Shown here piece by piece: positions 1 through 50,983 of a DNA stretch of 50,983 nucleotides. Where the stretch lies: positions 1-50,983 of the forward strand of contig JAHRFU010000020.1 of NCBI GenBank assembly GCA_019084485.1, written 5' to 3'. The notes under the pieces were generated by a model. That model worked only from the letters and a program-made list of their open reading frames with translations. It was not told where the DNA came from and did no database searches. The translations under genes were made by a program, and so were the position numbers. Numbering within the stretch: the first letter of the stretch is position 1; every line of letters starts with the position of its first letter. Source of the DNA: Desulforudis sp. (GTDB lineage Bacteria; Bacillota; Desulfotomaculia; Desulfotomaculales; Desulforudaceae).

Positions 1-142
1 CGCCGATCTCGCCGGTCTTGGCTTCACTACGCAAATACTGCGGCCGGATGCCAAACTGGTATAACAACTCGCGGTAAAAATCCCGCGGTTTCAGCGCGGA
101 GTCGCACAGGTAGATGAACCGGTATTGTCTCCCGGGCGAAAG
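1..142 (-). pseudogene. ExeA/TniB-like AAA ATPase fragment (transposition helper remnant)
   Basis: Reading leftward, about 47 codons encode a stretch containing LSPGRQYRFIYLCDS and LKPRDFYRELLYQFGI. This resembles the segment just after Walker A in ExeA-family AAA ATPases that accompany DDE transposases. The residues preceding it (VTVIDGGNW) do not contain the expected GxxGxGKT P-loop, and no start codon with a ribosome site is visible upstream. The fragment therefore looks 5'-truncated, and it runs off the left edge of the window. Family assignment is from remembered motifs, not a search. It is consistent with an old insertion sequence next to the defence genes. Confidence 0.5.
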
Positions 143-157
143 CCAATTGCCGCCGTC

Positions 158-192
158 AATGACGGTGACGAAAGCAAAACATCACCGTCATT
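158..192. repeat. 11-bp perfect inverted repeat
   Basis: AATGACGGTGA (158-168) and its exact complement (182-192) are separated by 13 bases. It lies at the truncated end of the ATPase fragment, so it could be a small hairpin or the scar or terminal repeat of a mobile element. No T-run follows, so it is not called a terminator. Confidence 0.45.
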
Positions 193-253
193 TTCGGTTC
201 CTTTTTTACCGACAAAGAGCGAGATTAACAACAATAAACGCTGCCTGATTTGT

Positions 254-284
254 GCAAAGCGTGATACATACGCTTTGCCTTTTT
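254..284 (+). terminator. Rho-independent terminator
   Basis: GCAAAGCGT (254-262) pairs perfectly with ACGCTTTGC (270-278) around a 7-base loop and is followed by CTTTTTG. It is oriented to stop plus-strand transcription, yet no intact plus-strand gene lies just upstream. It may be a leftover from a mobile element. Confidence 0.65.
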
Positions 285-443
285 GTCATAGACCGCATCG
301 GAGTCCTTAAAAAACTTCGGAACGCAACGCGGAACGTAGTGCTGATTAATAACGTGCCCCATTTAGTATCCCCTACACATTGCTGGCCCACCGATGTTGA
401 ACCTCACCAGGTAGCGCGTACCTAGAACGCATCCTCAACGACT

Positions 444-2144
444 CTACTGTTCACCTTGACCCGGCGATCGTACCTCACAAATCCGGCCCTTATCGATCCA
501 TGTAAGAAACGTCGCAGTTTGTGAACGATCCGTGGAAAGGAGGTAGACTTTACGCCCAGCTCGTGTCAGAGCAACGACGAAGCTGCAGACATCTTGATCA
601 GATATGCCATTATCTCTGTCCCTCACACAGTACCGATCATCAAAGTGGGTAATAAAAACGTAATCGGCGGCCAGTCCTTTCGAACTCTGAATCGTGGTCA
701 CCACAATAGGCGTCCTCCTTATTCCGGGGTCCGCCAAGGGCTGATTGGCCGACTTGAGTTCGCCCTGCAGTGATTGTGTTGCCGCCCCGAAGGCGTCGAT
801 GCCGATTTTGCTGAGAAGCTCCGAGACCTGATTGTCCACCAATTTCCTCCCATCTCGTACGCGGCGAAGATCAGATAGCATAACTTCCACCTGTTTTTTC
901 AGGCTCTGACTAACCATCTTCGCCAGTTTGTCGGTCTCGGTCTCACCCCTGACGTCGGACTGCCCTAAAAGAGCATCGAATGTAGGACCATCCAGCAGCT
1001 CCTTTGAAACAATCCGCCAGCCGAGGTTGCACTTACTGTCCTGAAGTAGAAGTTTCAGGCCGTCGAGTAGAGATGGCGTACTGTCTGTCTTTTCAGCAAA
1101 GTAAACGTTCTGAAAACCCTTTGATTTAAGTGCTTCGTAAATACCCTGGCATTGCGTTCGCGTTGGAGAGAGAATAAGGACCGTGAATTCTGCACGGAGT
1201 TGCTGGGTGATGTCTGTGATGTGCTTCTTAATGAACCAGGGTAGCTGCTTCGAATAGACGTGGCTATGGACTATGTGGGGATTGGCGTCACTTGCCGCGT
1301 CCTTTTTGGCATCTTGAAAGTACCGAAATGGTTTGTCAATTCTACCCAAAAGAAGGCCCTTAGCCTTTGCGCTCGTTATTATATCGTTTGTGGCTTCTAC
1401 TATGACTCTAGTGCTACGTGAACAATACGGGAGGGTAAAGCACGCGTAACCTCCCGTCTCGCCAGCATACCGCTGCCGAATGTGTCGGGGACTAGCGTTC
1501 TTCAAGGACTCGTAGAGAGCTTGGTCGTCATCCCCCGCAAGTAGCACAGGACTTCTTCTTGCTAGGAGATCAATAAGTGAGACCTCCAGCGTGTTGAAAT
1601 CCTGGAATTCATCCACCAGCACTTGCGAGTAGAAGGGAATTCTCTCTTCGTTCTGTTCAAAGTAGAGTACGGCTGCATAGACGAGATCGGAGAAGCCGTA
1701 ATGGTCGTAGTACATCCTACGCTTCTTGTAAAAGTGCACCCGGCTGTCGGTGTCTTTTCTGTTGTGGAAGAGGTAGTCGAAATTAACGCTGTCCCCCAAA
1801 AGGATTCCTGCGTCCTGCCTGATCACCTCGGACAACTTGGGAAACACCTTAACAGTCCTAAGGGTGGCTTTTCCCAATTGGCTTCGGGCGAACCCGTGAA
1901 GAGTCTTCACGTCCGACAGTCCGAACAACTCTAGAGAAAGGTCCGCGACAAGAGCATTGACAAATGTCAGCGTGAGCGTGTTGTCTTTCTCTTCCAAGAC
2001 TGCCTTGAAGAGGTGGGTCTTGCCGGTCCCAGGTCCCGCGACGACCAGTTTCTTGCGGTCTCGTGCGCGAACGACTGCATCGACATGTTTCTGTCTCTCT
2101 TGGCGTGCAATCGTGTACTTGTCTCCCTGCACCGTTATCAGCAC
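444..2144 (-). CDS. Short UvrD/Rep-like SF1 helicase
   Basis: Predicted superfamily 1 DNA helicase/ATPase. Walker A is GPGTGKT at residues 37-43. Walker B/DExx is VDEFQDFN near residue 178, followed by AGDDDQALY (motif III region) and SSKGLAADYVF (motif V region). VALTRAGRKVYLL near the C-terminus resembles motif VI. At 566 residues it is shorter than housekeeping UvrD/PcrA (about 700 or more), so the accessory 1B/2B domains are probably reduced. It is transcribed in the same direction as hsdMSR, about 400 bp downstream of hsdR. The first GTG (2144) overlaps AGGAG. The GTG at 2132, 11 bases past that site, is an alternative start that would shorten the N-terminus by 4 residues. Short UvrD-like helicases occur in phage-defence systems such as Gabija GajB, but no GajA-type nuclease is present here, so a defence role is inferred only from neighbours. 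Confidence 0.85.
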   Translation of the reverse strand: MLITVQGDKYTIARQERQKHVDAVVRARDRKKLVVAGPGTGKTHLFKAVLEEKDNTLTLTFVNALVADLSLELFGLSDVKTLHGFARSQLGKATLRTVKVFPKLSEVIRQDAGILLGDSVNFDYLFHNRKDTDSRVHFYKKRRMYYDHYGFSDLVYAAVLYFEQNEERIPFYSQVLVDEFQDFNTLEVSLIDLLARRSPVLLAGDDDQALYESLKNASPRHIRQRYAGETGGYACFTLPYCSRSTRVIVEATNDIITSAKAKGLLLGRIDKPFRYFQDAKKDAASDANPHIVHSHVYSKQLPWFIKKHITDITQQLRAEFTVLILSPTRTQCQGIYEALKSKGFQNVYFAEKTDSTPSLLDGLKLLLQDSKCNLGWRIVSKELLDGPTFDALLGQSDVRGETETDKLAKMVSQSLKKQVEVMLSDLRRVRDGRKLVDNQVSELLSKIGIDAFGAATQSLQGELKSANQPLADPGIRRTPIVVTTIQSSKGLAADYVFITHFDDRYCVRDRDNGISDQDVCSFVVALTRAGRKVYLLSTDRSQTATFLTWIDKGRICEVRSPGQGEQ

Positions 2145-2546
2145 TCCTAGAATGTCCCAACTCCGGTATCGCTGTCAGCTTGGGACTGCCGCTTAAACAT
2201 ATCAGCTCCGGCGACAGCTTGACCGATAACTAATTGGTTGAGACTCTATTATTCTGCAAGCTCTACGAAGTTTCCAGAGAAGATGTTAGTTTTTTGGTCC
2301 GTTAGTGTTTCTGTGGAAAAACGAAGGCTTCCTCGGGTACACTCAATATTTGCATCCATTAATCCGCCGCTGTTTTATCCTGGTGGCGAGATATTTAGAC
2401 TCCTAGTGAACCTACAGGTACCTCCAGGTATAATCGGCTACCAATGTGAACTAGGTATGCCTGCAACAACTTATCTTCTATCGGGCCTGCTTATCTGTAT
2501 TCTCAGGCGTTTTACCCCTTCAGTCTCCTCTACGCGTCAGGGACAC
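2145..2546. other. Intergenic stretch without a supported gene
   Basis: About 400 bases between the helicase and hsdR. An open plus-strand frame runs through it into hsdR but has no ribosome binding site and is mostly antisense to hsdR. A TATAAT occurs at 2429-2434 on the plus strand, with GTGAAC 17 bases upstream, which is too weak to call a promoter. No terminator hairpin for hsdR was recognised. Confidence 0.5.
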
Positions 2547-5528
2547 CTAGTTGGGAGCCTGTGTGGTTTCCCGCACCTCCCGCATTGCCCGATTGAAGAA
2601 GTGCCTGATAGCTTGGTCGCGCGCTTGGGCATCACTCATCACGATGCTTTTCATCTCGTTGTCGCGCTGAAACATACGGATCGCGCCCTTGAAGAACGCC
2701 TGAGAGAACGCCCCAAAAACCACGTCTGGCGAGTTGTTACGCAGCATCTCGGTCATATCTTCGTCAAGGATTTCCCGATTGACCAGCTCAAAACGCAGGA
2801 AGTCTTCCTTGGTGAATTCTGTTCCGTGTCGCTCGTTGAAAGACTGGATAATTTCGGACAGCGAACGTTCTTCGTCCTCGTTGTAGGGCTTGGCACCAAA
2901 CTCCGTGATCGGTTTAAGCAGCTTACGCTCGCCGGGATTAAGCGAAACATCGCCTCCCGGCCCTTCCTGAACCCGAAAGGCTGCCAGCTTAACCATGTCC
3001 TCGGTAATCTCAACGTCCGGCGGGATTTCCCGGTTGGGTAGAAGTCGGATCAACCAGGATGCGTAGGAATACAGCTTCTCCAGTCCAGTATCGTTAAGAC
3101 GCACCACTTGAGCCAGAAAGCTGTAGAAGCGCATATAGCTCTTGAGAAGTTGGCGGAACTCCTCCCGCTGCCCTTCGTCATCCTCCAACTCAAAGCGATT
3201 GACAGCCTGCCGAACGAGCCCCTCCAACCGGATACGGTCCTGTGGACCTAAGGCGCCCCGATAGTAGGTCTCAGCAAAACGCTCGACTTCACCCGCGTCA
3301 ATAATGCCGAAGGTCCTAAGACGGGCCTCCAGTTCGTTAATCTGATTGGGGTCGGATACCGCTTCCAACTCTGTTACCTCGAAGTACGGCCGGAAGGCCG
3401 TCTTAATATCCTCGATCTCGTTCTGGAAGTCGAGGATATAAGTCCGCTTCTTCTTGCCAGGATAGACCCGGTTCAACCTGGACAAGGTTTGCACCACCTG
3501 CAACCCGGCCAGTTTCCGGTCAACGTACATGGCGCAAAGCTTCGGTTGGTCGAAGCCTGTCTGGTACTTTTCAGCGACGATTAGCACCTGATAGTCCGGC
3601 GTATCGAAGCGGCGCGGCAATTCTGTCTCGGGGAAGCCGTTAAGTTCGGACTCCGTCCAAGGTTTCTCTCCGCCGTCAAGCTTCAGCTCGCCGGAGAAAG
3701 CAACCAGAGCCTTCAGGTCCGTGTAGCCGTTATTCTTGATATAATGCCGCACTCCGAAGTAATAGCGCAGCGCGTGTTCCCGGCTCTGGGTCACCACCAT
3801 GGCCTTAGCCTGGCCGTCCAACTCGGGCATTACGTGTCGGCGGAAGTGTTCGATGATCACCTCCACCTTCTGACCAATGGCCGTCGGATGCAGAGAGGCA
3901 AAACGGGCCACCTTGCGCTGTCCGCGACGGCTGTCCAGTTCGGGATCGTCCTCAATTGCCTTTTCAAGCTGATAGTAAGTCTTGTAGGTCATGTAGTTCT
4001 GAAGCACATCCAGAATGAACCCTTCCTCAATTGCCTGCCGCATTGAGTATAAGTGGAAAGACTGCGGCAAACCGTCCTCCCAGGTGCCGAAACGCTCCAA
4101 GGTTACGTTGCGTGGTGTCGCGGTAAAAGCAAAGAAGCTGATGTTAGCCTGCGGGCCACGTTGCCGCTGATACTCGGCAATAAGATCCTCGATCTCGTCG
4201 CTGCTGCTAGCCTCGCGGGTGAGGGTGTCGGTCAGTGCTTGAGCGCTTTTCCCGGACTGGCTACCGTGTGCCTCGTCGACGATTACGGCAAAGGTTCGGC
4301 TGCTTTGGCCGGAGATCTCCTTCAGATGGTCGGTAGAGAACTTCTGGATGGTGGTTATGATAATGCGTGAACCGCTCTGGATGGCCTCCTTAAGTTGGCG
4401 GGACGTGCCGTCAATCTTCTTCACCACCCCCGCAGTCTGTTCGAACTGGGAGACGGTGCTTTGCAGTTGCCGGTCCAGCACGATACGGTCGGTAACAATA
4501 ATAGCCGTATTAAAGATAGGCCGATCGGACTCGTCATGTAGGTTGATAGCTTGGTGGGCAGTCCAGCCAATGGTATTGGACTTACCCGAACCGGCAGAAT
4601 GCTGGATCAGGTAGTTATGGCCCGGCCCAAAAGTGCGGGCATGACGCATAAGCTTGCGCACTGCATCAAGCTGGTGGTACCGAGGGAAGATTATCACTGC
4701 CTTCTTATCGTCGCTGGTCTGCAGATGCATAAATCGACCGATAACGTCGAGGAGTACCGCGCGGGAAAAGACGGCCTTTCCGGATGGCTGGTCGGCGTAG
4801 AGATAGGCGACCCGAAACTCGCCCTCAATATCGACGTTGCCAGCGCCTCCGTCACGCCCCCGATCGAACGGTAGAAAACGCGTCCTACCGTTCATTAGAC
4901 GTGTTGTCATTGAAACGTTGTCCTCATCCAGCGCAAAGTGAACCAACGCACCACGTTTGAAAGTCAGCAGGGGTTCACCGGCAGGTGAGCGATCAGAGCG
5001 GTACTGCTTTTCGGCGTGTTTGAAGGTCGATCCGGTCAAACGGTTCTTGAGTTCCATAGTTGCGACGGGGATGCCGTTCACGAACAGCACTACATCGATG
5101 GCGTTCTCATTCTTTAGACTGTATCGTACCTGGCGTATTACGGAGAGCAGATTGGCCTTATAGAGCCGCAGCAGCGCCGGGTTTAGACTGGATGCCGGTC
5201 GGAAGGCACACAATGTGAACCGGATGCCTGGAACCAGTTTAACCCCATTACGCAGCACATCCAAGGTACCGCGCTGTTTGAGGGCTTTCTCGATCTGCGT
5301 GAAGAACTCCGCCTCAGCGGCCGAGGTGTAGTGGTCTTCAAGCTTAGCCCACTCCTCAGGCTGCGTCTCACGAACGAAGCGCACAACCAGTTCGCGGTCG
5401 AGAGCACTGGTACGGTCGTAGTCATCCGGACTGCGTTCCAGATAGCCCTGCTGGGAGACAAGCTGGGCGACTAGATGGTCTTCGAGCACTATCTCACGGT
5501 GGGCACGATCTGCAGAATATGTGGTCAA
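2547..5528 (-). CDS. hsdR: Type I restriction endonuclease subunit R
   Basis: HsdR is the ATP-dependent DNA translocase/nuclease of a type I restriction-modification complex (R2M2S). The N-terminus has a PD-(D/E)xK nuclease core (IDVVLFVNGIPVATMELKN). The motor carries Walker A HSAGSGKSN and the DEAH-box VDEAHGSQSGK. Motifs of the second RecA domain follow (VAEKYQTGFDQP; QTLSRLNRV). The protein is 993 residues, the usual size. The start chosen is TTG at 5528: it overlaps the hsdS stop as TTGA and sits 8-9 bases after GGAGG. The following residues (TTYSADRAHREIV) match typical HsdR N-termini. An in-frame upstream start at 5588 would place 20 residues inside hsdS and is less likely. Third gene of hsdM-hsdS-hsdR. 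No broken motifs seen. Confidence 0.96.
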   Translation of the reverse strand: MTTYSADRAHREIVLEDHLVAQLVSQQGYLERSPDDYDRTSALDRELVVRFVRETQPEEWAKLEDHYTSAAEAEFFTQIEKALKQRGTLDVLRNGVKLVPGIRFTLCAFRPASSLNPALLRLYKANLLSVIRQVRYSLKNENAIDVVLFVNGIPVATMELKNRLTGSTFKHAEKQYRSDRSPAGEPLLTFKRGALVHFALDEDNVSMTTRLMNGRTRFLPFDRGRDGGAGNVDIEGEFRVAYLYADQPSGKAVFSRAVLLDVIGRFMHLQTSDDKKAVIIFPRYHQLDAVRKLMRHARTFGPGHNYLIQHSAGSGKSNTIGWTAHQAINLHDESDRPIFNTAIIVTDRIVLDRQLQSTVSQFEQTAGVVKKIDGTSRQLKEAIQSGSRIIITTIQKFSTDHLKEISGQSSRTFAVIVDEAHGSQSGKSAQALTDTLTREASSSDEIEDLIAEYQRQRGPQANISFFAFTATPRNVTLERFGTWEDGLPQSFHLYSMRQAIEEGFILDVLQNYMTYKTYYQLEKAIEDDPELDSRRGQRKVARFASLHPTAIGQKVEVIIEHFRRHVMPELDGQAKAMVVTQSREHALRYYFGVRHYIKNNGYTDLKALVAFSGELKLDGGEKPWTESELNGFPETELPRRFDTPDYQVLIVAEKYQTGFDQPKLCAMYVDRKLAGLQVVQTLSRLNRVYPGKKKRTYILDFQNEIEDIKTAFRPYFEVTELEAVSDPNQINELEARLRTFGIIDAGEVERFAETYYRGALGPQDRIRLEGLVRQAVNRFELEDDEGQREEFRQLLKSYMRFYSFLAQVVRLNDTGLEKLYSYASWLIRLLPNREIPPDVEITEDMVKLAAFRVQEGPGGDVSLNPGERKLLKPITEFGAKPYNEDEERSLSEIIQSFNERHGTEFTKEDFLRFELVNREILDEDMTEMLRNNSPDVVFGAFSQAFFKGAIRMFQRDNEMKSIVMSDAQARDQAIRHFFNRAMREVRETTQAPN

Positions 5529-6847
5529 GGGTGCATCCCCTCCTCGATGGCGTCCAGACGGTGATCGGTGTTGCTGCGTCTGCTCCACGTCTCCACGTCG
5601 ATCTGACCAGTGACGGCAGCGGTGATCAAAGCGGAGCAGAATTCCCGGAGTTTTTCGATGGACTCTTTGGTTTTGGCCAGAACCATATCAATCCGTGCAA
5701 TTTCACGGTTAAGATAATCGACGATGATGGATTGTTCGGAAAGTGGAGGCAGCACCAGGATGCACCCACCTAGCTCTTCTGAATTAAGGTGAGGTTGGGC
5801 TGCTCGGGTCTTTTTCAAGTCTAGTTGATCCTTCTTCACATAGGAACTTAGAAGAGCATACTGAAGAAAGTCGGCAAGGCAGGCTGTCGGATGGACCACC
5901 ATGTCAAACCCTGCGATACAGGGACAATGCTCGGCCCGAATAATTGCTGAGTCACCGGTGTATGCACCGCTACGCACAACGATTATGTCCCCTGGCAAAA
6001 GCCAGATTATTCGCTTCTCAGGTATGTCACTCGGATTGACCAAAACCAATCCTTCTCTATTTATCGATCCTGCATTCACATTTGTGGCACGAATTAAAGG
6101 TGTACCTTCTTCCTGATAGCTCGGAGGTTCTCCTATCCCGTAACGAATACTGGCCACACGCTTTAGTGGGGAAATCACCCACCCCTCTGGAACATCCCCC
6201 AGCCATTTTATGCCTGAGTCCGTCATCGGCACATCTAGGTCGAGGCCCTTGGTAACCGCAACAGTAATAGTTGCAGAACGCTTCTCGCCCAACAGTTCCA
6301 CCAGCCTTTGCTTCTTCTCAATCAACTGGTCGATGCGGGCGGTCTCGCGGTCGAGAAAATCAGCGATACGCTTTTGGGTGGTGAGCTCGGGGAAGGGCAC
6401 AGAAACGGACTTAAGTGCAGTCCACCTAACAGCCTCTCGTATTTCCATAATACCTTTACCGAGAAGTCCAACATATTCTTGGAAACCTCGACAGCGAATT
6501 ACAAATTCATAGTATCCCGCCTCAACACGATCACTAGGGGTACAGACGATATAGGCTGTAGAAGTAATACCTTCGTAGCGCGATACGCCAACTGAACCCA
6601 TATAGAGGTTCATAGAGTTAAGAACAAAGTCCCCTGTCTCCACCAACTTGTACTTCGAAAGGTCTTCTGATACTTTGTTTCCGAGGTTTCCTTTTTCGCT
6701 GTATGGGATGACCCCTCTGCCTTTTACCACTGACAAAACAAAATCTCTTTCAAGTTTTTGATTCTTAGATTTCCTTTGAGTGAAAAGAGAGCCAAAAGGA
6801 ACTCTCTCCCAATTTGATGGTATATTTTTTATCCACGAGCAGTGCAT
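5525..6847 (-). CDS. hsdS: Type I restriction-modification specificity subunit S
   Basis: HsdS recognises the bipartite DNA target and bridges the HsdM subunits. The 440-residue protein shows two target-recognition domains, each ending in a helical spacer. The first spacer lies near residues 165-205 (QKRIADFLDRETARIDQLIE). The second is near the C-terminus (LSEQSIIVDYLNREIARIDM). VPEGWVISPLKRVA opens the second half-site domain. The two-TRD, two-coil layout is complete. The start ATG at 6847 overlaps the hsdM stop as TGATG and lies 7 bases after GAGGTGG; a GTG one codon earlier is also possible. Translational coupling to both hsdM and hsdR suggests strictly co-ordinated subunit supply. The DNA target cannot be deduced from sequence. 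Confidence 0.93.
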   Translation of the reverse strand: MHCSWIKNIPSNWERVPFGSLFTQRKSKNQKLERDFVLSVVKGRGVIPYSEKGNLGNKVSEDLSKYKLVETGDFVLNSMNLYMGSVGVSRYEGITSTAYIVCTPSDRVEAGYYEFVIRCRGFQEYVGLLGKGIMEIREAVRWTALKSVSVPFPELTTQKRIADFLDRETARIDQLIEKKQRLVELLGEKRSATITVAVTKGLDLDVPMTDSGIKWLGDVPEGWVISPLKRVASIRYGIGEPPSYQEEGTPLIRATNVNAGSINREGLVLVNPSDIPEKRIIWLLPGDIIVVRSGAYTGDSAIIRAEHCPCIAGFDMVVHPTACLADFLQYALLSSYVKKDQLDLKKTRAAQPHLNSEELGGCILVLPPLSEQSIIVDYLNREIARIDMVLAKTKESIEKLREFCSALITAAVTGQIDVETWSRRSNTDHRLDAIEEGMHP

Positions 6848-8871
6848 CACCGCGCCACCTCATTCAGCAACCTAGCGATCTCCGCCTCAAGCTGCTTCAG
6901 CTCGGCGTCAATCTCTTCCAACGGGCGGGGCGGGACGTATTTGTAGAAGTAGCGGTTGAAGTTGATCTCGTAGCCGACACGGCCAATTTCGCCATCACTG
7001 GCATCGCGGTAGGTCTTATCCACCCAGGCATCGGGGACGAAGGGCTTAACTTCCCGGGCAAAGTAGTCCTGCCAATTCTCATTCAGCGGTACCAACTCAT
7101 GGTCCCGCAGTTCAATATCGGGTTCTGGGTTAGCGTCCTTGTTAGTGCACACATCAGCTTGCTCATCGCGCTCTGAGAAGGTGGATAGAAGGATCTTTCG
7201 GATCTGTGTACTAATCTTCACCCAACCCGCTTTCAGAACCTTGCCTAGGGTCTTTTCGAAGGCGTCGCGGTTGGTATACACTGTATCCGGCATTTGCGAG
7301 AGAGCGGTTAGGAGGGCAGTCTGCTCGCTAGCATTAAGCTTCTGAAACGCTTTCTCGGCTTTCAGAAGTTCGATCCGCTCTTCGTTGACCTGGAAACTGA
7401 GACGCAGTGGTCGCTCCACCCGAATCTCTCGGTGGCCAAAAGCGGCTACATCGAAGATCTTGGAGTAGTCGCTCCAGTCTTCTGAGCCTTCACCGTTAAG
7501 CATGTGCTGATACATGCGTACGATTTCGTTACGGGCCTCTTCAGGAATCTCCCGCCGTTTGGAGCCAAGCGACTTACGCATAGACTTCCAGAACCGCTCA
7601 CTCGAAGCGTCGATAAGCTGTACCTTACCATGCCGTGCTTTAGGCTTGCGGTTGGTCAGCAGCCAGACGTAGGTCTGGATGCCGGTGTTGTAGAAAAGGT
7701 CGGTGGGTAGGGCGACGATGGCCTCGACCCAATCATTTTCGAGCATCCAGCGACGGATCTCGCTCTCGCCTGAGCCAGCTCCGCCGGTGAACAGCGGCGA
7801 GCCATTCATGACGATTCCGATACGCGACCCGATATCATCATGCCGCATTTTCGATATCATGTGCTGAAGGAACAATAACTGCCCATCCGAAATGCGCGGC
7901 GTACCAGCCCCGAACCGCCCGTCGAAGCCCAAGGTAGCAGCCTCTTCTTTAATTGGGTCTTGGTACTTCTTCCAGTCCACACCGTAAGGAGGATTGGAAA
8001 GCATATAGTGAAACCGCTTTCCTTTATGGGCGTCGCTAGTTAGCGTGTTGCCGAAAGCGATCTGCTCCGGATCATGACCAGTGACGAGCATGTCGGACTT
8101 GCAGATTGCGAATGATTCGCCATTGATTTCCTGACCGAACAACTCGACGCGGATACCAGGATTGAAGCTCTTGAGAGCCTCTTCGGTGAGCGCCAGCATA
8201 CCGCCGGTTCCGCAGGCGGGATCATAGACCTGCCGGATAATGCCCTTACGGCTAAGTATCGTATCGTCATTGGCGATAAGCAGATCGACAATCAGGCGGA
8301 TTACCTCACGAGGCGTAAAGTGCTCTCCGGCGGTTTCGTTGGAGATTTCCGAGAAGCGCCGGATCAGTTCCTCGAACAGGTAACCCATCTCGACATTTGA
8401 AACGCGGTCCGGATGTAGGTCGATCTGGCTGAAGCGTTCAAAAACCTGCCAGAGGATGCCGCTATCATTAAGCCGTTTAAGCTGGTCGGTAAACAGGAAC
8501 TTATCCAAAAAGATGTCGCGGACGTTGGGTGAGAACCGCCTAATGTAGTCGATCAGGTTATCGTGAAGCTGACCTGGGTCTTGACCGTGTAGCGTTCTAA
8601 ACGTGAAGCGACTAGTGTTGTATACAAGGATATTGTCCCCGGCGGCCCCGAACAGAATCATGTCACGGGTTTGCTCGTCCACCCCATCCGGCAACCGTTT
8701 CTCTGCCTCCAAAACCGCACGCTTGGTCCCTTCCAGGATACAGTCCAAGCGCCGCAGTACGATGAACGGCAGTACTACCTTGCCATATTCCGATTGCTTG
8801 AAGTCGCCCCGCAGGATTTCCGCGATCGACCAGACAAATGAACTAAGGTTGGTGATCTCTTCTCGTGCCAC
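6847..8871 (-). CDS. hsdM: Type I restriction-modification DNA methyltransferase subunit M
   Basis: HsdM transfers a methyl group from SAM to the N6 of adenine, protecting host sites. The N-terminal helical HsdM_N domain (residues 1-165) is followed by an N6-adenine methyltransferase domain. SAM-binding motif I is DPACGTGGM near residue 220, and catalytic motif IV is NPPY near residue 295. The FTPRE motif before motif I is also typical. At 674 residues it is longer than the minimal 500-residue HsdM; the extra C-terminal part ends in a helical segment (LEEIDAELKQLEAEIARLL), possibly contacting HsdS. Start GTG at 8871 follows GGAGGAG by about 6 bases. First gene of the hsdMSR operon. No convincing -35/-10 pair was seen upstream. 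Confidence 0.96.
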   Translation of the reverse strand: MAREEITNLSSFVWSIAEILRGDFKQSEYGKVVLPFIVLRRLDCILEGTKRAVLEAEKRLPDGVDEQTRDMILFGAAGDNILVYNTSRFTFRTLHGQDPGQLHDNLIDYIRRFSPNVRDIFLDKFLFTDQLKRLNDSGILWQVFERFSQIDLHPDRVSNVEMGYLFEELIRRFSEISNETAGEHFTPREVIRLIVDLLIANDDTILSRKGIIRQVYDPACGTGGMLALTEEALKSFNPGIRVELFGQEINGESFAICKSDMLVTGHDPEQIAFGNTLTSDAHKGKRFHYMLSNPPYGVDWKKYQDPIKEEAATLGFDGRFGAGTPRISDGQLLFLQHMISKMRHDDIGSRIGIVMNGSPLFTGGAGSGESEIRRWMLENDWVEAIVALPTDLFYNTGIQTYVWLLTNRKPKARHGKVQLIDASSERFWKSMRKSLGSKRREIPEEARNEIVRMYQHMLNGEGSEDWSDYSKIFDVAAFGHREIRVERPLRLSFQVNEERIELLKAEKAFQKLNASEQTALLTALSQMPDTVYTNRDAFEKTLGKVLKAGWVKISTQIRKILLSTFSERDEQADVCTNKDANPEPDIELRDHELVPLNENWQDYFAREVKPFVPDAWVDKTYRDASDGEIGRVGYEINFNRYFYKYVPPRPLEEIDAELKQLEAEIARLLNEVAR

Positions 8872-8975
8872 TATTTCTCCTCCAGTTTCTACCTGTTAAA
8901 TCTATATCCTAGTGGTAGTGCCATAATTAGCGCTCAGTGTTCAAACCGACTCCTACTGAACCAAAATTGAAAGCA

Positions 8976-9155
8976 TTACTTCTTCTTGTAAACGTTGAGG
9001 CCTAACTTAAGCTCCTCCGAACCTGGAACAGCCTGATTACCCTCTGAAGAAGCGATAATGATGGACTTGCCCGACGATGAGACCCCGAACTCCTTACTCA
9101 AATCCACCGTGATCGTCAAAATGCTCCCGTCAACCTTCATTTCTACGTTTTTCAC
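8976..9155 (-). CDS. Small conserved hypothetical protein (59 aa)
   Basis: Function not recognised. Start GTG at 9155 lies 8 bases after GGAGG; an open frame extends 24 codons further upstream but without a ribosome site. The predicted product begins VKNVEMKVDGSILTITVDLS and ends LKLGLNVYKKK. It is alternating hydrophobic/polar and probably all-beta, with lysine-rich ends and a central KSIIIAS strand. I recall similar short uncharacterised proteins with an IDLSKxFGxSxSGK motif in bacteria and archaea, but cannot name a family. It lies between mrr and hsdM in the same orientation, about 100 bases upstream of hsdM, and could be co-transcribed with the restriction operon. Confidence 0.7.
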   Translation of the reverse strand: MKNVEMKVDGSILTITVDLSKEFGVSSSGKSIIIASSEGNQAVPGSEELKLGLNVYKKK

Positions 9156-9567
9156 ATTCTTACCCTCCGTAACACAATTGTTCATAAACCTAACTGTGCC
9201 ATTACTCAATCTTGGAGTTGCCGTCAAGACTAAACCTCGTCACCGCTTCGCCCGGAGTTTTTGTAAACTGCTCCACTGTGCATCCACCACCTCCACCGGC
9301 TCCACCGTCTCCACTGTTCTGGTGGATACCGAGATCCACCGATTAGTGCGGAAATAGCGGTCACCGATGCCCATTTTCGATTCTGTTTCTGTCAGGTAGA
9401 GGTAGTGGGGGCATTTTGGCTACCTTTTAAGAATCTCAGTTTACAGATGTTACTACCTGGTGTTTCCATCTCCGGTGGAGACACGTCACCCGCCATCGTT
9501 TGGGATAACACATGTGGCCGCCGACAACGTCCTGCAAGGCTTCGAGGGTATCCGGGATCTACCTTAC
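9156..9567. other. Gene-free stretch with short CTCCACCG repeats and a hairpin
   Basis: About 410 bases between mrr and the 59-residue gene. From 9271 to 9318 a degenerate 9-10 base unit of the CTCCACYG type recurs (CTCCACTGTG, CATCCACCAC, CTCCACCGG, CTCCACCGT, CTCCACTGTT). A perfect 7-bp hairpin follows, GGTGGAT (9321-9327) with ATCCACC (9334-9340). All lie upstream of the 59-residue gene on its strand. No coding sequence with a ribosome site is evident. Confidence 0.6.
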
Positions 9568-10467
9568 TCACTCATCCCCAAAGTAGTCCGAGTCGATTTT
9601 CTTGACCACGTACCTGGCCACCTCAGTTACACCAACACTGTGATCGATCATCAACTGGCAGAGTTGTTCACCGTCGATGAGGACGATCTTCTTTTCAATC
9701 CGGCCAACGTAGTCCACCGCATCAGGGGAGAACTGCGAGGTGGTGATCAATACACCTTTCCGGGCCTTCTGCCCATCTAGGCTCCCAGAGAAGGCTTGGA
9801 CTGTAGGTCGACCCACAGTCCCCTCCCACCTCTTGGCTTGGACATAAACAACATCCAGGCCCAATCGATCTTCCTTAATAATGCCGTCAATACCGCCATC
9901 CCGGGTTCTACCAATGGCTTGTCCCGCATCCTTCCTGGAGCCGCCGTAGCCCATCGCCACAAGCAGGTCAACCACCAGGCTTTCAAAGAAAGACGGGGTA
10001 CAGCCTTTCATCCGTTCCAGCAATTCCTGAACCAGCTGACCTCTTAAGCCCTGATAACTAGCTTCCAGCGTCTCTTCGGGGGTTTGGATCGAATCCGCGC
10101 TTTCCTGCTTAACGCTCTTCTGAGACCGGCTTCTGAACTGAACGAACTCAGGAAACCGGTTTAGAAAGTCATTGTTGATTACCGCGGGGTTCTGGCCAAG
10201 CACCTGGAGGCCGCGCTTCGTAATACGAAACCTCGCTCGACCGGTGGTTTCAAGAAGGACGGCCTTGGTTAGATACGTGCGGGCCCAGCCCACCCTGTTG
10301 GTGAACTTGGCTTGGTTGCCGCTCGGGAGTAGTTCTTTTTGTTCGTCTTCGGTGAGGCTGAAATGCCTAGCGAGTTCTTCAATCACGGCGCCCTTGGTGT
10401 GCTCCTTGCCGTCCCCGGCCAGCTTCAGTAGCGGTAGCATAATGGTTTCATAGTCTGGTATCGTCAA
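9568..10467 (-). CDS. mrr: Mrr-type restriction endonuclease (type IV-like)
   Basis: Mrr-family nuclease that typically cuts modified DNA. The N-terminal winged-helix Mrr_N domain (about residues 1-95, IPDYETIMLPLLKLAGDG to FRITKRGLQVL) binds DNA. The C-terminal Mrr_cat domain (about 160-280) has the PD-(D/E)xK signature RDGGIDGIIKED, then DVVYVQAKRW, and GVLITTSQFS. All catalytic residues (D, then Q/E-x-K) are present, and 299 residues is the full family length. Start TTG at 10467 follows a near-perfect AAGGAGGT by 7 bases. It lies upstream of the type I operon on the same strand. The modified target is unknown; coexistence with an adenine methylase implies it does not cut HsdM-modified sites. 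Confidence 0.93.
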   Translation of the reverse strand: MTIPDYETIMLPLLKLAGDGKEHTKGAVIEELARHFSLTEDEQKELLPSGNQAKFTNRVGWARTYLTKAVLLETTGRARFRITKRGLQVLGQNPAVINNDFLNRFPEFVQFRSRSQKSVKQESADSIQTPEETLEASYQGLRGQLVQELLERMKGCTPSFFESLVVDLLVAMGYGGSRKDAGQAIGRTRDGGIDGIIKEDRLGLDVVYVQAKRWEGTVGRPTVQAFSGSLDGQKARKGVLITTSQFSPDAVDYVGRIEKKIVLIDGEQLCQLMIDHSVGVTEVARYVVKKIDSDYFGDE

Positions 10468-10748
10468 GCCTCTTACCTCCTTGACCGGAATCCAGAGGGT
10501 TGGGCAATCTCAATTGCCCCTTGTGGATCCTTCTTTGACTTATGATCTAGGTTGATGATTACCGTTAGTCTTTGCGCCCCACAAGTTCCACAGCGCTTCC
10601 AAGAGACGCCTTCCGCCCCCCTGTACGAGACTAGCCAACTCACTGCTTCACTCAGGGGTGGCGAAATGATACTTCGGAACATTGGTATTGCTAGCTGACG
10701 GCAGGAGGCAATGTGCAGAATGTTGTACTCCGCGCCGGAAGCTCTAAT

Positions 10749-10973
10749 TCAGTCTGCCAAAGAGAAGTCATTGTAGGTAATTCCTATACCGGCACTGCGT
10801 AGAGCTTCAAGTTCTGAATCATCCTTAATCTGCCTGCCCATACTCCAGGCACCCTCCCACTTGCCAGCAACCTGATTCGGTCTTAGGCTCCAGGAATGCA
10901 CTGCGGCTTTGATTCTCGCTACTACATCATTTTCGTCCAAGTACGACTGGTATATTTCCCGTTCAGAATTCAA
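10749..10973 (-). CDS. Hypothetical protein (about 74 aa)
   Basis: Not recognised. Predicted from TTG at 10973; the sequence begins NSEREIYQSYLDENDVVARI and ends GITYNDFSLAD. It is mixed helical, acidic and soluble, with several tryptophans (HSWSLRP, GKWEGAWSMG). The ribosome site before the TTG is weak, and the frame is open further upstream, overlapping the end of the preceding gene, so the start is uncertain. It lies 20 bases downstream of the 133-residue gene on the same strand and is probably co-transcribed with it. Confidence 0.5.
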   Translation of the reverse strand: MNSEREIYQSYLDENDVVARIKAAVHSWSLRPNQVAGKWEGAWSMGRQIKDDSELEALRSAGIGITYNDFSLAD

Positions 10974-10993
10974 AGGAAGCGCGAGAGTTAAAC

Positions 10994-11395
10994 CTATGAA
11001 TGCTTGGTATTCCCGTGGTCGCCCAAACCCAGTCTCTTGGATTCTGCAGCGAAAACCTTAAGGGTTTTGTCAAACAATTCGCCGTCATCGCTAGAAATGT
11101 CCCCTTCAATGTATAAGACATTCACAAAGAGCTTCATCAAGCCGATCATCTTATCGTAGCTGCTTGTCTCTTGGTGGATTTCCTTGATAACCTCCAGTCT
11201 CGCAACTTTGTCTTCACCATCCTCGAGTCTGATCCAATGCTCGTTCATCGTCAGCCAAAGGTTCCAGACTCGTTGCAGGCGAACTTCCTCAGTATCATCC
11301 GGATACCGGTTTCGTAATGTCAGATACTTAATGCATAGATCCCTTGCTATGGCACCGGGCAGACCTTTCTTCAACAGCCAATACGTGATGACCAC
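10994..11395 (-). CDS. Hypothetical helical protein (133 aa)
   Basis: Not recognised. Start GTG at 11395 is preceded by GAGGAGGGG with a 4-base gap. The product is soluble and predicted to be mostly alpha-helical and acidic in its middle (RLEDGEDKVARLEVIKEIHQ), with an aromatic-rich segment RVWNLWLTMNEHW. No membrane segment, signal peptide or metal-binding cluster is visible. It heads a possible two- or three-gene minus-strand unit with the 74-residue ORF and, after 281 bases, mrr. Its placement inside a restriction-rich island is the only functional hint. Confidence 0.65.
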   Translation of the reverse strand: MVITYWLLKKGLPGAIARDLCIKYLTLRNRYPDDTEEVRLQRVWNLWLTMNEHWIRLEDGEDKVARLEVIKEIHQETSSYDKMIGLMKLFVNVLYIEGDISSDDGELFDKTLKVFAAESKRLGLGDHGNTKHS

Positions 11396-11445
11396 AATCC
11401 CCTCCTCGCTGCACGCAGATTACAAAAAGCTGATCATCTCCGGCA

Positions 11446-12888
11446 TTAATGTGCATAGGCTAAACTCTGCGCCTTAATGTCCGCCAACCGGGACGGTCCG
11501 ATGCCGGATACCCGCGACAAATCATCCAAAGATCTAAACGGCCGGAGTCGGATGATCTCCTCCGCCCGGGCCTGACCAATGTGGGTTATCAGCTGCAGCT
11601 CATCCAGGGAGGCTGTATTGATGTTGATTTTAGAGCCGGTGGTGTCTGAGGAAGGCACGGGCGTAGGTTGGATCGGGGCAGGCTGCACTGTAGGCTGAGA
11701 GGCCAAACGCTGAGTGGTTACTGAATAACCTTGATTAGTCAACGAGATCACAACGCTGCCGTGAAAATCTGTCCGGTAAATCTTGACCCCGGCAGCTCCC
11801 AGCTTAGCCAGAGTCTCTGAATGCGGATGGCCGTAACGGTTATCAGCGCCCACCATGATCACAGCGACTTCCGGGCTAACCCGAGCTAGGAAAGCATCGG
11901 ATGTTGAGGTTCTGCTACCGTGATGTCCTACTTTGAGTATGTTGGCATCTAGGACTTTGTGAAGGATCGCCCCTTCCCCATCAGCTTCCGCGTCACCGGT
12001 GAAGATAAAGGATGCGCCTGGGCAGGAGAGCTTCGTAATCACCGAGGCGTTGTTCAAATCTGAATGTGTAGTAGTCGGACCGAGAACCTCAAACTTACAG
12101 CTACCGAAAGTCCAGGACTGGTTAGCAGCTTTTTGATAGGTACCACCTTCATCCTTAACACCGGTGTCGTAACGCGTGAAGGCCTGAGTACTATGACTAA
12201 CACCGGAATCAACAACAATCTCAACGTCATAGGCCGCAAAAACGGCCGGCAGACCGCCGATGTGATCTGCGTGGGGATGTGTGGCGATCAAGATTTCTAT
12301 GTCGTCGACGTTTCTGCTTTTTAGATAGTTGACCACAGTGGATCCATATCCCACATCGCCTGCGTCGATCAGGATGTCCACGTTGTTCGGGAGTTCAATG
12401 TAGATCGCGTTACCCTGGCCGACGTCGATGAAGTGTATCTTTGTGGTTGTTGATCCTGAGGGTGTACTGACCGTTGAAGTGATGGTGATGGTTTGGGTTG
12501 AGCCATCCCAGCCTACATTTGCGCCCAGGGCCTCACTGACGAACCGGAGTGGGACGAGTGTGCTACCATTGACCACCTTACCCGGAACAGTCAGGGTAAC
12601 TGCTTGCCCATTGCGGTAGGCGGTTGTTGATCCGATCTTCAGCTGGATCTGGGTGTCCGCTTTACTGGCCTTTACCGTTTGGGTGGGTCCGTCCCATACC
12701 ACCGTCGCCCCAAGGGATTCAAAGATGCCGCGCAGGGGAACCAAGGTTGTGCCCTGTTCTACTCGGGGAAGTACCTGGAAGGTTAGCGCGGCTCCATCCA
12801 CGACGACCTTCGGTGAGGCTAACGCTGGCAGGGCCAGCACTAACACCAGAAACAGTGTAAGACAAGTCGATAATGCCCAACGTCTCAT
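11446..12888 (-). CDS. Secreted stalk-domain / ComEC-like MBL / helix-hairpin-helix protein
   Basis: A 480-residue exported protein. The N-terminal signal peptide (MRRWALSTCLTLFLVLVLAL, cleavage near ALAS) is followed by two copper-amine-oxidase-N stalk repeats (GTTLVPLRGIFESLGATVVW; GSTLVPLRFVSEALGANVGW). Next is a metallo-beta-lactamase domain of the ComEC-Rec2 C-terminal type, with metal motif THPHADHIGG, FTGDAE and KVGHHGS. A proline-rich linker leads to a C-terminal ComEA-like helix-hairpin-helix (NINTASLDELQ; VSGIGPSRLADI). The stalk repeats are known cell-surface modules. MBL domains of this kind are hydrolases, possibly nucleases, and HhH binds DNA, so extracellular DNA processing is inferred. 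Start ATG at 12888 has AGGGGTGG upstream; the frame is open 34 codons further but without a signal. Divergent from the related gene at 13228. Confidence 0.9.
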   Translation of the reverse strand: MRRWALSTCLTLFLVLVLALPALASPKVVVDGAALTFQVLPRVEQGTTLVPLRGIFESLGATVVWDGPTQTVKASKADTQIQLKIGSTTAYRNGQAVTLTVPGKVVNGSTLVPLRFVSEALGANVGWDGSTQTITITSTVSTPSGSTTTKIHFIDVGQGNAIYIELPNNVDILIDAGDVGYGSTVVNYLKSRNVDDIEILIATHPHADHIGGLPAVFAAYDVEIVVDSGVSHSTQAFTRYDTGVKDEGGTYQKAANQSWTFGSCKFEVLGPTTTHSDLNNASVITKLSCPGASFIFTGDAEADGEGAILHKVLDANILKVGHHGSRTSTSDAFLARVSPEVAVIMVGADNRYGHPHSETLAKLGAAGVKIYRTDFHGSVVISLTNQGYSVTTQRLASQPTVQPAPIQPTPVPSSDTTGSKININTASLDELQLITHIGQARAEEIIRLRPFRSLDDLSRVSGIGPSRLADIKAQSLAYAH

Positions 12889-13227
12889 TAGGCCACCCCT
12901 TCGCCCCAGTGCTTTCCTTGTTCGACACAAAGTTCCTATATCCTGCCAGTTAGGGCGGATATTTCGCCTGTGTTCATAATAACAGTTCACCGTGACAAGG
13001 GAGGGTCAAAGGTTTGACCTGAGAGTGCATTTGATCGCAGTAATTACTTGGCAATAAACCCAGATCGTGCAGGAATTTGGAACTCCCTGGCGAAATCTGG
13101 TAACAGCATCTATTAGGTAACACAATCCTAGAGATAAATGAAACACAACTGAGTCCCGAGACAAGGAGAACTTCAGTTACGAAAATGATCGTTTCGAAAT
13201 CCGAACGAGTTGAAGGGGGATTTGGGT
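12889..13227. other. Divergent intergenic region between two stalk-domain genes
   Basis: This 339-base spacer must hold the promoters of both surface-protein genes. The one clear element is a palindrome at 13004-13019. No convincing -35/-10 pair was identified for either direction, although TTGACC at 13014-13019, inside the palindrome, could be a plus-strand -35. Confidence 0.5.
13004..13019. promoter_or_regulatory. 16-bp palindrome, candidate operator
   Basis: GGTCAAA-GG-TTTGACC is a perfect 7-bp inverted repeat with a 2-base centre, typical in size of a dimeric repressor site. It lies between the divergent stalk-domain genes. The right arm contains TTGACC, a possible -35. The regulator is unknown. 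Confidence 0.45.
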
Positions 13228-14625
13228 TTGTATCATCTAAGAGTGATAGTTTTGGTACTGATCATTTCATTCGGGCTAGTGTCTACGGCAGTGGCACAAC
13301 CCAAAGTAATAGTAAATGGGACTACCTTGACCTTCAGTGTTGAACCACGCATAGAGCAGGGAACCACTCTAGTCCCAATGAGGGGAATCTTTGAAGCGAT
13401 TGGGGCTAAGGTAGTTTGGTATGAAGACACCCAGACCGTATCAGCGAGCACAGGAACTACGCAGATTCAATTGGTAATTGGGTCGAAAACAACTTTTAGC
13501 AATGGCACGCCAGTTTCATTGTCGGTACCCGCCAAGGTCGTCAATGGATCTACCCTGGTTCCCCTTAGGTTTGTTAGCGAATCCCTTGGAGCTTCTGTAG
13601 TCTGGGATCCAAAAACTGAAATTATCACAATAGACACTAAGATTCGGTCAAACCTCACTCCAAGTCACGAGCTTACCACAAAGGAGATTGTCGCACTCAT
13701 CCAGCCAGCAACGGTCTTCATTGAAACCCATCGAGGTCAAGGTAGCGGCTTCCTCGCAAGCGCCGACGGTCAAGTCGTAACCAACGCCCACGTTGTAAGG
13801 GGTAGTAAGTGGATTTGGGTTACAACGAATGATGGGCGAAGATACTCAGCAACAATAAAGAAAATTGACAATGCTTGGGACCTCGCTATCTTAAGTCTGG
13901 ATTCAAAAGGAACCTTCCCCTATGTCAAACAGCTACGCCACAATTACACAGTGTCACCAGGGGAAGAAGTCGTGGTATTTGGCAACCCCTACGGATTGGC
14001 GGGGACGGTAACCAAGGGCATCGTTAGCGCCAAAAGACCTTGGTCCCCTTCATCCGCTTGGTTGGGTACTATAACGACTATTCAGTATGATGCTACGACA
14101 GCGCCAGGAAGCAGCGGAGGACCAGCAATAAATATGTATGGTGAGTTAATAGGCATTCATTTTGCTGGTCACGCAATGAAGGATTTTAGTTTCGCAATAC
14201 CCACTGAATACTATGTTTGGCTTTCCCAAAGGCACAATGAATACAGCCGTGCTGACGACTGGCGTAGCTATTGGACGGAGAATTGGGAATGGGACAATGT
14301 TTTAAATGGGATTGGGCAAAAGATGTCCAATACAGAGAACACCCTAATCAAATCCTACATAATTGAGAACGAAATGCTACCTGCACTTATTAGAATTCGC
14401 GGCGAAGCCGGAGTGTATCACCCCCAATACGATCCAATCCAGAATCTCCACCAACTTTATCTCCGCTCATTGGATTCCTTGTTTTCCTTCCTTTTTGCAT
14501 TTACCATGCAGGAGAAAAATCCCTATCGATCAGATCCCAGCCTATACGAAAAAGGCACTACTGCACAACGCGATCTAGCTAGGTTTAATACAGAAAAGGA
14601 AAGACTATCTAACCAGTTCAAGTAG
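13228..14625 (+). CDS. Secreted stalk-domain trypsin-like serine protease
   Basis: A 465-residue exported protein. A signal peptide (YHLRVIVLVLIISFGLVSTA) leads into two copper-amine-oxidase-N stalk repeats (GTTLVPMRGIFEAIGAKVVW; GSTLVPLRFVSESLGASVVW) very close to those of the divergent gene. An S1C/HtrA-like protease domain follows with an intact triad: His in TNAHVV, Asp in AWDLAIL and Ser in GSSGGP. No PDZ domain follows. Instead there is a roughly 130-residue C-terminal region, tryptophan-rich at first (DDWRSYWTENWEWD) and then helical, that I do not recognise. TTG at 13228 is chosen because it is 8 bases from AAGGGGGA; a TTG six codons earlier (13210) overlaps that site. Likely anchored or associated with the cell surface; the substrate is unknown. 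Confidence 0.88.
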   Translation: MYHLRVIVLVLIISFGLVSTAVAQPKVIVNGTTLTFSVEPRIEQGTTLVPMRGIFEAIGAKVVWYEDTQTVSASTGTTQIQLVIGSKTTFSNGTPVSLSVPAKVVNGSTLVPLRFVSESLGASVVWDPKTEIITIDTKIRSNLTPSHELTTKEIVALIQPATVFIETHRGQGSGFLASADGQVVTNAHVVRGSKWIWVTTNDGRRYSATIKKIDNAWDLAILSLDSKGTFPYVKQLRHNYTVSPGEEVVVFGNPYGLAGTVTKGIVSAKRPWSPSSAWLGTITTIQYDATTAPGSSGGPAINMYGELIGIHFAGHAMKDFSFAIPTEYYVWLSQRHNEYSRADDWRSYWTENWEWDNVLNGIGQKMSNTENTLIKSYIIENEMLPALIRIRGEAGVYHPQYDPIQNLHQLYLRSLDSLFSFLFAFTMQEKNPYRSDPSLYEKGTTAQRDLARFNTEKERLSNQFK

Positions 14626-14722
14626 TTTCCGCAGACAGTCTGGTCTGATCCGCTCTCGTTCGCAAGGTGTTCCAGACTGAATAGCTCCCCCCCATAGGGA
14701 GTGCAAACGCGGGGTGAAACCA

Positions 14723-15028
14723 ATGCCCAACGAACTCGATTGGCCTACATATCGCCGTCTATTCGCCCAGGCGGTTAACCTGGAGAACGCCGGAGCGACG
14801 AAGGCGGCTCTAGAGATCTACCATGAAATCGTCGACAAGTACTGTCCCATTGGGGCGGAGTATTATCGGCGGCCAGCATTGTTGTTGGAGGCCGCCGGTG
14901 ATCCCGAGGGGGCCTTAGTGTTCGTTCGGTTCGCAATCCTCAACCATCTCCACCTTGAGGGCGCTGAGAAAGAGGCGATAATGGCTGAGTTCGGGCCTTG
15001 GGCGAAGCGGTTGTCTGGACATGTTTAA
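14723..15028 (+). CDS. Small TPR-like hypothetical protein (101 aa)
   Basis: Predicted soluble helical protein. The repeated helix pattern (YRRLFAQAVNLENAGATKAA, LEIYHEIVDKYCP, then PALLLEAAGDPEGALVFVRF) resembles two or three tetratricopeptide-like repeats, which usually mediate protein contacts. Start ATG at 14723 lies 8 bases after a GGGG ribosome site; a GTG three codons earlier is less well placed. It lies 97 bases downstream of the stalk-domain protease on the same strand, with no terminator seen between them, so it may be co-transcribed. No catalytic residues are evident. Confidence 0.65.
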   Translation: MPNELDWPTYRRLFAQAVNLENAGATKAALEIYHEIVDKYCPIGAEYYRRPALLLEAAGDPEGALVFVRFAILNHLHLEGAEKEAIMAEFGPWAKRLSGHV

Positions 15029-15127
15029 GGAGCCATGTTATTGAGCGGGATGGACGCTAAGAAATACCTAGAAAAGCTCGGTTAGGGTACGATTTACTAC
15101 TGAATTTCAAGTGGGGAGGTGCTCTTA

Positions 15128-15457
15128 ATGAGAATTCAGTTTGAACTCGACTATGGCTCCGTCTTCGATCTTCTAGGCGAACCAGGAATGATACATTGTG
15201 GGCAGGTCTTCTCGGGGCCGGAGGGCATCGAACTGGTGTGTGATAATGTGATGGAGAAGCGAGCGGCAGACGCCAGTGTTTTAGTTGACTTCGTGGTAAC
15301 CGCGACGGGTACTGTTGCGGGTGGCATAGTCGCAAACTGGTTGTGGGGAAAGCTGGGCTGCCGCGCAAGACGAGTCTCAATCGATAGGATAGAGATTGAG
15401 TCTTCCGAATCCGGCTTCAAGAAAGTGGTGATCGAGAAGCTAAAATTCGAAGAATGA
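15128..15457 (+). CDS. Small hypothetical protein with one probable membrane segment (109 aa)
   Basis: Not recognised. Start ATG at 15128 follows GGGGAGGT by 7 bases. The first half is soluble and beta-like (IQFELDYGSVFDLLGEPGM, then a GPEGIELV strand). A hydrophobic segment LVDFVVTATGTVAGGIVANW near residues 53-72 is probably one membrane helix. A basic and then acidic tail (RARRVSIDRIEIES, then VIEKLKFEE) follows. It lies 99 bases after the TPR-like gene. A 16-codon ORF (15035-15085) with its own TAAGGAG site sits between them but is too short to call. Confidence 0.6.
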   Translation: MRIQFELDYGSVFDLLGEPGMIHCGQVFSGPEGIELVCDNVMEKRAADASVLVDFVVTATGTVAGGIVANWLWGKLGCRARRVSIDRIEIESSESGFKKVVIEKLKFEE

Positions 15458-15923
15458 GTGCCCATCGTTATGTTTCATATTCTCCTGTCCCTGCTTGTCT
15501 AAACCTTGACATTACTAAGTCTTTGAACTGACACAACCTGTTTACAGTCCGTCCCAACTTGACCGTGGGGCTGAGGTTTCTGGTGTCTAGAACAAAAACC
15601 ACGGATTAACCTTCCACTTTTCCTTACAACTCACGTACAGGTTTTGCCGCTAAGCCCCCGATGAGACCTTGAGAAAGCCAACGTCCTCCCAATTGATCCA
15701 TAGGCAATCATCCCGAATAGCACCCCCACAAGATCAAGTGGGACGCTATATTCTTGAGGCCACGCAGAGGAACGACGCCGTGCTTGCTCAATTCTTGGCA
15801 GTACATCACAAGCTGAGCGTACTTTCAGCCACGGTCACTTGTGGGAGCTGCTCCAACCGCTGGAAGGACTACAGCAAGGCCAGAGTGAAACTAGGAAGCC
15901 CATCTATGAGGTCGCACCTAGGC
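15458..15923. other. Gene-poor stretch
   Basis: About 465 bases with no ORF that has both a ribosome binding site and protein-like composition. A 96-codon plus-strand frame at 15669-15959 is open but lacks a convincing start signal and overlaps the end of a small minus-strand ORF. No tRNA-like or terminator structure was recognised. Confidence 0.45.
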
Positions 15924-16091
15924 CTAGATCACCCTTCCACTGTTGCAGCCGAGTTGTAATACCCGAAAGCTGATGGTGTTGCCTGTCCAAAAGTTGCCAT
16001 AGATAATGACCATATCATAACGAAAGGAAAGACGCCCCCGTTTGGTGTACTGCTGTGGCAACAGCAATACCAGGGGCGCCACCTTGGGCAT
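15924..16091 (-). CDS. Small ORF with canonical ribosome site (55 aa)
   Basis: Not recognised. ATG at 16091 is preceded by TAGGAGGTGCCTAG, a near-ideal Shine-Dalgarno site with 7-base spacing, which is the main support. The predicted peptide starts MPKVAPLVLLLPQQYTKRGR and is basic. It has a hydrophobic N-terminal patch and an aromatic middle (FRYDMVIIYGNFW). It stands alone on the minus strand in a gene-poor part of the island. Confidence 0.35.
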   Translation of the reverse strand: MPKVAPLVLLLPQQYTKRGRLSFRYDMVIIYGNFWTGNTISFRVLQLGCNSGRVI

Positions 16092-16368
16092 CTAGGCACC
16101 TCCTAAAATCCAGAAGCCGGCGGAGCGGGTGCGGTCCTTTTGAGACTCTCGGCACCCGGCCCCGGCCTCTTTGTAGCTGGTTGAGTGCTTAAACTATTGT
16201 CACCCCTGTGGCCGCAAATCTTTCCACCGGACATTCCCCATCACGCGAATCCGGTAGTTCCTGAACATTGTCCCGAGTACCCTGTTTACCCTGCTGCCTG
16301 CTTCGGCGTCGGTTTCCATGTAATTTCACGCTTGGCGATGTCAAACACCCTCTCGGAAGGTGGCAAAG

Positions 16369-16381
16369 TGTGCCATTTTTA
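16369..16381 (+). repeat. TGTGCCATTTTTA repeat, copy 1
   Basis: A 13-base word repeated exactly at 16583-16595. Related sites are TGTCATTTTA (minus strand, 16666-16675) and TGTCATTTTTTA (16774-16785). The spacing is irregular. Candidate binding sites for an element-encoded regulator or replication protein. Confidence 0.5.
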
Positions 16382-16419
16382 CGCCGCATGGGGTCAACCT
16401 CTAAAGCCGCTTCCCTTGC

Positions 16420-16527
16420 AGAGTTACTAAGTTACCCAAGTTACTCAAATTCAGGGTTTTTTTTAATGTGTGCGTACGTGTATAAAATAAGGTGAAAATC
16501 GTTAACGATGGGTAACTTAGTAACTCT
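16420..16527. mobile_element. MITE-like unit: 19-bp terminal inverted repeats with TTGC flanks
   Basis: The 19 bases at 16420-16438 (AGAGTTACTAAGTTACCCA) are the exact reverse complement of 16509-16527. They enclose 70 AT-rich bases with no coding capacity. The bases immediately outside are TTGC on both sides (16416-16419 and 16528-16531), which fits a 4-bp target duplication. Next to the left arm, AGTTAC recurs three times at about 9-base spacing (starting at 16422, 16430 and 16439). It could instead be a large regulatory hairpin or iteron cluster; finding copies elsewhere would decide. Confidence 0.5.
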
Positions 16528-16582
16528 TTGCCGACTCAAAATCACCCATAAAGACACTTCAACTGGATGCGAAAGCCTAAAA

Positions 16583-16595
16583 TGTGCCATTTTTA
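16583..16595 (+). repeat. TGTGCCATTTTTA repeat, copy 2
   Basis: Exact second copy of the 13-base word at 16369-16381. The two copies flank the 108-bp inverted-repeat unit. Confidence 0.5.
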
Positions 16596-17206
16596 GTTGT
16601 CAAGTGGAATTGCGATATTTTTAGCTGCCGACCTGTTTTGGCCTGTCTGATCTGGCAGTTTATGGTAAAATGACAGCTCAAAACGGCATTCGAGGGGTCA
16701 TTTCCGGCATAAGCAGCTCGGCTTTTTCTTTATAATGGCTTATGTGGGAAAACGTGTTAGTAAGTGCCAGAAGTGTCATTTTTTATCATTTTACAGGATG
16801 GGAACCAACGAGGTTTACAGAATTGGGAATGGCTGGAATAGTGCTAATTGGGATATTTTCAGAGAGCGGGTCCCTCTAATACCGCGACCACCCCCCGGCC
16901 GGCGACGCATACCCCCCCTGCCCCCGGCGGCCGGGTCTCCCCCCCCCGAATGATACACAGCGTGCCGGGCATCCAGGCCGGGACCATGCTGCCGCACCGG
17001 CGGCCCCTGCTCCCCTGCACGGGGTGCGGTATGGGGGGTAGCCGGCCAACAGTTGATTGTCCACGTAAACGCAAGCCGGGGAGCGGATCACCCGGCAGCC
17101 GGCAGCGGTCCGGGGACCCCTCTCTCCCCTGTTGTTGTGTCCGGTGTCCCCTGATAGGTAATTACAGGTCACACCTGAATCCCTTGGGCTGCAAGGGGTT
17201 CAATCT

Positions 17207-17228
17207 TTCTTCTGCATTTTTTCTGCAA
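17207..17228. repeat. Tandem 11-bp repeats, left integrase arm-like sites
   Basis: Two adjacent 11-mers, TTCTTCTGCAT (17207-17217) and TTTTTCTGCAA (17218-17228). The second is the exact complement of the 11-mers at 18687-18708 on the other side of the integrase gene. Paired direct repeats at both sides of a tyrosine integrase gene resemble the arm-type (DR2) sites bound by the N-terminal domain of Tn916/lambda-class integrases. Confidence 0.6.
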
Positions 17229-17232
17229 CCCA

Positions 17233-17261
17233 TTGACTGCCTTTCCGTCTTGCTATACACT
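17233..17261 (+). promoter_or_regulatory. Promoter of the RHH-integrase operon
   Basis: TTGACT (17233-17238), a 17-base spacer and TACACT (17256-17261) form a plausible vegetative promoter 20 bases before the TTG start at 17282. It directly abuts the arm-like repeats at 17207-17228, so integrase binding there could repress its own transcription. Confidence 0.55.
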
Positions 17262-17281
17262 ATTGACGGGAGGTGGTTTAT

Positions 17282-17467
17282 TTGATCAACGACAGCAAGC
17301 TGGTTCTCCGGGTACCCACGGAATGGCACCGGCGGATCAAATCGGAAGCGGCTTTACGGGGGATAACCATTAGCGGAATGATCCGGACCGCGGTTGATGA
17401 GTGGTTGGCGAGAAACCCAAGAGAGGGGGATCACAATGGAAAAGAAAAAGCGACGCGGCCACGGTGA
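17282..17467 (+). CDS. Ribbon-helix-helix (Arc/CopG-type) DNA-binding protein
   Basis: A 61-residue protein. KLVLRVPTEWHRRIKSEAAL, then GITISGMIRTAVDEWLAR, matches the ribbon-helix-helix fold: a beta strand for the DNA major groove, then two helices for dimerisation. TTG at 17282 follows GGAGG by 8 bases; a GTG at 17273 overlaps that site. Its 3' end overlaps the integrase start (17436) by 32 bases, so the two are translationally linked. Likely role: repressor, or excision/directionality factor for the island (inference from position). Confidence 0.78.
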   Translation: MINDSKLVLRVPTEWHRRIKSEAALRGITISGMIRTAVDEWLARNPREGDHNGKEKATRPR

Positions 17468-18677
17468 GGGGACCCTATACCAAAGGAAAGACGGCTGGTG
17501 GATCGGCCAGGTGAGCATCGGCCGGGACACCGAAGGGAATCCAAAACGGGCAACGGTTTGTGGCAAGACCCAGGGGGAAGTCCGAGACAAAATTACCGCC
17601 TTGCGTCACGAACAAATGCAGGGCAACCGCATTAACCCGAGCAAGATCACCTTGGGCGAGTGGTTGGACACATGGCTGGAACACTACGCCAAGCCGCGGG
17701 TGCGCCAAACCACCTGGGAGCAGTACGAATACCTGGCCCGGCGCCACATTAAGCCCGCTCTGGGTAAGGTGCAACTGCGCAAGTTGCAGGGTCCCGACCT
17801 CCAGCGGCTTTACAATGAGAAGCTGAAAAACGGTCTGTCGGCCCGGACCGTCCGGCTTATGCATGTAGTTCTGCATTCGGCCCTTGGGCAAGCTGTGAAA
17901 GACGGCATGGTTCTACGTAACGTGGCCCAGGCCACTGCTCCCCCCAGGGTGACCAAGAAAGAGATCAAGACCCTGGCCGAAGATCAGATGGGGGTTTTCC
18001 TGGACGCGGCCGAAGGGACCCGTCTTTACCCGGCAGTGCTGATGCTCCTGGGAACCGGTCTCCGGCGCGGTGAAATGCTGGGCCTGAAATGGCAGGATAT
18101 AGACTTCCAGGAAGGTATCCTGTATGTCCGCCGATCCCTGGTCAAGACGAACAGCGGGTCCAAGATCCAGGAGACAAAGACCGGAAGAGAGCGGAGCGTC
18201 CCGGTGCCGACCGATGTGTTGCGGGAATTGAAGGCGCACAAGGCCCGCCAGGCCCAGGAGAAGTTGAAGCTGGGTGAAGGATACCAGGACCAAGGTTTTG
18301 TGTTCGCTACGCCCCTGGGTACTCCGACGGCTCCGAGGAACTTCTACCGTTACTTTAGAGGCCTGCTGTTCAAGATGGATGCCACCCGGCTGGCGCGGGA
18401 GACCGGCAAGCCGATGAAAGAAGTAATGAAGGAGCTGCGGAAATCCGGGGATGGACTACTGAACGACATCACGATCCATTCCCTGCGGCACACATACGCC
18501 ACAATGCTGTTGAAGGCCGGCGAACATCCAAAGGTGGTCCAGGAGATTCTGGGGCACGCGTCTATCACGATGACCATAGACACGTACTCCCACGTGGTTC
18601 CCGGCCTGAAGCACCAAGCGGCGGCGACCATCAACGACCTGTTGAAGCGAAATACTCCCACCAGTAAAGAAGGATAA
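17436..18677 (+). CDS. int: Tyrosine recombinase / site-specific integrase
   Basis: A 413-residue phage/ICE-type integrase. It has three parts: an N-terminal AP2-like arm-binding domain (EGTLYQRKDGWWIGQVSIG); a SAM-like core-binding domain (ITLGEWLDTWLEHY to HSALGQAVKDG); and the catalytic domain. Catalytic residues are present: Arg in GLRRGEML, His-x-x-Arg in HSLRHTYA, His in LGHAS and nucleophile Tyr in DTYSHV. ATG at 17436 has GAGGGGG upstream; the frame is open 14 codons further. It overlaps the ribbon-helix-helix gene and ends 76 bp from the 3' end of tRNA-Lys, the usual place for such enzymes to insert. Flanking 11-bp repeats look like its arm sites. It appears intact and possibly active. 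Confidence 0.95.
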   Translation: MEKKKRRGHGEGTLYQRKDGWWIGQVSIGRDTEGNPKRATVCGKTQGEVRDKITALRHEQMQGNRINPSKITLGEWLDTWLEHYAKPRVRQTTWEQYEYLARRHIKPALGKVQLRKLQGPDLQRLYNEKLKNGLSARTVRLMHVVLHSALGQAVKDGMVLRNVAQATAPPRVTKKEIKTLAEDQMGVFLDAAEGTRLYPAVLMLLGTGLRRGEMLGLKWQDIDFQEGILYVRRSLVKTNSGSKIQETKTGRERSVPVPTDVLRELKAHKARQAQEKLKLGEGYQDQGFVFATPLGTPTAPRNFYRYFRGLLFKMDATRLARETGKPMKEVMKELRKSGDGLLNDITIHSLRHTYATMLLKAGEHPKVVQEILGHASITMTIDTYSHVVPGLKHQAAATINDLLKRNTPTSKEG

Positions 18678-18686
18678 AAACCCTGA

Positions 18687-18708
18687 TTGCAGAAAAATTG
18701 CAGAAAAA
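18687..18708. repeat. Tandem TTGCAGAAAAA repeats, right integrase arm-like sites
   Basis: Two exact head-to-tail copies of TTGCAGAAAAA (18687-18697 and 18698-18708) just after the integrase stop. They are the inverse of the pair at 17207-17228, giving a symmetric arrangement around the integrase operon, with tRNA-Lys 45 bases further on. Confidence 0.65.
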
Positions 18709-18720
18709 CCGCCCAATGGG

Positions 18721-18745
18721 AAGGGCTCCCATCCCGGGAGCCCTT
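18721..18745 (-). terminator. Strong hairpin after tRNA-Lys
   Basis: AAGGGCTCCC (18721-18730) pairs perfectly with GGGAGCCCTT (18736-18745) around a 5-base loop. On the minus strand it follows the tRNA cluster, and a T-run appears about 12 bases further. It also lies after the plus-strand integrase and may work in both directions, though no T-run follows on that side. Confidence 0.55.
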
Positions 18746-18753
18746 GGTATTAA

Positions 18754-18829
18754 TGGTGAGCCATCGGCGACTCGAACGCCGGACACCCTGATTAAAAGTC
18801 AGGTGCTCTACCAACTGAGCTAATGGCTC
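18754..18829 (-). tRNA. tRNA-Lys (UUU)
   Basis: 76 bases including an encoded CCA. Acceptor GAGCCAT pairs with ATGGCTC. The anticodon arm is CCTGA-CTTTTAA-TCAGG with anticodon TTT. The T-loop TTCGAGT lies between CGGCG and CGCCG. Its 3' end faces the integrase gene, making it the likely attachment site of the island. Confidence 0.96.
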
Positions 18830-18881
18830 ACATTCAGGATCGTCGGCCAAGTCGTAATGACCTCGCCTCGGACGATTAAAC

Positions 18882-18958
18882 TGGCTGGGGCGGCTGGATT
18901 CGAACCAACGAGATGGCGGATCCAAAGTCCGCTGCCTTACCAGCTTGGCTACGCCCCA
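18882..18958 (-). tRNA. tRNA-Gln (UUG)
   Basis: 77 bases with encoded CCA. Acceptor TGGGGCG pairs with CGCCCCA. The anticodon arm is GCGGA-CTTTGGA-TCCGC with anticodon TTG. The T arm is GTTGG-TTCGAAT-CCAGC. Second of three co-oriented tRNA genes. Confidence 0.95.
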
Positions 18959-18976
18959 AAAAATAGCTTTGGAAAA

Positions 18977-19054
18977 TGGGGTGGGCAATGGGGTTCGAAC
19001 CCACGGCCTCCAGATCCACAGTCTGGCGCTCTAACCGACTGAGCTATGCCCACC
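18977..19054 (-). tRNA. tRNA-His (GUG)
   Basis: Acceptor GTGGGCA pairs with TGCCCAC; discriminator C is followed by an encoded CCA. The anticodon arm is CCAGA-CTGTGGA-TCTGG with anticodon GTG. The extra 5' G typical of tRNA-His (position 19054) is included. First in the tRNA operon. Confidence 0.95.
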
Positions 19055-19238
19055 ATGGCGCGGGCTAAAATGTCCGCAAGGCATAGTATAACAAATCCCA
19101 GGGAGTTCGTCAATGCAGGCCCGGCCACATTTTGGGCTCGGTTTCAGGGTAATAAGCATTTTCGGTTAGACCAGCTGGCTGACCGACAAAGGCGGTCTTC
19201 ACTCCGTAGTCTCGACGGCGTTAATTCTCCCGGATTTC

Positions 19239-20093
19239 TCATTCATTTAGAGTATCGGACGTAGTAGTCTCCTCCGAAAATTCCGCTTCGGGTTCGAGCG
19301 CTTCGACGGGCGGCCGAACACGGATGATCCGCCTGGCGATAGTCACAAATCCGGTGTGTCCGACCATGCGGTGGTTCGGGCGCACGCTGCGCTCCCGTAC
19401 GTGCCAGCTTCGGACGAGGATTTCAACCGTATCCACCAGGCCGAATGATGTGCTGGAACGCAGTTCCTGGGTCAGGATATCAACCTGGCGGATGGTCGGA
19501 CAGTAGGCCACAAACACCCCACCGGGCTTCATCACCTTCGCGGCCGGCCTGACTACCTCCCAGGGTTCCGGAACATCGAGCATGACCGTGTCGATGCTGT
19601 CTTCTTCGATTTCACGGTACAGGTTGCCGATCTTTAGGGTAAGCTGGGGCGGAACTTCGCCGAACAGTTCGGAGACGTTCTGGGCCGCATGGTCGAGCAT
19701 ATCCTGGCGTACATCATACCCGAAAACACAGCCCGTTGTTCCAACCTGTCTGGTCAGAGCCAGGATCAGCGCGCCGCTACCCACGCCGCCAGTGACCACT
19801 CTGGCACCGGGGAAAATGTCCCCCCACATTAACATGTAGGCGGCGTCTTTGGGGTAGACGATGCCGCTCATGCGCGGCATGTTCATCGTGTAGTCCACCA
19901 GGGTGGGGTAGAAGACATAGAATTCCTTGTCCTTGGAGGTGCGGACAGCGGAACCACTTTCTTTACCAAACAGGTCTCGGTGATCGATAAAACCCCGGTG
20001 GGTCTGCAGTCGCCCGTGCTCCTTAAGGACTTTGCGAAAACTACGATCCTGGTGGTCCAGAAAGACCACGAGGTCACCTTCCTTAAAAGGCAC
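19239..20093 (-). CDS. trmI: tRNA (adenine-58-N1)-methyltransferase
   Basis: A class I SAM-dependent methyltransferase of the TrmI family, which forms m1A58 in the tRNA T-loop. A small N-terminal beta domain (FKEGDLVVFLDHQDRSF) precedes the Rossmann fold. The fold has SAM motif GGVGSGALILALTR near residue 102, FGYDVRQDML for the ribose acid, and the conserved LDVPEPWEVV. At 284 residues it is family-typical, with an acidic C-terminal tail (about 20 residues). The start is GTG at 20093 with GGGTGAT upstream. It lies beside a tRNA cluster and is divergent from tig. No unusual residues seen. Confidence 0.9.
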   Translation of the reverse strand: MPFKEGDLVVFLDHQDRSFRKVLKEHGRLQTHRGFIDHRDLFGKESGSAVRTSKDKEFYVFYPTLVDYTMNMPRMSGIVYPKDAAYMLMWGDIFPGARVVTGGVGSGALILALTRQVGTTGCVFGYDVRQDMLDHAAQNVSELFGEVPPQLTLKIGNLYREIEEDSIDTVMLDVPEPWEVVRPAAKVMKPGGVFVAYCPTIRQVDILTQELRSSTSFGLVDTVEILVRSWHVRERSVRPNHRMVGHTGFVTIARRIIRVRPPVEALEPEAEFSEETTTSDTLNE

Positions 20094-20184
20094 TTCATCA
20101 CCCGTCTCTAACAGTCTGTTTCTGCAAAGTATCGGTCAATCTTACCACGATTGCCTTTGAAAAGGAAATCTTGGTGCGGTTGGC

Positions 20185-20213
20185 TTGCCGGGTTTTTGTG
20201 CGCATGCTATAAT
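20185..20213 (+). promoter_or_regulatory. Promoter of tig-clpP-clpX
   Basis: TTGCCG (20185-20190), a 17-base spacer and a perfect TATAAT (20208-20213). It lies 140 bases upstream of the tig start, leaving a 5' leader of about 130 bases. No CtsR or CIRCE operator was seen. Confidence 0.65.
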
Positions 20214-20352
20214 ATGGTCTGGTGATCAGGGGCATCCCTGGTGTATTGTTTTCTGTTTGCAGATTGTCCCTGCATAATTGGTTATATATACTTTTAAGGA
20301 AAGGTATTCTGGAATTTAACATATTGTTCAAGATACAGAGGAGGACTATTAC

Positions 20353-21666
20353 ATGAAGGTCACTGCCGAAAGAGTGGAAAAAAGCACTGTCGAAATGAAT
20401 ATTGAGGTGGAGGCTGACCGTTTGGCCAAGGCCCTTGACATGGCCTTCCGGAAGCTTTCCAAAAATGCTACCGTCCCCGGCTTTCGCAGGGGAAAAGTCC
20501 CGCGGGTAATCTTTGAAAGAACCTACGGCAAGGCACCACTTTACGAAGAGGCGATGGAGTCACTGGGTACAGAGTGTTACCTAGAGGCCATCAAAGAGAC
20601 CGGAATCGAACCGATAGCGCAGCCAAACGTGGAGGTCGTGCAGCTTGAAGAAGGGAAGCCGCTCATCCTGAAGCTACGGGTGGAGGTCAAACCCGAAGCA
20701 GAACTGGGTGAGTACACGGGTCTAAAGCTGGAGAAGACAGAGCCCGAGATTTCCGATGAGGCCGTCGACGAGGAACTGAAAAAACTCCAAACCCGGTACG
20801 CCAAGTTGCTAACCCTGGAAGAGGGTGCGGTTGAAGAAGGCGACCTCGTCACCATTGACTATGAGGGTACAGTCGACGGAGAACCGTTTGAGGGTGGTAT
20901 TGCTACCGACCGTCAGGTCGAGGTCGGGCGTGGTTTTCTGGCCGAGGAAATGGATAAGGGACTGGTCGGGATGGCCATTGGAGAAAGTAACGAATTCCCA
21001 ATGCCCCTGCCGGAGGAATATGCCGACACGCGTGTGGCCGGTAAGGAAGGACTCATCAAGGTCACGGTTAAGGGTATCAAGCGCAAGGAACTGGCCCCTC
21101 TGGACGACGAGTTTGCCAAGGACGTCAGTGAATTTGACACCGTGGATGAGCTTAGAGCCGATCTTCGGGTGAAGCTTCAGACCGCGGCCGAAAAGAAGGC
21201 CGAGGCGGATCTACGTAACGCGGTTGTGGATCAGGCGGTGGAAAACGCTACCGTGGAAGTGCCCGATTCGATGGTCAGCAACCAGGTGGAGCAGATGTAT
21301 AATACTTTTATGCGCTCGGTGGCGGAACAGGGCATGCAGCCCGAACACTATTTCGAGCTAACCAAAAGTACTGAGGAGTCCGTGCGTGAGGAACTGCGAC
21401 CCGAAGCTGTCAAAGCGCTTAAGCGTGATATTGTGCTGGAAAGCATCGCCAAGGCGGAGGGCTTTGAGGTTTCCGATGATGAACTCAGCGCCGAACTCGA
21501 ACGCCTTTCCAAGTTCTACAGGGAAGATTCCGGCAAGCTGCGCGAGATGATTGAAAAGAGTGGGGAATTAGACTCTATCAAAGCGGGCATCGTCCGGAAC
21601 AAGGTCATCGACCTTCTTTTAGAAAAAGCTGAGTTGGTGGAAGGAAAACCCAGCCCCCAGGAATAA
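20353..21666 (+). CDS. tig: Trigger factor, ribosome-associated chaperone
   Basis: Trigger factor binds ribosomal protein L23 at the exit tunnel and folds nascent chains. The N-terminal ribosome-binding domain carries the signature GFRRGKVPR (residues 42-50). The FKBP-type PPIase domain is near 155-245 (GDLVTIDYEGTVDGEPFEGG). The C-terminal helical chaperone domain ends at 437 residues, normal length. ATG at 20353 follows GAGGAGG. It leads a clpP-clpX unit, the standard arrangement coupling folding and proteolysis. Confidence 0.97.
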   Translation: MKVTAERVEKSTVEMNIEVEADRLAKALDMAFRKLSKNATVPGFRRGKVPRVIFERTYGKAPLYEEAMESLGTECYLEAIKETGIEPIAQPNVEVVQLEEGKPLILKLRVEVKPEAELGEYTGLKLEKTEPEISDEAVDEELKKLQTRYAKLLTLEEGAVEEGDLVTIDYEGTVDGEPFEGGIATDRQVEVGRGFLAEEMDKGLVGMAIGESNEFPMPLPEEYADTRVAGKEGLIKVTVKGIKRKELAPLDDEFAKDVSEFDTVDELRADLRVKLQTAAEKKAEADLRNAVVDQAVENATVEVPDSMVSNQVEQMYNTFMRSVAEQGMQPEHYFELTKSTEESVREELRPEAVKALKRDIVLESIAKAEGFEVSDDELSAELERLSKFYREDSGKLREMIEKSGELDSIKAGIVRNKVIDLLLEKAELVEGKPSPQE

Positions 21667-21708
21667 ACTATCAATAGGAGCTTAAAGGCAGAGAAGGAGG
21701 GTTCACTT

Positions 21709-22305
21709 GTGAGTGGTTTGGTACCGATCGTCGTTGAACAGACGGCGCGTGGTGAGAGAGCCTACGACATATATTCCCGGCTACTTAAGGATCGCATTGT
21801 GTTTATCGGTGGCGCGATCGATGACCACATCTCCAATCTGGTGATTGCCCAGCTACTCTTCTTGGAAGCGGAAGACCCGGATAAAGATATCCACTTCTAC
21901 ATCAACTCCCCCGGTGGAGTAGTCACGGCCGGAATGGCCATTTACGACACGATGCAGTACATCCGTCCTGACGTATCAACTATTTGCCTGGGGCAGGCGG
22001 CCAGCATGGGTGCCTTTTTGCTGGCGGCAGGGGCCAAGGGCAAACGTTATTCACTCCCCTACACCCGTATTCTGATTCATCAGCCGCTCGGCGGCATCCA
22101 GGGCCAGGCCACTGACATCGATATCCATGCTCGGGAAATTTTACGTACTCGGGGCATCTTAAATGAATTACTGGCTAAGCACACCGGCCAGCCGCTGGAA
22201 ACAGTGGAACAAGACACCGAGCGTGATTTCTTTATGTCTGCGCAACGAGCAAAGGAATATGGTATTATTGATGAGGTGATCACGGTCAGGAAGAAGGCCA
22301 AGTAA
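21709..22305 (+). CDS. clpP: ATP-dependent Clp protease proteolytic subunit
   Basis: ClpP forms the tetradecameric serine protease chamber that degrades substrates fed by ClpX. The triad is visible: Ser in [14 protein letters not shown], His in ILIHQPLGG and Asp in QDTERDFFM. At 198 residues it is full length with a short propeptide ([12 protein letters not shown]). The start is GTG at 21709 with GAAGGAGGG upstream. It lies 42 bases after tig and 14 bases before clpX, so it is co-transcribed. Confidence 0.98.
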
Positions 22306-22319
22306 AAGAGGTGGTTTAG

Positions 22320-23570
22320 ATGTTTAACGAAAAAGGCCAGTTGAAATGCTCCTTCTGTGGTAAGCTGCAGGATCAGGTAAAGAAACTGGTGGCCGGTCCG
22401 GGTGTCTATATTTGCGACGAATGCATTGAGTTGTGCAACGAGATTATTGAAGAGGAACTTACCGACGATCTTGGTCTTGAACTGCGCGATATCCCGAAGC
22501 CCGTTGAAATCAAGGAGTATCTCGACCAGTACGTTATTGGTCAGCAGTACGCCAAGAAAATCTTGTCCGTAGCGATATACAACCACTATAAGCGTATTAA
22601 TCTCGGCGGAAAGATCGAGGACGTCGAACTCCAGAAGAGTAACATCGTGATGCTCGGACCGACTGGTTCGGGTAAGACGCTGTTGGCTCAGACATTGGCT
22701 CGTTTCCTGAACGTGCCTTTCGCCATTGCGGACGCCACCTCGCTCACCGAAGCCGGTTACGTTGGTGAAGACGTCGAGAACATTCTGCTCAAGCTGATCC
22801 AGGCTGCCGACTACGATGTGGAGAAGGCTGAAAAGGGTATTGTATACATCGACGAGGTCGATAAGATCGCCCGCAAGTCCGAAAATCCGTCGATCACCCG
22901 TGACGTGTCGGGTGAAGGCGTGCAGCAGGCGCTCCTGAAGATTTTGGAGGGTACGGTGGCTAGCGTACCGCCGCAGGGCGGACGGAAGCATCCCCACCAG
23001 GAGTTTATCCAGTTGGACACCACCAACATCCTGTTCATTGTTGGCGGCGCGTTTGAAGGTATCGACAAAATCATCCAGAGTCGCGTGGCTACAAAGACGA
23101 TGGGTTTTGGTGCGGAACTGCTGACAAAGCGCGAGCGCAAGCTGGGCGAGATTCTGCGCAACATCCTGCCCCAGGATCTCCTTAAGTTCGGCTTAATTCC
23201 TGAGTTTGTGGGCCGTCTGCCGGTGATTGTGACCCTGGAGCCGCTGAGCGAGGAAGACCTGGTACGCATTCTGACCGAACCGCGCAACGCCCTGGTCAAG
23301 CAGTATGAGAAGTTGTTTGAGTTGGACGGGGTGGCGCTGGAGTTTCAGGAAGCGTCGCTCAAGTGCATCGCCACCGAAGCGATCCGCCGCAACACTGGCG
23401 CACGGGGTCTTAGAGCAATCCTGGAGGAAATCATGCTCAACGTGATGTACGACATCCCGTCGCGGGGTGACGTGGCTAAGTGCACCATTTCCGAAGAGAC
23501 CGTGGTGAAGCGGGAAATGCCGATGATTATCACGGTGGAGCGGAAGAAAAAGAAGGAAGGCCTCGTCTAG
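22320..23570 (+). CDS. clpX: Clp protease ATP-binding subunit ClpX
   Basis: AAA+ unfoldase that recognises tagged proteins and threads them into ClpP. The N-terminal C4 zinc-binding domain has CSFCGKLQ and CDECIELC. Walker A is GPTGSGKT and Walker B is VYIDEVDKI. The substrate pore loop is GYVGEDVE, and the ClpP-docking region is intact. At 416 residues it is the usual length. ATG at 22320 follows AGAGGTGG. Last gene of tig-clpP-clpX, ended by a strong terminator. Confidence 0.98.
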
Positions 23571-23596
23571 GCTCAGAATACAAAACAACTGATAGC

Positions 23597-23625
23597 AAAG
23601 CCGCCGTTTTACACGGCGGCTTTTT
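23597..23625 (+). terminator. Terminator after clpX
   Basis: AAAGCCGCCG (23597-23606) pairs with CGGCGGCTTT (23614-23623) around a 7-base loop and runs into TTTTT. Confidence 0.92.
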
Positions 23626-23715
23626 CCATGCCGCCGGTGCAAAACCAGCCCTGCGTTATAAACCTGCTGAAAGTTGTAATACTAGAGGTAAAACCTGTCT
23701 TTTGGGAGGTATTGC

Positions 23716-25407
23716 GTGTTGGGCGAATTTGGTCCCGGGATGGGGAGCATCATCATCTTTGTGCAGGTGTTCTTCGGCGTCATTATCGGGCTCTACTTTT
23801 GGAACCTGTTAAAGCAGCAGAAGGGCAGCAAAGTGGCGGTGGATCGCGAGTCCCGGCGTGAAATAGACAAGCTGCGGCAGATGCGGTCCATATCCCTGTC
23901 CGAACCCCTGTCTGAAAAAACCAGGCCTACCCACTTTTCGGAGATTATCGGACAGTCGGAGGGGCTGAAATCGCTGAGCGCCGCCCTGTGCGGTCCTAAT
24001 CCGCAGCACGTGATTGTGTACGGCCCTCCGGGTGTGGGCAAGACCGCCGCGGCCCGATTGGTGCTTGAGGAAGCGAAGAAGAACAGCTATTCACCTTTCA
24101 AATTAGAGGCGAAATTCATTGAGATCGATGCCTGTACCGCCCGCTTTGACGAGCGGGGTATTGCTGACCCTCTGATCGGCTCGGTACACGACCCGATCTA
24201 CCAGGGTGCCGGTCCTATGGGCATGGCCGGTGTGCCCCAACCTAAACCAGGTGCGGTAACCAAGGCGCACGGCGGGATGCTTTTCATTGATGAAATCGGT
24301 GAGTTGCACCCGGTGCAGATGAACAAATTGCTTAAGGTACTGGAGGATCGTAAGGTCTTTCTGGAGAGTGCCTACTATAATTCGGACGACCCCAATGTTC
24401 CGAGCCATATCCATGACATCTTTCAGAACGGTCTGCCTGCCGACTTCCGCCTGGTCGGCGCCACGACCCGCCTCCCCGATGAGATATCCCCAGCCATTCG
24501 TTCCCGGTGTATGGAGATTTTCTTCCGGCTGTTGGATCCGGATGAGGTTGAAAAGATTGCGGCGAATGCCGCCAGCAAGATTCAAACGGAGCTTTTGGAC
24601 GGGGTCTTGGATGTAGTCAAGAAGTACGCCACGAACGGCCGTGAGGCGGTAAACATTATCCAGCTGGCGGCCGGCCTGGCTGTTACTGAAGGGCGCAACG
24701 AGATCCGGGTGGCGGATGTGGAATGGGTGGTCCAGAGCGGTCAGTATAACCCCCGCCCGGAGAAGAAGATTCCGGAGGCCCCGATGGTCGGCCGGGTCAA
24801 CGGCTTAGCTGTGTACGGCCCGAGTGCCGGAATCGTCAGCGAGGTCGAGGCCACCGCCACTCCGGTGAAGAAACGGCGCGGGATGGTGCGGGTAACCGGT
24901 GTGGTGGACGAGGAGCAGCTTGGCGGGGGAGCCCGCGTGATCAAGCGCAAGAGTCTGGCCCGCTGTTCCGTGGAGAACGTGCTCACTGCGCTCAACCACA
25001 TAGTGGGGTTTGAGGCGGATCATTACGATATTCATATCAACTTTCCCGGCGGCGCTCCGGTTGACGGTCCTTCGGCCGGGGTGGCCATCGCCACTGCCGT
25101 GTACTCGGCCGCCTACAACATTCCGGTATCGAACGAAGTGGCGATGACCGGTGAGGTAGCTATTCGGGGGGGGGTAAAGCCGGTCGGTGGTGTCGTGGCT
25201 AAGGTTCAGGCCGCCTGCAAGGCGGGCGTAAAGAAGGTGTTCATTCCGCACGAGAACTATCAGCAATTGTTTAAGGATGTTGAAGGCATCGAGATCGTTC
25301 CGGTGAAGAGCCTGCACGAGGTTCTGACTGGGGCCTTGCTTCAGACTGTACCGTCAAGGAAACAGTACGTGACCGGTTCCAATCCGACCACGGTATCTGT
25401 GGTCTAA
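23716..25407 (+). CDS. lonB: ATP-dependent protease LonB (Firmicute type)
   Basis: Membrane-anchored Lon-type protease found in spore formers. An N-terminal hydrophobic segment (IIIFVQVFFGVIIGLYFWNL) is followed by an AAA+ module with Walker A GPPGVGKT and Walker B MLFIDEIGEL. The C-terminal Lon protease domain has catalytic Ser in DGPSAGVAIA, with the partner Lys in KPVGGVVAKV. At 563 residues it is typical of LonB and shorter than LonA, lacking the long N-terminal substrate domain. GTG at 23716 follows GGGAGG. In Bacillus, lonB is expressed in the forespore. Own terminators on both sides make it a single-gene unit. Confidence 0.95.
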   Translation: MLGEFGPGMGSIIIFVQVFFGVIIGLYFWNLLKQQKGSKVAVDRESRREIDKLRQMRSISLSEPLSEKTRPTHFSEIIGQSEGLKSLSAALCGPNPQHVIVYGPPGVGKTAAARLVLEEAKKNSYSPFKLEAKFIEIDACTARFDERGIADPLIGSVHDPIYQGAGPMGMAGVPQPKPGAVTKAHGGMLFIDEIGELHPVQMNKLLKVLEDRKVFLESAYYNSDDPNVPSHIHDIFQNGLPADFRLVGATTRLPDEISPAIRSRCMEIFFRLLDPDEVEKIAANAASKIQTELLDGVLDVVKKYATNGREAVNIIQLAAGLAVTEGRNEIRVADVEWVVQSGQYNPRPEKKIPEAPMVGRVNGLAVYGPSAGIVSEVEATATPVKKRRGMVRVTGVVDEEQLGGGARVIKRKSLARCSVENVLTALNHIVGFEADHYDIHINFPGGAPVDGPSAGVAIATAVYSAAYNIPVSNEVAMTGEVAIRGGVKPVGGVVAKVQAACKAGVKKVFIPHENYQQLFKDVEGIEIVPVKSLHEVLTGALLQTVPSRKQYVTGSNPTTVSVV

Positions 25408-25440
25408 GCACCGGTAATTATTACCATAGGGTGAGCAGGC

Positions 25441-25483
25441 GAAGGGTTTCCCGTAGAATAGAAGAGGGAAACCCTTCATTTTT
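25441..25483 (+). terminator. Terminator after lonB
   Basis: GAAGGGTTTCCC (25441-25452) and GGGAAACCCTTC (25466-25477) form a perfect 12-bp stem with a 13-base loop, followed by ATTTTT. Confidence 0.92.
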
Positions 25484-25670
25484 GCCCCACCGGGGTGGTT
25501 GGGGGGGGCAATTGGACTCTGGGTATGGGGGTCTGCTATACTGATCTGAGGGTTTGGGTCAACTCCGTCCAAATCCCGCATTTCCTGGGTTTTTTGGGCG
25601 TAAGGTTACAAGTATTGGCGATGGTAGCGCTTTGCGGCACCGTGCTAGACTGAGGAGTGGTAATTGCCTT

Positions 25671-25699
25671 TTAACATTGTCGGTGTTTTGGAGTATAGT
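25671..25699 (+). promoter_or_regulatory. Promoter of lonA
   Basis: TTAACA (25671-25676), a 17-base spacer and TATAGT (25694-25699), directly before the AAGGAGGT site of lonA. The transcript leader would be short, about 15 bases. Confidence 0.6.
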
Positions 25700-25719
25700 T
25701 AGTTAAGGAGGTGCGGCAA

Positions 25720-28122
25720 TTGGATACCACTGAAAAAGTGTTACCCTTGTTGCCCCTGCGGGGGATTCTCGTCTTTCCATATATGGTCATCCATCTCGAT
25801 GTTGGCCGCGAGAAGTCGGTTAAAGCGATAGAAGAAGCGATGAGTCAGGATCGTTTTATTTTCCTGGCCACTCAGAAAGAGGCGCAGACTGACAGTCCGG
25901 AGGTCGAGGATATCTACGAAGTCGGAACGGTTGCCGAGATTAAGCAGTTGCTTAAACTCCCCGGCGGCACGATCCGCGTTCTGGTGGAGGGCGTCGCCCG
26001 GGCCAGAACTATCAGTTATGTTCAGGAAGACCCCTATTTCAACGTGGAGATTGAACAGTACTCGGAGGTCTTTGATAAGACTACCGAGTTGGAGGCGCTG
26101 ATGCGCACCCTCATCCAGCAGTTTGAGCAGTACGTCAAGCTATCCAAGCGTGTTCCGCCGGAGACGGTGGTTTCCGTCGTTAACATCGACGAGCCGGGCC
26201 GCCTGGCCGACATCGTCGCCTCTCATCTGCCCCTGCGTATTGAAGATAAGCAGAGTATTATGGAATGCGTCGAAATCGATGAACGCCTCGAGCACCTCTG
26301 CGGGATTTTGGCCCGTGAACTGGAGATCGTGGAGTTGGAGCGCCGGATCAACGCCCGGGTGCGCAAGCAGATGGAGAAGACCCAGAAAGAGTATTATTTG
26401 CGCGAGCAGATTAAGGCCATTCAGCGCGAACTGGGCGAAAAAGACGAACGGGTCGCTGAGGGCGAGGAATACCGCGAGAAGATCGCTACTCTGAAGCTTC
26501 CCAAGGAGGTCGAGGAGAAGGCGATCAAAGAGGTGGAGCGCCTGGAGAAAATGCCCCCGATGGCCGCCGAGGCTACGGTGGTACGCAACTATCTGGACTG
26601 GCTGGTTGCTCTGCCTTGGATCAAAAGTACCCGGGACCGCCTGGACATTAACGCCGCCCAGATTATTCTGGACGAAGACCACTATGGTCTGGAAAAGGTT
26701 AAGGAGCGGATCCTGGAGTACCTGGCGATCCGTAAGCTTTCCAAGAAGATGAAAGGCCCCATCCTTTGCTTCGTCGGCCCTCCGGGCGTGGGTAAGACCT
26801 CGCTGGGCAAGTCGGTGGCACGGGCTCTGGAGCGCAAGTTTGTCCGGATTTCCCTCGGCGGTGTGCGCGATGAGGCTGAGATCCGCGGCCATCGCCGGAC
26901 CTATGTCGGGGCCCTGCCGGGGCGCGTGATTCAGGGGATGCGTACCGCAGGTTCAAAGAACCCCGTATTCCTTCTGGACGAAATCGATAAGATGAGTATG
27001 GATTTTCGGGGCGATCCGTCCTCGGCGTTGCTGGAAGTGCTCGATCCTGAGCAGAACAATGCGTTTAGCGACCACTACATTGAAATGCCCTTTGACCTGT
27101 CCAACGTGATGTTCATCACCACGGCCAACGTCAATTACAGCATTCCACGGCCGCTTCTGGACCGGATGGAAGTCATCTACATCTCGGGTTACACCGAGGA
27201 GGAAAAGGCGGAGATCGCGATTCGCCACCTGATTCCGAAGCAGCTCAAGGAACACGGACTGACCGCAAAGACCCTGTCCATCTCGGAGAACGCCGTGCGT
27301 CGCATCATCCGGGAATACACCCGGGAGGCAGGGGTTCGTAACCTGGAGCGTCAGATTGCGGCTTTGTGCCGGAAGACGGCCAAGGAAATCGTGGCCAAGA
27401 AGGCCAAACGGGTGCGGGTCACCATGCGCAACATTGAACAGTACCTCGGCATTCCGCGCTACCGCTACGGGGTCGCCGAACTAGCCGATCAGGTAGGGGT
27501 GGCCACCGGTCTGGCTTGGACTGAAGTCGGGGGTGATACCCTGGCTATTGAGGTAACGGTGTGTAAGGGTAAAGGTGGCTTGGTCCTGACCGGTAAGCTG
27601 GGCGAAGTGATGCGGGAATCGGCGCAGGCCGGTTACAGCTACGTCCGTTCCCGGGCTGCCACACTGGGGATCGATGCTTCTTTCAACGAGAAAGTAGACA
27701 TCCACATCCACGTTCCAGAGGGGGCGACCCCAAAGGATGGCCCCTCGGCCGGCATCACGATCGCTACCGCCCTAGCTTCAGCTCTGAGTGGGCGGATGGT
27801 GCGTCACGATGTGGCCATGACCGGTGAGATTACCCTGCGTGGCCGGGTACTGCCAATCGGTGGTCTTAAGGAGAAGGTTTTAGCGGCGCACCGTGCCGGG
27901 ATTAAAACGATCATTGTCCCAGACGCCAACCGCAAGGATCTTGAGGAGATTCCGGTCAATGTCAAGAATCAGCTGGAGTTTATCTTGGTTGAGCATATGG
28001 ACGAGGTGCTGGAGGCGGCTTTGGTGAAGGATGAATCTAGCGAAATAGTCGCTGTTGATCCGTTGATCATTCAGTCAGAGCGCAGTTACCCCGATATGGT
28101 GAACACGATCCCTAGTCAGTAA
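25720..28122 (+). CDS. lon: ATP-dependent protease Lon (LonA)
   Basis: Cytoplasmic quality-control protease. The N-terminal LON substrate domain ([20 protein letters not shown]) is followed by a coiled coil ([19 protein letters not shown]). The AAA+ module has Walker [10 protein letters not shown] and Walker [11 protein letters not shown]. The protease domain has catalytic Ser in [10 protein letters not shown] and Lys in [13 protein letters not shown] at 25720 is preferred: AAGGAGGT ends 7 bases upstream, whereas a GTG at 25711 lies inside that site. This gives about 800 residues, the normal length. A monocistronic unit between its own promoter and terminator. Confidence 0.97.
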
Positions 28123-28176
28123 GATAACGAAACAATTTGTCTAGAATTGTTCCTGTTTGCAGGAATGAAGCGGTTT

Positions 28177-28208
28177 GAGGGCGAATTTCACATTCGTCCT
28201 CTTTTTTT
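28177..28208 (+). terminator. Terminator after lonA
   Basis: GAGGGCGAAT (28177-28186) pairs with ATTCGTCCTC (28192-28201), including one G-T pair, around TTCAC, and runs into seven T residues. Confidence 0.88.
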
Positions 28209-28257
28209 CTTTTGATTGAAGCTTGTCAACTCTTATGTATCGGAAGGAGTGACCGTA

Positions 28258-28596
28258 GTGCCACTGAGTAACCTCATCGATGAGTTCAACGAGATTAAGG
28301 GTGGTGCGGTCTGGGAAACAAGAAAGAAGTCCCTGTTTAACAGTGAGATACCGGAGGCAGTCCTGCTGGAGAAGCAGATCAATAAGTCCTACTTTAGGGT
28401 CTACCGTGATTCTTCCTTTCAGATTGTGTTTATTCATCACGGACCGGGTGGGGAGCGCAGTTTGAAAATCGATTTAAACAAGATCGACCATCACGACGGC
28501 ATTCGGATTGTTCTGGGCTGGTCCCCCGATGAGACGGTGATGAAAGTTTCCGACGTGACTTCTGCACCCAAGGCGATCATTGTACACGCCCGCTAG
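28258..28596 (+). CDS. Hypothetical protein (112 aa)
   Basis: Not recognised. GTG at 28258 follows GGAAGGAG by about 8 bases; an upstream in-frame ATG at 28216 lacks such a site. The predicted protein is soluble, mixed alpha/beta and charged, starting VPLSNLIDEFNEIKGGAVWE with LEKQINKSYFRVYRDSSF in the middle. No signal peptide, membrane segment or metal-binding cluster is visible. It lies alone between the lonA terminator and a convergent substrate-binding protein gene. Confidence 0.7.
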   Translation: MPLSNLIDEFNEIKGGAVWETRKKSLFNSEIPEAVLLEKQINKSYFRVYRDSSFQIVFIHHGPGGERSLKIDLNKIDHHDGIRIVLGWSPDETVMKVSDVTSAPKAIIVHAR

Positions 28597-28621
28597 GATT
28601 AGATGATCACTTTCGATGGTT

Positions 28622-28643
28622 AAGCCCCCTCTAGAGGGGGCTT
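28622..28643. terminator. Bidirectional hairpin between convergent genes
   Basis: AAGCCCCCT (28622-28630) pairs with AGGGGGCTT (28635-28643) around CTAG. It lies between convergent genes ending at 28596 and 28669. T-runs are weak on both sides. Confidence 0.6.
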
Positions 28644-28668
28644 TGTCGTGTGGGCCTGTATGTAGCCG

Positions 28669-29679
28669 TTACTCTTTTTTCTGTTCAGCGTCTTGTTCAG
28701 CGATTTGTCGGAGCGCTTGGTCCGCCAAGTCCGAGGCCACAGCCTTAGTGAACGGGATCTTCTGCGGTAATTCCCCGGCCTGGATCATCAAGTCCTGCAG
28801 GTGGTCGAAGGATGTAGGCGCGATCACGGGGTTCGGCGCCCAGAGCTTTGTTTCTTTAGCTCGGCCGGTCATCTCCACCATTGTATGGTAGTCGACCCAG
28901 GGGAAGAATGCCGAGGCAGCCACGGCTACCTCTTCTTCGCTGTGCTGGGCAATCCAGACTTGCGCTCGGGCCAGGGCTGCCGAATAACGGATCAGAGCTT
29001 CGTGGTTCCGGGACACTTTGGACGACGTTGTGGCTGCTACTCGGGAAGGCATCTGACCGGCAGCGGTCAGATCAGAGGCAATGTACCCTTGGCCCGCCTT
29101 CTCTAAGCGGCTGGCTTCCGGGTCCGTGATAATGATGAATTCTCCGGTTCCGGAGAGGTAGGTACCGAGACGTAGATGGGTCGGTAAATGCTGGATGGAT
29201 ATGTACTGCCACTGTGAGATCATCTCGTGGGAACGCAGGATCTGTTCCATAGCCACTTGCCCGGTACCCTCCGGGTGTTCTCCGACTACGGTCTTGCCGG
29301 AAATATCCGTCCAGGCGAAAGGTGACGTCTTCTCGCGGGTTACCAGCAGTCCCGGTTCGGTAGCGGTCAGTCCGGCAAAGGCCACCGCCTTGCTGCCGAT
29401 GATGCGGTCGAAGGGAGTGAGGATGATATCGGCACGTTCCGCATCCTCAACGGATAGAATCCCTTTCGGAGCCGTTCCGAGGACGACATCCAGGCGGGCG
29501 TCCCGGAAGTATCCTTTGGCAGCGGCGACATAGTGCGGCAGATAGGCGATTTCGCGTGCAGTTTCCAGCACCACCAGACGTTCTTGGATCTCCGGCTTCG
29601 GGTGAGTGACATACCACAGTCCGGCACCGCCCGCCGCGAAAACACAGATGATTCCGAGCCAGACGATTATGCGCTTCAT
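28669..29679 (-). CDS. NMT1/SsuA-like ABC transporter substrate-binding protein
   Basis: Extracytoplasmic solute-binding protein of the NMT1/THI5-like family, whose members bind sulfonates, nitrate, taurine or thiamine precursors. An N-terminal hydrophobic anchor (IIVWLGIICVFAAGGAGLWY) has no lipobox cysteine, so it is probably membrane-tethered rather than lipidated. The binding-fold signature YLPHYVAAAKGYFRDARLDV lies near residue 46. TDISGKTVVGEHPEGTGQ forms the second-lobe motif. The 336-residue length is typical. ATG at 29679, with a GGGGG stretch upstream. No permease or ATPase gene adjoins it, so the transporter partner must lie elsewhere. The ligand cannot be inferred. Confidence 0.85.
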   Translation of the reverse strand: MKRIIVWLGIICVFAAGGAGLWYVTHPKPEIQERLVVLETAREIAYLPHYVAAAKGYFRDARLDVVLGTAPKGILSVEDAERADIILTPFDRIIGSKAVAFAGLTATEPGLLVTREKTSPFAWTDISGKTVVGEHPEGTGQVAMEQILRSHEMISQWQYISIQHLPTHLRLGTYLSGTGEFIIITDPEASRLEKAGQGYIASDLTAAGQMPSRVAATTSSKVSRNHEALIRYSAALARAQVWIAQHSEEEVAVAASAFFPWVDYHTMVEMTGRAKETKLWAPNPVIAPTSFDHLQDLMIQAGELPQKIPFTKAVASDLADQALRQIAEQDAEQKKE

Positions 29680-29779
29680 CCTCGTGCCCCCGTTTTGTCC
29701 TTTTTGTAGAGATAAATACGGGTCAGGGAGGAAAATTATGCTTAAATGGTAAGATTATAGGCATACACTCCGGGGTTTA

Positions 29780-29809
29780 TTGACAATATCGAGGGTCACT
29801 GATTAAGAT
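29780..29809 (+). promoter_or_regulatory. Promoter of valS
   Basis: Consensus TTGACA (29780-29785), an 18-base spacer and TAAGAT (29804-29809). The leader before valS is only about 45 bases, so there is no room for a T-box. Confidence 0.55.
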
Positions 29810-29856
29810 TTAAGGGTCATCCTTTACGTTTTAACTTTTTTGGGGGGAAGCGTTTC

Positions 29857-32496
29857 TTGTCTAAGACAACCATTCCATCTGCTTACGATCCACAAGCTGT
29901 CGAACAGGATCTGTACCGAGTCTGGGAAGAAAAGAAGTACTTTGCGGCTCCGGTAGACACCAGCCGGGAGCCGTTCTGCATCGTAATGCCGCCCCCCAAC
30001 GTAACCGGCGAACTTCACATGGGACATGCCCTGGACAACACCCTGCAGGACGTTTTGACCCGCTGGCGTCGCATGCAAGGCTACAATGCCCTGTGGCTCC
30101 CTGGTACCGACCATGCCGGTATCGCCACTCAGGCCAAGGTTGAGGCCCAGTTGGCTCAGGAAGGATTATCCAAGTATGACCTCGGCCGGGAAAAATTTCT
30201 GGAGCGGGTCTGGGACTGGAAACACCAGTACGGCAACCGCATCACCACCCAACTGAGACGGATTGGGGCGTCCTGTGATTGGGACCGTGAGCGTTTCACC
30301 ATGGACGAAGGCTGTTCAGAGGCAGTGCGTGAGGATTTCATCCGGCTCTATGAGGAAGGCCTGATTTACCGGGACAACTACATCGTGAACTGGTGTCCCC
30401 GGTGTGGTACGACCATCTCGGATATCGAGGTCGAACACGTCGACGTGCCGGCACACCTGTATCACATTAAGTACCCTGTGAAGGACAGCAACGATTATCT
30501 GGTTATTGCCACCACCCGTCCGGAGACGATGTTCGGCGACACGGCGGTGGCGGTGCATCCCGAGGACGACCGCTACCAGCACCTGATCGGCCGGACCGTG
30601 ATCCTGCCTCTGGCTAAGCGGGAGATACCGGTTATCGCCGACACGTACGTGGAAAGAGAATTCGGTACTGGTGCCCTGAAAATCACCCCGGCTCACGACC
30701 CCAACGACTTTGAGATCGGTCGGCGTCACGATTTGCCCCAAATTCAGGCCATCGACGACAAGGGGCTAATGAAGGCTGAAGCGGGGGAATACCTGGGCTT
30801 GGACCGGATGGCCTGCCGTAAGCAGGTGCTCCGTGACTTGGCCGACCAGGGACTGCTGGTCAAGGTCGAGGATCTCGAGCACGCGGTGGGTCACTGCTAC
30901 CGGTGTCAAACGGTGGTGGAGCCGATGCTCTCCAAGCAGTGGTTTGTCCGGATGAAGCCTTTGGCCGAGCCGGCCATCGCCGCCGTGAAGGACGGCACCA
31001 TTCGGTTTGTGCCGGAACGCTTTACCAAGGTCTATTTGAACTGGCTTGAGAACATTCGGGACTGGTGTATTTCCCGGCAGCTCTGGTGGGGACACCGGAT
31101 TCCGGTCTGGTATTGTACCGAGTGTGACAGCGTCATCGCCTCCAAGGAACCGCCTGCCGCCTGTTCCGAGTGCGGTGGTGAACTGGAACAGGACCCCGAT
31201 GTCCTGGATACCTGGTTCTCCTCGGCCCTCTGGCCGTTCTCCACTTTGGGTTGGCCCCAGAACACGCCGGACTTGAGACACTTCTACCCGACCACTGTAC
31301 TGGTTACCGGACGGGATATCATCTTCTTCTGGGTGGCCCGCATGATTTTCACCGGGCTGAAGTTCATGAAACAGGAACCGTTTAAGGAGGTCTTCATCCA
31401 CGGGCTGGTGCTGGACTCCCTGGGCCGCAAGATGTCGAAGTCCTTGGGCAACGGGGTCGATCCGATCGAAGTCATTGAGCAATACGGGGCCGACAGCCTG
31501 CGTTTCATGCTGGTGACCGGTAACACCCCCGGCAACGATATCCGTTTCCACTTTGAGAAGCTGGAGGGGGCCCGAAACTTTGCAAACAAGCTGTGGAACG
31601 CCTCCCGTTTTGTGCTGATGAACCTGGATGGATATCGCAACGGAGCCGTCAACCTGACCCCGTCAACCCTGGCCGATGAGTGGATTCTCAGCCGTCTCGC
31701 CGCTACGGGAGAGCAGGTGGATCGCTACCTTGAGGACTACGAACTAGGGGAAGCGGCGCGGACGCTGTACGAGTTTATTTGGGATGAATTCTGTGACTGG
31801 TATATCGAACTCGCCAAGCCGGTCTTGTTCCGGGGTACTCCAGAAGAACGCGCCCAGGCCCAGAGGATGTTGCTTACGGTTTTGGACCATATCCTGCGGT
31901 ACCTGCATCCCTTCATGCCGTACATTACCGAGGCCCTCTGGCAGCACCTGCCGTCGAGGACGGAGAGCATTATGCAGGCCTCCTGGCCCGAGCCGCAGGC
32001 GGGTTGGCGCAATCCGGTCTCCGAGGAGCAGATGAGCATCACCATCCAGACCGTGCGGGCGATCCGGCACCTGCGGAGTGAGATGAACGTCCCTCCCGGG
32101 AAAAAGGCCGAAGTGCTCATTGTCGCTCCGGATATTAATGAGCGCACCTATCTTACGATGTGGAAGGAGTACGTGGACACTCTGGCTACGGCCTACACTC
32201 AGGTTGTGGAGGCGCTCGACGCGGACCCGGAACTGGCTGCTCATGCTGTGGTGCGGGGGATGGAGATCTTCGTCCCGTTGGCCGGCCTGATTGATTTAGC
32301 TAAAGAGACCGCACGCCTGAGGAAGGAACTGGAGACCGTCAACAAGGAAGTGTCCCGAGTACAGGGTAAACTCAACAATCCGGGCTTTATGGGCAAGGCA
32401 CCAAACGCCGTAGTGGCCAAGGAGCGGGAAAAGGAAGCCGAGTACACACTTAAGCGGGAGGCCCTGCAAAACCGCCTTACCCTGCTGTCCAAGTAA
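29857..32496 (+). CDS. valS: Valyl-tRNA synthetase
   Basis: Class I aminoacyl-tRNA synthetase charging tRNA-Val. The HIGH motif is PPPNVTGELHMGHA (residues 46-59). The CP1 editing domain follows (TTRPETMFGDTAVAV). Zinc-binding cysteines are in CTECDS and CSECGG. KMSKS is in GRKMSKSLGNGVDP. The anticodon-binding domain precedes a C-terminal coiled coil. At 879 residues it is full length. TTG at 29857 follows GGGGGGAAG. folC starts 4 bases after its stop, so the two are co-transcribed. Confidence 0.98.
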   Translation: MSKTTIPSAYDPQAVEQDLYRVWEEKKYFAAPVDTSREPFCIVMPPPNVTGELHMGHALDNTLQDVLTRWRRMQGYNALWLPGTDHAGIATQAKVEAQLAQEGLSKYDLGREKFLERVWDWKHQYGNRITTQLRRIGASCDWDRERFTMDEGCSEAVREDFIRLYEEGLIYRDNYIVNWCPRCGTTISDIEVEHVDVPAHLYHIKYPVKDSNDYLVIATTRPETMFGDTAVAVHPEDDRYQHLIGRTVILPLAKREIPVIADTYVEREFGTGALKITPAHDPNDFEIGRRHDLPQIQAIDDKGLMKAEAGEYLGLDRMACRKQVLRDLADQGLLVKVEDLEHAVGHCYRCQTVVEPMLSKQWFVRMKPLAEPAIAAVKDGTIRFVPERFTKVYLNWLENIRDWCISRQLWWGHRIPVWYCTECDSVIASKEPPAACSECGGELEQDPDVLDTWFSSALWPFSTLGWPQNTPDLRHFYPTTVLVTGRDIIFFWVARMIFTGLKFMKQEPFKEVFIHGLVLDSLGRKMSKSLGNGVDPIEVIEQYGADSLRFMLVTGNTPGNDIRFHFEKLEGARNFANKLWNASRFVLMNLDGYRNGAVNLTPSTLADEWILSRLAATGEQVDRYLEDYELGEAARTLYEFIWDEFCDWYIELAKPVLFRGTPEERAQAQRMLLTVLDHILRYLHPFMPYITEALWQHLPSRTESIMQASWPEPQAGWRNPVSEEQMSITIQTVRAIRHLRSEMNVPPGKKAEVLIVAPDINERTYLTMWKEYVDTLATAYTQVVEALDADPELAAHAVVRGMEIFVPLAGLIDLAKETARLRKELETVNKEVSRVQGKLNNPGFMGKAPNAVVAKEREKEAEYTLKREALQNRLTLLSK

Positions 32497-32500
32497 AACA

Positions 32501-33802
32501 ATGAATTACGTTGAAGCCCTGGAGTACATGCGTTCCATTGCCGCCCCCGGTTCGCGCCTGGGGCTGGAACGGGTGCAACGCCTTCTTGGTCGTTTAGACA
32601 ATCCCCACCGTGGAATGCCCTGTGTTCACGTCGGCGGAACCAACGGCAAGGGTTCGGTGACAGCCATGCTCACCGCCATCCTGGTGGCCGCCGGTTGTCG
32701 CGTGGGCACTTTCACTTCACCGCACCTCACCGATTACCCCGAGCGCTTTTGTATCAACGGTGTGCCCGTAAAGCCCGAGCGTTTAGCCGGGCTGATCACC
32801 GCTTCACGACAGGCACTGGACAGCGCAGCGGAAGATGAACAACCCACCGAGTTTGAGATGCACACCGTACTGGCCCTGCGCTTGTTTATGGAGGAACAGG
32901 TGGATGTCGCCGTCCTCGAAGTGGGTCTTGGCGGGCGGCTGGACGCTACTAACGTCGTTACTCCGCTGGTCTCGGTGATAACCAATGTGTCGTACGACCA
33001 CATGGATTATCTCGGTGACACTCTCGGAGCTATTGCTGTTGAGAAAGCGGGGATTATCAAGCCGGGCGTGCCAGTGGTGACCGCTGCCGAGGGTGAGGCA
33101 CTGGATGTCATCGAGGAAACGTGCCGGAAGAGGGGGAGCCAGCTCGTACGTGTCGGTCGGGACGTGCACTCTCTGGCGGGACAGGCCGGAACCGCCGGTC
33201 AGAAGGTGACCGTCAGCGGCATCCGGTCGGTATACCCGGAATTGTGGGTGCCTCTCGCTGGCACCCATCAGGCGGTGAACACCGCCTGCGCGGTAGCTGT
33301 TGCAGAACTGCTTCCCAAAAGCCTAAAGGTCGATAAACAGTCGATCAGAGAGGGGCTGGCCGGCACCCGCTGGCCCGGCCGTTTTGAGGTTGTCGAGAAG
33401 GAAGGGCTGACAGTGGTGCTTGACGCCGCCCACAACGCCGCCGCCGCCCAAGCCCTGCTTCGCACTATGGAGGCGCTTTTCGAAAACAAACCAATGACGC
33501 TGCTCATCGGCATCCTGGCAGACAAAGACCGGGAGCGGATGGTGGCCGAACTGGCACCCCTGGCGCGGTACACCGTCGTTACCAGGCCGCCGACGGCAAG
33601 GGCCGGAGAATGGCGCACCGTCGCCGAAATAGCCCGGCGCTTTTGCCCATCGGTGTACGAAGTAGAGGACAACGAATCCGCTTTGGCCAAGGCCCTCTCC
33701 CTGGCTCAAGCCCATTCCGGCCTGCTTCTGATCACCGGCTCCATCTACCTGCTCGGCGCCCTCCGCCCACTAATTAAGTTAAGGGCCAGGACACTAACTT
33801 AA
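32501..33802 (+). CDS. folC: Bifunctional folylpolyglutamate/dihydrofolate synthase
   Basis: Mur-ligase-family enzyme adding glutamate to dihydropteroate and to reduced folates. The ATP-binding loop is GGTNGKGSVTAM (about residues 46-57). FTSPHLTDYPERF and the DATNVV metal/folate region are typical, and the C-terminal domain carries VVLDAAHNAAAA. At 433 residues it is the usual size. ATG at 32501 is 4 bases after valS, with only a poor ribosome site, so translation probably depends on valS ribosomes. Confidence 0.96.
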   Translation: MNYVEALEYMRSIAAPGSRLGLERVQRLLGRLDNPHRGMPCVHVGGTNGKGSVTAMLTAILVAAGCRVGTFTSPHLTDYPERFCINGVPVKPERLAGLITASRQALDSAAEDEQPTEFEMHTVLALRLFMEEQVDVAVLEVGLGGRLDATNVVTPLVSVITNVSYDHMDYLGDTLGAIAVEKAGIIKPGVPVVTAAEGEALDVIEETCRKRGSQLVRVGRDVHSLAGQAGTAGQKVTVSGIRSVYPELWVPLAGTHQAVNTACAVAVAELLPKSLKVDKQSIREGLAGTRWPGRFEVVEKEGLTVVLDAAHNAAAAQALLRTMEALFENKPMTLLIGILADKDRERMVAELAPLARYTVVTRPPTARAGEWRTVAEIARRFCPSVYEVEDNESALAKALSLAQAHSGLLLITGSIYLLGALRPLIKLRARTLT

Positions 33803-33807
33803 CAAAG

Positions 33808-33990
33808 TCAGTGACCATCTTTGAACCTTTGAAGTCTGTCCCTCCGGTTGCTTTGCTCCACCGGGGTGGGACCGGATCCTTCCTGTTCCCGCATCAGCCG
33901 GGCATGCGCCCAGGCCAGAAACCCTCCGGCACCCAATGTGCCAACTATCAGCAGAACCAGGATAATCAGTTTGACGGTCAGTTCCCCCAT
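33808..33990 (-). CDS. Small single-pass membrane protein (60 aa)
   Basis: Not recognised. One N-terminal membrane helix (LIILVLLIVGTLGAGGFLAW, residues 8-27) is followed by a short polar, arginine-rich tail. ATG at 33990 is preceded by GTGAGGG. It lies on the minus strand between the end of folC and the germination operon. Its protein-like composition supports a gene, but the small size leaves doubt. Confidence 0.5.
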   Translation of the reverse strand: MGELTVKLIILVLLIVGTLGAGGFLAWAHARLMREQEGSGPTPVEQSNRRDRLQRFKDGH

Positions 33991-34104
33991 AAACCCTCAC
34001 TACGCACAAGATCACTTCGATCCCTAGGTTTCCCAACCTTTCATAATTCATCCCCACCGAGTAAAGGCTAACAAAAATACCAGGTAGGGAAGTGCACAAC
34101 CATT

Positions 34105-35211
34105 TTGCGGGAAGAAGGCCGGATTTCCTCCTACCAGGCCATGAATTTCATTATTGCCATTATTCTACCGACGGCGATCTTGGTGCTGCCTTCGCTGACA
34201 GCCGAACGCGCTGCGGAGAATGCCTGGCTGTCACCCGTGATCGCCTTTGTGCTCGGCTTGGGGATAGCGTATGTCGCAGCTTCTCTGGCCCTGCGCTTTC
34301 CGGACAAAACGGTGATTCAATTTGCGCCCAGCTTGCTGGGCCCGGTCTTGGGGAAGATTGTGGGCCTGGTCTTTATCGGGTACTTCTTCTTTATCACGAT
34401 TGTGGTCCAGCGGGAGTTTGCGGAACTGATGACCAACCTCTTCTACGACCGTACACCGAATATCGTGTTTGTCGGACTGCTTACCGGGCTGGCGGTGTAC
34501 GTGGTATACAAGGGTCTGGAAGTGCTGGCCCGGGTAAACGACATCATTATCTTACTGTTTTTGTTCTCGATCCTGTTTTTTCTGGTTGTAGTGATCAAAG
34601 ATCTGCGGCCTCAGGCGTTTCTGCCTTTTCTGGGGGAAGGCATTGGCCCGGTAGTGTTTAGTGCGATCCCGCCTGCAGCCTGGTTTGCAGAAGCGGTAGT
34701 GATCATGATGCTGGTGCCCTTTTTGCAGGACAAGGGTAAGGCGATAAAGGCGAATATAGCCGCCGTCACGATTGTCTTCCTGTCGCTTATGATCATTACA
34801 GTGGGAACCATCGGAATCCTGGGATCCAGCGAAACGGCTACTTTCCACTTCGCCTCGTTTGCCGTCGTCCGCCGAATCGAGTTTGCCGGGCTGGAGTTTT
34901 TTCAGCGGCAGGATGCCCTCTTCATGGCTCTGTGGGTGGGAGCCATGCTGATGAAGCTGGGGGCGTTCTTTTATGTAGGGGTGCTGGCTTTGAGCCAGTG
35001 GTTTAACCTTCGTTCTTATCGGCCGATAATTGTACCCTTGGCCACGTTCTTTACCGTTCTGTCTGTACAGTCTTGGGATAGTTTTTCCGAGTTTGCTTTG
35101 TTTACGGGGCAGACCGTACCCCTGGTAATCGGTTCGGTGGCCTACGGAGTGACCTTGTTCCTGTTTGTAGTTGCCATGCTTAGACGGAAAGAACTGGACG
35201 GCAAAGCTTAA
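34105..35211 (+). CDS. gerKB: Spore germination permease, GerAB/GerKB family
   Basis: Inner-membrane B subunit of a Ger nutrient receptor, in the amino acid-polyamine-organocation transporter superfamily. About ten membrane helices are visible across 368 residues, starting with QAMNFIIAIILPTAILVLPS; one example is IIILLFLFSILFFLVVVIKD. TTG at 34105, with AGGTAGGG about 13 bases upstream; the start is a little uncertain. First gene of a B-A-C ordered operon with the next two genes. The B subunit is thought to bind the germinant; which one is unknown. Confidence 0.9.
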   Translation: MREEGRISSYQAMNFIIAIILPTAILVLPSLTAERAAENAWLSPVIAFVLGLGIAYVAASLALRFPDKTVIQFAPSLLGPVLGKIVGLVFIGYFFFITIVVQREFAELMTNLFYDRTPNIVFVGLLTGLAVYVVYKGLEVLARVNDIIILLFLFSILFFLVVVIKDLRPQAFLPFLGEGIGPVVFSAIPPAAWFAEAVVIMMLVPFLQDKGKAIKANIAAVTIVFLSLMIITVGTIGILGSSETATFHFASFAVVRRIEFAGLEFFQRQDALFMALWVGAMLMKLGAFFYVGVLALSQWFNLRSYRPIIVPLATFFTVLSVQSWDSFSEFALFTGQTVPLVIGSVAYGVTLFLFVVAMLRRKELDGKA

Positions 35212-35257
35212 CAGAACGCTGATAGTCTAGATCTAATTGATAGGGGACTAGTGGCTA

Positions 35258-36898
35258 TTGAAATCCAGAGATACGGATCAGATGGATAACCTGCTACGTT
35301 ATATAGATGCTTATCGGGGAGACACTGCGGTGCAAAGAAGCGGCGGTTCCGATCCGCTTCCGGACATCCCCCAGGTTGCCTTCTCACCGGTACTCGATGA
35401 GAATGTCGGCCTTATTCAGACGCTGATGGGGGACAACTTCGACTTTATCCTGCGCCGCGTGCGTATCCGTGCTGCGGGCGGTCGCAGGGCTGCCGTCTTT
35501 TTCCTGGAAGAGATCGTGGACACCGTAGAAGTTAGTGAGACCATCCTGGAACCGTTGGCCCACTTTGCTTCTTTCGAGCCCGGGGAGCCCGGGCAAGACG
35601 TTATGGGGGGCATCGTTGAATCCATACTGGAGGCCGCGGCTGTCGCCGAACAGCACGACCTACGGGGTTTGCTCGAAGCGGTGTCAACTGGACAAGTCGG
35701 TCTGCTGGTGGACGGGGTGGACCGGGCTCTGTCGGTCGACGTCCGGAAGTACGTTAGGCGCCAGGTGGACATACCACAGACGGAATCTTCCGTCCGCGGG
35801 CCGCAGGACGGCTTCACCGAGGATGAATACCTGAACCTGGCGCTGATCCGGCAGCGCATCCGCAGTCCGCACCTGGTGGCAGAGAGTCTCAATCTGGGCC
35901 GAGTGACCTCGACCGTTGTGGGCGTCGTGTACATCCGTGGGCTTGCCGCTCCGTCCCTGGTGCATGAGGTGAAATCACGACTGCGGCGTCTGGATGTCGA
36001 TGCTGTTCTGGAATCAGGCTACATCGAGGAACTCACCAAGGACGATCCGTTATCTCCCTTTCCGCTGCTCCTCTCCACCGAGCGTCCCGACCGAGTCGCC
36101 GCAGGGGTGTTGGAAGGGCGGGTGGCGATCATGGTTTCCAACACCCCGTTTGTGCTGGTTGTACCGACCGAATTTACTTCGATGGTCTCTTCACCAGAGG
36201 ACTACTACGTTGGTTTCCCGTATGGAACGATAATTAGGATGGTAAGGTATCTCGCCCTTGGGACGTCATTATTTTTGCCGGCCGTCTATATTGCGATCAC
36301 CACCTTTCACCAGGAAATGCTGCCCACGGAACTGATACTTTCCATTGCCAGCGCTCGCGAAGGGGTGCCTTTTCCGTCAATCGTTGAACTGCTGATCATG
36401 GAGTTCCTTTTCGAAGCGCTGCGTGAGGCCGGTATCCGCCTGCCGCGTCCTTTCGGACAGGCGGTAAGCATCGTTGGGGCTCTGATTATCGGCCAAGCTG
36501 CAGTACAGGCCAGCCTGGTCTCCCCGCTGCTGATCATTGTGGTGGCGGTTACCGGAATCGCGTCCTTCATCTCGCCGATTTTCAGTATGGGTCTTGCTAT
36601 GCGTTTCCTGCGGTTCCCGATTACCCTATTGGGCGCAACCCTGGGCCTGTTCGGGGTAGCCGTAGGAGTTCTGGCAATTCTGATCCATTTGGCCGGTCTG
36701 CGGTCTTTCGGGGTGCCTTTCATGTCTCCGGTCGTACCGGCCAATCTTACCGACTGGAAGGACACGTTTGTACGTTGGGGTATGTGGACGATGGAGAAGC
36801 GGCCGAGCCAGCTCTTTAAATCGGGACGCAGGCGGATGGCCCGGGGGCTGAAACCTGAGCCCCCGCAGGAGCGATTCAGGCAAGGGGGTGAACGGTAA
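35258..36898 (+). CDS. gerKA: Spore germination receptor subunit A, GerAA/GerKA family
   Basis: A subunit of the Ger receptor in the spore inner membrane. The N-terminal soluble part holds typical motifs (ENVGLIQTLMG, DFILRRVRI, and SVDVRKYVRRQVDIPQTESS with VRGPQDGFTE). A cluster of about five C-terminal membrane segments follows (YLALGTSLFLPAVYIAITTF; AVSIVGALIIGQAAVQASLV). At 546 residues it is the usual length. TTG at 35258 has AGGGGAC upstream. Its stop overlaps the gerKC start as TAATG. No defects seen. Confidence 0.95.
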   Translation: MKSRDTDQMDNLLRYIDAYRGDTAVQRSGGSDPLPDIPQVAFSPVLDENVGLIQTLMGDNFDFILRRVRIRAAGGRRAAVFFLEEIVDTVEVSETILEPLAHFASFEPGEPGQDVMGGIVESILEAAAVAEQHDLRGLLEAVSTGQVGLLVDGVDRALSVDVRKYVRRQVDIPQTESSVRGPQDGFTEDEYLNLALIRQRIRSPHLVAESLNLGRVTSTVVGVVYIRGLAAPSLVHEVKSRLRRLDVDAVLESGYIEELTKDDPLSPFPLLLSTERPDRVAAGVLEGRVAIMVSNTPFVLVVPTEFTSMVSSPEDYYVGFPYGTIIRMVRYLALGTSLFLPAVYIAITTFHQEMLPTELILSIASAREGVPFPSIVELLIMEFLFEALREAGIRLPRPFGQAVSIVGALIIGQAAVQASLVSPLLIIVVAVTGIASFISPIFSMGLAMRFLRFPITLLGATLGLFGVAVGVLAILIHLAGLRSFGVPFMSPVVPANLTDWKDTFVRWGMWTMEKRPSQLFKSGRRRMARGLKPEPPQERFRQGGER

Positions 36899-38133
36899 TG
36901 TATCACAAACGGTGTTTAATGGCGGCGGCTGTACTACTCACTATTGTTTTCATGACGGCGGGTTGTTGGGACCGCGACGAGGTGGAAGAACTAGGGATCG
37001 TGCTCGGTATCGCTATCAAGAGCCTGCCCGGGGAAAGAGTACAAATGATCGCCCAGTTTGCCAATCCCAGGCTGGTAGGCGGTGCTCAGGTAGGGCGTGA
37101 AACCCCCGGGGCCAGCATCTCCTCCAAGTGAGACCACAATGTGGTGGGGTCCGGTCGGACCCTGGCTGAAGCCCGAAACGAAATCGCCTCCATTACCCCC
37201 CGGCGCCTTTTCCTCGCCCATACCCGGGTTCTGCTGTTGGATGAGGCACTGACCCGGGATGGCGTGAGTAAGGTGTTGGATCATCTGATCCGTAACCGGG
37301 AGGTTAGGCGAGAAATCGTCTGGATCTTTGTGGCTGTCGATGACCCTATCGTGATTTTGGACGTTCCAGCCCCGATTGCAATTTGCTCAGCAGACCGAAT
37401 TGACCAGATCATGCGTGCTCGCTTGCCCGGGCAGTATTTCCCGCGGGTACGGCTGACCGAATTCCTGAGGGAAATGGAGGCCGAGGGAGCCGATCCTTTT
37501 GCTCCGCTGATCGCGTTGGCTTCAAACGAGGCCTTTCAGCAGGTCACCAGGCTTCCGCAGGATCCTTCACCGGAACCTCTGCACAACATCAAAATTGAAG
37601 GCACGGGCGTATTTCGCGGCGACCGTCTGGTGGGCTTCCTTAACCGCAGCCAGACCCAAGGTTTGCTGTTTGCCCGTGGCGAGGCTCTTCAGGGACGGTT
37701 TGTGTTTGTTGAACCGGAAATGGATTGTCTGATTACGGTAGGCCAATTGCGCAACCGGGGCTCAGTTATACCACGGTTGGGGGAAGATGGGCGCATTGCC
37801 GCCGAGATTCGGGTGGAGTTTGAAGTGTTCCTTGAACAGATTGAATGCAATCTCGATGTTGGCCAACCGGATGTGATGCAAAGGCTTGAGGAACTCCTGG
37901 CCAACCAAATCAGAGAGCAGATTTACAGTGCCCTAGCGGTTAGCCGCCGTACCGGTTCCGACTTTTTCGGCCTGGGCTCTGCCGTTCACCGGGCAGATCC
38001 TGCACGCTGGAAAGAGGTCCGGGAACGGTGGCGGGACGAGTTTCTGCCGACTATCGACATAGATGTGATTGTGGAAGGCCGGATACGTGACACCGGCACC
38101 ATTGTCAAGCCCCTTGAACCGCCGTTGCGTTGA
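36898..38133 (+). pseudogene. gerKC: Spore germination lipoprotein GerKC with an in-frame UGA
   Basis: C subunit of the Ger receptor. The N-terminus has a lipoprotein signal (LLTIVFMTAGC) followed by WDRDEVEELGIVLGIAI, the classic GerAC beginning. After 77 codons a TGA stop (37129-37131) interrupts the frame. The same frame continues without a shift (SGRTLAEARNEIASITPRRL) to 38133 through the conserved middle and C-terminal domains (HTRVLLLDEALTRDGVSKVL; GTGVFRGDRLVGFLNRSQTQ). A GTG at 37141 could allow re-initiation of a fragment without the lipid anchor. Without the stop, the length would be about 410 residues, normal for the family. This is a nonsense mutation, a sequencing error or, less likely, readthrough. 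Its start overlaps the gerKA stop, with AAGGGGGTG as ribosome site. Confidence 0.85.
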
Positions 38134-38174
38134 ATCTAGGGGTTTGATACTGTCACCAGGAAGGTTGATAAGCA

Positions 38175-38417
38175 ATGATCGCAGTCGCCGTGCTCGTCTT
38201 TGTGTTGATCATTGGCATTGAAGTGCCGAGGATGCTGAAGCACAAGTTGTATCGTGAACTCGCCGTCTTCGGGGTGCTGGTCCTGGCCGGCATGGTCTGG
38301 AGCTACGGCACCTTCCTGGATGTTCCGATGCCGAAGGTTTTTGAACCGATTCAAACCCTGGCCGAACCGGTACACCGCTTTCTCGAGGAATCCCTTGCTT
38401 CCCCAAGTGCAAATTGA
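38175..38417 (+). CDS. Small two-helix membrane protein in the ger operon (80 aa)
   Basis: Two membrane segments (IAVAVLVFVLIIGIEVPRML and LAVFGVLVLAGMVWSYGTFL) with an amphipathic tail. ATG at 38175 follows GGAAGG by 8 bases. It lies 41 bases downstream of gerKC on the same strand. Small membrane proteins of this kind, possibly the D-type Ger accessory subunits, often follow ger operons; an accessory role in the receptor is inferred from position only. Confidence 0.75.
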   Translation: MIAVAVLVFVLIIGIEVPRMLKHKLYRELAVFGVLVLAGMVWSYGTFLDVPMPKVFEPIQTLAEPVHRFLEESLASPSAN

Positions 38418-38479
38418 GATCCGACACGGTTGTAGGGTATTGAACAGCGGATATTGTCGGAGCAGGAGGAATTTCCCGG

Positions 38480-38641
38480 ATGATAACCAGCATTGTGTCC
38501 GGGGATGGCTTTGGCCTCGGCCGGTGCTGCCCTATTCTATTACCGCCGGTTCGGCCACCTCTCCCCCAAGGTGTTGATTGCCACGGGCGCTACCTTCTGG
38601 GAGGGTTTATCACCGCCGTAATCTTCGGCGGACTCCGCTGA
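38480..38641 (+). pseudogene. Small membrane protein ORF with apparent compensating frameshifts
   Basis: ATG at 38480 follows AGGAGG, and an uninterrupted 53-codon frame runs to 38641. The protein reads well at both ends (MITSIVSG; GGFITAVIFGGL) but is unlike a protein in the middle. Shifting one base forward after codon 8 gives a smooth hydrophobic stretch, MALASAGAALFYYRRFGHLS, continuing PKVLIATGATFWEG. Returning to the first frame completes a sensible membrane protein. I infer one inserted and one lost base. This may be real decay or an assembly error, as for the nearby gerKC stop. Confidence 0.45.
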
Positions 38642-38673
38642 CTCCTGACTCCTGACTACTGGGGAGGCATTTT

Positions 38674-38719
38674 CCCGCAGTGCCGCTCATAGATTTAGGC
38701 GAGCAAGTTTGCCTGCGGG
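38674..38719 (+). promoter_or_regulatory. Inverted repeat masking the exchanger ribosome site
   Basis: CCCGCAG (38674-38680) can pair with CTGCGGG (38713-38719). The last three G residues belong to the GGGAGGGG ribosome site of the next gene, so the hairpin could limit its translation. It resembles no riboswitch class I know. Confidence 0.3.
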
Positions 38720-38729
38720 AGGGGTCGGT

Positions 38730-39725
38730 TTGGTCTATTTGTTCCTGGCTGCCAGCCTGGTGGTAATCCTGGTCGGGGCCAAGTTTTTCACCAACGGCAT
38801 AGAATGGTTGGGGGTCAGGCTGGGTCTGGCCCGTGGAGCGGTGGGCAGCGTGCTCGCCGCCATCGGTACGGCCCTTCCGGAGACAATGATCCCTGTGGTG
38901 GCAATCCTGATGGGACATGGTCAGGCTTCTCACGATATCGGGGTGGGGGCGATCCTGGGCGCTCCTTTTATGCTTAGTACCGTAGGCTTCATGCTTGCGG
39001 GGCTGATGGCGCTTCTTCTGATCCGCCGGCGACGCGGAGCAGTGCTGCGGCCAGACCCGACGCTGGTTCGGCGTGACCTAGGCTTCTTCCTAGTTGCCTA
39101 CAGCCTGGCCATCGGGGCCGCATTCCTGCCGCATGCACTGCGTCCGGTAATAGTGGTGCTGCTCCTTGGAGCCTACATCGGCTTTGTGGCTCTGGCCCTC
39201 AGCCAGGGTGAGAAATGTAGGGAAGGGGACGATGTCGGCCCGCTGCTGGCGGTACCTCGGATGGCAAACCCACCGCTGGCCATAATTTTGCTACAAGTCT
39301 TCTTTTCGTTTATGTTGATCCTGGGCGGAGCCAAGGTGTTTGTCCACGGTATCGGCAGCCTTGCCGAAACCTTTGGAATCGCCCCGTTCATTTTTGCCCT
39401 ACTGATCGCTCCGGTGGCCACCGAAATGCCCGAGCTGTTTAACAGCCTGATCTGGATCAGGGAGGGCAAGGACACCCTCGCCATCGGGAATATCACCGGG
39501 GCTATGGTCTTTCAAAGCTCAATTGTCCCGGCCATCGGGATCAGTTTTACGGCCTGGGAACTGACTCCTGCCGCCTTTGCCAGCGCTGCTCTAGCTCTAA
39601 CCTCAGCCTGGATCCTGTTTCTCAGCGTCCGTCGGCGGGGATACCTCTTCGGGCCGCTTCTATTCCTCATGGGTGCCGGTTTCTACGCCTTCTTTGTCAC
39701 CATGGTGCTCTGCGGCGGTCTCTAA
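38730..39725 (+). CDS. Ca2+/cation antiporter (CaCA family)
   Basis: Membrane exchanger of the sodium/calcium exchanger superfamily. The two inverted alpha-repeats that form the ion site are visible: GTALPETMIPVVAILMGHG in the first half and APVATEMPELFNSLIWIREG in the second, each with the key acidic residue. About ten membrane helices over 331 residues. TTG at 38730 is chosen because GGGAGGGG ends 5 bases upstream; a TTG at 38709 precedes that site. Its role is probably calcium or cation homeostasis. It follows the ger operon, but a link to spore calcium is only speculation. Confidence 0.88.
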   Translation: MVYLFLAASLVVILVGAKFFTNGIEWLGVRLGLARGAVGSVLAAIGTALPETMIPVVAILMGHGQASHDIGVGAILGAPFMLSTVGFMLAGLMALLLIRRRRGAVLRPDPTLVRRDLGFFLVAYSLAIGAAFLPHALRPVIVVLLLGAYIGFVALALSQGEKCREGDDVGPLLAVPRMANPPLAIILLQVFFSFMLILGGAKVFVHGIGSLAETFGIAPFIFALLIAPVATEMPELFNSLIWIREGKDTLAIGNITGAMVFQSSIVPAIGISFTAWELTPAAFASAALALTSAWILFLSVRRRGYLFGPLLFLMGAGFYAFFVTMVLCGGL

Positions 39726-39794
39726 ATCATCCATTTGTTTAAATCTCCCTTTCGTGAGATACTGAGGGGCACAGGCTTAATAGGGAGGATTATT

Positions 39795-40253
39795 ATGAGC
39801 TATGAAGCCCGTATCAAGGAACTCGGACTGATCATCCCCGAACCCCCCGCACCGCTAGCATCCTACCTGCCGGGTATCCAGGCCGGGCGGCTCATCTTCA
39901 CATCCGGCCAGCTTCCGTTTGAAAACGGCAGGCTGGCCTTTGTCGGGCGGCTGGGCGGAGACTACACCGCTCAGGAGGGGGCCGAGGCCGCCCGCCTCTG
40001 TATAATGAACGCCTTAGGTGTGGTGCGCAGCCTAGCCGGCAGCTTGGACCAGGTTGAACAGGTGGTGAAAATCACCGTATTCGTAAACTGCCTGGCTGGC
40101 TTCACGGAGCAGCCGCAGGTGGCTAACGGGGCCTCCAAGTTGCTTCAGGAGATCTTCGGCGAATCGGGCCGGCACTCCCGGTCTGCAGTAGGTGTGAACG
40201 CCTTACCGTTGGACGCCGCGGTAGAATTGGAAATGGTAGTAATGCTGAAGTAG
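39795..40253 (+). CDS. RidA/YjgF/Rid family protein
   Basis: Member of the Rid family, whose best-known enzymes hydrolyse reactive enamine/imine intermediates to ketoacids. It contains LIFTSGQLPFENGRLAFVGR and the C-terminal ALPLDAAVELEMV strand. The conserved catalytic Arg of classical RidA (in the R-x-A/T motif) appears as SRSAVGVNALP. At 152 residues it belongs to the longer, YjgF-like atypical subgroup. ATG at 39795 follows GGGAGG; the frame is open 20 codons further upstream without a site. The precise substrate is unknown. Confidence 0.88.
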   Translation: MSYEARIKELGLIIPEPPAPLASYLPGIQAGRLIFTSGQLPFENGRLAFVGRLGGDYTAQEGAEAARLCIMNALGVVRSLAGSLDQVEQVVKITVFVNCLAGFTEQPQVANGASKLLQEIFGESGRHSRSAVGVNALPLDAAVELEMVVMLK

Positions 40254-40269
40254 TTTCCGGTTCGACCGC

Positions 40270-40299
40270 TTGTCAATTACTTTCCCTAAATGCTAAACT
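40270..40299 (+). promoter_or_regulatory. Possible promoter of the DUF4321-maf-radC-mre cluster
   Basis: TTGTCA (40270-40275), an 18-base spacer and TAAACT (40294-40299) lie 31 bases before the DUF4321 start. The -10 match is moderate. Confidence 0.4.
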
Positions 40300-40329
40300 G
40301 GAGTAGATTATAGGGCGGGGGCTCAGAAC

Positions 40330-40575
40330 ATGGCGAAATCAAGGAATCTCTGGATTCTTATCGTCCTGATGACTATTGCCGGTCTGGCGGGGAGCGCCTT
40401 AGGACAGATACTGAGTCCGGCTGTCCCGTTGTTGGCGAATTTTACCGAGGTGGGATTACAGCCCGGGGTTCTAAACCTGCTGTTTCTTACCTTGACTTTT
40501 GGTTTTTCGCTGGCTATCGGGCCGCTTACCATCCTGGGGTTTCTACTGGGGTATCTTATTTATAGAAAGTTGTAA
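40330..40575 (+). CDS. DUF4321 small membrane protein
   Basis: An 81-residue protein with two membrane segments (NLWILIVLMTIAGLAGSALG and NLLFLTLTFGFSLAIGPLTI) separated by a conserved-looking loop LLANFTEVGL. Its size and its place just before maf match the DUF4321 family of Clostridia. ATG at 40330, with a GGGCGGGGG tract upstream. Function unknown. The next gene starts 6 bases later, so it is probably the first gene of the maf-radC-mreBCD operon. Confidence 0.82.
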   Translation: MAKSRNLWILIVLMTIAGLAGSALGQILSPAVPLLANFTEVGLQPGVLNLLFLTLTFGFSLAIGPLTILGFLLGYLIYRKL

Positions 40576-40581
40576 TCTTTG

Positions 40582-41187
40582 ATGCACTATCAGTTGGTTC
40601 TGGCTTCCGCCTCGCCGCGGAGGCGGGAACTGCTCAGTAACATCGGATTGGACTTCATCGTGATTCCCGGAAATATTGATGAACCGCTGTTGGACGGGAT
40701 GTCGCCCTCCGAACAGGTCGAGGCGCTGGCCTTGGCTAAGGCTCGGTTTGTGGCCGGCCCGTTTTCAGACGGTGTGGTTTTGGGAGCCGATACGATCGTG
40801 GTTTTGGACGGTCGAATGCTAGGCAAACCGGCTAATGCCTCGGAGGCCATAACGATGCTCCAGTTCCTGCAGGGACGGGAGCATGTGGTTTACACCGGAG
40901 TCGCCCTTGTGGACGTCAGTACTGGACGGGATGCGACTTTAAGCGAAAGCACCCGTGTGCATTTCGCTCCGCTGGACAGGCCTACTATCGAGTGGTATGT
41001 GTCTACCGGTGAACCGATGGACAAAGCTGGAGCGTATGGGGTTCAGGGACTGGGCAGTATGTTTATCGAGGGGATCAACGGCTGCTACTTCAATGTGGTC
41101 GGGCTGCCGCTGAGGCGGGTGGCCCTGATGTTAAAGGAGTTCGGCATTGATCCTTTTGTAGATAGGTCGGCTGCTCAAAGGAGATGA
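40582..41187 (+). CDS. maf: Maf nucleoside triphosphate pyrophosphatase
   Basis: Maf-family house-cleaning enzyme hydrolysing dTTP/UTP and modified nucleotides. The N-terminal signature LASASPRRRELL is complete. VVLGADTIVVLDG holds the catalytic acid, and STGEPMDKAGAYGVQG the conserved substrate-binding stretch. At 201 residues it is normal. ATG at 40582 has a weak ribosome site and lies 6 bases after the DUF4321 gene, so translation is probably coupled. In Firmicutes maf usually precedes radC and mreBCD, as here. Confidence 0.95.
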   Translation: MHYQLVLASASPRRRELLSNIGLDFIVIPGNIDEPLLDGMSPSEQVEALALAKARFVAGPFSDGVVLGADTIVVLDGRMLGKPANASEAITMLQFLQGREHVVYTGVALVDVSTGRDATLSESTRVHFAPLDRPTIEWYVSTGEPMDKAGAYGVQGLGSMFIEGINGCYFNVVGLPLRRVALMLKEFGIDPFVDRSAAQRR

Positions 41188-41193
41188 TAACTG

Positions 41194-41886
41194 TTGGGAG
41201 TGGAGTACCGGTTTACCATCAAGGAAATGCCGGAGGAGATGCGACCGCGGGAGCGGATGTTGCGGAATGGGCCGGAGGCGCTCACTGATGTGGAGTTGAT
41301 TGCGATTCTGCTGCGCAGCGGTACCCCTACCAGCACTGCCCTCGAACTGGCCGCCCAGTTGTTGGCCCGGTTTGAGGGGATAAGAGGTCTGATGGCCGCG
41401 GGCATTGAGGAGCTTCAGGAAGTGAAGGGTATCGGACCGGCCAAGGCGATCGAGGTCAGGGCGGCCCTGGAACTGGGTCGGCGTGTGGCAGCGGCGCCAG
41501 CAGTTGGAAGGCCTGTAATCCGGACTCCTGACGATGCAGCGGCGGTGGTAATGGAGAACTTCCGCCACCTCGACCGCGAGCATTTCGGCGTATTGGTTTT
41601 GAACACAAAGCACCAGGTTTTGGCCCACGAACGGGTCTCAGTAGGAACTCTTAATTCATCAAGTGTTCATCCCCGTGAAGTCTTTAAGAATGCGGTCCGG
41701 CGGAATGCGGCCGCGTTAGTGTTAGTTCACAACCACCCTTCAGGGGACCCCACGCCCAGCCGGCAGGACATCGAGCTGACCCGACGGTTGGTTGAGGCCG
41801 GGCAGATTATGGGCATCGAGATTTTGGATCACATCATTGTGGGTGACAATAAATACACCAGCTTTAAAGCTGAAGGGCTACTGTAG
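41194..41886 (+). CDS. radC: RadC-family JAB1/MPN metalloprotein
   Basis: Helix-hairpin-helix region LQEVKGIGPAKAIEVRAALE, then an MPN/JAB domain with the metal motif LVHNHPSGDPTPSRQD (HxHx7D). Despite its name its role in DNA repair is not established. Start is TTG at 41194, with AAGGAGATG upstream. At 230 residues it is typical. It lies directly before mreB, the usual arrangement in Firmicutes. Confidence 0.95.
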   Translation: MGVEYRFTIKEMPEEMRPRERMLRNGPEALTDVELIAILLRSGTPTSTALELAAQLLARFEGIRGLMAAGIEELQEVKGIGPAKAIEVRAALELGRRVAAAPAVGRPVIRTPDDAAAVVMENFRHLDREHFGVLVLNTKHQVLAHERVSVGTLNSSSVHPREVFKNAVRRNAAALVLVHNHPSGDPTPSRQDIELTRRLVEAGQIMGIEILDHIIVGDNKYTSFKAEGLL

Positions 41887-41916
41887 TAGCCCCTTGAGTT
41901 TGAAAGGAGCAGCAAG

Positions 41917-42948
41917 ATGCGCATCGGCTTTTTCTCCAGGGATATGGGTATCGACCTGGGTACGGCAAACACCCTGGTATATGTTAAGGGCCGGGGAATA
42001 GTCCTGCGGGAACCTTCCGTGGTGGCGATTCAGAGGGATTCCGGGCATATCCTCGCTGTCGGTGAGGAAGCCAGGCAGATGATCGGCCGTACGCCAGGCA
42101 ACATCGTGGCCATTAGACCGATGAGGGACGGGGTCATTGCGGACTTCGACACTACCCAGAGTATGATTAAATACTTCATCAACAAGGCCCTGCGCAGCCG
42201 GATCTTCCTGGTGCGTCCGCGTGTGGTGATTGGGGTTCCTTCCGGGGTGACGGCTGTTGAAGAGCGGGCGGTGCGGGAAGCCGCCCTTCAGGCGGGGGCT
42301 CGGGAGGCCTACCTGATTGAGGAACCGATGGCGGCCGCCATCGGCGCTGGGCTGCCGGTGCACGAACCGACCGGAAACATGATCGTGGACATCGGCGGCG
42401 GAACCACAGAAGTAGCGGTAATCTCCCTTGGCGGCATTGTCACCAGCCGTTCGATCCGGGTGGCGGGTGACGAGATGGACGAGGCCATCATCCAGCACAT
42501 AAAACGCAACTACAACCTGATGATCGGCGAGCGTACCGCGGAGGAGATCAAGATCAAAATCGGGACTGCTTATCCACTGGATATTAGTGAGACGGAAGAG
42601 GTCCGGGGTCGTGATCTGGTGACCGGTCTTCCCAAGACCGTTTTGGTAACTTCGGACGAGATCTACCGAGCCTTGTCCGAACCGATCTCTTCTATTATGG
42701 AGGCGATCCGGAATACGCTTGAAAAGACTCCCCCCGAGCTTTCCAGCGACATAATGGACCGCGGGATTATGATGGCCGGTGGCGGGGGGATGCTGCGGGG
42801 CCTCGACCGGTTGGTCAGCGAGGAGACCCATATGCCGGTGCATCTGGCCGAAGATCCGCTGCTGGCCGTGGCTTTTGGCTCCGGAAGAGTGCTTGAGAAC
42901 ATTGATATCCTTAAGAAGGTGCTGATTCAGCCCAAGAAGGTGGTTTAG
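41917..42948 (+). CDS. mreB: Rod shape-determining protein MreB
   Basis: Bacterial actin that guides lateral cell-wall synthesis. Phosphate-1 motif is [13 protein letters not shown] (residues 9-21), the phosphate-2 region is [20 protein letters not shown], and the adenosine motif is [11 protein letters not shown]. At 343 residues it is full length. ATG at 41917 follows GAAAGGAGC. First of the mreBCD-mrdA group. Confidence 0.98.
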
Positions 42949-42951
42949 CTT

Positions 42952-43788
42952 TTGCGCCGGAAGTGGTGGAAACGGATACTGGCGGCTGCCGTTCTTATTG
43001 CAGTGCTGATTGCGGCGATGTTTGTTACCGTTCCGGAACGTAAGGAACTGACCGTCCTGGAATCAGCCTTGCGCGATGTAGTCGCCCCGGTACAGACCGG
43101 ACTTACCGTTGTTAGTGAGGAAGCCCTTTCCAGAATCCGTTCGGTGTTCACTCTGGGTCGTTCGGCCGAAACAGAGGAACTAAGAGAGCGCATGCGCGAT
43201 CTGGAAGGTGAACTGGTCTTACTCGAAGAGTTTCGCCTGGAGAATGAGCGTCTCCGGGCTTTGCTTGAATACCGGGATAGTCAGGATCAATCCCGGCTTC
43301 TGCTGGCGCGTGTCATCGGACGGGATCCCGGCAATTGGTTCAGTACCATCCGTCTGAATCGCGGTGCTCAGGATGGTGTGCGCCAAGACGCGGTGGTGGT
43401 GCTTCCTTCGGGTCTGGTTGGCCGTGTACTGGCTGTGGCTGAGCATAGTAGCGATGTCTTACTGATTACCGATGCCCGAAGCGGAGTCGGTACACTGGTA
43501 CAAGATACCCGGGTGCCGGGGGTGGTCAAGGGCAGCCTGGATCGTTCCGGCCACTTGCACATGTCATATCTAACTAGAGAAGAGCACATAGTGCCGAACC
43601 AGGCCGTGGTTACATCAGGGCTTGGAGGTGTATTTCCCAAGGGCATTCCCGTGGGCCGTATCGTGAGCGTTAGCGATGATCCGTCCGGTTTGACCAGGTC
43701 TGCCCAAGTGGTTCCGATGGTGGATTTCGACCACTTGGAAGAGGTCTTTATCGTTCTTGACAACGGGGGTCATTCCGTCGCCGAATAA
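42952..43788 (+). CDS. mreC: Rod shape-determining protein MreC
   Basis: Membrane-anchored scaffold linking MreB to penicillin-binding proteins. An N-terminal membrane helix (ILAAAVLIAVLIAAMFVTVP) precedes a coiled coil (TEELRERMRDLEGELVLLEE). A double beta-barrel domain follows (VIGRDPGNWFSTIRLNRGAQ; FPKGIPVGRIVSV). 278 residues. TTG at 42952 lies 3 bases after the mreB stop, with GAAGGTGG upstream. Confidence 0.96.
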   Translation: MRRKWWKRILAAAVLIAVLIAAMFVTVPERKELTVLESALRDVVAPVQTGLTVVSEEALSRIRSVFTLGRSAETEELRERMRDLEGELVLLEEFRLENERLRALLEYRDSQDQSRLLLARVIGRDPGNWFSTIRLNRGAQDGVRQDAVVVLPSGLVGRVLAVAEHSSDVLLITDARSGVGTLVQDTRVPGVVKGSLDRSGHLHMSYLTREEHIVPNQAVVTSGLGGVFPKGIPVGRIVSVSDDPSGLTRSAQVVPMVDFDHLEEVFIVLDNGGHSVAE

Positions 43789-43811
43789 TAGGGGTATGGA
43801 GGCTGCCGTTA

Positions 43812-44312
43812 TTGCATGTTTTTGTTCTAGCTCTTCTTGTAATCTTAGCTGTACTGCTGCAGACGACAGTCTTTCAGTTTCTTCGGGTAGCCGGGGTCAG
43901 CCCCGACCTGATCCTTGTTCTAGTGGTATTTTTTGCCATCTCTAACGGTCCCCGGCACGGGGCCGTTCTAGGTTTTGTGGGTGGCTTGGTGCAGGATCTG
44001 CTTTCGGGCTTCTACATCGGCATGAATGCCCTGAGCATGGCACTCACCGGTTACATTGTGGGCCTGGGATATCATACTCTGTTCCGGGAGAGCCCCTGGA
44101 TCATGGCCGCCATCGCCTTCATCGCTTCCCTGGGTGCCCAAAGCCTGAACTACCTATTGCTTCTAAGCCTCGGTGTGACCATACTGCCTGCAAACGCCCT
44201 TTTCGGGGTGATTGTGCCGGTGGCCGTATATAATTCAGCGGTGGCCGTTCTTGCCTACCGGCGCTACTATTTGTCCAGTACCAGGGGAGTGCTTCGCAAT
44301 TTCTCAAACTAG
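43812..44312 (+). CDS. mreD: Rod shape-determining protein MreD
   Basis: Integral membrane partner of MreC. Five or so membrane segments in 166 residues, e.g. VFVLALLVILAVLLQTTVFQ and LILVLVVFFAISNG, with the family motif HGAVLGFVGGLVQDLLSG. TTG at 43812 lies 9 bases after GGAGG. It sits between mreC and mrdA in the standard order. Confidence 0.94.
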   Translation: MHVFVLALLVILAVLLQTTVFQFLRVAGVSPDLILVLVVFFAISNGPRHGAVLGFVGGLVQDLLSGFYIGMNALSMALTGYIVGLGYHTLFRESPWIMAAIAFIASLGAQSLNYLLLLSLGVTILPANALFGVIVPVAVYNSAVAVLAYRRYYLSSTRGVLRNFSN

Positions 44313-44322
44313 GGGTGACTAA

Positions 44323-46320
44323 GTGGAAAGGAAAACAGCGGATCGCACGGTTAACGACCGTAAGGTCATCAACAAGAAGCTGAACGTCTTCATCGCCGTG
44401 ATGCTGCTCGTCTTCCTGGTTCTGGGTGCCCGTGTGGCTTATCTCCAAATTTTTGAAACGGAGCGCTACCGGACACTGGCTCGGGAAAACAGCCTGCGTC
44501 TGGTTTCCATCGCTGCACCCCGCGGTGAGATTTACGACCGCAGCGGGGTCAAGCTGGTGGGAAACCGGCCGCTCTATAACGTAACCTTGGTCAAGCTGGG
44601 GCAGAGCAAGGAGGAGTTGGAACCCCTTGTGGAACGGTTGTCACAGCTTCTGGACCGTGATCCGGATCTAATCTGGGCCAGGATTGACGACCCCTCGGTG
44701 CGCCGGTACGAGCGGATTAGGATTGCCAAGGATATCCCTCTGGAGACCGTTTCCCGCATTGAGGAGGGTGCCATTAATCTGCCCGGTATATCCATCGAGT
44801 TTGAGCCGATGCGCGAGTATCCCTACGATTCCACTCTGGCGCATGTGCTCGGCTACATCCGTGAGATTCAGCCGAAGCAGCTGGAACAGCACACCGATAA
44901 GGGCTACCGGATGGGTGATCAGTTCGGGCAGGACGGTCTGGAAAACACCCTCGAAGAGTATCTGCGCGGTCAAAAGGGTGCCGTACAGTTTGAGGTAGAT
45001 GCTTTTGACCGACCGGTCCGCAGCCTGGGGGTACGTGAGCCTGTACCCGGAAACGACCTCCATCTGACCATCGACCATAAGGTACAGGATGCTGCGGAAC
45101 GAGCCCTGGCCGCCTCGGTGCAGGCGGCACAGACTGCCGGAATGACTAGCCGCGCCGGCTCTGCGGTGGCCATTGATGTACGTAACGGTGAGGTGCTGGC
45201 CATGGCCAGCTACCCGGCTTATCCCCCGGGAATGTTCGCCGGTGATGTCAGCGCTGCCGAAGTGGAAGAAGTACTGACCTCTCCGGATCGTCCCCTTATC
45301 AACCGGGCCGTACAGTCCAGTTATCCGCCGGGTTCGACCTTTAAGATGATTACCGCAATTGCAGCCCTCGAGTCCGGGAAGATCACCCCCCAATATACCG
45401 TACACGACCCGGGTTACTACTGGCTGGGTCGAATGTACACCTGTTGGACTTATCCTCGTGGTCACGGGATTGTGAATGTGGAGAAGGGGATTCAGGTCTC
45501 CTGCAACACCTTCTTCTGGACGGTCGGAAAAATGATTGGACACGAACAGATCGCCAAGTATGCTGCAGAATTCGGACTGGGAAGCAAGAGTGGGATTGAG
45601 CTTAACGGGGAGGCAGCTGGGGTGGTTCCCACGCCAGAGTATAAAAGAACCATGGTTCAGGCCGAACTGGACCGGCGCTACAACCCTCAATTTGATGCTG
45701 TTAAGAAGAAGTACACGCCGCTGATTGAAGCGGCGGTGACGGATGAGGAAAGAGGACGCCTGACACGGGAAATGAAGCAGGAACAGGCGCGAATTCAGGC
45801 GCAGTACGACCGCTACGCTTGGGAACTCACCTGGCGGGACTACGATACCTTGAATATGTCGATTGGTCAGGGTTATAACGCTCACACCCCCCTCCAGCTA
45901 GCCAATTACGTGGCGGCCATTGCCAACGGGGGTACCCTCTACCGCCCGCATCTCGTCCGCCGGATTATCGGGCCGAATGGCGAAATGGTGCAAGAATACC
46001 AACCTGAAATCCTGCGTCGGGTGTCTGTTTCGGATGAGAACCTGGCCATAGTGCGCAACGGAATGAGTCTGGTTACTCAGCACGGAGGCACCGGTTTTGG
46101 GGCGTTCTGGGATTTTCCGATTCCGACCGCAGGCAAAACGGGAACGGCTGAGATTGCAGGGAAGGACAACAATGGCGTTTATGTCGCATATGCCCCGGTG
46201 GACAACCCGGAGATCGCTATTGCGGTGATTGTGGAGCAGGCTGGTCAGGGGAGCACGGCCGGGGCCCCGGTAGCTGAGGAGATGTTCAAGGCCTATTTTA
46301 ACCTTGATGTCGAACCATAA
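44323..46320 (+). CDS. mrdA: Penicillin-binding protein 2 (elongasome transpeptidase)
   Basis: Class B PBP forming peptidoglycan cross-links during cell elongation, partner of RodA. An N-terminal membrane anchor (VFIAVMLLVFLVLGARVAYL) is followed by the dimerisation domain and the transpeptidase. Active-site Ser-x-x-Lys is in PPGSTFKMI, Ser-x-Asn in VSCNTFFW, and Lys-Thr-Gly in AGKTGTAEI. At 665 residues it is typical. GTG at 44323 follows AGGGGTG. Last of the mreBCD-mrdA run. Confidence 0.96.
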   Translation: MERKTADRTVNDRKVINKKLNVFIAVMLLVFLVLGARVAYLQIFETERYRTLARENSLRLVSIAAPRGEIYDRSGVKLVGNRPLYNVTLVKLGQSKEELEPLVERLSQLLDRDPDLIWARIDDPSVRRYERIRIAKDIPLETVSRIEEGAINLPGISIEFEPMREYPYDSTLAHVLGYIREIQPKQLEQHTDKGYRMGDQFGQDGLENTLEEYLRGQKGAVQFEVDAFDRPVRSLGVREPVPGNDLHLTIDHKVQDAAERALAASVQAAQTAGMTSRAGSAVAIDVRNGEVLAMASYPAYPPGMFAGDVSAAEVEEVLTSPDRPLINRAVQSSYPPGSTFKMITAIAALESGKITPQYTVHDPGYYWLGRMYTCWTYPRGHGIVNVEKGIQVSCNTFFWTVGKMIGHEQIAKYAAEFGLGSKSGIELNGEAAGVVPTPEYKRTMVQAELDRRYNPQFDAVKKKYTPLIEAAVTDEERGRLTREMKQEQARIQAQYDRYAWELTWRDYDTLNMSIGQGYNAHTPLQLANYVAAIANGGTLYRPHLVRRIIGPNGEMVQEYQPEILRRVSVSDENLAIVRNGMSLVTQHGGTGFGAFWDFPIPTAGKTGTAEIAGKDNNGVYVAYAPVDNPEIAIAVIVEQAGQGSTAGAPVAEEMFKAYFNLDVEP

Positions 46321-46421
46321 ACTGACCCCAATCGTCAAATCTAGAGGAAAAATATTCCACATAAGTCAGCAGGATTTGGTTAAGCGTTGTAGAAATACAT
46401 AACCTGAGGTGGACGAGAACT

Positions 46422-46811
46422 ATGGCGACGCAGCATTTGTTGGAGACTGCAAAGGATCAACCGGCCGTACTTATTGAACGTACACTCCGTTCCGGACAGA
46501 TTGTCCACTACGAGGGCAACCTGGTAATCCTCGGTGACGTCAACCCCGGTGCAGAGGTCACGGCTACGGGAGATGTGGTTGTGATGGGAGTGCTCCGGGG
46601 CACGGTGCATGCCGGTGCGTCCGGGGATGAGTCGGCAACAGTGATCGCTTTCCGGCTTCAGCCTACACAGTTGCGTATTGCCGGATACATCGCCCGTTCG
46701 CCGGATGGTGAGACCAGCCGCCCAAACCAGCCGGAGATTGCCAGTGTAAGAGACGGTATTGTAACCATCGAAGACTTCCCGATCGGCGGGGAGCGATCAG
46801 GAAAAAACTAG
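46422..46811 (+). CDS. minC: Septum-site protein MinC, C-terminal domain only
   Basis: The 129-residue product matches the right-handed beta-helix C-terminal domain of MinC (RTLRSGQIVHYEGNLVILGD, then VNPGAEVTATGDVVVMGVLR and IAGYIARSP). This domain dimerises and binds MinD. The N-terminal domain that blocks FtsZ assembly in typical 210-230-residue MinC proteins is absent. The 100 bases upstream contain stops in frame and no matching sequence. ATG at 46422 follows GAGGTGG with good spacing, so this is the natural start. It is followed by minD after 22 bases. Either the organism uses a reduced MinC or the N-terminal part has been lost. Confidence 0.85.
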   Translation: MATQHLLETAKDQPAVLIERTLRSGQIVHYEGNLVILGDVNPGAEVTATGDVVVMGVLRGTVHAGASGDESATVIAFRLQPTQLRIAGYIARSPDGETSRPNQPEIASVRDGIVTIEDFPIGGERSGKN

Positions 46812-46833
46812 AGGCCAGGAAGGAGCAGGAAGA

Positions 46834-47628
46834 ATGAGCGAAGTTATCGTTGTGACTTCGGGTAAGGGAGGGGTAGGTAAGACCACCGTAACCGCCAACA
46901 TCGGTTGTGGGTTGGCGATGATGGGGCACACGGTGACCCTGATCGACGCCGACACCGGGTTGCGCAATCTGGACGTTGTGCTCGGTCTGGAAAACCGCAT
47001 CGTCTACGATTTGACCGATGTAATCGCCGGCAATTGCCGACTCCGTCAGGCCTTGATCAAGGATAAGCGTTATGAGGGTCTTCATCTTTTGCCTACGGCA
47101 CAGACCAAGGATAAATCGGCCGTCCGCCCAGAGGACTTAATCAGTTTGTGTGAGGAACTGAAAGACTTGTTTGACTATGTCATCATTGATTGTCCGGCTG
47201 GCATTGAGCAGGGCTTTAAGAGTGCCATCGGCGCTGCGGAAAAGGCAATCGTGGTCACCACCCCTGAGGTGGCAGCCATCCGTGATGCCGACCGGGTGAT
47301 TGGCCTGCTTGAGGCAAATGACCTAAACGATCCAAAGGTCATCGTCAATCGGATGCGGATGAAGATGGTTGACCGCGGTGACATGATGGGGATTGAAGAC
47401 ATCCTGGATATTCTCGGCATTGAACTCTTGGGTGTCATCCCAGACGACGAAGAGATTATTATCGGCACCAACCGCGGGGAACCGATTGTCGGCAACGATG
47501 ACTCTTTAAGCGGCAAGGCCTTTAGGAATATCGTGATGCGTATTTTGGGCGAACCGGTTCCGCTCCTAAATCTGGAGCCGAACCAGGGATTATTCCTCAA
47601 ACTGAAGAAGATAATTGGCTTTAAGTAG
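46834..47628 (+). CDS. minD: Septum-site determining ATPase MinD
   Basis: ParA/MinD ATPase that recruits MinC to the membrane away from midcell. The deviant Walker A GKGGVGKTTVTAN is at residues 10-22, and DYVIIDCPAGIEQGF forms Walker B. The C-terminal amphipathic membrane-targeting helix is present (NQGLFLKLKKIIGFK). At 264 residues it is normal. ATG at 46834 follows GGAAGGAGC. Co-transcribed with minC and minE. Confidence 0.98.
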   Translation: MSEVIVVTSGKGGVGKTTVTANIGCGLAMMGHTVTLIDADTGLRNLDVVLGLENRIVYDLTDVIAGNCRLRQALIKDKRYEGLHLLPTAQTKDKSAVRPEDLISLCEELKDLFDYVIIDCPAGIEQGFKSAIGAAEKAIVVTTPEVAAIRDADRVIGLLEANDLNDPKVIVNRMRMKMVDRGDMMGIEDILDILGIELLGVIPDDEEIIIGTNRGEPIVGNDDSLSGKAFRNIVMRILGEPVPLLNLEPNQGLFLKLKKIIGFK

Positions 47629-47650
47629 AATCAGGGAAGGAGGAACGGTG

Positions 47651-47923
47651 TTGCTGGATTTTATCACCCGCCTGTTTGGCAGGGAGAGTCCTGGGAGCAA
47701 GAGTGTGGCTATGGAGCGTCTGCGGCTGGTGCTTGTACACGACCGGGCCAACGTTTCCCCGCAACTCCTGCAGCTTCTAAGGGCGGACCTGATTCAGGTG
47801 ATATCGAACTATATGGAAATCGACGAGGAGAATCTGGATGTTTCGCTCGAAAAGTTTGAGGATAAAGTAGCTCTGGTGGCTAATATTCCTGTAAAACGGA
47901 TGAAGAGGGTAGCGAACAGCTAG
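47651..47923 (+). CDS. minE: Cell-division topological specificity factor MinE
   Basis: MinE stimulates MinD ATP hydrolysis and sets up pole-to-pole oscillation. The N-terminal membrane-targeting/anti-MinCD segment is LDFITRLFGRE, then SVAMERLRLVLVHDRANVSP, the MinD-contact helix. The C-terminal dimerisation domain ends VALVANIPVKRMKR. 90 residues. TTG at 47651 lies 7 bases after GGAGG and gives the usual MLDF start; a GTG one codon earlier is also possible. Confidence 0.95.
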   Translation: MLDFITRLFGRESPGSKSVAMERLRLVLVHDRANVSPQLLQLLRADLIQVISNYMEIDEENLDVSLEKFEDKVALVANIPVKRMKRVANS

Positions 47924-47956
47924 ATTCGATTAGCTGGGGTGGTCTTGGGGTCTTCG

Positions 47957-47985
47957 TTTATTTTTCACTTGGAGTCCGGTATAAT
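47957..47985 (+). promoter_or_regulatory. Possible promoter of rodA
   Basis: Perfect TATAAT (47980-47985) with a poor TTTATT -35 17 bases upstream (47957-47962), 46 bases before the rodA start. It suggests rodA can be transcribed apart from minCDE. Confidence 0.45.
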
Positions 47986-48031
47986 CAAGGTTAGACTGGG
48001 ACAACCCCACGGCGACAGGTGATGGTGAACG

Positions 48032-49174
48032 TTGATTTCGGGCCACAGGCTCCTGCGTAATCTTGATTACACGCTCATTTTAGTTGCGATGATGATCATC
48101 GCGCTGGGTTTGGTCACCGTTTCTTCGGCTTCTACGACGACTGGGACGGGGCAGGGTGTCTTTCTCACGCGTATTGTGGGGAAGCAGCTGATATCAATTG
48201 CCCTTGGTACAGTCGTCATCGTTTTTATAATGTTCCTGCGGTACGAGGATTTTTCCAGATATCGGCGTATCCTCTACGGACTGAACATTGCCATATTGTT
48301 GACGGTTTTGCTGTCTGGGCACGAGGCGCTAGGCGCTCAGCGATGGATCGATATCGCCGGGTTTAGGTTCCAGCCTTCTGAACCTGCCAAGCTGATCATG
48401 ATTATCACACTGGCGGATTTTCTGACCTGCCGCGAGGGCAACCTCGCCCGCTTCCGGGATCTGCTTCCCGTATTCGCCTATGTGTCGGTTCCGATGCTGC
48501 TGATTCTAATTCAGCCCGACCTAGGCACCTCCTTGGTCTTTTTTGCCATTACCTTCGGTATGCTCTATGTCGCCGGTGCCAAGCCGCTGCTTCTTGGGGG
48601 TTTAGCCGGTGGAGTATTCGGCGGTGTAGTCATTTGGATTTGGGGGCACCTGCAACACGGCATCTGGATAACCCTGAAAGACTACCAGATTTCCCGGTTG
48701 ACCATCTTTTTGAACCCCTGGGCCGATTGGGCGGGAGCAGGCTACCAGATGATCCAGTCGCAAATTGCCATCGGTGCCGGAGGGCTATGGGGGCGCGGAC
48801 TGTACAGCGGCAGTCAGAATCAGCTTAACTTTCTTCCGGAGCAACACACTGATTTTATCTTCTCGGTTTTTGCTGAGGAACTCGGTTTCATAGGCGTGGT
48901 TCTTTTGTTGGCTCTCTATTTTATCCTGCTGTATCGGGGTTTACGGATCGCCGGCCAGGCACGGGACTTGTTTGGGACTCTCCTGGCCACCGGAATCGTC
49001 TCCATGCTGTTCTTCCAACTCCTAACGAACATCGGGATGACGGCCGGAATAATGCCTGTGACCGGCATACCGCTGCCTCTCTTCAGCTATGGTGGCACCT
49101 CGATGCTTACCACACTGGCAGCAATCGGAATCCTGCTGAACATATGGCTGCGACGACAAAAGATCATCTTCTGA
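48032..49174 (+). CDS. rodA: SEDS peptidoglycan glycosyltransferase RodA
   Basis: SEDS-family polymerase that builds glycan strands with PBP2 during elongation. About ten membrane helices in 380 residues, e.g. YTLILVAMMIIALGLVTVSS. Conserved loops include HEALGAQRWIDIAGFRFQPSEPAK, split here as GAQRWIDIAGF and QPSEPAK. LPEQHTDFIFSVFAEELGF and GIPLPLFSYGGTSML are also present. TTG at 48032 has AGGTGATGG upstream. Placement after min genes and before a SpoIVFA-like gene is common in spore-forming Clostridia. Confidence 0.95.
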   Translation: MISGHRLLRNLDYTLILVAMMIIALGLVTVSSASTTTGTGQGVFLTRIVGKQLISIALGTVVIVFIMFLRYEDFSRYRRILYGLNIAILLTVLLSGHEALGAQRWIDIAGFRFQPSEPAKLIMIITLADFLTCREGNLARFRDLLPVFAYVSVPMLLILIQPDLGTSLVFFAITFGMLYVAGAKPLLLGGLAGGVFGGVVIWIWGHLQHGIWITLKDYQISRLTIFLNPWADWAGAGYQMIQSQIAIGAGGLWGRGLYSGSQNQLNFLPEQHTDFIFSVFAEELGFIGVVLLLALYFILLYRGLRIAGQARDLFGTLLATGIVSMLFFQLLTNIGMTAGIMPVTGIPLPLFSYGGTSMLTTLAAIGILLNIWLRRQKIIF

Positions 49175-49199
49175 TCGAGCATTTGGAGGAAGTGGAACG

Positions 49200-49955
49200 A
49201 TGGCCCTGTTCGATCGCTTTGCCGCCGACTACGACCTCTGGTATGAAACACCCCTCGGCCGGGAAGTCGACCGCTTGGAGAGAGACCTCTTTAATACCAT
49301 CGCCGGCCCCAAGCCTGGAGAGAGAGTGTTGGATGCCGGATGTGGGACCGGTCGTCTGTGTCTGGAACTGGCCGAGTTGGGCCTGATCGTACTGGGTGTA
49401 GATATCTCAGGGAAGATGCTTGATGAGGCCCGCCGTAAGACGGCCGGTTATCCCAGGGTTGACTTGATTCAGGCGGACATTAACCGTATTCCGTTTCCCA
49501 GTCAGACCTTCGACCTGGTTACCGCCTTCACTGTCCTGGAATTCAGTGCCCACCCGGAGACTGCCGTCCGTGAACTGTGGCGCCTGGTGCGTCCCAAGGG
49601 ACGCCTAGTAATCGCGGTTCTGAACGCTTACAGCCCTTGGGCCGTGCATCGCCGCCGCCGTGCTGCCGGGGGCGAAAGTGTGTTTTCGTACGCCCGGTTT
49701 TATCGTCCCTGGGAACTTATCTCCCTTATCGGCCGTGTGACCGGGGAAGAGCGGATCACCTGGGGTTCTACGGTCTTTATCCCTCCTTCCGGCGGTATTC
49801 TCTCCGTGAGCCTTGCCCGTCCAATTGACCGTGTTGGACGGACTGTGCTCAAACCCTTCGGAGCGCTCCTGGTGATGCGGGTCGACAAGACCAGGATCCG
49901 CCAAACCGTGCGTACCGACCAGCATCTCCCGCACCTCTGTCCTGAAGCCCACTAA
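49200..49955 (+). CDS. Class I SAM-dependent methyltransferase
   Basis: UbiE/MenG-like methyltransferase fold. Motif I is VLDAGCGTGRLCLELAELG (about residues 41-59) and the post-I acid is in VLGVDISGKMLDEA. Motif IV is FDLVTAFTVLEF. The C-terminal region (MRVDKTRIRQTV) is not recognised. At 251 residues it is typical of small-molecule or quinone methylases; the substrate is unknown. ATG at 49200 follows GAGGAAGTGG. It lies 25 bases after rodA and may share its transcript. Confidence 0.85.
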   Translation: MALFDRFAADYDLWYETPLGREVDRLERDLFNTIAGPKPGERVLDAGCGTGRLCLELAELGLIVLGVDISGKMLDEARRKTAGYPRVDLIQADINRIPFPSQTFDLVTAFTVLEFSAHPETAVRELWRLVRPKGRLVIAVLNAYSPWAVHRRRRAAGGESVFSYARFYRPWELISLIGRVTGEERITWGSTVFIPPSGGILSVSLARPIDRVGRTVLKPFGALLVMRVDKTRIRQTVRTDQHLPHLCPEAH

Positions 49956-50017
49956 CTGTTCAATCCCGCCGTCTGCACAAATCCCTTAAACCTGCCTTTT
50001 GTTTTTCTAGGGGCTTG

Positions 50018-50046
50018 TCATCATTGTCCACTCACGGGCATATAGT
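50018..50046 (+). promoter_or_regulatory. Candidate sigma-E (mother-cell) promoter
   Basis: TCATCAT (50018-50024), a 14-base spacer and CATATAGT (50039-50046) match the Bacillus sigma-E consensus (-35 KMATATT, -10 CATACAMT) at 5 of 7 and 6 of 8 positions. It lies about 32 bases before the SpoIVFA-like gene; spoIVF is sigma-E dependent in Bacillus. Confidence 0.4.
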
Positions 50047-50077
50047 TCAGTAGTCTTGTCTACTGGAGGGATTTGGT

Positions 50078-50812
50078 ATGAAGCGGTTTAGCCAGAGTAA
50101 ATGGGACTGGCCCTCAAAGCCCCAACCCCCGCGTCGCGGTCCGAGTCGTCGTTTGATTGGGCAGTGCCTTTTGGTTCTCGCGGTCTTCCTTGTCTTGCTG
50201 GCCATCAAGGACAGCAGGGGGCCTTTAGGCACGCAGGTACGTGACACCTTGGCTTACGTACTGACTACCGAGTGGAACTACCAGACCGCAGTGGATCGGG
50301 TAGTACACCTCGGCCTACAGACAGTAGCGGTAGATTTGCCGTTTCTGACGGGGCCGCCCCATCGTGATACGGCGGAAGTGCTGGGTCCGGTCAACGAGAA
50401 GGGGGATTTTTCGGATGAAGAACTGCCCTTACCGGTTTCGGGCCGAGTGGTAAAGGAATTCGGGTGGGTGGTAGACCCCCTGGACAACCTGGAGCGGTTT
50501 TCTCCAGGGATCGGCATTGAGGCTGCCGAGGGCAGTCCGATCCGTGCCGTGATGCCTGGGACGGTAAAGATGGTTGGAACGGATCGGACCTATGGAAAGT
50601 ACGTATTAGTAGATCACGGAGAAGAAGTCTACACCCTATACGCCAATCTTGGCGGGCTCCTGGTGGAGAATGGGGACCGAGTCAGTGTGGGCCAGGTGCT
50701 TGGAGCGGCAGGAACCGAAGGGAGCTTAGCTGAGCCGGGGCTGCACTTTGAACTCCGTGAACAAGGTCGCCTAATCGACCCCCTGACCAGACTCGCTCCT
50801 CCAACCCGATAA
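50078..50812 (+). CDS. Degenerate LytM/M23-domain membrane protein, SpoIVFA-like
   Basis: A 244-residue protein. A basic N-terminus, one membrane helix (CLLVLAVFLVLLAIKD, residues 30-45) and a C-terminal LytM/M23-type domain (residues 115-240) facing outside. The zinc ligands of active M23 peptidases are mostly replaced. The usual HxGxD reads SPGIG (142-146). The YAHL histidine is Asn190. The HLHF pair is GLHF (221-224), leaving one histidine. It is therefore almost certainly a non-catalytic binding or scaffold protein, as described for SpoIVFA, which holds the SpoIVFB protease inactive during sporulation. ATG at 50078 follows GGAGGG. The mre-min-rodA context supports a SpoIVFA assignment, but SpoIIQ-like roles remain possible. 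Confidence 0.8.
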   Translation: MKRFSQSKWDWPSKPQPPRRGPSRRLIGQCLLVLAVFLVLLAIKDSRGPLGTQVRDTLAYVLTTEWNYQTAVDRVVHLGLQTVAVDLPFLTGPPHRDTAEVLGPVNEKGDFSDEELPLPVSGRVVKEFGWVVDPLDNLERFSPGIGIEAAEGSPIRAVMPGTVKMVGTDRTYGKYVLVDHGEEVYTLYANLGGLLVENGDRVSVGQVLGAAGTEGSLAEPGLHFELREQGRLIDPLTRLAPPTR

Positions 50813-50983
50813 TGGGGAAGTGGGACAGCCTATACCAACACCTGGAAGGTGCAGTGTGCGCTTCGGGATTGCCGGAACAAACGATAGGGAGTATAGATCA
50901 AAAATGCGCAGTGAGCCGCGGATCAGCGTCGACCGCCTGTCTGAGTGAGCGCAGCGAGCGAGTTCGGCGACGCCCGAGGCGAA
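50812..50983 (+). other. Edge ORF overlapping the SpoIVFA-like stop (partial, uncertain)
   Basis: An ATG overlapping the preceding stop as TAATG opens a frame that stays open to the window edge (57 codons, start MGKWDSLYQHLEG). No Shine-Dalgarno site precedes it, and the second half (SERSERVRRRPRR) looks like translated GC-rich repeat. The expected next gene, the membrane protease SpoIVFB, should begin with hydrophobic helices; none is seen. The stretch may instead be structured RNA or the start of an insertion. Confidence 0.25.

Follow-up and report, generated by a model that had tools for sequence, protein, structure and literature searches.

Divergent neighbouring genes for two probable surface proteins with PF07833 stalks, an MBL-HhH protein and an S1C protease, in Desulforudis sp.

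The closest described counterpart of the MBL hydrolase studied here is the C-terminal domain (CTD) of the ComEC/Rec2 competence proteins, which in Moorella thermoacetica has metal-dependent (Mn) nuclease activity (PMC8579336). MBL domains followed by a helix-hairpin-helix (HhH) domain are also found in exported proteins of Bacilli, and the S1C protease studied here has its closest known counterparts in HtrA/DegP. In the stalk proteins of Gram-positive anaerobes, an N-terminal PF07833 domain precedes effector domains that vary from protein to protein; for Desulfotomaculum reducens, the published surface proteome lists one stalk-MBL protein, which is discussed together with other surface proteins (PMC4137172). 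Lastly, genes for an MBL hydrolase and a trypsin-like protease adjoin each other in the gated nuclease-protease pairs of AVAST, Hachiman, Lamassu and DRT systems, in which two insertions block the active site of the nuclease MBL domain and the protease is fused to a sensor (PMC12799240).

We analysed a stretch of 50,983 nucleotides from Desulforudis sp., hereafter called the window, which holds two divergent ORFs separated by a spacer of approximately 340 bp (Table 1). An earlier note on this DNA had described them as a divergent pair, each with a signal peptide and a stalk ahead of a different effector part, and profile matches bear out both the ORFs and the domains, with the signal peptides called by eye. 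The first gene, which likely starts at the ATG rather than at the upstream GTG, codes for a signal peptide, a PF07833 stalk, a ComEC-type MBL domain and a ComEA-type HhH domain, in this order. The second codes for a signal peptide, a PF07833 stalk, an S1C trypsin-like protease domain and a C-terminal region of approximately 130 residues that the earlier note had overlooked. The GC contents of the two genes are unlike (53.8% and 46.1%, respectively). In both proteins PF07833 scores far above its cut-off, which together with the export signals seen by eye places them among stalk surface proteins; both are thus probably exported and located at the cell surface. Our preferred reading, to which we assign a probability of about 0.6, is that they are two separate and mutually independent surface enzymes, a nuclease of the ComEC-CTD type and an unrelated protease, whose genes are adjacent on a probable mobile island. 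On the strand of the MBL gene, approximately 50 bp beyond its 3' end, is a 133-residue ORF without an assigned family (10994-11395), a possible operon partner of that gene.

Table 1. Positions of the two genes, their domains and the surrounding features in the window
Feature	Coordinates	Strand	Remarks
Type I restriction genes HsdR, HsdS, HsdM	2550..8871	-	same side of the integrase; context
Mrr-type restriction endonuclease	9571..10467	-	context
Stalk-MBL-HhH protein	11446..12888	-	480 aa from ATG 12888; ORF open to GTG 12990
ComEA-type HhH domain	11449..11640	-	HHH_3 5.8e-13; comE models
ComEC-type MBL domain	11706..12462	-	HPHADH, DLNN, TGDA, GHHGS, GHPH; Lactamase_B 3e-19
PF07833 stalk of MBL protein	12481..12804	-	two half-repeats; E 6e-38
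Palindrome GGTCAAA-GG-TTTGACC	13004..13019		16 bp; single copy in genome; putative element
Stalk-S1C protease-C-terminal domain protein	13228..14625 (start about)	+	465 aa; likely TTG start 13228; ORF open to 13210
PF07833 stalk of protease	13312..13632	+	E 4e-35
S1C (Trypsin_2) protease domain	13636..14223	+	Trypsin_2 1e-29; triad H188/D218/S296; PDZ not found
C-terminal domain of protease	14224..14622	+	~130 residues (~333-465); conserved in protease family
Tyrosine integrase	17394..18677	+	beside tRNA-Lys 18754-18829; likely right end of island

The closest solved sequences to the MBL domain are ComEC proteins (5e-36), and the sequence has both the MBL fold and the metal motifs expected of the ComEC-CTD type; conservation of the metal ligands, on which the earlier note had made its proposal depend, is thus seen in the sequence. 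In contrast with ComEC/Rec2, the protein is devoid of the transmembrane competence domain, as its match to TIGR00361 is below cut-off and restricted to the last part of the model (positions 435-663), and it has its own signal peptide, stalk and HhH domain. The genome encodes a separate ComEC. The MBL query has some match in each of the order's 80 high-quality genomes, matches to ComEC itself included. Among the loci fetched from the order, the stalk is fused to an MBL domain in eleven other cases, including one with the stalk cut by a contig end and one broken by insertions. The C-terminal modules of the relatives vary between HhH, Ada zinc-binding, lamin tail and dockerin domains, and the window protein thus belongs to a widespread family of surface proteins whose C-terminal modules are interchangeable. 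Such proteins appear to be abundant in the order and are candidates for DNA foraging. MBL-HhH proteins were also identified in records of Alkalihalophilus, with S-layer (SLH) domains, Sutcliffiella and Listeria; unlike the window protein, these Bacilli proteins have another anchor (SLH in one of them) and no adjacent protease gene. In each of these three Bacilli records (L143, L144 and L145), a DUF3006 gene directly follows the MBL-HhH gene, making DUF3006 a possible conserved partner. In the nearest HhH-bearing relative, which belongs to the same family (G047; L079 9358-12492), the gene is broken by two TnpB-like ORFs close to where the MBL domain begins, and a second HhH fragment lies at L079 14162-14236; that lineage therefore does without the protein.

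The likeness to ComEC, the metal motifs, the nuclease activity of the Moorella CTD and the surface protein of D. reducens together make a surface DNase of the ComEC-CTD type the best reading of this protein, as judged from its sequence. The MBL domains of ComEC can be inactive, which counts against a nuclease. In the proposed scheme, the exported protein would be anchored to the cell surface through its stalk, would bind DNA with its C-terminal HhH domain and would cut extracellular DNA at a ComEC-CTD-like two-metal site, either to use DNA as a nutrient or to trim DNA at the cell surface. The HhH, Ada, lamin-tail, dockerin and SLH modules of its relatives support a role related to nucleic acids and the surface. 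A quite unlikely alternative is that the substrate is not DNA but the phosphorylcholine of teichoic acids or another cell-wall phosphodiester. Among structures that preceded that of the ComEC CTD, the phosphorylcholine esterase of S. pneumoniae resembles it most; in motif II, the esterase carries two histidines in place of an aspartate of the CTD (PMC8579336), and the window protein has HPHADH. However, HPHEDH is present in the ComEC of the same genome, ComEC proteins are the best matches among solved sequences, and the HhH, Ada and lamin-tail modules of the relatives speak for a nucleic-acid substrate.

The protease agrees with the earlier description of an S1C protease with an intact triad, as the triad is invariant in six members of its family. 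It shares the S1C domain and the triad with HtrA/DegP but differs from them in the stalk that precedes the protease domain and in the undescribed domain that follows it, and no PDZ domain was detected in the six family members at E 0.1. Relatives of the protease and C-terminal parts were found in 6 other genomes among 299 genomes of the phylum searched (E 1e-31), 5 of which keep the three-part layout, whereas the match in the sixth (G385) is to the common protease domain only. A profile of the C-terminal domain identified it in 7 of 398 genomes of the phylum, the window's genome included, and added one genome (G451), where the domain again lies behind a stalk and a protease domain. The loci with this domain are L136, L137, L138, L139, L140 and L158; in G076, there is a protease remnant that lacks most of the protease part. 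The C-terminal domain has no match in Pfam and no significant match in the PDB, and it is the sole part of the pair without a prior description. The protease is thus a member of a sparse family, represented by a small sample, with a C-terminal domain of its own, in the arrangement stalk, S1C domain, new domain. A single-sequence fold of the protein reached a pLDDT of 35 and was set aside. We propose that the protease, likewise exported and stalk-bearing, would cut extracellular proteins with its S1C triad, and that its C-terminal domain may perhaps serve substrate choice or assembly. A viral origin was considered and rejected, as neither effector part found a relative when viral contigs were scanned, and phage records gave partial matches only, to the protease part.

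The stalks are the feature that most closely links the two proteins. The earlier note had reported two nearly identical stalk repeats per protein; in fact, each protein has one PF07833 domain composed of two halves of approximately 50 residues. The two stalks share 68% protein identity over 111 residues, above the medians of 57% (MBL protein) and 53% (protease) obtained against 42 stalks, and they are each other's best or second-best match. They are therefore unusually similar, more so than to the family at large, but not nearly identical. Only 29 bp of the two stalk stretches were aligned by blastn, and their GC contents are 58% and 47%, indicating that they do not result from a recent copy. 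An MBL protein from a different family within the order has a stalk that resembles the MBL stalk of the window more closely still, with 77% identity over 96 residues. The duplication implied in the earlier note can be ruled out for the whole genes, since the effector halves are unrelated and belong to separate families; only the stalk module may have moved. In two sets of trees, an AU test rejected the grouping of the protease stalk with the stalks of its own family (p 0.007), the tested group having been named after earlier trees had been seen. As the protease stalk is also nearest to that of the neighbouring MBL protein, the stalk module has probably been exchanged: the original stalk of the protease would have been replaced by a stalk type of the local lineage, possibly that of its neighbour. 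The placing of the two stalks as sisters is not robust and hinges on the omission of two long rows, with support of 99/96 when these are left out and 49/0 when both are kept.

The earlier note regarded the two genes as a module and tied this view to their recurrence in other genomes. Using tblastn with both effector parts, we found that none of 22 other MBL loci and none of 8 other protease loci hold both, in flanks of mostly 4-6 kb and shorter at contig ends, so that pairing at a greater distance would be missed. The window represents the only adjacency of the two genes among the loci compared. With effector parts from separate families that were not found together in other genomes, the two genes most likely came together by chance on a mobile island and do not make up a novel two-component machine; each of the proteins belongs to a known kind, and there is no conserved module. 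Against a pure chance pairing, the mutual best or second-best match of the stalks would not be required of such neighbours. The proposed shared location holds in so far as both are probably surface proteins, but the genome has 15 PF07833 matches, indicating that stalk sharing is common here. The pair calls for caution: where a genome has 15 such matches, two proteins with a common stalk need not work as one machine.

An unlikely but not negligible alternative is that the two proteins act as one unit at the surface with no proteolytic activation involved, for example in scavenging DNA and protein or in clearing a biofilm, and are regulated in common through the spacer palindrome. The similar stalks, the divergent layout and the uniqueness of the palindrome in the genome would fit such a unit; the lack of co-occurrence and the presence of another partner, DUF3006, next to MBL-HhH genes elsewhere argue against it. 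The palindrome reported earlier is real, but the suggestion of joint control fared less well: 45 of 300 spacer shuffles (bases shuffled singly) gave equally good palindromes, meaning that it could arise by chance, and a search of the 19-kb locus that contains the MBL gene's closest relative did not find it with up to 3 mismatches allowed. Its role as an operator is thus unsupported. No match to a sigma-70 type promoter was detected within the spacer.

The window pair might also be an extracellular form of the gated systems, in which case the protease would cut and activate the MBL nuclease beyond the cell membrane, as a defence against phage or foreign DNA. The described pairs consist of the same two enzyme classes (PMC12799240), the two genes are adjacent, weak matches to the LmuA, Avs1a, RTasMBL and RT-Protease models were obtained, and restriction genes lie close by. 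However, the alignment of the MBL domain with ComEC revealed no large insertions corresponding to the two blocking ones, no sensor is fused to the protease, both proteins appear to be exported, the genes are divergent and their pairing is not conserved. We therefore do not file the pair with the gated systems; because the insertions are missing, both proteins appear to carry export signals and the genes were not found together at the other loci compared, we rejected a gated defence pair, which we consider very improbable. We give almost no credence to a surface-anchored counterpart of these immune pairs, in which the stalked protease would activate or cooperate with the stalked DNase outside the cell.

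To the left of the pair are the genes for the Mrr endonuclease, HsdR, HsdS, HsdM and a UvrD-like helicase, and to the right the tyrosine integrase gene adjoining tRNA-Lys, followed by housekeeping genes including tig and clpX. The GC content steps from 52.1% left of tRNA-Lys to 55.9% right of it. The restriction genes, the integrase at tRNA-Lys and this GC step indicate that the region is probably a genomic island, which spans positions 444-18677 in the window and has its left edge off the contig. There is no convincing repeat of the tRNA-Lys end within the window, and a relative has a different arrangement of its tRNA cluster, so that neither the left edge nor an empty site was established. 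At least one other member of the protease family is encoded on a tRNA-integrated element: in G316 (L138 25-3029), the stalked protease gene adjoins a tyrosine integrase gene that borders tRNA-Leu, a Prim-Pol gene lies at a distance of 8 kb, and the protease gene is therefore probably carried by an integrated mobile element.
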